A stretch of 64,000 nt of DNA. Origin: Cymbidium sinense. Lineage: Eukaryota > Streptophyta > Magnoliopsida > Asparagales > Orchidaceae. Below the pieces are notes generated by a model. The model did not search any database and was not told where the DNA came from. It worked only from the letters and a program-made list of their open reading frames with translations. This document shows positions 1 through 64,000 of the stretch, one piece after another (the stretch's first letter is position 1; every line of letters begins with the position of its first letter). The position numbers and the translations under genes are program-made. Location of the stretch: positions 20,284,923-20,348,922 of the forward strand of contig CM038222.1 in the NCBI GenBank assembly GCA_021442155.1, written 5' to 3'.

Positions 1-3000
1 AAATCACCCATGTAAGTTGTCATTTCCATTCCTTAGCCACTTGGTACTCTTGCAATGGTCCACCTAGGCACCTAGGACACTACCGAACATGACCCAATGG
101 GTGGTTGGGTCTGCCATGACCCATGGGAGGTGAAATCACCTCACCCTTCTCATTGGAGCATTTGAAACCCGTAGGACACCCATGATTCCTCAATGGTAGC
201 CACCTCCACACCTTCAATCAAGCAAGCCAAGCCAACTCACCTCCTCCCTGCCACCCACGACTCCGAGATGGTGGACCACTATAAGCCAAATCCGTCATCA
301 AGATGAAGGGGATATACTCCTCTTATTTCCACTCAAAACACAAAATCATTCCTTAAACCCCTAGCTACCCAAGAGGACCCTATAGAGCCGTTCCCTAAGT
401 TCCCAATCTCATTCCTCTATCAAAAAATGCCATTCCTGTCTATCCCGAAATAAGACATTCCCATATCCGACCAAACTTCCCCATTTCTCCATCAAACTCA
501 AATTAACTTTGCATTTACCTTCCCTATGTTTCTTCGAGCAAGAATGAATCATCTCCCTTGCTTTTTGAGCACTAGAGGTGTGACTGTGATCAAAGCCAAG
601 CTCTAAATCATTGGTTCATGGCCTTCTAATGAAGGTCAAGGAATTGATCCAATTGCTGCTCAACAGAGCTTTATCTCCACTAGATGAAGCTTCCTCAATC
701 GTTCAAGCCACTAGTCTTGATCTCTGATAAGGTATGCTTCCAAAAATGATCCTTAGATAAAAATGGATTTAAGCTTTTTAAAAAATACTTGCATCTCGTG
801 TAATTTTGATCATTGGATCCCATCTGATCAATGTCATGAAGGTGTGGGATCCTTTTGGAGTTGATCCGAGCCCGAGTAAGCTAGGATCAAGTGAGTAGTG
901 GTGGATGGACTCCATTCTCCGTCACTCGCATGATGTTGGATCACGTATCGTCCTTTCTACATGATTGAAATGGATGGTTGTTATTAGATCTGCTAAATCG
1001 ATCTAATTTAATCTTATTAAGTTATGGGATTAATCATAGCCATTCAATCTTAAATCGGACGATGAATGAGAAAGCACATCACACTTACCATCATGTAAAA
1101 TGAGATAAGTTTTAAGTAGCCAATCCCCCATGTGGAAAGCATCTTTGCGTCGAATGCCATGTGCCAACATGATTAGGCTTTAATTAGGCTTATTTAATCA
1201 TTTTTAATGGCTAAAACTTCTAAAAATTATAAAACATCATAGAAAAACTAAAATAATGCAAATAAATACTTATTTTAAAGGTATTTTGTAGGAGAATTAA
1301 TTAAAAATGATCTTAACTATTTTTTATCATAATTAAGTTTTAATTAAAGTTTAATTACAAAATTAATTAGCTTTATTACTCTTTAATTACTTGAGCAATT
1401 AATCCCAAATTTTGTGGGTTAATTTTGCGGAATGACTTCTACCTCCCATGATTTTCCTGGGATTTATTGCTCACTTAATTAAGAAGATTGACTAATTAAT
1501 CCTTAACTACTCTTTTAAGTTAATTAATGATTAATTAATCCCATGAACAATAATAAATTAGCTAATTATGTTTATTAATCATTGTTTAGGATTAAGTGAA
1601 CTAAGGAATAAGGTTGGGACCCCTTTCCCTAAGTTCATTTGACCCTTTTTTAAAATTAAATTAATTAAATCACTTAATCAAATTGAAATCATAATCACAT
1701 TAGACCTTAATTAATTGAATCATGGGGTAGATCTTTAAGAGTTTAATAACCTAAGAGAGTTTAATGAAATTATGGTTAGTCCACATGAGTGGGAAAACCA
1801 TAAGAGTAATTAATTAAGTCCCTTAATCTAATTAACAATCAATTTTTAGCTAATTGTGTTAGGCTCTTTTCATTTCCTAGGATCATTGCAAATTTATTCT
1901 CCATGCATATCATGTTGGCTCATAATTATTTAGTTAATTACTTTAAGGTGACATAGGTAAGAATAATTATTTCATCTAATTGAGGGTTCAACTTAATTAA
2001 CACATAAAATCAATTTAATTACATTTCCTTAAATTAAATTAAATTAAATCACTAATGTGGGAAGGGGTTTAAAATAGCAAGTAATGATTTCTCTTCTCCT
2101 CTTTAAATCAAATCAAATCCAAAACTTAATTAATAAAGAAGCTTTTGTTTGCCTTAAATAATCTTATTTGATTTGATTGTCCTTAAGAACTAGTTTGGTT
2201 GAATAAATCACATGCTTATATTTGACTATTCTCCTTCCAATCATGTTAAATTTCATATGTCATTTCAATTCATGCATCCATCTTTTCAAAATCGAGTAAA
2301 ATAAAATGGATTACTTTATGTAATCTTGCATGTGTTGATTTAATTTAATATATGCATGGTTATTATCACTATTAAATCCAAATGTATTTTTCAAAAGCTT
2401 ATAAATGAATAATAATATGAGTTATGATGCTAGTTATAAATACATAAGAAATGCATTTTCTTATAGCTTAAGTGTATGAATTTTAGGTTCTTTTTTCCTC
2501 TATTCATGTGTTGATTTATATAAGATTGAATGGTAATGGATATATATTCTGGTCATCCCAGGAACACGAGGCTTTAGCTAGCCCTAAGGAGGCCATTTGA
2601 TTACCTCACTTCCCTAGTTTAACAACAACACGTACCCATTTGATTTCATTCTTATGTATTTCAACAATAGAATATGGACTGAGCTTTAATTCATATATAT
2701 AAATGATTCAATAAAAAATATACAATCTTTGAATGGTTTTCTTTCCCTCATTTATGTATTCATCCATGCACGTCTAAGAAAAGCAAGTATATAGTCTGGA
2801 CATCCCCAGAATATGAGGCTTTAGTTAGCCCCAAGGAGGTCATTTGATTTCTGCACTTCCTTGGTTTAACAACAACACATATGTCATTGTACATGTATAT
2901 GCATATGTATATGATTAGTGAATCAAAATCTCATTTTACATTAAAATTGCATGCATTCATTGAGAGTGGTTGAATTAATTGGCCATATGATTTGGAACTT

Positions 3001-5780
3001 ACTTCCTATGTTCATGTATATGAACATATATTTTAATGCTAATGGGTATATAGTAGACATCCCAAGAATACAAGGCTTTAGCTAGCTCCAAAGAGGTCAT
3101 TTGATTACCTCACTTCCCAGGTTTAATAATGGCACATGCCTATTTCATTTCTTTCTTATGTCCTTTTTGTATAAGAATTTGGATAAAGTTTTAAATTAAT
3201 ATGTTTAAAAAATTCAAACAAATAAAGTATAAATTCTAAACATACACATACATTGATCATTTAAGTGTGCTAAAATATGTTACATGTATAGATATACTTA
3301 ACATTAAATCATATGCATGTTACATGTGATGGAAAGGAATGATTTAATATATGTCATGTGGTAGTAATTCAATTAAATTAATCTTATGATGCCTTTCATT
3401 TTGAATAGGATTATTTAAAGTGAACCTAAACATGGGATTAACTAAATCATTTAATAAGCCATTCACTAAAGAGAATTAAATCAAATTAATATACTTTAGA
3501 AAGTGACTTAAGGTAGGGATGAAAGAGGGCAATCCTCTTTTCCTCTTTTTATTACACTTAGTTGCTAACTGTAATCAAATGAAGCAAAAGAAAACACAAT
3601 TTAAAATTCTCAAATCAATTAAACTATTTTAAGTGAAATCAATCTTTCATGTTAAATTGAATCCTTCTACACATAGAAAATACAACACTAATGCTTAACA
3701 AGACTTACCACAAGCCTTAATACACACATTAAGTCACCACTTATAGCTCTAAGTGAGGATGGTGTATGATGTGATATATGATTTTTTTTTGATGCATTAT
3801 TTTAGATTGGATGTTAGGGGTATGCTTGTGATAGGCCATGGAATATTAGCCTAATCATGTTTTCTACAAGGGATTATGCTTAAGGGATGCTTAAAAATAA
3901 ATGTGAATGCTCTTTTTGCAGGTTGCTTAAATCCTTAAGCAAAATCAAAGTTATGACAGCTGGGCTTAGTTACCCATATGTAGGGTACTAAGTCCAAATT
4001 ATAAATACAATTGCTTGGGATTATATGTATATTTAGAAAACATCTATTTTGCAGATGTAGTTAGATTTACTTTTCCCATAGAAATTTAATTTTTGTGATA
4101 GGAATTAGGATTAGTGTCATGGGGGATTAGCATGAGCAGTGGCCAGAAGGCTTTATCCTAGGGTGCTTTATGATTCCTTTGAACCAAGCACCATCCAAAT
4201 CAAAGAAGGAACCAAATCATAAATGAAGATATGAAGAAAGAAGACCCCCATAATATTTAATACAATTATAATTATTTTTTCATATTCCAGGATGTATAAG
4301 GGTAGAGCTCGACTACCCATCTTTGCTCTCTTTGGGTTGTATGGAGGTGCCCGACCACACCGACCTTTTATTCTTTTATGATAGTTTATATAATTGTTTG
4401 ATGTTATGTTTACATTGTGTATTAGGATGACATGCTTTTCATAGTTTCTTAAATGATTGATGCTTTAATGTATGGCTTGGATACGATTAGGCTTTTATGA
4501 TAAAAGTAGCTTTTCTACCCAACTAATCACTCATAACTAAATTTTAAACTGCTCATAACCTCATCATAAATCCTAAGACATAAATAATATAATTCAAAGA
4601 TTTAGCAACCCTTTTGTTGTATGGTTGTATGTTTCACGTCATGCATGCATATTCTTTCTCTCTTGAACATAAAGGATCTCCATCCTTGCACGATAAGGGA
4701 ATGCTTGACCTGTGGGGGCATCCCTTGAAGTGGAGAATGACTTCTTCTAGTTGATTTCAGATATAACCTATTTCATCATGCATTTAAGCATAAGAAATCC
4801 TAAAGCCTCTGTCAAAATGATGTTTCTAAAATGAAATAAAATTTGAAAATATTTGGCATCTATTGATTAAGTCATATGCTCATACCACTCATGCTCTAGT
4901 CTCTTAGGGAGTGTGTTTAAGACTTTAGTCTCTTTCTAATTAAATAGCTTCCCTAGCTATCTTGCAATTCATAAGACTGGAATACATGGTCTTAAAATCA
5001 TAGGAGGAGTTAGCAGGAGGCCACTCTAGGCAATTATAAGTACATAAGTTAGGCAATTTATTCTCTCTTGTGGAGGTAAACCCTTATGTCCATCTGTCGC
5101 TTAGATTTAGGTCATGCTTTAGATCATACTAAAGCTCCTTAGATTTAGGTTCTGAGGTAGCTATTTCCTTTGGGCTATGAGCATAAATCCTCACCTCTTA
5201 GGCATTCCCACAACCTTATTTTGGTGGATCATAAGCCCTAGTAATCTAATTAAATTTCAACTCAAAATATATAAATATCCTCAACTTCAAAATTATAAAG
5301 CCCAACCATAGGATAGGTTGGAATGTTTATTAGGCTTCCTAGTATCATAAGCATTTCCTACTTATTTCATTTGGATTCCAATCAAAATTCTTCTCCTTTA
5401 ACTTTCTCAATTGATTTTCCAAATACAACCAATCTTTTGATAGTCTAACCTTTAAATCCGTGGAGATGATAATTGTCTACTTTAATCGAGAGTATTCTTA
5501 AGAAATTTTATTTCCAAAGATGTAATTAACTATAAAGTATTACCTCCATAGGGAACTTAAGAACCTAGTTTAATATAAACCCTACTTAATTTATCCATGT
5601 AAAGTAGGGGAGAAATCTCAAGTACATTCGAAGACCCATCAAGCCTAAGGAGTCCTTATTACGTGATTAGCTCTAATTTAGGGTGATGTCTCTATCTTTT
5701 GAGATAGTACATCATACCTCAATCTTGTATCCGATCACCTCAAAAAGTATCCCCCTTATGATCTCCATGGTGTCCCCCCC
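1..5780 (-). mobile_element. Ty3/gypsy LTR-like non-coding region, copy A
   Basis: This AT-rich stretch has no reading frame of note on either strand. It is a repeat: 1-760 and about 1,650-2,640 match 31,414-33,065, with copy B lacking the roughly 0.9 kb between. Three tandem cores lie inside (2,541-2,640; 2,789-2,880; 3,047-3,145). Protease and gag remnants on the minus strand follow directly at 5,790-7,991, so in element orientation this region sits 3' of the protease, where pol and the 3' LTR should be. I see no reverse transcriptase or integrase. I infer a very long LTR and/or untranslated region of a Tat-like gypsy element with most of pol lost. LTR termini were not identified, and the low-coordinate end is outside the window. 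Confidence 0.6.
2541..3145. repeat. Three tandem ~250-bp repeats inside the LTR-like region
   Basis: Three cores of about 95-100 bp start at 2,541, 2,789 and 3,047, about 250 bp apart. Each reads TATAT...CTGGACATCCC, then a GAGGCTTTAGCTAGC-like stretch, AAGGAGGTCATTTGATT and CACTTCC...GTTTAACAACAACAC, followed by AT-rich spacer. Copy B keeps only the start of the first unit (32,989-33,065). Confidence 0.8.
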
Positions 5781-5787
5781 CCCCCCC
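5774..5787. repeat. C14 homopolymer run
   Basis: There are fourteen consecutive C on the plus strand, at the 3' side of the protease remnant on the minus strand (G14 in its sense). It may be a slippage product, and its exact length is prone to sequencing error. Confidence 0.85.
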
Positions 5788-5789
5788 GC

Positions 5790-6138
5790 ATCCAAAATAA
5801 AGACCACAAGACCCTCTCTCCTTGTTCATTGAATCCTCTTAACATCATCCTTTCTTTTTAGGGTTTGGAGATGTTGATCCTTAAGTAGGCAAGGGATCTT
5901 AGACTCATAATGTTGACTGATACGCTTGGGTCAACCAAAACTCTGGATAACCTGTATTTGCAAACATCCACTCTAATGTAAAGAGGCGGTTATGCTCGAT
6001 CATCCCTAGGAGTAATTCTACATCGCTGAATGTAACTCCTAAGATGTCCTTCGAGTGACTTGCCTCCACTTTAGTAGCAATCAGCTGAGCTAAGTATATC
6101 TCTAGATCAAGTAAGGCCTTGATTAGAGATTTCCTCAT
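5790..6138 (-). pseudogene. Ty3/gypsy aspartic protease remnant
   Basis: The minus strand encodes the retropepsin segment that follows the gag linker in plant gypsy elements. The open stretch 6,138-5,905 contains ASHSKDILGVTFSDVELLLG and MIEHNRLFTL, matching the usual (I/L)GITFSD..L..G..HNRPL block before the active site. After a frame change, the minus strand near 5,940-5,895 reads RVLVDPSVSVNIM, the equivalent of the family active-site block (VLVDxGSSVNIM), with the catalytic Asp present and the following residues altered. It continues as GFNEQGERVL until the G14 run. The frameshift and the stops after it make it non-functional. It lies downstream of the gag linker ORF in the same element. 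Confidence 0.75.
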
Positions 6139-6260
6139 CTCTTTAGATAAGACAAGGGCATCATATATGCTTAACTTAGATGGAAACTTTCTAAGGTGAG
6201 CTAGAACATTGTAATCAACTCTGCATTGGTCCCCATAAGCATATCCATGGGAGGAGTATC

Positions 6261-6722
6261 CTATAGGGGGGCTATCTGCTCACTCAAACTAATGACTTGC
6301 TTACCATTATCCTGATGTGCTACCATAGGAGGTAGAACTTTGCCACTGCGTAGGTTGACTACAATGTTTTCTTGGAATGATGAGCTTGTGAAAAGTTCTA
6401 CCTTCTCATCGAGCATACCTACAGCTTCTCCTATGAGATCCTCAGAGTAAGTTAACTCCAAGTCAATCTCAAGAGGTGAACCTAATTGATTTAGAGAAGG
6501 ATAGTCTGACTCTGAATTAAAAAGGAAAGGATCAAAACTATTAAAGCTATTATTTTTATTTAGACTCGGAGAGCTTTCAATAGGAATAAAATCAAGAGCA
6601 TCAGAAGTAGACAATATATAAGTAGAATCAACTTTCTTCATTAATTTCCTTTTGGGTAGAGGTACATGATAGAAATCAAGTAAGTAGAGTGAGGGATTTA
6701 GTGCCCTTATTTGCAGATACAA
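6261..6722 (-). pseudogene. Ty3/gypsy gag-protease linker ORF
   Basis: This 153-residue open stretch on the minus strand is rich in Ser, Asn, Asp and Leu. Near its end (residues 123-132) is NLRSGKVLPP, the hallmark of the spacer between gag and protease in plant Tat/Athila-type gypsy polyproteins (usually TRSGKVLPP). It ends about 120 bp before the protease remnant. Gag remnants lie upstream on the same strand. No membrane segment or catalytic motif is visible. It is a surviving piece of a polyprotein, so its ATG is not a true start. Confidence 0.75.
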
Positions 6723-7069
6723 TGCTCTTGGTAGAAGAGGAGCTAGTAGAAGAGGTGGTGGTAGCTTGGTGGAGTACTAGACTGACGGTGGCTATATGGA
6801 CTATCCCTAGCAAGTATGGTGAGTTGGTGGGCTATCACCATCCCTAAGTTGTCCTTCGTAAGCAAACCTTCCTTGGTGTTGGAGGTTTGAGCTACTTTAG
6901 GCACCTTCAAGGAAAGCTTCTTGATCTTAGAAATGATCTTCTTAGAGGTTTGGGATAGGGAGATATCCTAACCTTCTTTGGTCTTAAGAGGATTGCAAGT
7001 ATCCCCAATGATTACTCTAACAGAACTAGATGGTTGTTCTAATAATTATTCCTTAGGGATAACTATGGC

Positions 7070-7991
7070 TCTCAACTTGTAGCTGCACTCAAGCTAGTCC
7101 TTAAAAGTGATACAATCCTCTCATGGTCTAACATGGTGGGTGAGCAAGCTAGGATCATCGTTCTTGCCCACTTCCTCCAGCCTCTTAGGCTCTGATAATT
7201 GAAAGTCAGGTTTCTTTAAGATATTATTAAAGATTTTCCTAACTACCTCCCTCTTGAATTAATATGGCATAATCAATCTATCTACAAGAGTAGTTGCAAA
7301 GTAGTTACCTCGTGATGGATATGAATACCGCTGTTGGGTAGGCTACTAAGGTCATGGAAATGGTCATTGTGGTGGCCGGTAAGATGGCCAAGGTGGTGGA
7401 AGAGGAGGTGGCAAAGGAGGCTACTAAGCTCCTAGTCATTGATCTCTAGCTGGTTGTTTCCCTCTGTTCACTGGCACAACTATTCCTAGCTTCTTCTCAA
7501 ACACCTTCTACAGCTTGGGCCTAGATGATTGGTTGAGAAAGGGTAAATATATGTAGGCTAGCCGCCTTGTTGATTAATTTCTCGAATGTTTTGATGGTAA
7601 AGCCCTTAAGCATGAAGGCGAAGGGCCATGAATATTCTTGAGAAGAATCTCAATGCCAGGCTCTTCGAATGACTATGGTTCGCATTTCATGCATAGGTTG
7701 TGTCACCTGAGAATGTAATCAATAAGGGACTCATTGAGTTTCTGTTTCTCTACAATGAGGTCTCCTACAATGACCCTCTGTTGTGCTCCATCAAACCTAT
7801 TGATGAAGAGGTGCTCCAACTTAGCAAAAGTCTTCATCAAATTTGGCGTTGTATCAATCAAATGCAACACCTAACAAACTACTAACTAAAGTGGAAGGTA
7901 CGTTCGCCAGTAGCAACACTCAGCAAATGTGTACAATCTATTATGGGTTCCCACTACATCAAAGATCTTGAAGGATGGCGGAACAAATCCC
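7070..7991 (-). pseudogene. Ty3/gypsy gag remnant, truncated at the satellite junction
   Basis: Reading the minus strand down from 7,990 gives GFVPPSFKIFD (family: fPxFDGtgDP), then LIDTTPNLMKTFAKLEHLFI, INRFDGAQQRV, LNESLIDYILR and EEPGIEILLKNIHG. This follows the order of the retrotrans_gag core domain, with in-frame stops; one TGA stands where the family has Trp (LR-W-NL). Further on, 7,200-7,090 reads KRLEEVGKNDDP and EDCITFKD, which fits the region around the C-terminal knuckle, with its Cys and His mostly lost. Gag begins only bases from the TAAA satellite at 7,992, so its N-terminus and the 5' LTR are missing. Confidence 0.75.
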
Positions 7992-8704
7992 TAAATAAAA
8001 TAAAAATTAAACAAAACCAAAACCTAAAAAAATAAACCTAAAAATAAATAAAAAATAAAACCTAAACCTTAACTAAAAAAAACCAAAACCTAAAATAAAC
8101 AAAATAAAATACACGTAAACCTAAACTAAAATAAACTAAACTAAAATAAATAAAACTTAAACCTAAACCTAAAATAAACTAAACCTAAACCCTAGAATAA
8201 ATGAAATAAAATAAACTAAAAATAAACCTAAACCTAAACTAAAAAAAAAAAAACCTAAAAAATAAACCTAAAAAAACCTAAAAAAAAAAAACCCATAAAT
8301 GTAAAATAAAAATTAAAACCTAAACTTAAAAATAAAATAAAAATAAAACTAAATAAAAAAAGTAAACATAAACCTAAACTAAACCTAAAAAATAAACTAA
8401 AATAAAAAAACTAAAATAAATAAAACTAAAATAAAAAAACCTAAACTAAAATGAATAAAACTAAAATAAATAAACTAAACTAAATAAAAATAATAAATCA
8501 ATATAAAATAAATAAAAAATAAAATAAACTAAAATAAATAAAAATAAACTAAATAAACCTAAATAACACTTAAGATTAAAATAAACTAAAATAAATAAAA
8601 AATAAACTAAATTAATCTAAACATATTGATTTACTTAATTTTTGAAAAAATAAACCCTAAACTCTAAACCATAAATCTATACCCTAAACCCTAAACCCTA
8701 AACC
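7992..8704 (+). repeat. Telomere-like satellite segment 1
   Basis: This is an A/T-rich body of CCTAAA, CTAAA and TAAAA variants, starting sharply at the broken gag. It ends with the closing motif at about 8,622-8,645 (ATTGATTTACTTAATTTT) and then a short CCCTAAA block (8,650-8,704) into which LINE copy 1 is inserted. The plus strand carries almost no G. Confidence 0.93.
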
Positions 8705-8756
8705 ATCAAACATTAATGATTTACTTTGGTGACGGACCTAAATCTGAATAATCATC

Positions 8757-8972
8757 ATGGAAATGAGAATGAAATTTGCATTAATGGTGTCACAACCTCC
8801 TTCTATTACCACGAGTGATATCCATGTTAATCCAATTTCTCAACCTAACTTTGATACCGAAGAAGGAGAAATCACCATTAGGAATGCTTTGGCAAATACT
8901 GCTCCTATTCTGAATATCACTAACCACTCCCTTTTTGATGGAGATACATTGGACATAGATAGGCCTTTTTAA
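8757..8972 (+). pseudogene. Possible LINE ORF1 remnant
   Basis: This is a 71-codon open stretch near the 5' end of LINE copy 1, about 90 bp before the endonuclease frame. It includes an acidic DTEEGEI motif and Ser/Thr/Pro-rich sequence. Its position fits the end of ORF1 or the ORF1-ORF2 junction, but no RRM or zinc knuckle is visible, so the assignment is by position only. Confidence 0.35.
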
Positions 8973-9063
8973 ACTATTATTAAAAAATCCCTTAAAGCTA
9001 GAATGTTAACTAATAGCTCCAATAGAACCACTGATCTTCTAACTTCCCACAAATAATTGCTTC

Positions 9064-9441
9064 ATGCTCTTTTTCTTCACCTTCAATTTTTTGTTATCTC
9101 TTTTCTTTTCCTTCCACCTTATTATGATCAATTTTCTTATTTGGAATGTTCTATTGGGACTCTCAGTCAATAATCATGTTAGCCTTTGTCTCACTCATAA
9201 TATAACCTTACTTGTTGTTATTGAGCCATTCATTCACTCTTCTAAGATCACCCATGTTGCTAGAATGCTTGGCTTTCAAAATTTCTTTTATAATATTAGT
9301 AATAAAATTTGGTGTTTTTGGAATAATTTAATCAATATTTCTATCTTTGATGATCTCGAACAATTGGCTAATGTTCAAATATCATTGGGTGAATTTCTGC
9401 TATTGGTTCCTTTATCTAAAGCTTTTGATAACCTCACCTAG
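9064..9441 (+). pseudogene. LINE endonuclease N-terminus fused to RT
   Basis: This 125-codon frame opens with a hydrophobic run, then MINFLIWNVLLGL, corresponding to the family's (I/L)xWNvRGL start of the EEP/APE-type endonuclease. VVIEPFI (family: LLEPf, with the conserved Glu) and MLGFQNFF...NISNKIWCFWN follow. After about 85 endonuclease residues (DDLEQLANVQIS) the frame passes directly into LSKAFDNLT, which is reverse transcriptase motif A. The rest of the endonuclease and the first part of RT have therefore been deleted without loss of frame. The stop follows a TAG where LINE copies have Trp or Cys. Confidence 0.8.
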
Positions 9442-10140
9442 GATTTCCTCTTTCAAATCTTACATTTGTTTGGGTTTTCTAATAATTTCATCCGCCTCAT
9501 CAAAAACTATATTACCAATGCTTGGTTCTCTATTATTATGAATGGTGAGTCCCTAGGTTTCTTTACTTCAAGGCATGGCTTGAGACAAGGAGACCCTTTC
9601 ACCCTCTCTTTTTTATTATTGTTGAATATCTTTGAGGAGCTTCGAATGATCTTTTCAATAAAATCCTACCATGTTTTTTAAAACTCATGGTGGTCTCCTG
9701 TTTCTCATCTCCTTTGATGATTTTATAATCTTTGCAATGCCTCTATTCAGCACATTAAAACTATTAAGAACCTTTTAAATGAATTTGGCAAAGAAAGTGG
9801 TCTCTTTCTCAATGAAGGAAAATGTTGTTTCATTCCTTCCACTAAAATCTTTACCAATAGGCTCAACCAAATCTCCAGAATTATTAATTTTTAGCAATAT
9901 CAACTTCGTATTAATTATCTTGGGGCTCCGCTTTTTAAAGGTCAGAAAAGATCTCATATTTTTGATGATCTTATCCAGAAAATCTCTAATAAAATTTCTA
10001 TTTGGGAATTTTATTTACTCTATTTCGGTGGTAGGCTCACCTTGATTAAAGGCATTCTTAATTCCATGCCTTTATATCTTATCCAAACCATTGTGTCGAC
10101 CATTTCTCATTAATGAATTGAGCCTCTAACAAATTTTTCT
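9404..10140 (+). pseudogene. LINE reverse transcriptase (broken)
   Basis: This is the RT domain of LINE copy 1. Motif A reads KAFDN (catalytic Asp), then a stop and DFLFQILHLFGFSNNFIRLI. HGLRQGDPF, the classic RT B motif, lies in the 9,466-9,681 frame. The C motif near 9,709-9,720 reads ISFDDFII where the family has F(A/V)DDF, so the two catalytic Asp remain but the frame shifts just after. The block near 10,000-10,100 matches the GGRLTLIK...LNSMPLY element of plant LINEs. It aligns with 58,280-58,960 of copy 2. Confidence 0.85.
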
Positions 10141-11270
10141 CTAATAACTCTTTTAAAAGAATGCACTGAACCTCTTGGTCTAAAAGTTGTGGCACTCTCA
10201 CTAAAGGTAGTCTTGGATGTAAGCCAATCAAAGAAGCTATCACTGCCTTTTACTATAAACTCTGGTGGAATTTTAGGAGTAAAAATAGTCTTTGGGCTAA
10301 TTTCATGACTTTAAATATTGTCAGGGTGAGCACCCCCTCATTTGTCCCTATAAAGTGGGAGACTCTCTTGTTTGGAAAATACTTTGTTCTGTCAAATGGG
10401 ATGAAAAATCCTTAATTTTTTGGGAGATTAACTCTGGCTCCTCCTTCTTTTGGCAAGATAACTGGAGTGGATGTGGGTCCATTGACGACTTACTCTCTAC
10501 CCATTCCACTGCCGCTATTAAAGTAAAATCTTTCTAGCATAATAATATGTGGAACAATAGTAAGCTTACTGATTATATTCCTTCTTTTCTCTTAAACAAA
10601 CTTACTACTATTCCTATCATTGCTACCAATCAAGATCAGATCCATTTTAAGCTCTCACAGAATGGTGATTTCAACTTTAAAAATGTTTGGCTTCACATTA
10701 AAGAAACTCATGATTCTTCCAATGTGTTTCTCAAACTTTGGAATAACACTATCCCTACTTCTTATTCTTCTTACTTGGCTTATTTTGAAAAAACTTCATC
10801 CTGTTGACTCCTTGTTATGGGGTAAAGGTTTTCAATTACCTTCAAAATGTCAATCCGCTTTCACATTGAGAATGTGAATCATGTCTTTGTTAACGGGCCA
10901 TTGCTTCTAAACTTTGGATTTGGTATGATGATCTCTTTAACATTATCATTTTCAATGGCTCTAACTTTATATCAACTTCTTGAAGTTTATTTTGACAACA
11001 CTATTAAAGTTCACATTAAAGTCATAAGCTATCACTCTTATTTGGTTCATATGGTTGGGCGAAATGATGCAAAACATCACGAGATCCCCATGAACCACAT
11101 GAGGATAATTGCTAGAATTAAAAACAAAATTTGTGACTTGTTTAATGCCAATCTCATTCACTACAACCAATTCAAAGGTTGTAAATTTGTGGCCAATAAA
11201 TTGGGTATTAACTTACCGGATCAGCCCTATTGTAGAAATGACAAGATTGTTTATTGGGTAAAACCTCACG
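10140..11270 (+). pseudogene. LINE RT C-terminal connection with zinc-binding (zf-RVT) remnant
   Basis: Broken frames span 10,355-10,537, 10,547-10,807 and 10,847-11,314. Visible pieces are FWQDNWSG, QIHFKLSQNGDFNFKNVWLH (the GdFsvksaW block), KLWNNTIPTSY, and near 10,830-10,900 LPSKCQSAF followed by HIENVNHVFVNG. This order is that of the zf-RVT region linking RT to RNase H in plant LINEs. A related but better Cys pair (KCYCCFHIENVNHVFVNG) can be read in copy 2 near 59,715-59,765. Confidence 0.75.
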
Positions 11271-11274
11271 ATCA

Positions 11275-11741
11275 TACTATTAAAATTAACACTGATGGCT
11301 CTGTCTGTCCTTAAGGTTCAGGTTGTGGTGGCATTTTCAGAAATCTTAATGGTAAAGTCCTATGTGCTTTTGCTTACCCCTTAATTCTTGCTCGCCTTTG
11401 CCGAGCTTATGGCAGTGTACAAAGCTCTTGAGGTTTTCCTTCAAAATGGTTGGCTTAATATTTGGATTGAGGTGGATGCTCTTCTACTGACTGAACTTTT
11501 GACTTCCACCAAAATGAGCAATACTGAATTGTACTACCTTCTCAAGAAAACTAGAGCTCTTCTTACCCAATTTAATTTTAACATCACTCATGTATGGCGT
11601 GAGGGTAATGCAAGTGCTGATTACCTTGCCAATCTGGGAGTTAGATTGGATGGTATAATCTTCTTTGATCAACTCACCCTACCCAAACATTTGTGTGGCT
11701 TGGTTAATTTGGACAATATTGGGCTCTTATCTCAAAATTAA
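11275..11741 (+). pseudogene. LINE RNase H domain (frameshifted)
   Basis: This is an RVT_3-type RNase H at the C-terminus of the LINE polyprotein. The catalytic residues are visible in order: Asp in KINTDGS (about 11,290), Glu in FAELMAVYKAL (residue 6 of the frame starting at 11,388), Asp in NIWIEVDALLL (residue 30) and Asp in GNASADYLANLG (residue 78). A TAA after CP (about 11,313) and a frame change near 11,385 break it. It ends with LVNLDNIGLLSQN. Plant L1 elements with an acquired RNase H are known, and this copy keeps all four catalytic positions although the frame is broken. Confidence 0.88.
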
Positions 11742-14700
11742 TCTAACCTATGGGATTGATCTGGTTCAATATCTGTTTAACTGAATGCCCATTTTATATT
11801 CAGTGTTGTTGTTCTCTTGGTTTTTGTTGATGTTTCACTCGGATACTAGTAGCTATTTTGATTTCTGTGACATGTGCTGTTGGTTTAATTGCATTTCCTT
11901 TAATTGGGGGCTTCCTGCTTTTGTTACTTACACTGATAAAGTGTTGCTGTACCTCTCAAATTTGCTGATGCATCATCCTAATACTCCCACTAGGTCGATT
12001 GCTGAGCTGTGTAACATCTGTTGTTGGTTTACTATCCCCAATCTTATTTGGGGTCTTACTATCTTGCCTCCATTGTTAATGATAAGGGGTTTACTCATTG
12101 TTGGAGGGAGATATACTATTTAATGCTCTATTTATTGATGTTGTATTTTTTTGATCAACAGGGACATATTTCTTTCCTTTTTGGAATTATAATCTGGGAT
12201 CCTTGCATCAATGATTAAGATATCCCTATTCAACTTTACAGCTGATCCTAACTTATCTGATATTCTTCTCCTTATTATGGATTGGAATTACCTCTGGATT
12301 TCCAATTTTAGTGATGCTGTGGGATTAGCTGCTGGCATTAAATTTTGTGTCTTGCTGGTTATCAAAGATGAAACTGCTTGGAGCCACTTAGTAACCTATG
12401 TTGTATCAAGGTTACTTCCTAGTGTTTCTTATGTAGGATGCAATATTTATTCTGATGTTTTAATGTTTGGATGTTGGATTTTTGGGCCTTTTGTCATGCA
12501 AACTGCTCTTAGGGTTGGTTTGCTGATGGTAATTGCTAATCCCCTCTTCTCATCCTGTATGGGCAGAATCAACACTTCCTTTGTTGTAATTAATATCTAT
12601 TTGCAGGCTAACCTTGCAGTTTTTGGCTTTTTGTTGCCTATTTTTATCTTAACTAACTTTGCCGCTTGCTTCTGGGCTGCAGTTGATCACCTAATATGCT
12701 ATCTTCTCCCCTTTAGCTCTGTATGCACAAAGATGTGATTACCCAAGCATAATTGGATTTTAGCTTATGCTTACGGGTTTTGGATTGTCTTGATCAGCTG
12801 GACCTTTCTGAGGTTATTGAATGGTTGTTGGCTTTTATTTTGTTGTTTGTCTCTTTTATTAGCTTTTGGGCTGCTGCTGATCATCTCATTTCAGCTAGCT
12901 TTGGCCTGATCCTTTCCCTATCCCTCTGGGACTTTACTTTTGTTTTGTATATTTGCATTGGGGGGTTTTTTTGGCCAATTTGCTATTAGTTATCATCTTG
13001 GTTGTTGATCTGGATCTGGACTTTCAGCTATTATGGGTTGTCCTTCTTGTCGAGGATGCCTTTGGAGTTGCTTTGCTGATTGCTTTGGGTAACCTCTTTC
13101 TTCCAACCTGCCAGGAGAGTGTTTGTTATCTCTTGTTTATCCTTATCTCCTTGCAGGTTTGTACTTTCTTAATGGTTTTCAGATTTCTCGGTTTTTTTTG
13201 TTGGTTCTTTCTGTGTTTTATCTAAGGCATTGTCTATTTGTATTAGGTGGTTCTTTGGCCAACTTGTTTCTTTATTATCTTGTTTGTTGGCTTCTCTAGA
13301 TCTTTGATTCTTTGATTCCTTTGTTCCTATACTGGTTGTCTTTCTTGTTCAGCGGTCTTTGTTGTTTTGTTGATTGCTTTGGCTAATTTATTTTTCTGTC
13401 AGGAATGTGTTTTCCTATTTATTCTTATCTCCTTGCATAATCGGGTTTTCTTCATGGCTTCTTTGTTTGCCTACCCCATGGTTGTGGGTTTAGCTACAAG
13501 CCTATTTTCCCTTTTCTGGAAGAGATTTTCTATTGGGCCTGCAGCTGATTTCACTTGCTGCCGCATTTTCAACTCAGCTTGCCTTGGCCAGGCCTTTTCC
13601 CTCTCTATTTGGAAAGCATCTTCCATTTTGATGGGGTTGGTTGTTGGCCAACTTGCTATTCTATTCTATCTTGGTGGTTGGCTGTTATGGATCATTGAAT
13701 ATTATGTTCAGCCTCCTGCTAATGTGGTTGTCTATCCTGTTTTCCAGATTGATTTTGATGTTATTTTGCTTAAATTTGGTGGGGGTAATAATTGCATTAT
13801 TGCTTACACTGATGGCCTTTGGATTTTTGGGTCCTTTATCAAGCAGGATGTCTTTATGGTTCTCGGCTATTTTCTTCCCATTCTGGTTATGGGCTTTTGG
13901 GTTTTTGCTGTTATCATATCCCTTTTCCTTCTTCTTATCTGATGTTGTCCTCTCATTTCATGTGGTCATTTGGGCTTAGGGTATGCTGTTTCCCTTATCC
14001 AGCAGGTTGTTTTTGTGGTTGTTGGCTGTTTCCTACACAATTTGATTATTGGCTTTTGGGTTTTCTTTGTTCTTTACAGTGACTTATATGCTGCTATTTT
14101 TTCCCTCTAGCTTATGCTACATTTGTGCAGATCTTTGTGACTATACTTTTTCCTCTCTTGATTTTAATCTTTGCATTGTTTAATGTCATTGGGTGGATTT
14201 ATGTCCACCTTGTTGGCTATTACTCTCAGGATTGTTGGCTGAACTGGATTAATGAGTTTGATTGTCTATGGTGTTATCTCTGATTGTCTCTTACTAGATT
14301 TTTCTATGGTGGGGAGCAGCCCTTTACCTGTTTCTTCTTATCTGCTGTTGTACTTCCATTTCCTGTGGTAATTTGGGCTTGGGTTATGTTGTTTCCCTTT
14401 ATAATTGTTGTTCTTAATTTTCTGAAATAAGGAGGTTGTTAAGAGCTGCATTACTTTCATTCTTTGCTTATCTTTTGATGGGAAATAACCCTGAGCTTCT
14501 TACTGGATTGTTTACCAAGAATGTATATTTATTAATGTCCTACAGGATTGGAATGGGGTTAATTCCTTGCTCTTGTCTTTGCTTGGCAGATTTCAAAATT
14601 TCTTGTTTATTATCCTTAGATCCGGTTTCATATGGATGACTTGACATTGATGGCTCTCTTTCATTTGAGTTGGGTTTATCATGACATGGAGCCTAATATG

Positions 14701-15293
14701 ATGACATATATTTGGCATGGGATCCCTTACCCACTTTGCTCTTTCTTTCTTTCCATACGTGCTGCTTTGCTTGCGGTATTTTGGCTCAAGATCTTCATCA
14801 AATGGGCTTATGGTTTGTTATGATGGTTGTGATGCTTTCACTCCATTTTGGTTTAGTAGTAGCTCTTGTGATGTAACCCTTATACGAAGTTTGGATGCTC
14901 ATTTGCATTTGCCCCAACTTGGTGTGACGAGCCTCTATCCACTTCTTTATTATTACTATTTTATTTTTCTTTCTCACTTATCATTTTCTTGCTACTTTAA
15001 CTATAACTTCTTCCTATCTACAATCTTGCAGGTGCTTTTCTCTTTTTCTCTTGTAGGTTGCTCCATAGTGTCATGCATTCTCACTTCCTGTAGAACATTG
15101 GCCCTCATCCTTCATTTGCTTACTTTTGTTAATCACTTTGTATCTTTTGCTTGCTTTAATCTTTTCTTTTGCCTCTAGATGTACTTAGATAGGGGATTTA
15201 CTCCCTAGGATGATTGTAGCTCTTTGAGCAGTAGTTCTGGAGTTTATCCTTTGGGATGTAATCCTTTTTTATGTGATAATTCCCTGATTTCCC
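11742..15293 (+). other. Long T/G-rich 3' untranslated region of LINE copy 1
   Basis: About 3.5 kb lies between the RNase H end and the poly(A). It is poor in A and full of TTG, GGTT and TTTGG, so long stop-poor hydrophobic frames arise (12,211-12,738; 13,367-13,942; 14,717-15,178). Internal degenerate repeats are visible: 13,075-13,165 resembles 13,365-13,440, and 13,925-13,995 resembles 14,329-14,400. A block at about 14,872-14,907 (TGTAACCCTT...GAAGTTTGGATGCTCAT) recurs in copies 2 and 3 near 62,450 and 40,708. I treat it as UTR. No protein family is recognised. Confidence 0.75.
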
Positions 15294-16499
15294 AAAAAAA
15301 AAAAACTAACCTAAACTCTAAACCCTAAACTTTCACCCAAACCTACTAAACCCTAAACCCTAAACCCTAAACCTAAAACCTAAACCCCAAAAAACCTAAA
15401 ACTAACCCACAAAACTCTAAACCCTCTAACCACAACCCCAAAAACCCCAACCCAACCAAATCAACCTAAACCTAAACTAAACCCTAAAACCTTAAACCTA
15501 ACATAAACCCAAAACCCTAATAAAACTAACTAAAAACTCTACCCTAAACAAAACCCCAAACTAAACTCTAAAAAAATAAAAACCCTAAAAAACCTAACCC
15601 TAATAAACCCTAAACCATAAACCCTAACACTAAACCTACCCTGACCTAAAAATCTAAAAAACTATAATAAAACCTAAATAAATAAATAAATAAACTAAAC
15701 CTAAATAAATAAAATAATAAAATAAAACTAAAACCTAAACCTAAACTAAAATAAATAAAAGTAAAATTATAAACTAAAATAAAATAAAATGTAAACTAAA
15801 CCAAAGTAATATAAACCAATGAATAAGAGCTAAAATAAAATAAAACTAAACATAAAATAAAATATAATAAACAAAATAAAATAAAAAAAATAAAACCTAA
15901 ACCTAAAAATTAAACCTAAAATAAAATCAAAATAAATAAAATAATAACCAAACCCTAAACTAAAAATAAAACAAAATCTAAAATAAAAATATAATAAACA
16001 TAAAAATAAACTAAACTAAACTAAAATAAACTAAACTAAATTAAATAAACCTAAACTAAACCTAAAATGAACTAAACCTAAACCCTAAATAAAATTAAAT
16101 TAAATAAACTAAATAAAACTCATATAAACTAAAATAAAGCTAAAAATAAAATAAAATAAAACCTAAAACCTAAACCTAAAATAAAATAAAACTTAAACTA
16201 AACCTAAAATAAAAAAATAAACTGACCTAAAAAATAAAATAAAATAAAATTACACTAAAAAAACATAAACTAAAACTAAAAAAAAACTAAAATAAAACCC
16301 AACTAAAATAAACATAAATAAAATAACTAAAATGAAATAAACAAATATGCCTAAATCAAAATAAAAGAAATAAACTAAAATAAAAATAAACTCATAAACC
16401 AAAACTACTGGTTCACTAAATTTAAAAAATATAAATAAATAAAGATAAATAAATAAATAACCTAAACCTACTTAAACTAAACCCTCTAACCAACTGACC

Positions 16500-16625
16500 T
16501 AACTAACAAAATGCTAAACCCTAAACCCTGGGCCCTCCGACCCTACCCCACCCTACTCTAAACCCTAAACCCCAGGCCCTCCACTCCCCACCCAAACCCA
16601 CCACTGACTCCCAAACACTAAACTA
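16500..16625 (+). repeat. GC-richer variant telomere-like tract
   Basis: Within A/T-rich satellite, this short stretch reads CCCTGGGCCCTCC, ACCCTACCCCACCC and CCCCAGGCCCTCC between ordinary CCCTAAACCC repeats. It looks like a heptamer array in which many A have become G or C. Confidence 0.7.
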
Positions 16626-18785
16626 AACTAAATAAACCTAAAATGATATAAATAAATAAAACCTAAATTAAATAAAATAAAATAAAATAAGATAAAATGA
16701 ACATAAACTAAAACTAAACCTAAATAAAATAAAATAAAATAAAATAAAAAATAAAACTAAAATAAATAATAAAACTTAAACTAAACTAAATAAAAAAACT
16801 AAATAAAATAATAACTAAATGATAAAATAAAATTAACTTAAAATAAAATAAAATAAAACTAATTAAAACTAACCTAAAAAATAAAAGCTAAAATAAATAA
16901 AACTAAACCTAAACTATAAAAAGAAACCTAAATAAAATAAGCTAAAATAAACTAAACTAAAATAAATAAAAGCTAAACCTCAACTAAACTAAATAAAATA
17001 AAATAAAATAAAACTAAACTAAAATAAAACCTAAAAATAAACTTAAAAATAAAACCCTAAACAAAATAAAATGAAATAAAAAATCTAAACCTAAACCAAA
17101 ATGAAAATAAAACCTAAACTTAAATTAAATAAAAAATAAAACTAAACTAAAATAAACATAAACCTAAACCTAAACCTAAAAAAAATAAAATAAAATAAAA
17201 CTAAAATAAATATACCTAAAATAGATGAACTAAATTAAATAAAAAAATAAACATAAATAAAATAAATTAATGTTAAAAAATAAAATAAATAAAGTAAGTA
17301 AACTAAATAAACTAGTAAACCTAAACTGTCGGTTTACTAATTTATTTCTTTTTAAAAAAAAAAACCCAAAAAAAAAATCCAAAATCCTAAACCCTAAACC
17401 ACAAACCCACACAAATAAACTAACCACAAAACCCTAACACTGACCCTAAACCCTAAACACTAAACCCTAAAACCTAACCTAGACCCTAAACCCTACTAAA
17501 CCCACAAACCCTAAACCCTAAAAATCCAAAACCACAAAAAAACTAAATAAAATATTAAAATAAAAAAATAAAACACCTAAACCTAAATAAAATAATAACA
17601 TCAAATCAAATGGAAACCTAAACTAAAACTGAAACCTAAACCTAAAAATAAAATAAAATAAACTAATAAATAAAATAAAATAAAATAAAATAAATAAACA
17701 ACATAAACTAAACTAAAAATAAGTTAAACTGAATAAAAAAAAACCTAAATAAATGAAACTAAATTTAAAATAAAATTAAATAAACCCAAAATGAACCTAA
17801 ATCTAAATAAAACTAAATAAAAATAAACCTAAGTCAACCTAAAATAAAACCTAAAATAAATAAAAATAAAACTTAAAATAAACTAAAAAAAACATAAACC
17901 TACATTAAAATTTTCTAAACTAAAATAAATAAAACCTAGACCTAAACCTAAACCTAAACTAAATAAAATAAAATAAACTAAAAGTAAATTTAAACCTAAA
18001 CCAAAATAAAACTAAAATAAACCTAAAATAAAATCCAAAACCTAATACCTAAAAAAATAAAAGTAAAACTTAAGCCCAAAATAAAAAAATAAAACTTAAC
18101 TAAAAGATAAACTAAACCTAAACCTAAACCTAAACCTAAAAATAAACTAAAATAAAAACCTAAACTAAAATAAATAAACTAAATAAAAAAATAAACATAA
18201 AAAATTAAAATAAAATAAATTAAAATAAATAAAATAAACTGAATAAACTAAATAAACTTAATACTTAATTTTAAAAAAAAGTCCTAAACCTAAAAAATCC
18301 TAAACCTAAAATAAACTTAAAATAATGTAAACTTATGGTTTACTTAAATTAAAAATAATCCAAAACTAAAACCTCAACCTTAAACCTAAAACCTAAACAT
18401 AAATCCTAAACTAAAAAAAAATAATAACTAAAATTAATAAATAAAAAACCAAACCCAAAACCCAACCCTAAATGAAACCTAAAATAAAACCTAAACCCAA
18501 ACCTAAAAACCCAAAACTCTAAAACCATAAACCCAAGCCATAAAACCTAAACCCTAAATAAACTGATAAAATAAAATAAAATCCAACTAAAAAATAAACT
18601 AAAAACTAAACCTAAAAATAAAATAAACTAAAATAAAATACCTAAACTAAAATAAATAAAAATAAATAAAGCTAAACTAAATAAAATGATAATAAAAAAA
18701 CAAAAATAAATAAAACTAAATAAATGACTTGGTTTACTTAATTAAAGACAAACCCAAATCATAAACTCAAACCACAAACCTTAAA

Positions 18786-19390
18786 CCTTAAAGGCAGTGA
18801 GCAAAACCCTACCTACTCACTAGGCTTAAAACTCTACCCAGGCCTGAGCCTGAAGCCAAGATGATCATAAAGACCTAAGCCCTGAGCCACAAACTGATGA
18901 GCTGACCTGAGCACTGAGCCAGGCCCTGGCCACACATGACCACTGCACCTAGGCCATGAGCCCTCCCTACCCTAGGCTCTAACCCTGAGCCCCAGACCCA
19001 GGAAACCCCAAACCTAAGTTTGCCAACTGATCTGACCTGGGCACCACTGGAGTTAAAAATAGGCCTGTGGGTTTGCTTGGTTATCTGAGCTAAGACCAAA
19101 AACCTACCTGGGCCCTCCCTAAATCTTACCACTGAACCCTGGGCCATGGGCTTAAGATTAAAGACAAAAATAGAAAGATCAGAACTGATCATGGCCTAAG
19201 AAAGCTGATCCTAGATCTAAATCCCCAGGCCTGGGCCCTAGGCATGAGCCACTAACCATCCACTGAGCCAAACCCTGAAAGGCCTACCTGGGACTGACCT
19301 ACCACAGGCCTAAAAGGCCCTAAAAAACCCTGGGCCTAAACCTCCTACCCTGGGCCCTAAACCCTGGGCCCACATATCCTACCTAAACCT
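18786..19390 (+). repeat. GC-rich variant tract inside satellite
   Basis: About 600 bp has far higher GC than the surrounding satellite, with recurring CCCTGGGCCC, CCTGAGCC, GGCCCTAAA and ACCTGGGC words. The spacing and the mixture CCCTRRRCC suggest a diverged CCCTAAACC array. A 105-codon frame on the minus strand (18,875-19,192) is a by-product of this composition. No RNA or protein gene is recognised. Confidence 0.7.
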
Positions 19391-21346
19391 AATACCTAAA
19401 TATAAACCTAACTAATAAATAATAAATAACTAAACCTCCCTACCCAAATAAATAAAATAAAATAAAACTAAAATAAAGAACCTAAACTAAAGATAAAATA
19501 TATAAAACTATAAAAACTAATGTAATAAAAAATTAAAAATAAAACCAAATAAACCTAAACTAAAAAAAATAAAATAAAATAAAATAAAAAACCTAAAATG
19601 CTAAACTAATAAAAAAACTAAAAAAATAAAATAAACAAAATAAAAAAACCTAAAACTAAACTTAAATAAACTAAAATAAAATAAATAAAACCTAAACTTA
19701 AACTTATACCTAAACTAAATAAAATAATAATGAACTAAAAAGAAACTTAAATTTAAATTAAAAAATAAAAGCTAAAAATAAACCTAAAATAAAAACCTAA
19801 AACCCAAACCTAAATAAAATAAAATATAAATGTAAACGTAAACCTAAAAATAAAAATAAAACCTAAACCTAAAAGATAAAATAAAAATAAAACTCAACTA
19901 AAAAATAAACCTAAGTCAAAACCTAAAAAATAAACTAAAATAAAAAATCAAAATTAAAATAAATAGACTTAAAATAAATAATCTAAACTAAATAAAAATA
20001 AAAAATATATAAAAATAAAAATAAATAAAATAAAATAAACTATAAAAAAGAAAAATTAAATTAAATTAACTAAATAAACTTCAACATAAAGGTTTACTTA
20101 ATTTTTTTATTAAAAAACCCCAAAACCAAATACTAAATGAGCCACAGCTCTTTAGGTGCAACCTTGTCCTAGGCTAAAAAACTAACCTAAACCCTAAACC
20201 CTAAACACTAAACCTAAACCCTAAACCCTAAACCCTAAAAAAAAAAACCTAAACTTAAACCCTAAACCCTAACTCAACTTAAACCCTAAAACTTAAACCT
20301 AAATCTAAACTAACCCTAAACTATAAAACCTAAACCCCTAATGCTAAACCTAAACTATAAACCAAACCCTAAACTAACCTAAACCTAATTAAAACCTAAA
20401 CCCTAAACTCTAAACTAAACTAAAACCTAAACCCTAAACCCAACTACTAAACTAAACCTACTAAACTCTAAACTAAATAATAAATAAACCTACTAAATAA
20501 ATAAAATAATAAACCCTAAAAATTAAACTAACTAAATAAACCTAAAAAATAAACCTAAAATTAAACTAACTAAACCTAAATAAATAACCTAAATAAATAA
20601 ATAAATAAAATCTAAATAAACCCTAAATAAACTAAAATAAATAAATATAATAAAAAAATAAATAAACTCTAAATAAATTAAATAAATAAATAAAAAATTA
20701 ATCCTAAACCTAAACCTAAAATAAATACCTAAACCTAAACTAAAATAAACTAAAAATAAAATAAATAAATAAACCTAAACCTAAAAATAAAATATAAATA
20801 AAATAAATTAAAATAAAATAAATAAACCTAAACTAAACTAAAAAATAAAATAACCTAAAAAAATGATAATAAAATAAATAAAATAAACATAAAATTAAAT
20901 TAAAATAAACCTAAAATTAAATAAATAAAATAAATAAAAATAAACCTAAAAAATAAACCTAAAATAAACCTAAAATAAAAAAATAAAACCTAAACCTAAA
21001 ATAATAATAAACAAAATAAAATAATAAACCTAAATAAAATAAATAAAATAAATAAAATAAAATAAATAAACTAAAAATAAACCTAAACCTAAACTAGAAA
21101 ATAATTCTTAAAAATAAACCTAAAATAAAAACCTAAAACCTAAACCTAAAAAATTAAAATAATAACATAAATCAAAAAATTAAAAATAAAAAATAATACC
21201 AAAACCTAAAAAATAAATTAAAAATAAAACTCAACTAAAAAATAAACCTAAACCTACACCTAAACCTAAACCAATAAAATAAACTAAAATTAAAAATTAT
21301 ATCTAAACCCTAAAACTTAATAAACCTAAACCTAAACCTAAACCCT

Positions 21347-21805
21347 ATGAACGGACAGAACCTTGACGGTAAGAACATTACCATCAAACTGGCTGAGTCT
21401 AGATCTGTTGATGGAGGCCAAGGCAAAGCGGATTATCAGGTGGTGGGGAACTAGAGGAAATATGGAGGTGGTGGTTGGAGTAATGGGTATGGAGGTGGGA
21501 AGAGTTTACCATGGTGGTGGCGGGAGAGATCCAGGATATGATGGTGGATCCCACTACTCGAGAGGTCGAGGTGGTTTTGATGGGAATTGGAGAAATGGAA
21601 GAATGGACGATCCAATCTACTCCTTATGGAACTATGTCTTTACAATAATGATAATTCTAGTTATCTAGGGTCTTTGATTTGCTCAATGCATGCTCATTTT
21701 TTATCAAAGTCATCGCATGTGTCTTAGAACACTTGGTGTGTTACTTGGTTGATGAAATCAAAAAGAAGAAATGTTGAATCTGAATTTATTCTCTGTTAAA
21801 AAAAA
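21347..21805 (+). pseudogene. GRP 3' cassette 1 (glycine-rich RNA-binding protein fragment)
   Basis: Directly after CCCTAAACCCT the sequence reads MNGQNLDGKNITI and then AESRS, the last strand of an RRM and the start of the linker in plant GRP7/GRP8-type proteins. A stop and frameshifts follow. The Gly-rich tail is legible in another frame (21,363-21,668) as GGGGRDPGYDGGSHYSRGRG and FDGNWRN, the usual C-terminus. About 170 bp of 3' UTR follows, with GAAATCAAAAAGAAGAAATG at about 21,753-21,772. An A8 tract at 21,798-21,805 then leads into CCCTAAA. The first two-thirds of the RRM is absent. It cannot encode a working protein. Confidence 0.88.
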
Positions 21806-24800
21806 CTAAAAACCCTAAACCCTAAACTAAAATATGAACCCTAGACTTAAAACCTAAACCCTAAATCATATACCCTAAACCCTAAACATTAAACCCTAAA
21901 ACCCTAAACCTAAACCCTAAACTAAAAAACATAAACCCTAAACCCAAAACCCTAAACCCTAGACTCTAAACCCTACACCCAAACCTTAAACACTAAACCT
22001 TAAACCCTCAACTACCCGTAAACCATAAACCCTAAACCCTAAAAAGCTAAAAAGCTAAACCTAAACTAAATAGAACCTAAAAATAAAATAAATAAAGCAA
22101 CCTAAACCAAAATAATATAAAAAAATAAAACAAATTAAAAACCTAAACTAAAACCAAAACCTAAACTTAAACCAAAACTTAAACCTAACAAGAAACTAAA
22201 ATAATAAATTAAAAACTAAACTAAAATAAAATAAATGAAAACCTAAACTAAATTAAAAAATTAAAAAACCTAAAAAAAACTAAACCTAAAATAAAAATAA
22301 AATAAACTAAAAATAAAATAAAATAAAAACTAAATAATAACCTAAATCTAAAACATAAACCTAAAAATAAATCCTAAAAATAAATAAAAAATAAAACCTA
22401 AACCCTAAACCTAAAATATACTAAACAAAACCTAAACCTAAACACTAAATAAAATAAAATAAACTAAAAATAAACCTAAACTTAAACTAATAAAATAAAA
22501 CCTAAAAATAAACCTAAAATAAAAACCTAAACCCTCACTGAAAAAATAAAATAAAAACCTAAACCTAAATAGAAAAAAAAATAAAACCTAAACCTAATAA
22601 ATAAAATAAAACTAAATAAAAAATAAGCATAAACCTAAACCTAAACCTAAAAAAAAACTAAAAATAAAACCTAAACTAAATAAATGAACTTAAACAAATA
22701 AACTAAACTAAATAAAACTAAATTAACTAAAATAACTAAATAAACATAAACCTATCGAATTTAATTTAAAAAATAAAAAAAATAAAAAAATATAAACTAT
22801 AAACTCTAAACTAAACTAAACCCTAAACCTAAAAACCCTAAACCTAAACCCTAAACCCTAAACCCTAAACCTTAAAGCACTAAGCCCTAAACCCTAAACC
22901 CTAAACCCTAAACCATAAACCTTAAAACCCTAAACCTTAAACTCTAAACCCTAAGCCCTAAACCCTAAACCCTAAACCCTAAAACTTATAACCCTAAACC
23001 ATAAACCCTAAACCCCAAACCCTAGACCATAAACCCTAAACCCTAAAAACCTAAAATCTAAACCTAAACTAAATAAAACCCAAACATAAAATAAAAAAAA
23101 ACATAAACCAAAAGAAAATAAAATAAAATAAATTAAAATAAAAACCTAAACTGAAACCTAAACCTAAACCAAAACATAAACTTAAAACTAAACATAAAAA
23201 TAAAGTAAAATAAAAAATAAAATGTAAACTAAAATAAAGTAAATAAAAAACTAAACTAAACTAAAAATACAATAAACCTAAAATTAAAACCTAAAAAAAA
23301 ATAAAATAAAAATAAAATAATCCTAAAATAAAATAAAATTAAAACTAAATAAAAACCTAAACCTAAGAAATAAACCTATAAATGAATAAAAAATTAAACC
23401 GAAACCTAAAACAAAAAGAAAACCTAAACCTAAACCCAATCCTAAACTAAAATAAACTAAACTAAAATAAAAAAAAACTAAACCAAAACCTTAAACTAAA
23501 TAAAATAAAATAAACTAAAAATAAACCTAAACATAAACTAAAAAAAAAATTCTAAAAAAAACTTAAGATAAAAACCTAAAACCAAAATAAAAACCTAAAC
23601 CTAAACCTAAAAAAATAAAATAAAACATAAACATAAAAAATAAAGCAAAACTAAACCAAAACTTAAAAAATAAACATAAATCTAAACCTAAACCTAAAAA
23701 ATAAATTAAAATAAGAAAGCTAAACTAAAATAATAAAGTTAAAATAAAAAAAAACTAAACTAAATAAAAATAAAAAACAAACCTAAATAAATATAAAAAA
23801 TAAAATAAACTTAAACAAATAAAAAATAAACTAAATAAAGCCAAACCTCTCAGTTTAGTTAATTTAAAAAACCCTAAACACTAAACCCTAAACCATAAAC
23901 CCTACACCCTAAATCATAAACCCTAATCCCTAAACACTAAACCGTAAAACTAACCCTAAACCCTAAAGCCTAGACACTAAACCCTAAACCCTAAATCCTA
24001 ACCCTAAACCCAAAACCCTAAAACTCTAAACCCTAAACCCTAAACTCTAAACCCTAAACCCTAAAGCCTAAAAACCTAATAACCTAAACCTAAACTAAAT
24101 AAAACCTAATAAAAAGATAAATAAAAATAGCTAAACCTAAATATAATAGAAAAATAAAATAAAATAAAATCCTAAACCAAAAAATATAATAAAAAAAAAA
24201 AAAAAAATAAACTAAAATAAAATTAGTAAAAACCTAAATTAAACAAAAAAAATAAAGTAAACATAATAATATAAAAAACTAAACGAATAAAAAATAAAAT
24301 AAACCAAAAATAAAATAAATTTAAAACTAAATAAAAACCTAAACCTAAAAAATAAACCTAAAAATAAATAAAAAATAAAACTTAAACCCTAAACTTAAAA
24401 AAACCTAAACCTAAAATAAAAAGTAAAATAAATAAAATAAAATAAACTAAACTAAAATAAATAAAACCAAAACTAAAACTAAACAAAATAAAATAAATAA
24501 TGTAAAATAATCTTAAACCTAAACTAAAATAAGCTAAACTAAAATAAATAAAATGTAAACCCTAAACTCCAAACCCTAAGCCCTAAACACTAAACCCTAA
24601 ACTAACCCTAAACCATAAACCCTAAAATGCTAAAAACTTAAACCTAAACTAAATAAAACCTCAAAGTTAAATAAATAAAAAAACTTAAACCAAAATAGAA
24701 TAAAAAATAAAATAAAATAAAAACATATACTAAAATGTAAATCTAAACATAAACCAAATAAGAAAATAAAATAAAAAATAAAAACTAAACTAAATCAAAA

Positions 24801-25806
24801 CAAATAAAAAATTAAACTAAACTAAAAAATAAAAAACCTAAATAAAATAAAAACTAAAATAAAAATAAAAAGAAAAATAAAATAAACCTAAAATAAAATA
24901 AAATAAAAACTAACTAAAAACCTAAAGCTAAAAAATAAACCTAAAACTAAATAAAAAATAAAACATAAACCCTAAACTAAAAAGAAAAAAACTAAACTTA
25001 AAATAAAAATAAAATAAACAAAATAAATTAAAGCTAAACCTAAACTAAAATAAACAAAACTAAAATAAATAAAACTTAAAGTTAAACATAAAATAAACAA
25101 AACATAAACCTAAACCTAATCTAAATATAAATAAAATAGACTAAAAATAAACCTAAACCAAAACTATAAGATAAAACCTAAAAATAAACCTAAAATAAAA
25201 ATCCAAAACCTAAACATAAAAATTAAATTAAAAGCCTAAACCTAAAAATAAAAAATAAAACCTAAACCTAAAAAATATTATAAAAATAAAACTCAATTGA
25301 AAAATAAACTTAAACATAAAAGATAAACTAAAATAAAAAACCTAAACACAAATAAATAAACATAAAATAAATAAAGTAACCTAATAAAAATAAAAAATAA
25401 ACCTAAAGATAAATAAAAAATAAAATAAACTCAAATAAATAAATAAATAAACTAAACAAACTAAATAAACATAAACCTACCAATTTACTTAATTTAAGAA
25501 AAAAAAACCATAAACCCTAAATCCTAAACCCCAAACCCTAAACCCTAAACCCTAAAATTAACCCTAAACCCTAAGCCCTAAACCTACAAACCTAAACATA
25601 CAACCCTAAATCCTAAAACCCTAAACTCTAAACCCTAAACCCAAAACCCTAAACCCTAAAACCCTAAACCTTAAACCTTATCCCCAAACCCTAAAACCCT
25701 AAACCATAAACCCTAAACCCTAAACCCTAAACCCTAAAACCTACAAACTAAACCCTAAACCCTAAACTAGCCCTAAACACTAAACCCTAAACTAACCCTA
25801 AACCCT
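21806..25806 (+). repeat. Telomere-like satellite segment 3 with ~1-kb composite units
   Basis: CCCTAAA blocks lie at 21,806-22,050, 22,780-23,045, 23,870-24,075, 24,556-24,640 and 25,500-25,806. A/T-rich bodies span 22,050-22,769, 23,045-23,865, 24,076-24,555 (cut short) and 24,640-25,495. The full bodies open with the CTAAACTAAATA(A/G)AACCTA-like phrase and close with the motif at 22,748-22,769, 23,844-23,865 and 25,473-25,495. The most regular heptamer runs are around 22,840-22,980. No coding potential is seen. Confidence 0.94.
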
Positions 25807-26293
25807 ATGAATGGGAAGCATCTTGATGGACAACATCACTGTCAACTAGGCTCAGTCTAGATCTGGCGGTAGAGGCAAAGGCAGAGGCAATGGTTATCTC
25901 AGTGGTGGTGGGGGATCTCGAGGTGCTGGTGGATATGAAGGTGGTGGTTGGAGCAATGGTGGTTATGGAGGTCAAAGGAGCGATGGAGGTTAGAGTCATG
26001 GTGGTGGCGGAGGGAGAGATCGGGGATATGATGGTCGATCCCACTACTCGAGAGGTGGGGATGGTTCTGATGGGAATAAGAGAAACTACAGAATAACCAA
26101 TCTGATCTGCTACTTATGGAATTGTTCCTTTACTGTAGAGACAGTTCTACTTATCTAGGGATTTTGATTTGCTCTTTGGCTGGTCATTTTTTATCTATGT
26201 TATCGCTTGTGTCTTAGAAAACTTGGGGTGCTACTTGTTTGATGAAATCAAAAAGAAGAAATATTGAAATTGAATTTGTTTTCTACTAAAAAA
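25807..26293 (+). pseudogene. GRP 3' cassette 2 (best preserved)
   Basis: It begins MNGKHLDG, shifts frame once, and then reads nearly in one frame to the end: DNITVN, a stop, AQSRSGGRGKGRGNGYLSGG, GYEGGGWSNGGYGG, SDGG, a stop, SHGGGGGRDRGYDGRSHYSR, GGDGSDGNKRN. This is the end of an RRM followed by the complete Gly-rich domain with GGYGG, RDRGY and SHYSRGG blocks typical of plant GRPs. Two in-frame stops and one frameshift disable it. The 3' UTR carries GTGTCTTAGAAAACTTGG and GAAATCAAAAAGAAGAAATA. It ends in A6 before CCTTAAACCC. It follows a long CCCTAAA block. Confidence 0.9.
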
Positions 26294-27202
26294 CCTTAAA
26301 CCCTAAACTAAAACTTAAACTCTAACCCTAAAACCTAAACCCTAAACCCTAAACCCTAAGTCCTAAAACCTTAAACCCTAAAACTTAAACCCTAAACTAA
26401 CCCTAAACTCTAAACCCTAAACCCTAAACCTAAAAAGCTAAAAACCTAAACCTAAACTAAATAAAACCTTAAATTAAAATAAATAAATAAACCTAAACCA
26501 AAATAAAATAAGAAATAAAGTAAAATAAAAACATAAACTAAAACCTAAACCTAAACCTAAACCAAAAAAAAAAATAAAATAAAAAATAAAAATAAAACTA
26601 AAAGCTAAACCTAAACCTAAACCGAAAAAGAAAATAAAATAAAAAATTAAAATTAAAATAAAATAAAATAAACAAAAACCTAAACTAAACTATAAAAAAA
26701 ACCTAAATAAATAAACTCTTAACCAAAAATAAAAATAAAATAAACCTAAAATAAACTCAAATAAAAACTAAATAAAAACATAAACCTAAAAATAAAACCT
26801 AAACCCTAAACTAAAAAAAAAACTAAACCAAAAAATAAAATAAACTAAAGAAAATAAATTAAACCTAAACTAAAACTAAAATAAATAAAACCTAAACCTA
26901 AATAAACTAAACCTAAACCTAAACCTAAACTAAACATAAACCCTAAAAGTAACCCTAAACCCTAAACCCTAATCCCTAAACCTACAACCCTAAACCCTAA
27001 ATACTAAACCCTAAAACTCTAAACCCTAAACCATAAACCCCAAACCCTAAAATCCTAAACCATAAACCCTAAACCCTAAACTCTAAACCCTAAATCCTAC
27101 AACTCTAAACCTTAAAACCAAAACCCTAAACCCTAAACCCTAAACTCTAAAGTAACCATAAACCCTAAACTAACACTAAACCCTAAACTTACCCAAAACC
27201 AT
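26294..27202 (+). repeat. Telomere-like satellite segment 4
   Basis: A CCCTAAA block (26,294-26,440) is followed by the first part of an A/T-rich body (26,440-26,935, opening phrase present, no closing motif) and a CCCTAAA block (26,935-27,202). It separates GRP cassettes 2 and 3 by only 0.9 kb, so this unit seems deleted relative to its neighbours. Confidence 0.93.
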
Positions 27203-27689
27203 AAGAATGGGCAGAACCTTAATAGCAGAAACATCACCGTCAACTAAACTTAGTCTAGATCTGGCTGTGGATGGGAAGGCGGAGGTGGTGGTTATCGTAG
27301 TGGTGGTAGGGGATCTGGAGGTGTTGTTAGATATGGAAGTGGTGGCAAAGTAGTGGTGGTTATGGAGGTGGGAGAAGCGATGGAGGTTTGATCCATGGTG
27401 GTGACAGAGGGAGAAATCAAGGATATGATGGCTGATCCCGCTACTTAAGAGGCGAGGGTGGTTCTGATGGGAACTTGAGAAACTGAAGAATGGCCAATCC
27501 GATCTGTTGCTTATGGAACTGTCTTTATAGTAGCAATGATTCTACTTATCTAGGGTTTTTAATTTGCTCTATGGGTGCTCATTTTGTATCTATGTCATCG
27601 TTTGTGTCTTAGTAAACTTGGTGTCCTACTTGGTTGACAAAATCAAAAAGAACAAATGCTGAATCTAAATTTGTTCTATGTTAAAAAAA
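27203..27689 (+). pseudogene. GRP 3' cassette 3
   Basis: It starts AAGAATGGGCAGAACCTTAA, the MNGQNL position with ATG changed to AAG. SRNITVN-like sequence, a stop and SLDL/SRSG-like residues follow. The Gly-rich part is readable in pieces (GGGGYRSGGRGSGG, GGYGGGRSDGG, GYDG, and SDGNLRN before the normal stop). The 3' UTR runs to A7 at 27,683-27,689. Length equals cassette 2 (487 bp). Confidence 0.87.
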
Positions 27690-27872
27690 CCTTAAACCCA
27701 AAACCCTAAACCTAAAATTGATACCCTAAATCCTAAACCCTAAAAACCCTAAACCCTAAACACTAAACCATAAACCTTAAACCCTAAAACCTACAACCCA
27801 ACTTTAAACCCTAAACCCCAAACCCTAAACCTTAAACCATAAACCCTAAACTAACCAAAAACCCTAAACCTT
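27690..27872 (+). repeat. CCCTAAA block before the gypsy insertion
   Basis: This short run of CCCTAAA variants ends abruptly at about 27,872, where the unrelated AT-rich element sequence begins (TGAATACAGATGTC). Confidence 0.92.
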
Positions 27873-28132
27873 GAATACAGATGTCATTAGGAGTAGATAT
27901 AAAGAATGACCTAATCCTAACATAGTTATGGTAGTTAAAGAAAATGTCTCTAAGAGACTTTCCCTTCACTATTAGAGATTTGAACCCTAAATTATATTAT
28001 AATACCATATATTATAGTATAATGTAGCATCATATATTTGAGCATGTAGTGATGTGTTTTTGGATGTTATAAGATGTTTTAAAATGTTTTAGTATATTAT
28101 GGTATCGTGCCCTATAGTCTATATTAATATAA

Positions 28133-29430
28133 ATCATAAAAATATTGATTTAATAAATCAGATGGTGAAATTTATTAAATTTGAATTGGGAATTAGGTTA
28201 TAGTACCAAAGGTGTGATACACCACTTATAGTATAAAAATATTGATTTAATAAATATTATTTGTTGTAGCATAGTACAACATCATATATCATAATATACT
28301 GTTCTATGCATTTTAAATTAATTTTGTATTTTACTATCATGCAATAGAGCTTACACTAGCATTATTTATAGAAATGTTGATTTAGACTATAAAATGGTGG
28401 AATTTGGCCAAATTCATAATAGGTAGAGCATGGCATCATAATATATTATTTCAAATTAAAATATGTAAGTGATATGACTTAAATATATAGTTTTTTATTA
28501 TTTAGACTAATTTTTTGATTTTTTATCTTAAACAATCCCTTGTGATGTTATATGCAATTCAATATAATATAATATGTTGCAGTGTATTATAATATAGGAT
28601 GCCATAACTTAGTGTAGCATCATGCATTATAACATACTATTATGTATTACTACTTATTATTTAGCATATTTTAGTTTGTTATAGTATGATGTAGTAGAGT
28701 TGGTATAATTCATAAAATAATTTATTTATAGAGATAATGGGATTTGGCCAAATTTAAGGTAAGCTTTAGGGAACATCATTAGCGTGTGATATGGTGTGTC
28801 ATTTATTCTAAAGAATGGAATTTTGCATCCAAAATAAATGTTCATTTTTCAATCAAATTTTATAAATTTTTTTCTTAAAGTGATTCATTTTAAGGTGTAA
28901 TGTAAGATAATATATTATATGAAAGTATATTAAAATATAATGTACATAACAATATAACTTCACATATATATGAATTTGGGGGTGTGTTATTAAATGTTAT
29001 TGTACATTTTAGTATGTTTTACTTTTCTTATAATACATTGGGTCAAAACTCACAAAAATGTTAATTTGAAGGTTGAGATGGAAGAATTTGGCCAAATACA
29101 AGGAACACACCAAGAAGCAACACCAGAATTATTCTATTTTGTACCATTTCTAATAGAAAAATAACAATTTTACATCCAAAATGAACATTATTCATATTTT
29201 GAAAAAAATTTGTTATTTGTTCCTTTTAAGTGATTATAATGAGGTGTAATGTTAGATAATATAGTATATTATAGCAAATTATAATATAACATTATATATT
29301 ATTATATAATATAGTGTGTTAATTCACACTATATTATGTTTAGCAAGAAATTGTATAGTTAGTTTGAGCTTGCACCATCGCAAATCATAAAATGTTGATT
29401 ACAATGTTAAGAAAATGTAATTTGAACGAA
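28133..29430. repeat. Five tandem ~340-bp repeats in LTR copy B
   Basis: A recurring core (CATAAAAATGTTGATT..., about 20-25 bases, then ATGG(A)ATTTGGCCAAAT) occurs at 28,133-28,175, 28,362-28,414, 28,708-28,752, 29,051-29,097 and 29,385-29,430, with spacings of 229, 346, 343 and 334 bp. Other shared parts are TAAGTGATT...AAGGTGTAATGTTAGATAAT near 28,880 and 29,228. Copies are strongly diverged. Confidence 0.75.
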
Positions 29431-30054
29431 TACATTATTAGGCTTTTGGTTGAAGTATTAATGGTGTGCATAAAAGAAGAAAAAAGATTTGATGAGAATT
29501 ACATGTCAAGGACATGGAGGGAGATCTGCTAGGGGATCACACATGCATTGGACATGACATGTGAGGGGTTTATGTCAATGGCATTGAAGAAGACAATCTG
29601 CTGGAGATAAGGTTTGAATTTGATTTGATTACATGATTAGTGTCAAGAAAATCTGTAGGGCTTAAGAATTTATAAACCACCAAGAATTCAGATCGAATTG
29701 ACTTTAATTTATTTTGTTTTAATTGATGTGGATTTATTTAGTCCTGCTAGATCCATTGAGTTTGAGGATGTATATGAACCTTCCATATGGAAGCAGTGTC
29801 CGAAGCTATCCATTGGGATTTGAGTTTGATTTCAGTTTTTTGGGGATGTATCTGGGATAAGAGTTTGGTTGGATTTCTTTTATTTAGACTCTGGGAATTG
29901 GTTTAATCCACTAGGGAGGTTGTTTTTGAATTTGTTTGTTTGTTTATATTTATGATTTGGGGCTCCACTAGGACAAGGGTATTTAACTCCACTAGAAAAA
30001 TTAGATTGGGTTTAATTTCATCCGAGTTCATCATGTAGATGTACCATGGAATCG

Positions 30055-30700
30055 AAGGGCTATATCCTTTGACCTACCTTAGTTTACAAATCCAAAGGGA
30101 TAGTCTACTGGCTATAGGTTGAGCTAGCCAACCTAAGGGGTTTCCTTTCATTGTGTAATGGCTATGCTAGGAAGAAGTAGTCTACTTACATTTCTAAAGT
30201 GAGGAACAACTAATGAGGTGACCTATTGGATGCACAATATAACTCAAGGGGAGATTATAGAGAATGGGGACTTATGCTAACTCAAAAGTAGTTAGGATTA
30301 AATTTATCTTAATTTCATGTGATTTGATATGGTTTGTTTGGTTTAGTTTGATTTCAAATTGATGGAATATCTGCTGAAGATCTAAGCTTGGTCAAATTTC
30401 ATAGATTTAATTTTTTGGTCATGTCAGTGTGTGATGGACCCACTAAGAAGGGGCTATATCAAACTTATCCTATCTCAGATTTACAAATCCAAAGGGATAG
30501 CCTATTGGCCTTGGGGTAGAGCTAGCCAACCTAAGGGGTTGCATTTCAGTGTGCAACATCTATGCTAGGAAGAAGGCATAGCAGACTTACATTTTCTAAA
30601 GTAGGGAACAACTGATGGGGTGACCTATTGGTAGCACAATAAATCGAACCTGACTTAAGGGGCTACTATTGAGTGAATGCTACTAGGAACTTATATCAAC
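30055..30700. repeat. Pair of ~250-bp direct repeats, ~390 bp apart
   Basis: Shared blocks are TTTACAAATCCAAAGGGATA, GAGCTAGCCAACCTAAGGGG, TATGCTAGGAAGAAG and GGTGACCTATTGG. The first copy is about 30,055-30,300 and the second about 30,440-30,700. Both end with CTTATATCAACTCA-like sequence. Confidence 0.85.
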
Positions 30701-33066
30701 TCAAGAGTAGTCATGTGATTCTGATATGGAGTTTTGCAACCTAAGCCAATTCCCTTGAAACTAATGATTCATGCCAAATCAAAATCAATATTTGAATATG
30801 ACATGACCTTTAATTAAGTCAAACCAAACCCAATCTCTTGACCATGTTGACCTAAAAGACCAAATTGGGTCAAATCAAAATATAAACCAAATTGATTGCA
30901 ACAAGCTCATTCCAAATTGATTATTGAAGTTGACCAAAGCCTGATTGGACCCAATTGAATTGAATTATTTAGCCCAAATTGACCTAAAGGTCCAAGTTGG
31001 ACTAAATCAAACCAAATCCAAATTAATTGAAACCAAAGTCAATCAATCATTCAATTGGTCAACTTAACCCAAACCAAACCAAGTAATTTGGTCAAATTGG
31101 TCAACAACCCATTTGACCCAAATGAATTCAAATGAGCCAAAATCAAATCTAAGCTAAACTAAACCAAACCATTTGAACCAAAACATCCCCAAATGATCAA
31201 ATGAACCTAACAACACTTGATTTGACCCAATTTGACCAATTGGTCAACTTGATCAACCTAACCCAATTTGACCTAAATGAGTCAAATTGAGCCAAACATA
31301 AATAACAATCAACTTCAATTAACTTGAAATTTAGGCTAACCCACTTCATTTCAAATCGCCCAAATTAAATCCAATGCCAAATGATCATTCTATCATTGGG
31401 TCAAACACAAGAGACAAATCACCCATGTTAACGCCATTTCATTTTACTCTCCACTCAATGGTCCACCTAGGCATTTAGGACACTACCCAACTCACCCAAG
31501 GTGGTTGGTCATGACCCATGGGAGGTGAAATCACCTCATGCTTAACATTGGAGCATTTGAAACCCATAAGACACCCTTGATTCATCCTCAGCCCACCTCC
31601 CACCAACCTCCACCTCCCAACCCCTAGATGGACAAACCACTAGAAGCCAAACTCGATCCCACCATCTAATCAAGATGAAGGGAGGTATACACCCCCTCAT
31701 TTCCACTCAAATACATACAAAAATAATTCTTGAGAGGCCTAGCTACCCAAGACAACCATCTAGAGCCATTCCCTAAGCTCCCAAGCTCCCAAGCTTGTTC
31801 CTCGATCAAAAAATGCCATTCCCATCCATCACAAAATAGGACACTCCCATTTCTGACATAACTTCCCTATTTCTCTAGGAAACTCAAATTAACTTTGCAC
31901 CTTCCCTAGGCCTCGTAGAGCAAGCACGAATCACCTCCCAAGCTTCGCAAGCACCAGAGGTGGGACTTCGATCAAAGCCGAGCTCCAAATCATTGGTTCA
32001 TGGCCTTTGAGTGAATGTCGAGGAATTGATCCAATTGCTACTCAACAAGGCTTCATCTCCACTAGATGGAGCTTCCTCACCGGAGCAGCCTTGAGCTGGT
32101 GAGGTATGCATCCAAAATAAAATTAATTAAGATTTAACTAATTAATTAAATCACTTAATCAAATTGAAATCATAATCACATCAGAACTTAATTAATTAAA
32201 TCATGGCATAGATCTTTAGGTTTTTAATAACATTATGGTTAGTCCACATGTATGGGAAAATCATAAGAGTAATTAATTAAGTCCTTTAATCTAATTAATT
32301 ATTAATCATGAGCCAATTACTTTAGACCCCTTTTTTTTCTTAGGATCATTGCAAGTTTATTTTCCATGGATATCATGTTGGTCATAATTATTTAATTAAT
32401 TACTTTAAGGTGACATAGGTAAGGGTAATTAATTCATCTAATTAAGGGTTCAACTTAATTAACCCATAATATCAACTTAATTACATTTCCTTAAATTAAA
32501 TCAAATCACTAATGTGGGAATGGGTTTAACACAATAAGTGATGATTTCTCTTCTCCTCTTTAAATCAAATCAAATCCAAAACTTAATTGATAAAGAATCT
32601 TAGGTTTGCTTTAAAGAATCTTAATAGCTTTTATTGTCCTTAAGAACTAGTTTGGTTGAATGAATCACATGCTTATATTTGATTATCCTCTTTCCAATCA
32701 TGTTAAATTTGGTATGTCTTCTGAATTCATGTATCCATCTTTTCAAAATCAAGTAAAATAAAATGGATTTCCTTTATGTATTTTGCATGTGTTGATTTAA
32801 TTTAATATATGTGTTTTATCACTATTAAATCCAAATGTATTTTTCAAAATCTTATAAATGAATAATAATATGTGTTATGATGCTAGTTATAAATACATAA
32901 GAAATGCATGTGCTTATATTTTAAGTGTATGAATGTTGAGTTCTCTTCCTATTTATGTGTTGATTTATATAAGATTTAATGGTAATGGTTATATAGTCTA
33001 AACATCCGGGGAACACGAGGCTTTAGCTAGCAAGCAGTCATTGATTCACTCCTTCCTTGGTTTGTT

Positions 33067-33117
33067 ACCAAAAAAAGAAGAAATGTTAAATCTAAATTTA
33101 TTCATTATTAAAATTAA
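33067..33117 (+). pseudogene. GRP cassette remnant (3' UTR tail only)
   Basis: Immediately after the broken end of LTR copy B the sequence reads AAAAAAGAAGAAATGTTAAA, then TCTAAATTTATTCATTATTAAAA. This matches the last ~45 bp of the other GRP cassettes (AAAAAGAAGAAATGTTGAAT...TTTATTCTCTGTTAAAA). The rest of the cassette is gone. It is followed by CCCTAAA satellite as in every other cassette. Confidence 0.8.
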
Positions 33118-36100
33118 TTTTTAAAAAATTTAAAAAAACCAAAAACCCTAAACCATAAACTAAAACCAAAACCCTAAACCAAAAACCCAAACCCTAAACC
33201 CTAAACCTAAACCCTAAAAACCCAAAACCTATAACCCTAAACCTTAAACCCTAAAACCTAAAACCCTAAACCCTAAACCCTAAACCCCAAACCTTAAACC
33301 CTAAACCATAAACCATACACCCTCAACCCTAAACCCTAAAAACTTAAATGAAATAAAACCTAAAAATAAAATAAATAAATAAAAACATAAACATAAATAA
33401 AATAACAAAATAAAATAAATAAAAACCTAAACTAAAACCTAAACCTAAACCTAAACCTAAACCTAAAGTTAAACCTAAAAAAATAAAAATATAAAAAATA
33501 AAAACTAAACTAAAATAAAATAAATAAAAACCTAAACTAAATTAAAAAATAAAATAAACCTAAAAAGAAAAAGCCTAAATATAATAAAAACTAAACATAA
33601 AATAAAAATAAAATAAACATAAAATAAAATAAAATATAAGCTAAATAAAAACTTAAACCTAAAAAATAAACCTAAAAATAGATAAAAAAAATAAAACCTA
33701 AATCCTAAACTAAAAAAAAAAAAACTTAAACCTAAAATAAAATAAAAATAAACCTAAAATAAACTAAACTAAAATAAAGAAAACCAAAACCTAAAACTAA
33801 AATAAACTAACCTTAACCCTAAACTAAATAAAATAAAATAAACTAAATTAAACCTAAACCAAAATAAATAAATAAACTTAAACCTAAAATTAAAAAATAA
33901 AACCTAAGCTTAGACCAAAAAATAAAAATAAAACTAAACAAACAATTAAGGATAAACCTAAACATAAACCTAAAAAATATATTAAAATAAAAAACGTAAA
34001 CTAAAATAAATAAACCTAAAATAAATAAATTAAACTAAATAAAAATGACCAAAATCAAAATAAAAATAACATAAACTAAAGTAAATAAAAAATAAACTAA
34101 ATAAATTAAATAAACCTAAACCTATCTGTTTACTTAATTTAAAAATAAAAATCCTAAACCATAAAGCCTAAATCCTAAACCCTAAAAAGTAATCCTACAT
34201 CCCAATAAACCTTTAAACCCTAAACCCTAAACCTTAAATCCTAATGCAAACCCTAAACCTAAACTAAACCAATAAACCCTAAATTAAACCCTCTAACCCT
34301 AAATCCTAAACCCTAAACCCTAAACCTTAAAGCCTAAACACTAAATACTAAATCATAAACCATAAACCCTAAACCCTAAAATAGTAAACCCTAAAACCCT
34401 AAACCCTAAACTCCAAACCCTAAAAACCTAAACTAAATTAAACCTCAAAATAAAATAACTAAAAAAACCTAAACCTAAATAAAATTAAAATATATAATAA
34501 AATAAAAGAGTAAACTAAAACCTAAACCTAAACTTGAAAATAAAATAAAATAACTAAAATAAAATAAACAAAAACTTAAGCTAAACGAAAAAAATAAAAT
34601 GAACCTAAGTATAAAAAACCTAAACAAAGTAAAAGCTAAATGTAAAATAAAAATAAATTAAACCTAAAATAAAATAAAATAAAAACCTAAACATAAAAAG
34701 TAAACTTAAAATAAAAGTTAAAAATAAAAAAAAACCTAAACCTAAAATAAAAAAAAAATAAAAAAAATAAACTTAAATCTAAACTAAAATATATGAAACC
34801 AAAATAAATAAAACCTAAACCTAATAAATAAAAAATAAAATAAATTAAAATAAAAAAAAAAAAACCTAAAATAAAATAAAAGCCATAAACTTAAACCTTA
34901 AAAAGTAAAATAAAACCTAAACCTAAATCTAAAATAAAAATAAACTTAAACCTTAAAATAAAATAAAATAAAACCAAAAAAAATAAACCTAAACCTAAAC
35001 ATAAACCTAAACCTAAAAAATAAACTAAAATAAAAAACCTAAACTAAAATAAATAAACTTAAACTAAATAAACTTAAACCTACCGGTTTACTTAATTTTA
35101 AAAAAGAAACCATAAACCCTGAACACTAAAACCTAAATCCTAAACCATAAACCTACAACCCTAAACCCTAAACACTAAAAAAACCTAAATGCTAATCCTA
35201 AACCCTAAACCCTAAAAGTATAAACCCTAAAACCCTAAACCCTAAAGCCTAAACCCTAAAACCTAAACCCTAAACACAAAATGATAAACCCTAAACCCTA
35301 AAAACTAAATGCTAAAACTAACTCTAAACCTTAAACATACAACCCTAAACCCTAAACCCTAAACCCTATATCCTAAACCCTAAAACCCTAAACCCTAAAC
35401 CCTAAACCCTAAACCCTAAACCCAAGCCCTAAACCCCAAGCCCTAAACCCTTAACCAAAGACCTTAAACCCTAAACCATAAACCATAAACCTTAAACACT
35501 GAAAACCTAAAACCTAAACCTAAACTAAATAAAGCCTAAAAATAAAATAAATAAATAAAACCTAAACCTAAATAAAATAAAATAAAAACCCAAACAAAAA
35601 CCTAATCCTAAACCAAAACTTAAACCTAAAAAAAGAAAATAAAAATTAAAAAGTAAATTAAAATAAAATAAATAAAAACCTAAACTAAACTAAAAATTAA
35701 AATAAACTTAAAAATAAAAAACCTAAATTAAATAAAACCTAAACATAAAATAAAAAAAAATAAACCTAAAATAAAATAATATAAAAACTAAATGAAAACC
35801 TAAACCTAAACAATAAACATAAAAATAAAACCTAATCCCTAAACTAAAAAAAAACTTAAACCTAAAATAAAAATAAAATTAACCTAAACCTTGAATAAAA
35901 TGAACTAAACTAAAATAAGTAAAACCTAAACCTAAACCTAAGATAAAATAAACCTAAACATAAACCTAAACTAAATAAAATAAATTGTACAAAAAATAAA
36001 CCTAAACCTAAACTAAAAAATGAAACCTAAAAATAAACAAAAAGTAAAAACCTAAAATTTAAACCCAGAAAATAAAATAAAAAACTAAAACCTAAACCCA

Positions 36101-36345
36101 AAAAATAAAATAAAAACCTAAACCTAAACCAAAAATAAAAAATATATAATCAAATCTAAAAATAAAACTAAACTAAAAAAATAAACATAAACCTAAACCT
36201 AAACCTAAAACCTAAACAAAATTATAATAAATACAAAATAAAAAACTAAACTAAATAAAAATAAAAAATAAACCTAAATAAAAATATAAAATAAACTGAA
36301 TAAACTAAATAAACATAAACCTACCACTTTACTTAATTTTTTTAA
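33118..36345 (+). repeat. Telomere-like satellite segment 5, regular units
   Basis: Three consecutive complete units lie here. CCCTAAA blocks are at 33,130-33,335, 34,150-34,420 and 35,105-35,505. A/T-rich bodies are 33,336-34,140, 34,420-35,100 and 35,505-36,340. Each body opens with a (C)TAAA(A)TAAAACCTAAAAATA-like phrase and closes with the motif (34,119-34,140; 35,078-35,099, a perfect copy; 36,318-36,340). The unit length is about 0.95-1.1 kb. This is the clearest stretch for defining the repeat. Confidence 0.95.
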
Positions 36346-39300
36346 AAAAACCCTAAACCCTAAACCCTAAACCCTAAATCCTAAACCCTAAACCCTAAAC
36401 CCTAAAACTAACCCTAAACCTACAACCCTAAAAAATGCTAACCCTAAACTAACCATAAACCTTAAACCCTAAATCGTAAACCTTAAACCCTAAATCATAA
36501 ACTAAAACCTAAACCTAAACTTAAAACTAAATAAACTAAAAACCTAAACCTAAATAAACTAAAATCAAAACCTAAACCTAAATCAATAAAATAAAATAAA
36601 CCTAAACCTAAACCTAAACTAAATAAACCTAAACCAAAAATAAAAATAAAAACCTAAACATACACCTAAACCTAAAAACTAAAAAAAACTTAATCCTAAA
36701 CCTAAACTTAAATAAACTAAATCAATAAAAATAAAATTGCAAACCTAAACCTAAATAAATAAACTAAATAAATAAATAAAACCAAATTAAATTAATAAAT
36801 TAAATAAAACCTATACCTAAACCTAAACCTAAACTAAACTAAATAAACCAAAATGAACCTAAACCTAAAACCTAAATCTAAACCTAAACCTAAACACCTA
36901 AACCTAAACCTAAAACAAACCTAAACCTAAACCTAAACTAAATTAAAAAACTAAAAACTAAAAATTCTAAACCTAAAAAACCTAAACCTGAATATAACCT
37001 AAACCTAAAGTAAACTAAATAAACCTAAACCTAAACCTAAAAATAAACTTAAAACCTAAACCTAAACTAAATAAATAAAATAAATAAATCAATAAATAAT
37101 AAACCTAAACCTGAACCTAAAATCTAAACCAAAACCTAACCTAAACCTTAACTTTAACCTAAATAAACCTAAACCTAAAAATCTAAACCTAAACTAAGAT
37201 AAACTAAACCAAAAACCCAAACCTAAACCTAAATTAAAACCCAAATATATAAATCTAAACCTAAACCTAAAATAAAATAAACCAAAAAAATAAAAATAAA
37301 AATAAAAACTAAAATAAACTAATAAAATAAAACCTAAACCTAAACTTAAACCTAAAACTAAACCAAAAAACCTAAACTTAAACATAAACTTAAATAAACT
37401 AAACCTAAACCAAAATAATAAAACCTAAATGTAGACTAAATAAATAAAAAAATAAAAAAATTAACCTAAACCTAAACTAAATAAAAATAAATAAACCTAA
37501 ACTAAACCTAAAAACCTAAACCTAAACCTAAAAAGCCTAAACCTAACCCTAAATAAAAACCTAAACCTAAACTTAAAACTAAACCAAATCCTAAACCTAA
37601 CCCTAAACCTAAACCTAAATAAATAAACCTAAACCTAAATAAATTGTATCTAAATAAATAAATAAAATATAAACTTAAACTAAAATTAAACAAACCTACT
37701 AAACCTAAACCTAAACCCTAAACCCATAAACATTAACTAAATAAAATAAATAAATTAAACCTAATAAAACCTAACTAAGTAAAACCTAAACCTAAACCTA
37801 AACCTAAACTCCTAAAACCCTAAACCCTAAACCATAAACCCTAAACTAACCTAAACCTTAAACCTTAAACAAAAACTATAAACCCTAAACCTAAAACCCT
37901 AAACCCTAAAACCCTAAACCCTAAACCCGAAACCTTAAACCTTAAAACCTACAACTCTAAATCTTGAATCCTAAACCCCAAACACTAAACCTTAAATCCT
38001 AAACCCTAAACCCTAAACCTTAAACCTAAAAACCTGAAAACCCTAAACATAAACTAAATAAAACTTAAAAATAAATTAATTAAGAAAACTTAAACTTAAA
38101 TAAAATAAAATAAAATAAAATAAAATAAAATTAAAATAAAACCTAAATCTAAACCTAATCCTAAACCTAAATAAATAAGCAAAACTAAAATAAATAAATA
38201 TAAATAGTAAAACCTAAACCTAAACCTAAACCTAACATAAACTAAATAAACATAAACAAACCTAAACCTAAAACCTAAATCTAAACCTAAACCTAAAAAC
38301 CTAAACCTAAAATAAACCAAAACCTAAACCTAAACTAAACTAAATAACTAAAAACTAAAAAACCTAAACCTAAAAAACCTAAACCTAAACTAAACTAAAT
38401 AAACCTAAACCTAAACCTAAACCTAAACCTAAAAATAAACCTAAAACCTAAACTTAAACTAAATAAATAAAATTAAAAAGTAAAAAAATAAAAAATAAAT
38501 GTAAACCTAAATCTAAACCTAAAACCTAAACCTAAACCTAAATAAACCTAAAGCTAAAGCTAAAAACCTAAACCTAAACTAAAATAAACAAATAAAATAA
38601 ACCTAAACCCAATAAAGTAAAAACTTAAACTAAAATAAGCTAAACTAAAGACCTAAACCTAAAAATTTAAAATAAAACCTAAACCAAAACCTAAACTAAA
38701 ACCTAAATAAATAAGCCTAAACCTAAACCTAAACTAAAATAAATAAAATAAAACTAAAAAAATAAGAATCTAAGTAAAAACTAAAATAAATAAATAAAAT
38801 AAAACCTAAACCTAAACCTAAACCTAAATAAATAAAATTGAAAACTAAACCTAAACCAAAACCTAAACTTAAACCTAATCCTAACCCTAAACCTAAACCT
38901 AAACCTAAACCTAAACTAGATGAACCAAAAAATAAATAAAATAAACCTAAACCTAAACAAAATAAAACTAAATAAACCTAAACTAAACCTAAAAAGCAAA
39001 ACCTAAACCTAAATAAAAACCTAAACCTAAACCTAAACCTAAAACTAAACCTAAACCTAACCTAAATAAACCTAAAACCTAATCCTAAATAAACCTAAAC
39101 CTAAACCTAAACCTAAAATAAATAAATGAAAATAAAACCTAAACTAAATAATATAAAAAATAAACCTAAAACCCTAAACCTAAACTAATACAAAAACATA
39201 AAAACCTAAACCTAAACCTAAACTAAACTAAATAAACCTGAATAAATAAGCCTAAATAAAAAAAAACTCTAAACTAAATAAATAAAAATAAACCTAAACT

Positions 39301-39737
39301 AAACTAAAAACCTAAACTGAAAAATAAAACCTAAATGTAAAATAAAAAATTAACTAAAACCTAAACCTAAACCTAAATAATCTTAAACTAAAATAAACAA
39401 AAATAAACTAAACTAGAAGATAAAACCTAAACCTAAACCTAAATAAATAAATAATAAAAACTAAAACCTAAACTAAATAAAATAAAACTAAACCTAAAAT
39501 AAAAACCTAAATAAAAATAAAACTAAATAAACTAAGAAATAAAACCTAAACCTAAACCTAAAATAAAAATGAACCTAAACTAAACTAAACTAAATAAATA
39601 AACCTAAACTTAAATAAACTAAAACTAAATAAACCTAAGCCTATACCTAATCCTAAAAATAGATACTTAAACCTAAACCTAAACTAATAGTAAAACCTAA
39701 GCCTAAATAAACTAAATGCCAAAATAAACTAAATAAA
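36346..39737 (+). repeat. Telomere-like satellite segment 6, CCTAAA-hexamer type
   Basis: After CCCTAAA blocks at 36,346-36,500 and about 37,705-38,040, the sequence is dominated by the six-base word CCTAAA in runs of three to five, mixed with AATAAATAAA. It lacks the ordered body and closing motif of the neighbouring segments, so it appears to be a separate sequence class. Open frames on the minus strand (37,194-37,385; 37,508-37,693; 38,096-38,320) spell Leu-Gly and Phe-Arg repeats and are artefacts of the hexamer. Confidence 0.93.
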
Positions 39738-41193
39738 GCATTTTTCCTCCTGATTGGATCGTTGTAGCTCACTTTTATTGATTTTTATTTTCTCCTTCGT
39801 GGTGATTTCTTGATCTATGGGGTTGGAGGCAACTTTGCTTTCCTTTGGCTTGTTTTCTCCTTCCTCATTTACTATTGGGGTTGGGTGGTCCTCCTTCTTG
39901 GTTTTAGCTTCCTCGTAGTTTGTCCTGGGTGACTACCATTTTTTTTTTTCATTTTTTGATGATCTCTAGGAGGGTTGTGGCTATGCATGATGTTGTTGTT
40001 TTTCCACCTATTTTGGTCTCTATTTTGGGTTAGCCTTTGTTTTTGTTTCCCCTTTCGATTGGATCCTATGGTTGGTTGTTGAGTGGCGCTTGTTGGTCTC
40101 TTCAGATTTGATTAGTTTTGGTCTTTTCAATACTTTTGGTTATTTCTCCCGGTTTGTAGGGGATTCCTATTGGTTGGCTATTTTCTTTGATTGGCATGAG
40201 GATAGTCGCTTATGGTTTTTCTTTTCTCGATGGTTATGCATTTTATTGATGGCTAATACCTAGTGGCTTTTTGTCACTACCTGTAGGATTGATGGCATCC
40301 CTTTCTCTGACTAGGTTGGTCTGATGTTTACTGATGGCTGGTTGTTGCTCTCCCTTGCTTGGAGCTTTGATGTCTATTTGAATGATGGATGTTGTTATTT
40401 TTTATTTTATTTTAGTCTCTTTCTGGGCTATTATATTAGTTGTTGCTATGTTTCTGAATTGGCTGGTCCCTTTGAATTCTTCCTTGCTAGTGGTGTCTCT
40501 GTCACTAACCTTGATGTGTCTTCTAGGTGGCTGGGTATTTGTGACTAGTCTGCTATGGTTTTAGTTGGTTGTTTGATGTTATCGGAGCTTTCTTTATTTT
40601 CTAATGCGCTTTCTAAAATCATTTGGGCTACTTACTTTTGATGTTCGCTGTATCAAGTATGTTAGCTGATATCCCATATATCATCTCTTTTGGTAGCATT
40701 GCATATGAATGTAACCCTTCTTAGGAAGTTTGATATGCATTGTTATGCTGAGATGATCTTAACTAAGCCCTGGCCTTTCATCTCTCTAATTGATTTCTTT
40801 ATCCTTATTATTGTTAGCTATGACTATTGCCTTTGTAGTGTTTTTTAGATTTCTTTTATAGATTGGAAGTTTTCAAATAGAATGATCATTACTCAGTCAA
40901 CTCAAGTGCTGTTGATGTGGATCTTGCTATCTTGCCTCCCAAAAAGGGATCATGAGCCACTGTTGACAAGTCTTTTGATTATATTTTTTCTTATATTGTA
41001 TAAGTCTTAATCTATGTCTTTTCCTCTTTTGCATTTTTAGCTATTGCTTTTTCTATTTGTTTTTCTATAGATGGGGGTATAGCTTTAGGTTCCTTGTACT
41101 GAGAGAACTTTGAGCTTTACCCCTATTAAGGAAATTGTATCCTTTTCTTTTATGGTAATAAAATTTAAACATTCCTTAAAATAAAAATAAAAT
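39738..41193 (+). mobile_element. LINE copy 3, 5'-truncated (3' UTR only)
   Basis: T/G-rich sequence begins abruptly after AACTAAATAAAG and is collinear with 61,200-62,930 of LINE copy 2. Matching points include the GACTACCA block (about 39,930 and 61,331), the GGTTGTGGCTATGC block, the GGTTGTTG(A/G)GTGGC block (about 40,070 and 61,493), the TGTAACCCTTCT...GAAGTTTG block (40,708 and 62,452) and the final TTTGAGCTTTACCCCTATTA (41,110). It ends TTTTATGGTAATAAAAT...CCTTAAAATAAAAATAAAA before CCCTAAA. It contains no RT or RNase H. Short frames (40,072-40,263; 40,324-40,548) are not coding. Confidence 0.88.
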
Positions 41194-41440
41194 GCTCTAA
41201 ACCCTAAACCATAAACCCTAACCCTAACCCTAACCCTAACCCTAACCTCAAAATCCTAAACCCTAAACTCTAAAACCCTAAATAAAACTAATCATTTACC
41301 TAATATGGAATTTTATGGCAATAAAATTCTAACCTTTCCATAAAATAAAAATAGAAAACCCTAATCCCTAAACCATAAACCCTAACCCTAACCCTAACCT
41401 CAAAACCCTAAACCCTAAAACCCTAAACATAACCCTAAAT
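41150..41440 (+). repeat. Local duplication of LINE tail plus telomere repeats
   Basis: The LINE 3' tail with its following telomeric block (from TTTTATGGTAATAAAATTTA at about 41,151 to about 41,285) is repeated from TTTTATGGCAATAAAATTCT at about 41,312 to about 41,440. Both copies contain CCATAAACCCTAACCC and ACCTCAAAA in the same order, at about 160-bp spacing. Confidence 0.85.
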
Positions 41441-44400
41441 TTAAACTCCTAAACTCCTAAACCCTAAACCCTAAACCTAAACTTAAACCTACCATAAACC
41501 TCTAACTAAACTAAACCTAAACTTAAACCTAAAACCCTAACCTAAACTCAAACTCCTAAACTTAACCCCTAAAACCTAAACCTAAAACCCTAAACCTAAA
41601 ACCTAAAACCTAAACTAAATTAAACCTAAAATGCTAAACCTAAACTAAACCCTAAACCTTAAACCTTAAAACCTTAAAACCTAAAATCCTAAACTTAAAC
41701 CTCCCTAAACCTTTAAAACCTATAACCTAGACGCTAAACCCCAAAACCCTAAACCGTAAACCCTAAACCATAAACACTAAACCCTAAACCCTAAACCCTA
41801 AAAACCTAAACCTAAACCTAAACTAAATAAAACCTAAAAAAAATGCCTAAATCCAAATAAAATAAAAACCTAAACTAAAACTTAAACTTAAACCTAAACC
41901 TAAATTAAAAAAATAAAACTAAAATAAAATAAATAAAAACCTAAACTAAATTAAAAAAATAAAATAAATCTAAAAATAAAAAGCCTAAATAAAATAAAAA
42001 CTAAATATAAAATGAAAATAAAATATAACTAAAATAAATTTAAAAATAAAAACTAAATAAAAACCTAAAAAATAAACATAAAAATAAATAAAAAATCTAA
42101 CCTTAACCCTAAATTAAGAAAAACTAAACCTAAAATAAACAAAATAAAATAACGTAACCCTAAATGAAAATAAACTAAACTAAAATAATTAAACCCTAAA
42201 CCCTAAACCTTAAACCATAAACCTACAACCCTAAACCCTAAACCCTAAACCCTAAAACCCTTAAACCCTAAACCCTAAACCTAAACCCTAAACCCTAAAC
42301 CCTAAACCCAAAACCCTAAACCTAAACCCAAAACCTCAAACCCTAAATGATAAAACCTACAACTCCAAAACCTAAACCTAAACTTAAACCCAAACCCAAA
42401 AACTCTAAAATCCTAAAAACCTAAACCTAAACTAAAAAAAAACCTTAAAATAAAATAAATAAATAAAAATTAAACCTAAATAAAATAAAATAAATAAAAA
42501 TAAATAAAAACCTAAACCTAAACCTAAAACTAAAATAAATAAATAAAATAAAAATTAAACTAAAAAAATAAAATAAACCTAATAATAATACCTAAACATA
42601 AAATAAAAATAAAATCAACCTAAAATTAATTAAAATAAAAACTAAGTAAAAACCTAAGCCTAAACAATAAACCTAAAAATAAAACTTAAAAATAAATAAA
42701 AAATAAAACCTAAACCCCAAACTAAAAATAAAACCTAAACCTAAAATAAAAATAAAATATACCTAAACCTAAACTAAAATGAACTAAATTAAAATAAATA
42801 AAAACTAATCCTAAACCAAAAATAAACTAAACTTAAACCTAAACCTAAATTAAATAAAATAAACTAAAAAATAAACCCAAACATTAACTAAAAACTAAAA
42901 ACCTGAAAATAAACCTAAAATAAAAACCTAAACCTAAAAAAAAAGTGAAATAAAAACCTAAACCTAAACCTAAAAATTAAAATTAAAATAAAACTAAATT
43001 AAAAAATAAATATAAACCTAAACTTAAACCTTAAAATAACCTAAATTAAAAAAGCTAAAAAAATTTAAATAAACATAAAATAAATAAACTAAACTAAATA
43101 AAAATTAAAAATAAACCTATATAAAAATATAAAATAAACTAAAAAAACTAAATAAACCTAAAACTACCGGTTTCTTTAATTTTTTTTTTTTAGAAAAAAC
43201 CCTAAATCTTAAACCCTAAACCTTAAACAGTAAATCCTAATCCCTAAAACCTAAACCCTAAACCTAAAAAATAACCCTAAACCGTAAACCCTAAAAAACC
43301 CTTAACCCTAAACCTTAAACTCTAAATCCTAAATCCTAAACTAACCCTAAATCCTAAACCCTAAACCCTAAATCATAAACACTAATCCTTAAACCCTAAA
43401 CTCTAAACCTAACCTTAACCCTAAACCCTAAACCCTAAACCCTAAACCTAAACTAACCCTCTCAATCCTCAAACTCCAAAATCTAAAATAAAACTATAAG
43501 TCTTAAACTTACCTAACCTAAACTCAACCCTAAAACCCAAAATCAGAAGTTTTAAACCTAAAACCTAAACTCCTAACCTAAACTCAAAACACAAAACAAA
43601 ACTATAAATCATAAACCTAAAACCTTAAACCTAAACCATGAACCCTAAAATCCTAAACCTATACTTTAAACCTTAAAACCTTAAACCTAAAACTCCTAAA
43701 CCTTAAACCTAAACCTAAACCTAAACCCTAAACCTAAATCCTAAACATCAACCCTAAACCATAAACCCTAATCCCTAAAGTGCAAAACTTACAACCCTAG
43801 ACCATAAACCCTAAACCCCAAACCTTAAACCCTAAACCCTAAACCATAAACCCTAAATCCTAAACCCTAAACCTTAAATACTAAAAGTCTAAAAACCTAA
43901 ACCAAAATTGAATAAAACCTAAAACCATAAACCTAAATAGAATAAAACCTAAAAATAAAATAAATAAAAAAACATAAACCTAAATAAACTAAAAACCTAT
44001 ACTAAAACCTAAACCTAAATCTAAACTAAAATAAAATAAAATAAATAAAAACCTAAACTAAACTAAAAAAAAAAAAATAAAATAAAATAAAATAAAAACA
44101 ATAAAAAATAATAAAACTAAAATAAATAAAAACTAAAAAAACTAAAACCTAAATTAAAACCTAAAAATTAAAATTAAATAAAAAAAACCTAAACCCTAAA
44201 TCTAAAAAATAAAATAAAATAAAATAAAATAAACATAAACCTAAACTAAAATAAATAAAATCTAAACCTTAACCTTAAACCCTAAATGCTAAAACACTAA
44301 ACCTTAAACACTAAACATACAACCCTAAACCTACAAGCCTAAACCCTAAACCCTAAACCCTAAAACTCTGAACCCTAAACCCTAAACGCTAAATCCTAAA

Positions 44401-46308
44401 CCCTAACCTTAACCCTAAACCTTAAACTCTAAATGGAAAAACCCTAAACCTTAAACACTAAGCTAACCCTAAACCCTAAACCTTAAACCCTAAATCTTTA
44501 AGCCTAAATCGTAAACCCTAAACCCTAATATAACCCTAAACCCTAAAAACCCTAAACTCAAAAGCCTAAAGTCAAAACATAAAAACCAAACCCCTAAACC
44601 TTAAACCATAACCCTAAACCATAAACCATAAAACTCTAAACCTAAAACCCTATATCCTAAACCCTAAACCCTAAAAACCAAAAAACTAAACCTAAATTAA
44701 ATAAAACCTAAAAATAAAAAAAATTACCATAATAAAAAAAATTAAAATAAAATAAAAACCTATACCAAAAAATAAAAAAATAAAATAATAAAAATAAACT
44801 AAAATAAAATATATAAAAACCTAAACTAAGCTAAAAAATAAACTGCACCGAAGAATAAAAAAGAAAAATAAAATAAAAACTAAATGTAAAATAAAAATAA
44901 AATAAACCTAAAATAAAATATAAAAAAAATTAAATAAAACCTAAACCTAAAAATTTAAAAAAAAAACCAAAATACTAAATTAAAAAAAAAACTAAACCTA
45001 AAATAAAAATAAAATAAACCTAAACCTCTAAACTAAATTAAACTAAACTAAAATAAATAAAACCTAAACCGAACTAAACCTGAACCTAACCCTAACCCTA
45101 AACTAACTAAATAAAATAAAATAAACTAAAAAAACAAAACCTAAACTAAAAAAATAAAATCAAAAATAAACCTAAAACTTAAACATAAAATAATAAAATA
45201 GAAACCTAAACCTAAACATAAAAATAGAACCTAAACCTAGTAAATAAAATAAATATAATGCTCAACTAAAAAAATAAACCTAAACATAAACCTAAACCTA
45301 AAAAATAAATTAAAATAAAAAACCTAAACTAAAATAAATAAACCTAAAATATAAAATAAGCTAAAATAAATAAAAAATATACTAAATATACTAAACAAAC
45401 CTAAACCTACCGGTTTACTTAATATTAAGATAAAAAAACCTTAAACCCTAAACCATAAACCTACAACCCTAAACCCTAAACCCTAAGCCTACAACCCAAA
45501 ACCCTAAACCCTAAACTAACCCTAAACCCTAAATAAAAAAAAAAATTAAAAAAACCCTAAGCTTAAACCCTAAACCTTAAAACTAACCCTAAACCCTAAT
45601 TTCTTAACCTACAACCCTAAAACCCTAAAACCCTAAACCCTAAACCCTAAACCTTAAACCCTAAACCCTAAACTTTAAACCCTAAGCCCTAAAACCTAAA
45701 CCCTAAAACCTACAACCTACAACCCTAAACCCTAAACCCCAAACCCTAAAATTAAAACCTAAACCTAAACCTAAACCAAAACCAAAACGTAAAAAATAAA
45801 ATAAAAATAAAAAAACTAAATTAAATTAAATAAACCAAAGGTAAATAAATAAAACTAAATAAAAATTAAAAATATACATAAATTAAAATAAAATAAATAA
45901 AATAAACTAAAATAATTAAAAATAAACTAAATAAACCTCAACCTACAGGTTTACTTAATTATAAAAAACTTTAAAAAAATAAAATAAACTAAAATAAATA
46001 AAAATTAAACTAAATAAACCTATAACTCCCTGCTTACTTAATTATAAAAGAAACCTTAAACCTTAAATATAAAACCCTAGACCCTAAACCCTAAACCTAC
46101 AATCGTAAACCCTAAACCCTAAATGCTAAACCCTAAAACCTAAAAGCATAAACCTAATAACCCTAAATCCTAAATCCTAAACCCTAAACCCTAAACCCTA
46201 ACACTAAACCTAAAAACTAAACCTAAACTAAAACTTAAAGGAACTAAATAAATTAAAAAGTAAACTTAACCCTAAAACATAATAAACCAAAACCTAAACC
46301 TAAACCCT
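41194..46308 (+). repeat. Telomere-like satellite segment 7
   Basis: CCCTAAA-rich blocks lie at 41,194-41,820, 42,190-42,410, 43,195-43,900, 44,270-44,680, 45,435-45,750 and 46,045-46,308. Bodies span 41,815-42,190 (partial), 42,415-43,181, 43,900-44,265 (partial), 44,680-45,424 and 45,750-46,043 (short). Closing motifs are at 43,161-43,181 (ACCGG with TTTCTTTAATTT), 45,404-45,424, 45,941-45,960 and 46,022-46,043, the last two only about 80 bp apart as a local duplication. No gene is seen. Confidence 0.94.
41217..41250 (+). repeat. CCCTAA hexamer run (TTAGGG-type telomere repeat)
   Basis: Five consecutive CCCTAA units run without the third A of the plant heptamer. A second, shorter run lies at about 41,378-41,398. 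This is the six-base form found in vertebrates and in part of the Asparagales. Here it is a local variant in a heptamer context. Confidence 0.85.
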
Positions 46309-46735
46309 AAGAATGGGCGTAACCTCGATACTAAACATCACCGCCAACCGTGCCTCAAAAAGCAAGGGAGGTGGTTATCGAGGCCGGTGGGGATCTAAGG
46401 TGCATGGACATGGATGTGGTGGGAGCAATGGGGGAGGCTGAGGAGGATGGAGGTTACAAACATAGTGGTAAGAAGAAATCAAACATATTATGGTGGATCC
46501 TGCTACTGGAAGCCGGCCTCTAATGTGAACTTTAGAATTTGAAGAAAAGCTCACCGCTGCTTATGGAACTATGTCTTACAAGTAGAGATAGTTCTAGTAT
46601 CTATGGTTTTGATTTGCTCCACGCCATTTTTGATCTATGTCGTCACTAGTATCTTAGAAAACTTAATGTGTTACTTGGTTGATGAAATCGAGAAGAAGAA
46701 ATGTTGAATCTAAATTTGTTCTCTATTAAAAAAAA
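46309..46735 (+). pseudogene. GRP 3' cassette 4
   Basis: It starts AAGAATGGGCGTAACCTCGA (the MNGQNLD position, ATG to AAG). NITANRA-like codons follow, then a Gly-rich stretch with many small deletions. A DPATG/SHYSRG-like region lies near 46,495-46,520. The 3' UTR keeps CTTACTTGGTTGATGAAATC-like sequence and AGAAGAAATGTTGAATCTAA. It ends in an A8 tract (46,728-46,735). At 427 bp it is shorter than cassettes 2 and 3 through scattered deletions. Confidence 0.85.
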
Positions 46736-48764
46736 TAAAAAACCCTAAACCTTAAACTAAAATCAAAATCGTAAACCTAAAACCTAAACCCTAAATCCTA
46801 AACCTTAAACCTTAAAAACCTTAAACCCTAAACCCCAAACTCTAAACAAAAAAACACAAAACCATAAACCCTAAATGTTAAAACCTAAACCCAAAACCCT
46901 AAACCATAAAAACCCAAAACCCTAAACCATAAAACACTAAACCATAAACCCTAAATGCTAAAACCTAAACTTTAAACCCTAAACACTAAACCCTAAACCC
47001 TAAAATGATAAACTTTAAACCCCAAACCATAAAACCTAAATCCTAAACCCTAAACCCTAAAAACCTAAAAACCTAAACCTAAACATAAAATGAAAAAAAT
47101 AAAAAATAAAAACTAAACTAAAATAAAATAAATAAAAAACCTAAACTAAAGTAAAATATAAAAAAAAAACCTAAATTAAATAAAAATTAAACTTAAAATT
47201 AAAATAAAATAAACCTAAACTAAAATGAAATGAAAACTAAATAAAAATAAACCTACATAAAACTAAAAAATAAAATAAATAAAAATAAATAAAAAATAAA
47301 CTAAATTAAACTAAACCTACAAGTTTACTTAATTTTAAAATAATAAAATGATAAAAAATAAAAAAACCCAACCCTAAACCCTAAAACTAACCCTAAACCT
47401 ACAACACTAAACACTAAACCCTAAACCCTAAAACCCTAAACCCTAAACCCTAAAACCCTAAATCCTAAACACTAAAACCTAAACCCTAAACCATAAACCA
47501 GAAAACCTAAAACTTACAACCCTAAACCCTAAACCCTAAACCCCAAACCCTAAACACTAAACCCTAAACCCTAAACATAAAAAACCTAAAAATCTAAACC
47601 TAAACTAAATAAAACCTAAAAGTAAAATAAAATAAATAAATAACCTAAACCTAAATAAAATAAAAAAATAAAAAAAAAAAACTAAACTAAAACCTAAACA
47701 TAAACCTAAAAAATAAAATAATATAAAAATTGAAAACTAAACTAAATCAAAATAAATAAAAACCCAAACTAAGCTAAAAAAAATTAATCCTAAAAATAAA
47801 AAAATTAAATAAAATAAAAACTAAACATAAATAAAAAATAAAAGCCTAAAAGAAAATAAAATAAAAACCTAAACCTAAAATAAACAAAATAAAATAAACC
47901 TAAACCTAAACTAAAATAAACTAAAATTAAATAAATAAAATCTAAACTTAAAAAAAACGAAACCTACCTAAACTAAATCAAATAAAATAAACTAAAAATA
48001 AACCTAAACCTAAACTAAAAAATAAAACCAAGAAAGAAACCTAAAATAAAAACCTAAAACATAAACCTAAAAAAATGAAATAAAAACCTAAACCTAAAAA
48101 AGAAACTAAAATAAATAAAATAAACTAAGTAAAATAAAAATAAACCCAAGAAAAAATAAAATAAAATAAGAAACCTAAACTAAACAAAAAATAAAAATAA
48201 ACCTGAGAATAAAAATCCTAAATAAAATAAAAACTAAACATAAAATAAAAATAAAATAAACCTAAAATAAAATAAAATAAAAATTAGATAAAAATGTAGA
48301 CATAAAAAATAAACATAAAATGAAACCTAAAAAAGCCTAATCCAAAATAAAATAAATAAAGTCAAATTAAATTAAAGCCTAAATTAAAACCTAAACCTAA
48401 ACCTAAACCGAAAACTAAAAATAAAATATAATAAAAAATAAAAACTAAACTAAAATAAAATAAATAAAAACCTAAACTAAACTAAAAAATAAAATAAACC
48501 TAAAAGTAAAAGAATAAATAAAGTAAAAATTAAACCTAAATATAAATATTAAAAATAAAAAAAAACTAAAACAAATAAAAAATAAACTAAATAAACCTAA
48601 ACTATTGGTTTTCTTAATTTTTCTTTAAAAAAATGCTAAACCCTAAACCCAAAACCTTAAACCCTAAATCCTAAATCATAAACCTAACATAAAGTAGCCA
48701 AATAAATTAATAAAATAATCCTAAACCCTAAAACCTAATAAACCTTAACCTAAACATAAACCAT
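46736..48764 (+). repeat. Telomere-like satellite segment 8
   Basis: CCCTAAA blocks lie at 46,738-47,060, 47,360-47,580 and 48,630-48,764. Bodies are 47,060-47,336 (short, with closing motif at 47,314-47,336) and 47,585-48,620 (long; around 48,150-48,500 it repeats earlier parts of the body, suggesting unequal exchange), closing at 48,598-48,620. Confidence 0.94.
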
Positions 48765-49188
48765 AAGAATGGGCGTAACCTTGAGAACATCACCAACCGT
48801 GCTCACCAGATATGGCTGTGGAGGCTAAGGTGGAGGCAAAGGATTGGTTGGTGTGGGGGATATGGAGGTGCTATGGATATGGAGGTGGTGGTCAAGCAAG
48901 GTTATGGAGGCAAGTGAAGGTTAAGGTGGTGGTGGTGAGGAGAGATCGGGATATGATGGTGGATCCCCACTGAGAGGACGGGGTGGCTCGATGGGAATTG
49001 GAGAAGTCAAGAACACTGATTCGACTTTTAGAACTGTCTTTACAAGAGATTCTAGTTATTTAGATTTTGATTTGCTCTATGCATGCTCATTTTAATATAT
49101 GTCATCGCCAGGTCTTAGAAAAATTATGTGTAACTTGGTTGATGAAATCATAAAGAAGAAATGTTGAATATGATTTTATTCTCTGTTA
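48765..49188 (+). pseudogene. GRP 3' cassette 5
   Basis: It starts AAGAATGGGCGTAACCTTGA, sharing the AAG and GGGCGT changes with cassette 4. Gly codons are readable (GGYGG, GYGGGGQ) with numerous 1-3 base deletions. GATCGGGATATGATGGTGGA corresponds to RDRGYDGG. The 3' UTR ends TTCTCTGTTAAAA and the A-tail has become an (AAT)n microsatellite. Confidence 0.85.
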
Positions 49189-49212
49189 AAATAATAATAA
49201 TAATAATAATAA
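49188..49212 (+). repeat. (AAT)n microsatellite in the tail of GRP cassette 5
   Basis: About seven AAT units follow GTTAAA at the 3' end of cassette 5 and precede CCCTAAA. Tail microsatellites of this kind usually grow from a poly(A) tract. Confidence 0.85.
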
Positions 49213-51556
49213 CCCTAAACCCTAAACCTAAAACCTAAACCCTAAACCCTAAGCCCTAAAACCATAAACCCTAAACCCCAAAACCCTAAACCCTCAACCC
49301 TAAACCCTAAAACTTAAACCTACAACCCTAAACCTTATAACCTAAACCCTAAACACTAAACCCTAACCCTAACCCTAAACCCTAAACCCTGAAACCCTAA
49401 ACTGTAAACCCTAAACTAACCCTAAACCCAAAACCCTAAAAACCATAAAAACTAAAAACCTTGAAGCCTAAACCCTAACCATTAAACCTTAAACCCTAAA
49501 CTAACCCTAAATGCTAAGCTAACCCTAAATGCTAAGCTAACCTCAACCCTAAACCATAAAAACCCTGAACCCTAAACCTCAAACACTAAACACTAAACCC
49601 TAAACCCTAACCTTAAACACTGAATCCTATAGCCCTAAACCCTAAAACCCTAAACCATAAACCATAAACCCTAAACCCTAAACATTAAAAACCAAAAAAC
49701 TTAAACCAAAACTAAATAAAACCTAAAAATAAAATAAATAAAAAACCTAAACCTAAACAAAAAAAACTAATAAAAAAAGCTAAACTAAATTGAAAAAATT
49801 AAAAAAAACCTAAGAATAAAAAACTTAAATAAAATAAAAAAATGTAAAATAAAATAAAATAAAAACTAAATAAAAAGGTAAATCTAAAAATAAATAAAAA
49901 AATAAAACCTAAACCCTACCTAAACCTAAAATAAAAATAAAATAAACAAAATAAGATAAACCTAAACGTAAATAAAAATAAACTAAGCTAAAATAAATAA
50001 AGCCTATACATAAACCTAAAATAAACTAAACCTAAACCATAAACTAAAGAAAATAAAAAAAACTAAAAATAAACCTAAACCTAAACTAAAAAATAAAACC
50101 TAAAAAATAAACCTAAAATAAAAACCTAAACTAAATAGAACCTAAAAATAAAATAAATAAGAAAACCTAAACCTAAATAAAATAAAAAATAAAAATAAAA
50201 ATAAAAACATAAACTACAACCTAAACCTAAACGTCAACCCAAAAAGGAAAAAAAATAAACTAAAATAAAATAAATAAAAACATAAACTAAACTAAATAAA
50301 AAATAAAAAACATAAATAATATAAAAACTAAACCTAAAATAAAAATGAAATAAACATAAAATAAAATAAAAAAACAAAATAAAAATTTCAACCTATGAAT
50401 TAAACCAAAAAATAAATAAATAATAAAAAAATCCTCACCCTAAACCCTAAACTCTAAACCCTAAAACCCTAACCGCGAAACCCTAAACCCTAAACGTAAA
50501 CCCTTAGCCCCTAACCCCTAAACTCTAACCCCCAAAACCTACAACCCTAAACCCTAAATCCCAAACCCTAAACCCTAAACCCTAAATCCTAAATCCTAAA
50601 TCCTAAAATGAAAAAAACCTAAATCTAAACTAAATAAAAATTAAGAATAAAATAAAAAAAAACTAAACCAAAATGAAATAAAAAAACCTAAACCCAAATA
50701 AAAGAAAAAATAAAATAAAATAAGAACTTAAATTAAAACCTAAACCTAAACATAAAAAAGAAAATAAAATAAAATAAAAACTAAACTAAAATATAATAAA
50801 TAAAAACCTAAACTAAACTAAATAAAATAAAAAACCTAAATAAAAAACTAACCTAAAATAAACTAAACATAAACCAAAAGCTAAATTAAATATAAAAGAA
50901 TAAACTAAAATAAACCTAAACCAAAGTGAAAAATAAAATAAAAAAAAAATAAACCTAAAATAAAACTTAAAACCTAAACTTAAAAAAGTAAAATAAAACC
51001 TAAACCTAAACTTAAAAAAAATAAAACATAAACCTAAAAAAATAAAATAAAAAATAAAAAACTAAACTAAAAAAATAAACCAAAACTTAAAAAATAAACA
51101 AAAATAAAATAATCTAAAATAAATAAACATAAAAAATAAACTAAACTAAATAAAATAAACCTAAATAAAAATAAAAATAAAATAAACTAAACTAAATAAA
51201 AAACTAAATAACCTAAATAAGCCAAAACTTACCGGCTTACTTAATTTAAGAAAAAAATCATAAACCCTAAACCCTAAAACCCTAAACCCTAAACCATAAA
51301 CCTCAAAAGCATAAATCCTAAACCTAAACCCTAAACCCTAAACCCTAAGCCATAAACCCTAAACCCTAAACCCTAAACCCTAACCCTAAATCCTAAACCT
51401 TAAACACTAACCCTAAACCCTAATCCCTAACCTCCAAACCTTAGACCTATACCTTAAGTAACTAAATATATTAAAAAGTAAACCTAAAAAACTAATAAAC
51501 CTAAACCTAAACCTAAACCCTAAAGCATAATAAACCTAAACCTAAACTAAACCCTA
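49213..51556 (+). repeat. Telomere-like satellite segment 9
   Basis: CCCTAAA blocks lie at 49,213-49,690, 50,435-50,610 and 51,250-51,556. Bodies are 49,695-50,430 (the closing motif is decayed to CAACCTATGAATTAAACC) and 50,610-51,247 (closing motif 51,224-51,247). A small duplication, CTAACCCTAAATGCTAAG, occurs twice at about 49,501-49,538. Confidence 0.94.
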
Positions 51557-51955
51557 AAAATTGGTGAAACTTTGATGGTAGGAGCTTCATAATGGCTCTA
51601 GATCGTGGAGGTGAAATCAATATTAATTTCAATGGTGGGGGATCTGTAGTGGATATGGAGGTGGTGGTCAAAGTAGTGGAGATGGAGGGAGGAATGACAA
51701 GGTTACAAAGTGGTGGAGGTTGGAGGAGCTATTCGAGAGGTTGGTGGTTGATAACGAGGAAGAAGAATGAGATCTGCTTATGGAATTGTGTCTTTATAGT
51801 AGAGATGGGTTATCTAGGGTTTTTGATTTTCTCTTTGAGTGCTCATTTTTTATTTATATCTTCTCTTGTGTCTTATAAAACTTGGTGTGTTAGTTGATTG
51901 ATGAAATAAAAAAGAAGAAATGTTGAATATGATTTTGTTCTCTATTAAAAGAAAC
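51557..51955 (+). pseudogene. GRP 3' cassette 6
   Basis: It starts AATTGGTGAAACTTTGATGG (NGxxLDG), a diverged form of the shared start. LDRGGEI, then GGGGSxxGYGGGGQSSGDGGRN can be pieced together in shifted frames. YSRG and the RNxEE/N end near 51,730-51,765 mark the C-terminus. A 101-codon frame (51,592-51,897) crosses it in a wrong frame. The 3' UTR ends TTTTGTTCTCTATTAAAAG. It is the shortest cassette (about 400 bp). Confidence 0.83.
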
Positions 51956-54650
51956 CAAAAACCCAAAATCCTAAATTAAAACCTGAACCCTAAACCAAAA
52001 ATGTAAATGCTAAACCCTAAACACTAAACCAAAAATCCTAAACACTTAACTAAAACCTGAACCCTAACCCTAAAACCTAAACCATAAACCCTAAGCCCTA
52101 AACCCTAAAAACATAAAACCCTAAACCCTACACCCTAAACCCTAAAATGCTAAATCCTAAACCCTAAACCCTAAAACCTAAACCTTAAACCTTAAACCCT
52201 AAACCCTAAATGTTAAACTCTAAACACAAAAAAAAAACTTTAAACCCAAACCTTACACCATAATCCCTAAACCCTAAACTAACCCTAACCTTAAACAGCT
52301 AAAAACCTAAACCTAAACTAAATAAAACATAAAAATAAAATAATGAAAATAACTTAAACAAAAAAAAAACATAAAAATAAATAAATATAAAATAAACCTA
52401 AACCTAAACCTAAAGCCTAACAAATAAAAAATAAAATGTAAAATAAATAAAAAATTAACTAAACTAAAATTTAAAACCTAAATAAAATAAAAACTAAACC
52501 TAAAACAAAATAAAATAAACCTAAAATAAAAATAAAATTAAATAAAACCTAAACCTAAAAAAATAAACCTAAAACCAAAATCCTAAACTAAAAAAAACCT
52601 AAACCTAAAATAGAAATAAAATAAACCTAAACCTAAACTAAAATAAATGTAACCTACATCTAAACCTAAAATAAACTAAACCTAAACATAAACCTAAACT
52701 AAATAAAATAAAATAAACTAAAAATAAACCTAAACCTAAACTAAAAAATAAAACCTAAAAATAAATATAAAATAAAAACATTAAACCTAAACATAAAAAA
52801 ATAAAAATAAAAAACAAAACTGAAACCTAAAAAATAATATAAAAATAAAACTAAACTAAAACATAAATCTAAACCAAAACCTAAAAAATAAACTAAAATA
52901 AAATCCTAAACTAAATAATAAAAAAAACTAAATAAAAAATAAAAAATAAACTAAAGAAAAATAAAATAAAATAAACTAAAATTAAAATAAACTAAATAAA
53001 CCTAAACAAACTATTTTACTTAATTTAAAAAAGTAAAAAAATAATAAAAAAACCTACCCTTAAACCCTTAACTCTAAACTGACAACCCTAAACCCTAAAA
53101 CCCTAAATGCTAAACATAAATTGTAAAACCTAAGCCCTAAAACCTAAACCCTAAAACCCTAAACCCTAAACTCTATTTAAAAAAATTAATCCCTAAACAT
53201 TAAACCCTAAACCCTAAACCCTAAACTAAAACCTAAACCATAAACCCAAAACTAAACCCTAAACCCTAAACCCTAAACCCTAAACCCTCAACCATAAACC
53301 CTGAAACCCCAAAACCTAAACATAAATAAAAAAATAAAATAAAATAAACTAAAAACCTAAACTAAAACTTAAACCTAAACCTAAAAATAAAATAAAATAG
53401 AAAAAAACCTAAATTAAAATAAAATAAATAGAAACCTAAACCTTTAAAAAAACTTAAATAAAATAAAAACTAAACTTAAAATAAAAATAAATAAACCTAA
53501 GATAAAATAAAACTAAACCTAAAATAAAAACTAAACCTAAAAATAAATAAAAAATAACACATAAACCCTAAATTAAAAAAAATAAACCTAAAATAAAAAT
53601 AAAATAAATAAAATAAAATAAACCTAAACCTAAATTAAAATAAACTAAACTAAATTAAATAAAACTTAAACCTAAACCTAAAATAAACTAAACTTAAACC
53701 TAGACCAAAACTAAATAAAATTAAATAAACTGAAATTAAACTTAAGTTTAAACTTAAAAATAAAACCTAAAAATAGACATAAAATAACAACCTAAAACCT
53801 AAACCTAACCCTAATAATAAAAAAAAAACATAAACCTAAAAAATAAAATAGAAATAAAACTAAACTAAAAAATAAACCTAAACCTTAAAAAAATTGAAAA
53901 AAACCTAAACTAAAATAAATAAACCTAATATAAATAAACCAAATTAAATAAATTAAAAATAAAACCTAAATAAAAATAAAAAGTAAAATAAGCTAAAATA
54001 AATAGAAAATAAACTAAATAAACCTAAACCTACTGGTAAATAAAATAAAAAAAATTCTAAACACCAAATCCTAAACTCTAAACCCTAAATAAACCTAAAT
54101 GCTAAACCTAAACCTAAAACTAACTTAAATTAACTAAAATAAATAAAACTAAACCTAAACATTAAACTAAACCTAAACCTAAATAAATAAAACTAAATAA
54201 AAACCTAAACCCTAAAAATAACCCTAAACTATAAATAAACCCTAAACCCTAAACCTAAACCCTAAACACTAAACCCTAAACCTAAACTAAACCCTAAATA
54301 ACTAAACCCTAAACCCTAAAATCTAAACCCTAAACTAAACCTAAACCTAAACCCTAAACCTAACCTAAAACCTAAACTAAAACTAAACCCTAAAACTAAA
54401 CACTAAATGCTAAATAAACCTAAACTATCCTAAACCTAAACATTCAAAGAATAAACCCTAAACCTAAAACCTAAACACTAAAATAAACTTAAACCCTATC
54501 CAAGCCTAAACCTTAAAAGAATAAACACTAAAACTTTAAACGCTAAACCTAGACCTAATACACCCTACAAACCCTAAACTAAACTCTAAAAAACCTAATG
54601 AAAAATAAATTAAAAAAAAAGAAACTTAAACCAAAACCTAAAATAAACCT
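51956..54650 (+). repeat. Telomere-like satellite segment 10
   Basis: CCCTAAA blocks lie at 51,956-52,300 and 53,045-53,310. Bodies are 52,300-53,027 (closing motif CTATTTTACTTAATTT at 53,005-53,027) and 53,310-54,040 (motif cut to ACCTACTGGTAAATAAA). The stretch 54,045-54,650 is a mixed CCTAAA/CCCTAAA region, less ordered, leading into cassette 7. Confidence 0.94.
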
Positions 54651-55060
54651 TAATGGGAAAATAATAGGAACATCACCATCAACTAGGCTCGCCTAGATCT
54701 GCTGTGGAGGTGAAGGCATAAAATTAAGGTGGTGGGGAACTGGCGGTGGATATGGAGGTGGTGGAAGTAATGGTTGTTATGGAGGCGAGGAGAAACATCC
54801 ATGATGGTTCTAAGGGAGAGATTGAGGATATGGTGGATCCCATTAATCAAGAGGCGGGTGGTTCTAGAACTTGAGAAACCAAGAATAATCGATCTTCGCT
54901 TATCAATTAAAGAGAAAGTGTTATAATCAGGGTTTTGATTTCTCGCATGTTCATTTTTTATCTATGTTATCGCTTGTGTCTTAGAAAACTTATGGTGTTA
55001 CTTGGTTCATGAAATTAAAAAAGAAATATTTAATTTGAATTTTTTCTCTTTTATAAAAAA
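54651..55060 (+). pseudogene. GRP 3' cassette 7
   Basis: It starts TAATGGGAAAATAATAGGAA (NGK..., with part of the NLDG codons lost). ACATCACCATCAACTAGGCT corresponds to NITIN-stop-A, with the stop shared with cassettes 2 and 8. GYGGGGSNGCYGG-like codons follow. The 3' UTR has GTGTCTTAGAAAACTTATGG and ends TATAAAAAATAAG. It is preceded by the unordered CCTAAA region rather than a clean heptamer block. Confidence 0.83.
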
Positions 55061-56533
55061 TAAGCAAAAACTCTAAACCCTAAACCAAAACCTGAACCTT
55101 AAACTAAAAACCTAAACCCTAAACTCGAAACCCTAAACCCTAAAAACCCCAAACCCAAAACCCTAAATCGTAAACCTTAAACCTTAAACCCTAAACCCGA
55201 AAACTTTAAACCCGAAACCCTAAACCCTAAACCCTAAACTAACCCTAAACCATAAACCCTAAACCCTAAAAAGCTAAAAATGTAAACCTAAACTAAATAA
55301 AAGCTAAAAATTAAATAAAAAAAACCTAAACCAAAATAAAAAATAATTAAATAAAATAAAATGAAATAAAACCTAAATCGAAAAAGAAAATAAAATAAAA
55401 AATAAATACATAACTAAAATAAAATAAATAAAACCTAAAGTAAACTAAAAAAAACCTAAATAAAATAAAAATATACCTAAACTAAAATAAAATAAAATAA
55501 AAACTACATAAACACATAAACCTAGAAAAATAAACCTAAAAATTAATAAAAAATTAAACTTAAACCCTAAACTAAAAAAAAAATAAACCTTTAATAAAAA
55601 AATAAACTAAACCTAAACTAAAATAAACTAAACTAAAATAAATAAAACTTAAATCAAAAATAGACTAAACCTAAACCTAAACCTAAACTATATAAAAGAA
55701 AATAAATTAAAAATAAACCTAAACCTAAGGTAAAAGAATAAAACCTAAAAATGAACCTAAAATAAAAACCTAAAATCTCAACTTAAAAAAATAAAATAAA
55801 ACCCTATACCTAAACCTAAAAAATAAAATAAAAATAAAACTAAACTAAAAAATGAACATAAACCTAAACCTAAAAAATAAACTAAATAAAAAAACCTAAA
55901 CTAAAATAAATAAACCTAAAATAAATAAATTATACTAAATAAAAGGAAAATTGAACCTAAATAAAAATAAAAAAAACTAAAATAAATAAAAATAAACTAA
56001 ATAAACTTAAACCAACTAGTTTATCTAATTAAAATAAATAAATAAAAACCCTAAACCCTAAACCTTAAACTCTAAATCCTAAACCCTAAACCCTAAACTT
56101 GAAACCAAAACCCTAAACCCTAAACCCTAAACTATAAACCCTAAACACTTAACCCTAATACCCCAAACCCTAAACCCTAAAACTAACCCTAAACCATAAG
56201 CTAACCTTAAATCCTAAACCCTAAACCATGAAAACCCAAAACCCTAGAGCCTAAACACTAAACCTTAAACCTTAAACCCTAAAAATTGTAAACCCTAAAG
56301 CCTAAACACTAAAACCTAAACCCTAAACACTAAACCTTAAGCTCTAAACCTTAACCCAAAACCCAAAACCCTAAAACCCTAAAACCCTAAACCCTAAACC
56401 CTAAACACTAAACCCTATCCCTAAACCCTAAGCCCTAAACTCTAAACTATAATCCTTAAACCTAAACCAAAAGAAACTAAATAAATAAAAAATAAACTTA
56501 AACCCTAAAATCTAAACTTAAGACTAAACCCTA
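55061..56533 (+). repeat. Telomere-like satellite segment 11
   Basis: A CCCTAAA block (55,061-55,275), one complete body (55,275-56,030, closing with ACTAGTTTATCTAATT at 56,009-56,030) and a long CCCTAAA block (56,045-56,533) join GRP cassettes 7 and 8. It is a good example of the complete unit: cassette, heptamer block, body, motif, heptamer block, next cassette. Confidence 0.95.
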
Positions 56534-57003
56534 ATAATGGGCAAAACCTTGATAGGAACATGAGCATCAACTAGGCTCCTAGATCTAGTGGTGAAGATGG
56601 GCGATGGTTATCATAGTGGTGGCAGGGGATCTGGAGTTGCTGGTGGATATGGAGGAGGTGGTCGGAGCAGTGGTGGTTATGGAGGCAGGAGGAGCAATTA
56701 ATGTTACATCTGTGGTGGTCACGGAGGGATAGATCAGGGATATGATGGCAGATCTCACTGCTCAAGAGGTGGTGGTGGTCCTAATGGGAACTAGAAATAA
56801 AAGATTGGCCGATCTGATATGCTACTTATGAAACTGTGTCTTTATAGTAGAGACAATTATAGTTATCAAGACTTTTTGATTTTCTTTATTCATGCTCAGT
56901 TTTTATCTATATCATCGCTTGTGTCTTAGAATACTTGGTGCACTATTTTGTTGGTGAAATCAAAAAGAAGAAATGTTTAATATAAATTTAATCTTATAAA
57001 AAA
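56534..57003 (+). pseudogene. GRP 3' cassette 8
   Basis: It starts AATAATGGGCAAAACCTTGA (NGQNLD), with NMSIN-stop-A after. The Gly-rich domain is well kept near 56,590-56,780: DGYHSGGRGSGVAGGYGGGG and RSSGGYGGRRS, a stop, then GGHGGIDQGYDGRSHCSRGG. A short normal-position stop follows GN. The 3' UTR contains ATCATCGCTTGTGTCTTAGA and GAAATCAAAAAGAAGAAATG. The A-tail is decayed (TTATAAAAAATTAAATG). A 64-codon frame on the minus strand (56,571-56,765) is its reverse image. Confidence 0.87.
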
Positions 57004-58037
57004 TTAAATGTAAAACCTTAAACATTTACACCCTAAACCCAAATAAACACTAAACCCTAAACCTAATAAACTAAAATAAACTAAAACCCAAAACCCTAAA
57101 CCCAAACACTAAACTTAAACCACCTAAACCCTAAACCCAAACCTAAACCATAAAATCTAAACCCTAAACCCTATAGTAAACCAAACCATAAACCCTAAAT
57201 AAAATAAACCCTAAACCCAGAACTTAAATAAACCTAAACCCAAAAAAATCTAAACCCTAAACCTAAACCTAAACTAAACCCTATACCTAAACCTAAAAAA
57301 CTAAACTTAAATAAACCCTAAACTAAACCCTAAACCCTAAAACTAAACCTAATAAACTAAATAAAACTAAACCCTAAAAATAAAATAAAAAAACCTAAAT
57401 TAAAATAAATCTAAAAAACCTAAACCCTAAAAAACCTAAAAAATAAACCTAATAAATAAATAAACTAAACCTAAATAAACTAACCTAAATAAACTAAAAT
57501 AAACCTAAGTAACTAAAACCTAAATAAACTAAACTAAATAAACTAAAACCTAAACTAAATAAAATAAACTAAATAAACCTAAACCTAAACTAAAATAAAC
57601 TAATAAACCTAAATATAAATAAACTTAACCTAAACCTAAACTAATAAATAAAACTTAAACAAATATAAACTAAACCTAAAAAACTAACTAAACTAAAGAA
57701 AACTAAACTGCTAAACCTAAATAATAAACCTAAATAAATAAAATAAACCTAAACTTAACTGATAAAAATAAATAAAATAAACTAAAAACCTAAACCTAAA
57801 AAACTAAAACCTAAAATTTAAACTAAATAAACTAAAAATATAAACCTAAACTTAAACTTAAACTAAACCCTAAACCTAAACTAAACTAAATAAAATATAA
57901 ATATAAACTAAATAAAATAAATCATAAACCCTAAACCTAAACTAAACAAATAAATAAACCTAATATAAATTTAAACATAAAAATAATACTAAACCTAAAT
58001 AAAAAACCTAAACCTAAAACTAAACCTAAACCTAAAT
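57004..58037 (+). repeat. Telomere-like satellite segment 12, CCTAAA/CTAAA type
   Basis: This is a mixture of CCCTAAA, CCTAAA, CTAAA and AATAAA words without the ordered body or closing motif, similar to 36,500-39,737. It ends where LINE copy 2 begins (after CTAAATAAG). Confidence 0.93.
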
Positions 58038-58049
58038 AAGAAAGATAAT

Positions 58050-58394
58050 TTGGACTATTGGAGTGATTTTAGACTTATTAGTCTTTTCACCTTCTCCAAT
58101 AAGCTGATTTCCAAAATTCTTGGCAACATGCTTAGGCCTTTACTTCATAAGATTATCTCTCTCATCCAAACTCATTTTGTTAGAGGTAGATCTATTTCTG
58201 ATAACATTTTACTTGCCCATGAATTAATTCATGACTTAGATGCTAAGACTAGAGAAGGAAACTTTCTTTTCAAATTAGATATTACCAAAGCTTTTGATAA
58301 TATCTCTTGTGATTTCCTTTTCCATATTCTGAATTTATTTGGGTTTTCTTATAAATTTACTTTTCTTATTAATAATTGTATTAATAATGTCTAG
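58050..58394 (+). pseudogene. LINE copy 2 reverse transcriptase, N-terminal half
   Basis: This 114-codon frame begins at the element's 5' break: YWSDFRLISL (family: dyRPISL), FVRGRSISDNILLAHELIHD, LFKLDITKAFDNISCDFLFH (motif A with catalytic Asp in KAFDN), then ILNLFGFSYKFTFLI. It ends at a TAG where the family has Trp. Downstream in other frames are HGLG-stop-VDP (family: HGLRQGDP) at about 58,443 and FVDDFII (motif C, both Asp kept) at about 58,590-58,610. These lesions make it inactive, but the domain order is complete. Confidence 0.88.
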
Positions 58395-59982
58395 TTTTCT
58401 ATTTTGCTTAATGGGGAAGCTTTGGGCTTCTTTCCTTCTTCACATGGCTTAGGATAAGTGGATCCTTTATCTCTTACTTTATTTTTTATTGTTGTTGAGT
58501 ACTTATCTAGGAGCATCAATGACTTATTTTAAAATAATCCTAGCATGTACTAAAGAACTCTTGGTGGCCTTTTTGTTTCCCACATAAGCTTTGTAGATGA
58601 TTTCATTATTTTTTGCAATGCTTCTATTCAACATATCAAGAACCTCAAGATTTTTTTAAATAAATATGGTAGAGAAAGTGGTCTTTCTATCAATGATAAT
58701 AAAAGCTATTTTATTATTTCTTCAAGTATCTCTAATAATAAAATCATTCAAATCCAACATATGACGAATTTTAAACATCAACACTTACCTCTTAAGTACT
58801 TCCATGTTCCTCTAAAGGTTCAAAATGATATCATCTTTTTGATGAGTTAAATAAAAAAATTTTAAATAATAATTTTTATTAGGAATTTCATTTACTTTCC
58901 TTTGGTGGTAGGCTCACTATTCTTAAAAGCACTCTCAATTCTATGCCCTTTAGTTGATTCAAACTAATATTCTCACTAATTCTACTCTTATCAGAATTGA
59001 TCGCTTGCTCAAAAAAAATTTTGGGGATCCAATAATTCTATTAAAAGAATGCATTGGACATCTTAGCATAAATGTTGTGGTCCTTTGGGTGAAGGTGGTC
59101 TTGGTTGCAAACCTATTCATGAAGCTATGTCTGCCTTCTCTCATATGCTCTAGTGGAATTTTAGGAAGAATGATAGCCTTTGGGCTAATTTTATGATGGA
59201 AAAATATTGCTAAGGTAAACACCCTCTTATCTATGCTTATAAAGTTAGTGATTCTCCGATTTGGAAAAGGCTTTGCTCCATTAAATGGGTTGTTTAATCC
59301 TTAATATCTTGGGGTATTCATTCGGGTTTGGCAAGACAATTGGATTGGAAATGGTTCTATTGACTCCCTTTTATCTATATGCTCTACTGCTACTATCAAA
59401 GTTAACTCTTTTAGGCTTAATAACAATAGGAATAAAAACAAACTTGAGAACTACATTCTATTTCTATTTTTGACAAGTTTTGCAACATCGCTATCTTTTA
59501 TAATAAACCTGATCAAATTCTTTTCAAGCTCTCTTACAATGGCAATTTCATTCTTTTGGAATTTTATTATAAATAAATAAAACACCTCTAATGTTTTCAT
59601 TAAACTATGGAACAATATCATTCCCATTTCTTATGTTGTTTTAGCTTGGAGGATTTTGAATAACTTCATTCTTAGATTGTTGCTCGGATCAAAGGGTTTT
59701 ATTTACCTTCCAAGTGCTATTGTTGCTTTCATATTGAAAATGTTAATCATGTTTTTGTCAATGGTGCTATTGCTTCCAAACTTTGGATATGGTATGACGA
59801 TTTATTTAACACTAACTATTTTCATGGCTCTCTTTAGTTACAACAACTTCTTGAAGTTTGTTTCCATAAAACTATGAAAGGTCATATGAAAGTTTTAATT
59901 GCTATTACCTTTATTTTGTTCATTTGGATGGATAGAAATGATGCTAAATATCTAGGCATCCCTTTGAACCATAGAAGTATCC
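58395..59982 (+). pseudogene. LINE copy 2 RT C-terminal half and zf-RVT region (broken)
   Basis: Several frames carry RT motifs B and C, then FHLLSFGGRLTI (about 58,885-58,925), LNSMP, and after 59,500 QILFKLSYNGNF, KLWNNIIPISYVV, and PSKCYCCFHIENVNHVFVNG near 59,715-59,770, a zinc-knuckle-like block with two close Cys and two His. KLWIWYDDLF follows. The corresponding frames of copy 1 are at 9,450-11,270. Short ATG frames here (58,954-59,196; 59,285-59,473; 59,656-59,877) are mostly out of frame. Confidence 0.78.
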
Positions 59983-60624
59983 TTGCTAGAACTAAGGGAA
60001 AATATCCATGCTCTTTTTAATGCAAATTTAATTAGTAATCTTCATTTTAGAGGTTATAAATTTTTGGCTAAAAAATTGGGTATGACTTTGCATGATGACC
60101 CTTCCTACAAGAGTATTAGGATTATACATTGGATTAAGCCTAAAGAAAATTTTATAAAGATTAATACTGATGGTTATGTTTCCTCAAACAAATATGGTTG
60201 TGGTGGAATTCTTAGGGATTCTAAAGGTACCGTCATCTGTTCTTTTGCCTACCTCCTCAAAGCTTATTCTGTTATTTATGCTAAGCTCATGGTTGTTAAT
60301 AAAGCAATTGATATTTTTTTAAACAAAGGCAATTTTAATATTTGGATTGAAGTTGATGCTCTTCTTTTACTTGATATGATCAATACTAATAAAATAGGGA
60401 ATGCTAACTTATTTTATCTTCTTAATCACACTAAAAAGCTTCTTTCTCAAGTTTGCTACAAAATTTCTCACATTCTTCGTGAATGTAATGCTTGTGTTGA
60501 TTTCTTGGCTAATTTAGGATCTAAATTAAATGAGCTCACTTTATTTTATAACCTTAGCTTACTTAAGCATCTAGATGGTCTAGTCAATCTGGATAACACT
60601 GGACTGCCTTACCTCAGATTTTAA
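59983..60624 (+). pseudogene. LINE copy 2 RNase H domain (long open frame)
   Basis: This 213-codon uninterrupted frame is the C-terminus of the LINE polyprotein, so its ATG is not a true start. RNase H motifs: KINTDG (Asp63), GCGGILRDSKG, YAKLMVVNKAI, NIWIEVDALLL (Asp125), CNACVDFLANLG (Asp173), ending LVNLDNTGLPYLRF. The second catalytic position, Glu in copy 1 (FAELMAVYKAL), is Lys101 here, which should abolish catalysis. The upstream segment (HALFNANL...YKFLAKKLG) matches copy 1 at 11,130-11,210. Its open state despite broken RT upstream is probably chance or relative youth. Confidence 0.9.
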
Positions 60625-62930
60625 CTTTCTGCTATTTTGTTTATCATATTGCTATGGTGGTTCTATTCAGTCTATTTTTTCATTATTTCTTTGTCATTCC
60701 CTCACAAGGAATTGGTTTTTGCTATTTTTCTTTAGGGTCATGGTCAATCTCACTTTATATGAAAGCTACCTTGTTGGTTTTAGTTTATTTCTAAACTTAA
60801 ACCCCCTTCCTCTTTACCTCATTGTATACTTGACCCTTATTCATAGTGGTACTATTTTTAATTAGTTTTCCTATCCTCTGAGACTGGTGGTTTTTTTTGT
60901 GGCTCATGTTATGCTTCTTTTTTCACATAGCTAGTGATATTTTAGGGGTCTCCTGCTAGGTTGTGGTTGTACCTGATTTTATCTTACCCTTTATACTAAT
61001 TGATGTTGGGTTTGCCTCTTATTTTGGCTAGCTATTACTTTATTTGAATTGGATTTTTGGCTGCTATGGTTGGTTCTGTTGGATGCTTCTATTTGCTTCT
61101 TCCATCTGCCTGACTATTTTGGGTGGTCATTTTTTCATGGTTGCTATTTGTCTCTTCTAGTTTGGCATAATTTTGGGCTTTTGGTGGTTGTTGTTCTCCT
61201 TTCCTGGTTTCGTTTGGGGGCTTCTGCTGGTTGGTTTTTCCCTCTATCTTGTTCCTTTCCTCGATGATTTACTACTTGTGGTTGGATGGTTCTCCTTGAC
61301 CTTTTTTACCTTGGTTTTTTGTCTGGCTGAATGACTACCAATTTTATTTTTTGGTTCTTTCAAAAATCTCCAGGTTGGTTGTGGCTATGCCTGCTATTAT
61401 TCTTTCCCTTTATTTTATGCTCTATATTAGGTTAACCTCTTATTTTGGCTGGCTTCTCCCTTTACTGAATTGGAACTTATGCTGTTGTGGTTGGTTGTTG
61501 GGTGGCAGCCATTGGTCTCATCAGGATTTGCTTCACTTTGGTTTTTTCAGTTCTTTTTGGTTGTTTTCCTAGTTTGGGTTGGTGTTTTCTTTTTGTTGGT
61601 TGTTTTCTCTATTGATAGGTATGAGGACAACTGCTTTGTGGTTCTTTTTTTTATCTAGACCTGGGTTTTTGTTTACTGGAGGAGATGGTTGTCGCTACTT
61701 TTTGTCTATGCATACTGGTTTGCTGGCAGCTGCTCCTCTGACTGGATTGGTCTAGCGTTTGCTGAAGGTTGGTTGTGGCTCTCTCTATCTTTATGTCTTG
61801 GGATTGAATGTTGTCTTGCCCTGGATTCTTATGCTTGGCTTGGTGTCTTGGGATTTAGGTTGGCTATTGGTATTGACTCCCTCTTGTTTATTTTGTTATC
61901 CTTGTTTCTTGATATTTGCCTCTTGGTCGGTGGTGCTGGATTTGCTATTTTTTCTGCTACCTTGGTGGCAGTTTTGATGGTAATTTTTGGATTCCCTCTT
62001 GGTCTCCTTATGGGTTTCCTCTCTCTAGTGCTACTTATCATCTATTATTTTGCTATTTTAGTGGAGGTTTTGCCCTTAGATTTGGATTGCTATTGCTCTA
62101 GAAATAGTCGGGTTGTTGTTATGCCTTTGGGACTATTTCGCTGGGTTGTGTTTTACCCCTATTCATGCTGACTGCTCCTTTTTTGTGTTCCTCTTCCTTT
62201 TGGTGGTGGCTTTGGTAGAGTTCTTGTTTTTTTTAGCTTGGATCGATCCTACTGTAACTTTGTTGGTTTTATGTGATTGGTCTATTGGGTTTTGGTTGGT
62301 GGGTTAGGCCTATTTTCTACTTATTTGGTGCAGGACTTGGATCACTATGGATTGTTTTGCCTTAGATGGTTTGCTTATATTAGGTATGCTGGCTATGTTG
62401 GCCTTGATGTTTACTCATATCTTCTCTCTGGTTGGTAGCATTACATATGACTGTAACCCTTCTCAAGAAGTTTGGATGCTCATATGCATTGTTGCCACTG
62501 AGATGATCTTAAGCCCAAGCCTTCTCTTTCTCGTTCTAAATTGTTTGCTTTATCCTTTTCCCTTGCGCTATGATTATTGCCTTTGCAATGTTTTGATGAA
62601 TTCTTTTGCAAGTTGGAACTTTACGATGGAATGAGCTTTACTACCAACTCAAGTGTTGTTGTTGTGTATCTTGCTTATCTTGCTTTCTCAAAGGGATCAA
62701 GAGCTACTTCTAACTAGTCCTTTTACTACTTTCATGAGTTGTATTGGTCTTATTCTCGTTTCTCATATGCTTTTATTATTGATTTGTTTTTATTTTTTTC
62801 TTTTTTTTTCCTTTTCTAATGTACTTAGATTAGCTCTTAGTTTCTTATAAAGAGATTGAACTTTGAGCTTTACCCTTATTAAGGACATTCTATCTTTTCT
62901 TTTTATGGTAATAAAATCCTAACATTTCCC
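60625..62930 (+). other. Long T/G-rich 3' untranslated region of LINE copy 2
   Basis: This 2.3-kb sequence is T and G rich, with hydrophobic chance frames such as 61,689-62,171 (160 codons, Trp/Leu/Phe-rich) on the plus strand. From about 61,200 it is collinear with LINE copy 3. The conserved block ATGACTGTAACCCTTCTCAA and GAAGTTTGGATGCTCATATG lies at about 62,448-62,485. TATGGTAATAAAATCC just before the tail holds an AATAAA poly(A) signal (about 62,910). Confidence 0.78.
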
Positions 62931-62939
62931 AAAAAAAAA

Positions 62940-64000
62940 CCCTAAACCCTAGATTGAACCCTAAAACTACAACCCTAAACCCTAAACCCTAAACCCCAAA
63001 CCCTGAACCCTAATCCCTAAACCCTAAACCCTAAACTAACCTTAAACCCTAAACACTAAACCACAAACCCTAAACCCTAAAAACCTAAACACCTAAACCT
63101 AAACTTAGTAAAACCTAAAAATAAATAAATAAATAAATCTAAACCTAAACAAAATAAAAAAATAAAATAAAATAGAATAAAAACCTAAACTAAAACCTAA
63201 ACCTAAACCTAAACCTAAAATTAAAATAAAATAAAACATAAAAACAAAAATAAAATAAAATAAATAAAACCTAAACTAAACTAAAAAAGAAAATAAAGTT
63301 AAAAAATAAAAAACTTTACTAAAATAAAAATAAAATAAACCTACAATAAAATAAAATAAAAACTAAATAAAAACCTAAACTTAAAAAAAACCTAAAAATA
63401 AATAGAAAATCAAACTTAAACCCTAAACTAAAAAAAAACTTAAACTTAAAATAAAAATAAAAGTAAAAAAATAAAATACACCTAAATTGGAATAAACTAA
63501 ACTAAAATAAATAAAACATAAACCCAAACCTAAACCTAAAATAAACTAAACCTAAACTAAATAAAATAAAAGAAACTAAAAATAAGCCTAAACCTAAACC
63601 TAAAAAAATTAAATAAAAACCTAAACCTAAACCTAAAAGTAAAAAATAAAATAAAAATAAAACTAAACTAAAAAAAACCTAAACTAAAAGAATAAACTAA
63701 AAAAAACCTAAACTAAAATAATTAAACTAAGCTAAATAAAAATGGAAATAAACCTAAATAAAAATAAAAAACAAAATAAACTATAAAAAATAAAAAATAA
63801 ACTAAATAAAACTAAACCTACCAATTTACTTAATTTTAAAAAAAATAAAAAAATAATTAAATAAAAAAACCCTAAACCCTAAACACCCTAAACCATAAAT
63901 CCTAAACCCTAAACCATAAACCCTAACCCTACACCCTAAACCCTAAACCCTAAACCCTAAATCCTAAACCCTAAATAACCTAAACTTAAACCCTAAACCC
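62940..64000 (+). repeat. Telomere-like satellite segment 13 (runs past the window)
   Basis: A CCCTAAA block (62,940-63,070), one complete body (63,070-63,838, opening AACCTAAACTTAGTAAAACC, closing ACCAATTTACTTAATTTT at 63,815-63,838) and another CCCTAAA block to the window end. The body length of 0.77 kb equals those at 22 kb, 33 kb and 55 kb. Confidence 0.95.

Follow-up and report, generated by a model that had tools for sequence, protein, structure and literature searches.

Processed pseudogenes (retrocopies) are products of L1-type LINEs, and each event usually leaves a single dispersed copy or a small number of them. SINEs are short elements with fixed ends and an A-rich tail that attain very high copy numbers. 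An AT-rich, telomere-containing repeat was reportedly described in Pinus by Shibata in 2005. Satellites can also arise from pieces of mobile elements, such as the Ogre 3' UTR repeats of Lathyrus, according to the accessible part of one study (PMC7004042), and the accessible parts of two others describe heterogeneous interstitial or variant TTTAGGG-type DNA away from the chromosome ends of seed plants (PMC9827991, PMC8621592). No earlier description of glycine-rich RNA-binding protein (GRP) sequence combined with a telomere-type repeat was found in the open-licence literature, an unrelated hnRNP review being the sole match.

The window analysed here (the whole stretch of 64,000 nucleotides from Cymbidium sinense contig CM038222.1) contains three plus-strand telomere-like arrays, at 15300-27870 (CCCTAAA blocks alternating with A-rich blocks, interrupted at 18803-19372), 33120-39730 and 41200-58030. 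The first hosts GRP cassettes 1 to 3 (21349-21797, 25809-26287 and 27205-27682), the second no intact cassette, and the third cassettes 4 to 8 (46311-46727, 48767-49187, 51558-51946, 54651-55052 and 56535-56997), all on the plus strand. A 3' UTR remnant of about 43 nt (33067-33109, plus strand) forms a fusion with the end of a different repeat, element D, and the fusion recurs, longer, at two loci elsewhere (L019, L077).

The original prediction, that eight cassettes and one remnant carry plant GRP sequence from the RRM end through the Gly tail to the 3' UTR, was confirmed, with all of them at the predicted positions. Six GRP proteins from other plants, used unedited, matched six of the eight cassettes in tblastn at E 2.5e-4 or better (the best match, E 5.8e-29, lying at 25832-26086 in cassette 2), and cassettes 5 and 6, first noted at 48765 and 51557, at E 0.006 only. 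Weak protein scores alone are no proof of cassette identity, since a Gly-rich, non-cassette stretch (7317-7454) also scored E 2.5e-4. The DNA is decisive: cassette 5 is clear by DNA comparison, and cassette 6 is detected by a DNA profile of the cassette body; this profile, trained on 90 copies that included five of the eight window cassettes, recovered all eight with no other match in the window, and missed the remnant because it is too short. Pairwise likeness among the eight is 66-79% (some flank included).

The parent is a two-exon GRP7/8-type gene (L009) on C13 of the same genome (3.53 Gb), with best matches in Dendrobium chrysotoxum (94% over 51% of the query) and Phalaenopsis equestris (92% over 53%). 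Aligned to it, the cassettes are collinear with nt 207-697 of the parent mRNA, the 5' break falling in mid exon 2 and the 3' end at the inferred cleavage site, nt 697, followed by an A-run with a median of 7, which 6 of 90 copies lack; the parental DNA reads TGATCATTCTG after nt 697, without an A-run. Of 106 blastn pieces that begin no later than nt 215, 105 start at nt 205-209 and 88 of these at 207 (pieces starting later were left out of this count and of the flank-orientation counts), while across 129 profile copies the 5' end is kept in 113 and the 3' end missing in six. Judged by these ends, the cassette is a 5'-truncated processed retrocopy of the GRP mRNA, and not the captured gene segment that had been proposed, because the A-run is absent from the parental DNA and the 5' truncation is fixed at nt 207; with a 3' end that is the mRNA end, capture at the DNA level is rejected. 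The exon-exon junction of the parent mRNA occurs at no place in the genome, and intron loss is invisible in the cassettes since the single intron of the parent is located 5' of the break.

Genome-wide, the 3' 29-mer of the cassette has 40,703 matches and the 5' 16-mer 10,643 exact ones, pointing to a family of roughly 30,000-80,000 copies; the amplification predicted for this locus therefore extends to tens of thousands of places, and the cassettes form a dispersed family rather than a local curiosity. In contrast to these tens of thousands of matches, 29-mers reaching past either cassette end occur at one genomic place each, the parent, which makes a single founding event likely. Copies were sampled from scored matches ranked best-first, so that the sample favours well-kept ones: 90 of the best 150 (30 as loci, 60 by region) and 8 of 40 from each of two other lists, with L001 (the window's own cassette), L009 and copies whose break or tail lay beyond the sampled piece left out of the counts. 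Pairwise differences among the sampled copies have a median of 19% (minimum 4%, 95th percentile 25%); the copies are spread over more than 20 contigs, yet have the same two ends. Low-complexity DNA is in general difficult to assemble, but given such divergence and spread it is hardly credible that the telomere-like DNA with its GRP is an assembly artefact. Mismatch is 0.110, 0.111 and 0.140 by codon position and 0.124 in the UTR, and the copies decay nearly neutrally; with codon positions mutating almost evenly (the third slightly more), we do not argue for a protein function of the copies.

The association with CCCTAAA holds well beyond the window. In 33.6 kb of array, the plus strand carries 540 CCCTAAA and no TTTAGGG, with a similar strand asymmetry for TTAAAA (154) and TTTTAA (7), and TRF rows cover the window arrays as long arrays of one orientation. 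Upstream of the 5' break in 105 sampled copies lies sense telomere-like DNA in 93, a LINE end plus a short CCTAAA-type linker in 12 and antisense telomere-like DNA in none; downstream (110 copies) it is sense in 109 and antisense in one. Of 5,240 reverse-strand cassette places across the genome, 3,837 have CCTAAA no more than 13 bp upstream and none has TTTAGG there, so that in sampled and genome-wide flanks alike the cassettes lie mainly within telomere-like DNA. All 130 profile rows are on the cassette strand, and this one-way orientation fits the strand asymmetry of the surrounding DNA.

Three plus-strand LINEs border the arrays: LINE B (8740-15293, left edge approximate and set by eye; RNase H ORF 11388-11741), whose 3' side consists of a T-rich region, an A-run and then CCCTAAA-type DNA; LINE E, a 3' piece only (39738-41180, left edge by eye), followed by A-rich DNA and then CCCTAAA; and the 5'-truncated LINE F (58037-62930; RT ORF 58050-58394, RNase H ORF 59983-60624), followed by an A-run and then CCCTAAA. 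A LINE protein search gave no match at E 0.001 among 317 candidates, Rfam at the gathering threshold and a tRNA scan gave none, and two exact DNA scans of viral contigs returned 0 matches. LINE 3' ends lie in GRP orientation in 27 of 27 cases, 15 of which built the profile.

At seven loci, the window included, a sequence of the GRP 48765 type is followed on the same strand by one of the LINE F type; the chance expectation for this arrangement assumes uniform placement, although both sequences occur in arrays of one kind. The 3' flank of LINE F is shared beyond controls, drawn from a pool slightly poorer in C, at four of seven readable loci (window, C1, C3 and C1352), weakly at two, and is not common to L106 (L105 being unreadable). 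Such recurrence could indicate a large composite mobile element, tens of kb in size, that unites LINEs, telomere-like arrays and GRP, carries the cassette along and transposes as a block. We regard this as very improbable: the spacing between GRP and LINE F varies from 9 to 27 kb, the full-length island C occurs only once, inspection short of a systematic search noticed no ends, terminal repeats or transposase, and the cassettes on C1 form only 19 strand runs versus 50.8 expected, long-distance same-strand runs that suggest large oriented arrays instead. A 3' flank common to all seven loci had been accepted by eye, of which the control comparison upholds four only. A fixed 5' junction of LINE F was likewise rejected; copies at three loci extend further 5', and the junction is for that reason silent on common descent.

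In the right half of the window the cassettes recur at spacings of 2456, 2792, 3094 and 1883 bp, and by eye a repeated architecture of linker GGTTTACTTAATTT, CCCTAAA block and A-rich block is visible. Beyond this the predicted higher-order unit is weak, and a homogenised unit is not supported. Ranked by likeness, the best window mate of each window cassette is 17th to 92nd of 115 copies, and 14 same-locus pairs rank 16 to 114 of 115, so that the cassettes lack the homogenised neighbours of a satellite. Since cassettes lying side by side show no close kinship, their recurrence every 1.9-3.1 kb does not reflect recent amplification of a local unit, and the ranks fit interspersed insertion better than tandem amplification. 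Flanks in the window alone are alike at about the chance level: the top 5% of controls was reached by 2 of 28 pairs upstream and by 2 of 36 downstream. In a larger test of 300 pairs (chance expectation 150; flanks with at least 6% G and twelve LINE-adjacent loci left out), likeness beat the control in 209 and 210 pairs within 40 bp of either end, in 186 and 181 at 40-80 bp and in 159-191 further out.

These observations bear on whether, once founded, the cassette moved as a SINE-like retroposon, its RNA being repeatedly retro-inserted, with nearby telomere-like or LINE sequence, into telomere-like DNA. Fixed ends with an A-run, copies on many contigs, unrelated neighbours and rapidly fading flank likeness would all agree with such movement, as would the LINE 3' ends of two subfamilies that lie 13-16 bp upstream in 12 of 105 copies, as 3' transduction could give. 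Retroposition of this kind is nonetheless doubtful, as 5'-truncated copies are almost absent: of 10 late starts, six fall at profile position 8-23 and two (L019 and L077) are the fusions, at L056 decayed GRP precedes the start, and only L031 appears truncated into telomere-like DNA; moreover, downstream flank likeness runs on beyond the A-run. That a host mRNA 3' end founded a SINE-like retroposon primed by an L1-type LINE on nicked TTTAGGG strands is, on the same evidence, unlikely; if true, RNA with an A-rich (CCCUAAA)n or LINE 3' end would have given 10^4-10^5 copies in one orientation.

We consider it reasonably probable that one GRP mRNA retrocopy became a passenger of telomere-like satellite DNA, was amplified at the DNA level and has decayed nearly neutrally. 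The polyadenylated GRP7/8-type mRNA from C13 would have undergone a single event of reverse transcription, with a resident L1-type LINE as the most likely enzyme source, and its cDNA, 5'-truncated from nt 207, inserted into A-rich telomere-like satellite. L1-type endonucleases nick T-runs, which in this DNA are nearly confined to the TTTAGGG strand; if the same rule applies in this species, the sense strand of retro-insertions would come to lie on the CCCTAAA strand, as that of the observed GRP and LINE copies does. As a satellite passenger, the insert was probably carried to tens of thousands of places by unequal exchange, circle re-insertion or block duplication (LINEs included), where the copies decay nearly neutrally. 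Flank likeness above control near both ends, the recurrent order of GRP and LINE F, and the LINE F 3' flank common to four loci speak for this reading, while unrelated neighbours, the outward loss of flank likeness and the incomplete sharing of the LINE F flank speak against it.

A retrocopy with a known parent and known ends may serve as a tracer inside telomere-like satellite DNA, and tens of thousands of copies make the spread of such DNA measurable, which low complexity normally prevents. The nicking rule, moreover, could explain in simple terms a uniform orientation of retro-insertions in telomere-like DNA. GRP7/8 proteins have roles in stress and clock responses. Of 129 sampled copies, 91 have at least one exact 21-mer in common with the parent mRNA, so any small RNAs that the satellite might produce could affect the parent gene.

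Like processed pseudogenes, the cassette shows 5' truncation, an added A-run, decay and one source gene; unlike them, a single event has apparently yielded copies by the tens of thousands within a satellite. It resembles SINEs in being short, with fixed ends, an A-rich 3' end and very high copy number, but its founder was a protein-coding mRNA and its flanks are partly alike. As in the Ogre-derived Lathyrus satellites, to judge from the accessible part of PMC7004042, non-satellite sequence became a mass-amplified array component; here, in contrast, the amplified sequence comes from the 3' end of a host mRNA, and the array around it consists of telomere-like DNA instead of copies of the captured piece. 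Finally, these orchid arrays resemble the interstitial telomeric repeats of seed plants in being heterogeneous TTTAGGG-type DNA away from chromosome ends, and differ in that a host-gene fragment, unmentioned in the accessible parts of PMC9827991 and PMC8621592, is present here.

About 33.6 kb of the window (contig C9, 20284923-20348922) consists of A-rich telomere-like DNA, its arrays built from stretches of CCCTAAA and from A-rich blocks; one linker, GGTTTACTTAATTT, recurs in them at 9 places when up to 4 mismatches are allowed. On the plus strand, these arrays contain 540 CCCTAAA motifs and no TTTAGGG. They are interrupted by eight cassettes of about 390-480 bp each, GRP-derived pieces comprising the RRM end, Gly-rich tail and 3' UTR, all on the plus strand; both positions and strand match the original prediction. 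The proposed GRP origin is likewise borne out: six GRP proteins from other plants matched six of the eight cassettes at E 2.5e-4 or better, the match spanning residue 69/70 to the C-terminus in the best-kept copies. Cassettes 48765 and 51557 (named by start position) were identified by DNA, because their protein matches reach E 0.006 at best and a Gly-rich non-cassette stretch (7317-7454) also scores E 2.5e-4. The RRM end of the cassette consensus, with an E inserted at a stop, matched the solved structure 4c7q, an RNA-binding glycine-rich protein (E 4e-4).

Other features lie in and around these arrays. The last 0.9 kb of element D, another repeat (27870-33066), is found again at 1659-2620 (86%) and in incomplete form at 2788-3217; the end of the element is joined to a GRP tail here (33067) and at sampled loci L019 and L077. 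In the LINE copies (12257-15290, 39760-41143, 60847-62930), a T-rich 3' region about 1-3 kb long precedes the A-run. A non-telomeric, CCTGAGCC-rich block (18803-19372) within the telomere-like array is unique to the window at full length, its seven further genomic matches being short and weak. An ORF on the minus strand (6261-6722) has no Pfam match; its NLRSGKVLPP stretch we take to resemble a plant LTR-element gag motif.

Searching the same genome with a Hevea GRP, and scoring the best 150 of 73,633 candidates, gave one long match, on contig C13; the other 149 comprise 145 pieces running from residue 47-69 to 158-159 (counted by reading the list) and four other RRM matches. The C13 locus is a two-exon gene encoding a 166-residue RRM-glycine protein (Pfam RRM_1, E 3e-22), whose closest relatives are orchid proteins. 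Cassettes are collinear with the spliced mRNA of this parent, starting at nt 205-209 in 105 of the 106 pieces that begin at nt 215 or before (nt 207 in 88) and ending near nt 697, after which the parent reads TGATCATTCTG and the cassettes have an A-run (median 7, range 0-9, 90 copies). The 29-mers across the 5' break and across nt 697 each occur at a single place genome-wide, the parent (up to 3 mismatches). The parent exon-exon junction occurs nowhere in the genome at that threshold, and thus no longer processed copy was found. The sequence shows the two cassette ends to be those of a single reverse-transcribed mRNA.

Ninety copies diverge by a median of 12% from their own consensus and 16% from the parent, with C>T and G>A dominant. 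Mismatch rates are 0.110 at first, 0.111 at second and 0.140 at third codon positions, and 0.124 for the UTR; on this comparison, the cassettes resemble pseudogenes. Consensus and parent differ at 1, 5 and 12 of 94 sites at codon positions 1, 2 and 3, and at 16 of 196 UTR sites, a pattern as expected were the parent kept under protein selection.

Amplification and association with CCCTAAA DNA, both part of the original prediction, hold genome-wide. A 29-mer internal to the 3' UTR has 40,703 matches with no more than 2 mismatches, its backward control none; the opening 16 nt of the cassette are matched exactly 10,643 times (control, 0). Corrected for recovery among sampled copies (60/118 and 41/113, respectively), these give about 80,000 and about 29,000 copies, a mismatch perhaps reflecting more frequent loss of 5' than 3' parts. 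CCTAAA lies within 13 bp upstream of exact 5' ends at 3,837 of 5,240 reverse-strand places (73%; 27/41 in the sample), and TTTAGG at the same position at none genome-wide; the forward-strand figures are counted double (5,141 rows vs. 5,403 places). Among 105 sampled cassettes with the break and 200 bp upstream visible, upstream DNA is sense telomere-like in 93 and antisense in none; downstream, it is sense in 109 of 110 and antisense in one. The other 12 of the 105 have a LINE 3' end, A-run and CCTAAACCCTAA-type linker upstream, 13-16 bp ahead of the cassette (L010, L014, L015, L017, L021, L023, L049, L054, L063, L067, L074, L079). LINE 3' ends of two subfamilies halt at almost this one point on several contigs; either common descent or a preferred site may account for the common stop. 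A profile search across 97 sampled loci plus the window located 27 LINE 3' ends, all oriented as the cassettes are; the profile had been trained on 15 of those same ends. L1-type endonucleases favour T-runs on the nicked strand; given this preference and the plus-strand counts in the window arrays (TTAAAA 154 vs. TTTTAA 7), retro-insertions should face one way here, with no need for telomere-specific machinery.

A cassette-body profile yielded 130 rows across the 97 loci and the window, every one on the cassette strand. Leaving out one row, L001 (a cassette of the window itself), the 5' end is kept in 113 of 129, cut by a locus edge in 6 and replaced by a later start in 10: six at profile position 8-23, one preceded by decayed GRP sequence (L056), two fused to element D (L019, L077), and L031, the sole candidate for true 5' truncation. 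Repeated retroposition should leave many 5'-truncated copies. The 3' end is missing in six profile copies; in L044 and L061 the 3' part is lost at one profile position (289-290), telomere-like DNA then following.

Flanks resemble one another more than composition-matched controls do: of 300 upstream pairs, 209 beat the control over 0-40 bp, 186 over 40-80 bp and 159-170 beyond; downstream, the figures were 210, 181 and then 172-191. At seven loci, the window included, sequence of the LINE F type (a 5'-truncated element at 58037-62930, plus strand) lies 9-27 kb downstream of relatives of cassette 48765 on the same strand, with 5 pairs by LINE 3' end and 6 by LINE 5' part against 0.04 expected under uniform placement, a weak control as both sequences live in such arrays. 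Beyond control, the window has its LINE F 3' flank in common with loci on C1, C3 and C1352. On C1, the strands of the initial 100 exact matches make up 19 runs (50.8 expected). Long same-strand stretches of cassettes occupy the first 6.5 Mb of that contig, suggesting oriented arrays split by other insertions. Together, the scarce 5' truncation, flank likeness, 48765/LINE F pairing, shared LINE F flank and C1 strand runs point to blocks that would have been copied at the DNA level. Neighbouring cassettes are not each other's closest relatives, which counts against a simple satellite. We consider it fairly probable that the cassette is a passenger, a retrocopy carried by the satellite, and unlikely that it spread by SINE-like mobility of its own.

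Among processed pseudogenes, the founding event is an ordinary member of the 5'-truncated class. Telomere-like DNA of the kind that hosts the cassettes is known in seed plants (excerpts of PMC8621592 and PMC9827991), as are satellites made from mobile-element pieces (excerpt of PMC7004042); searches of open-licence literature on GRP or glycine-rich proteins together with telomeres gave no account of such an amplified mRNA piece. What is unusual here is a piece of host mRNA raised to tens of thousands of copies within telomere-like DNA.
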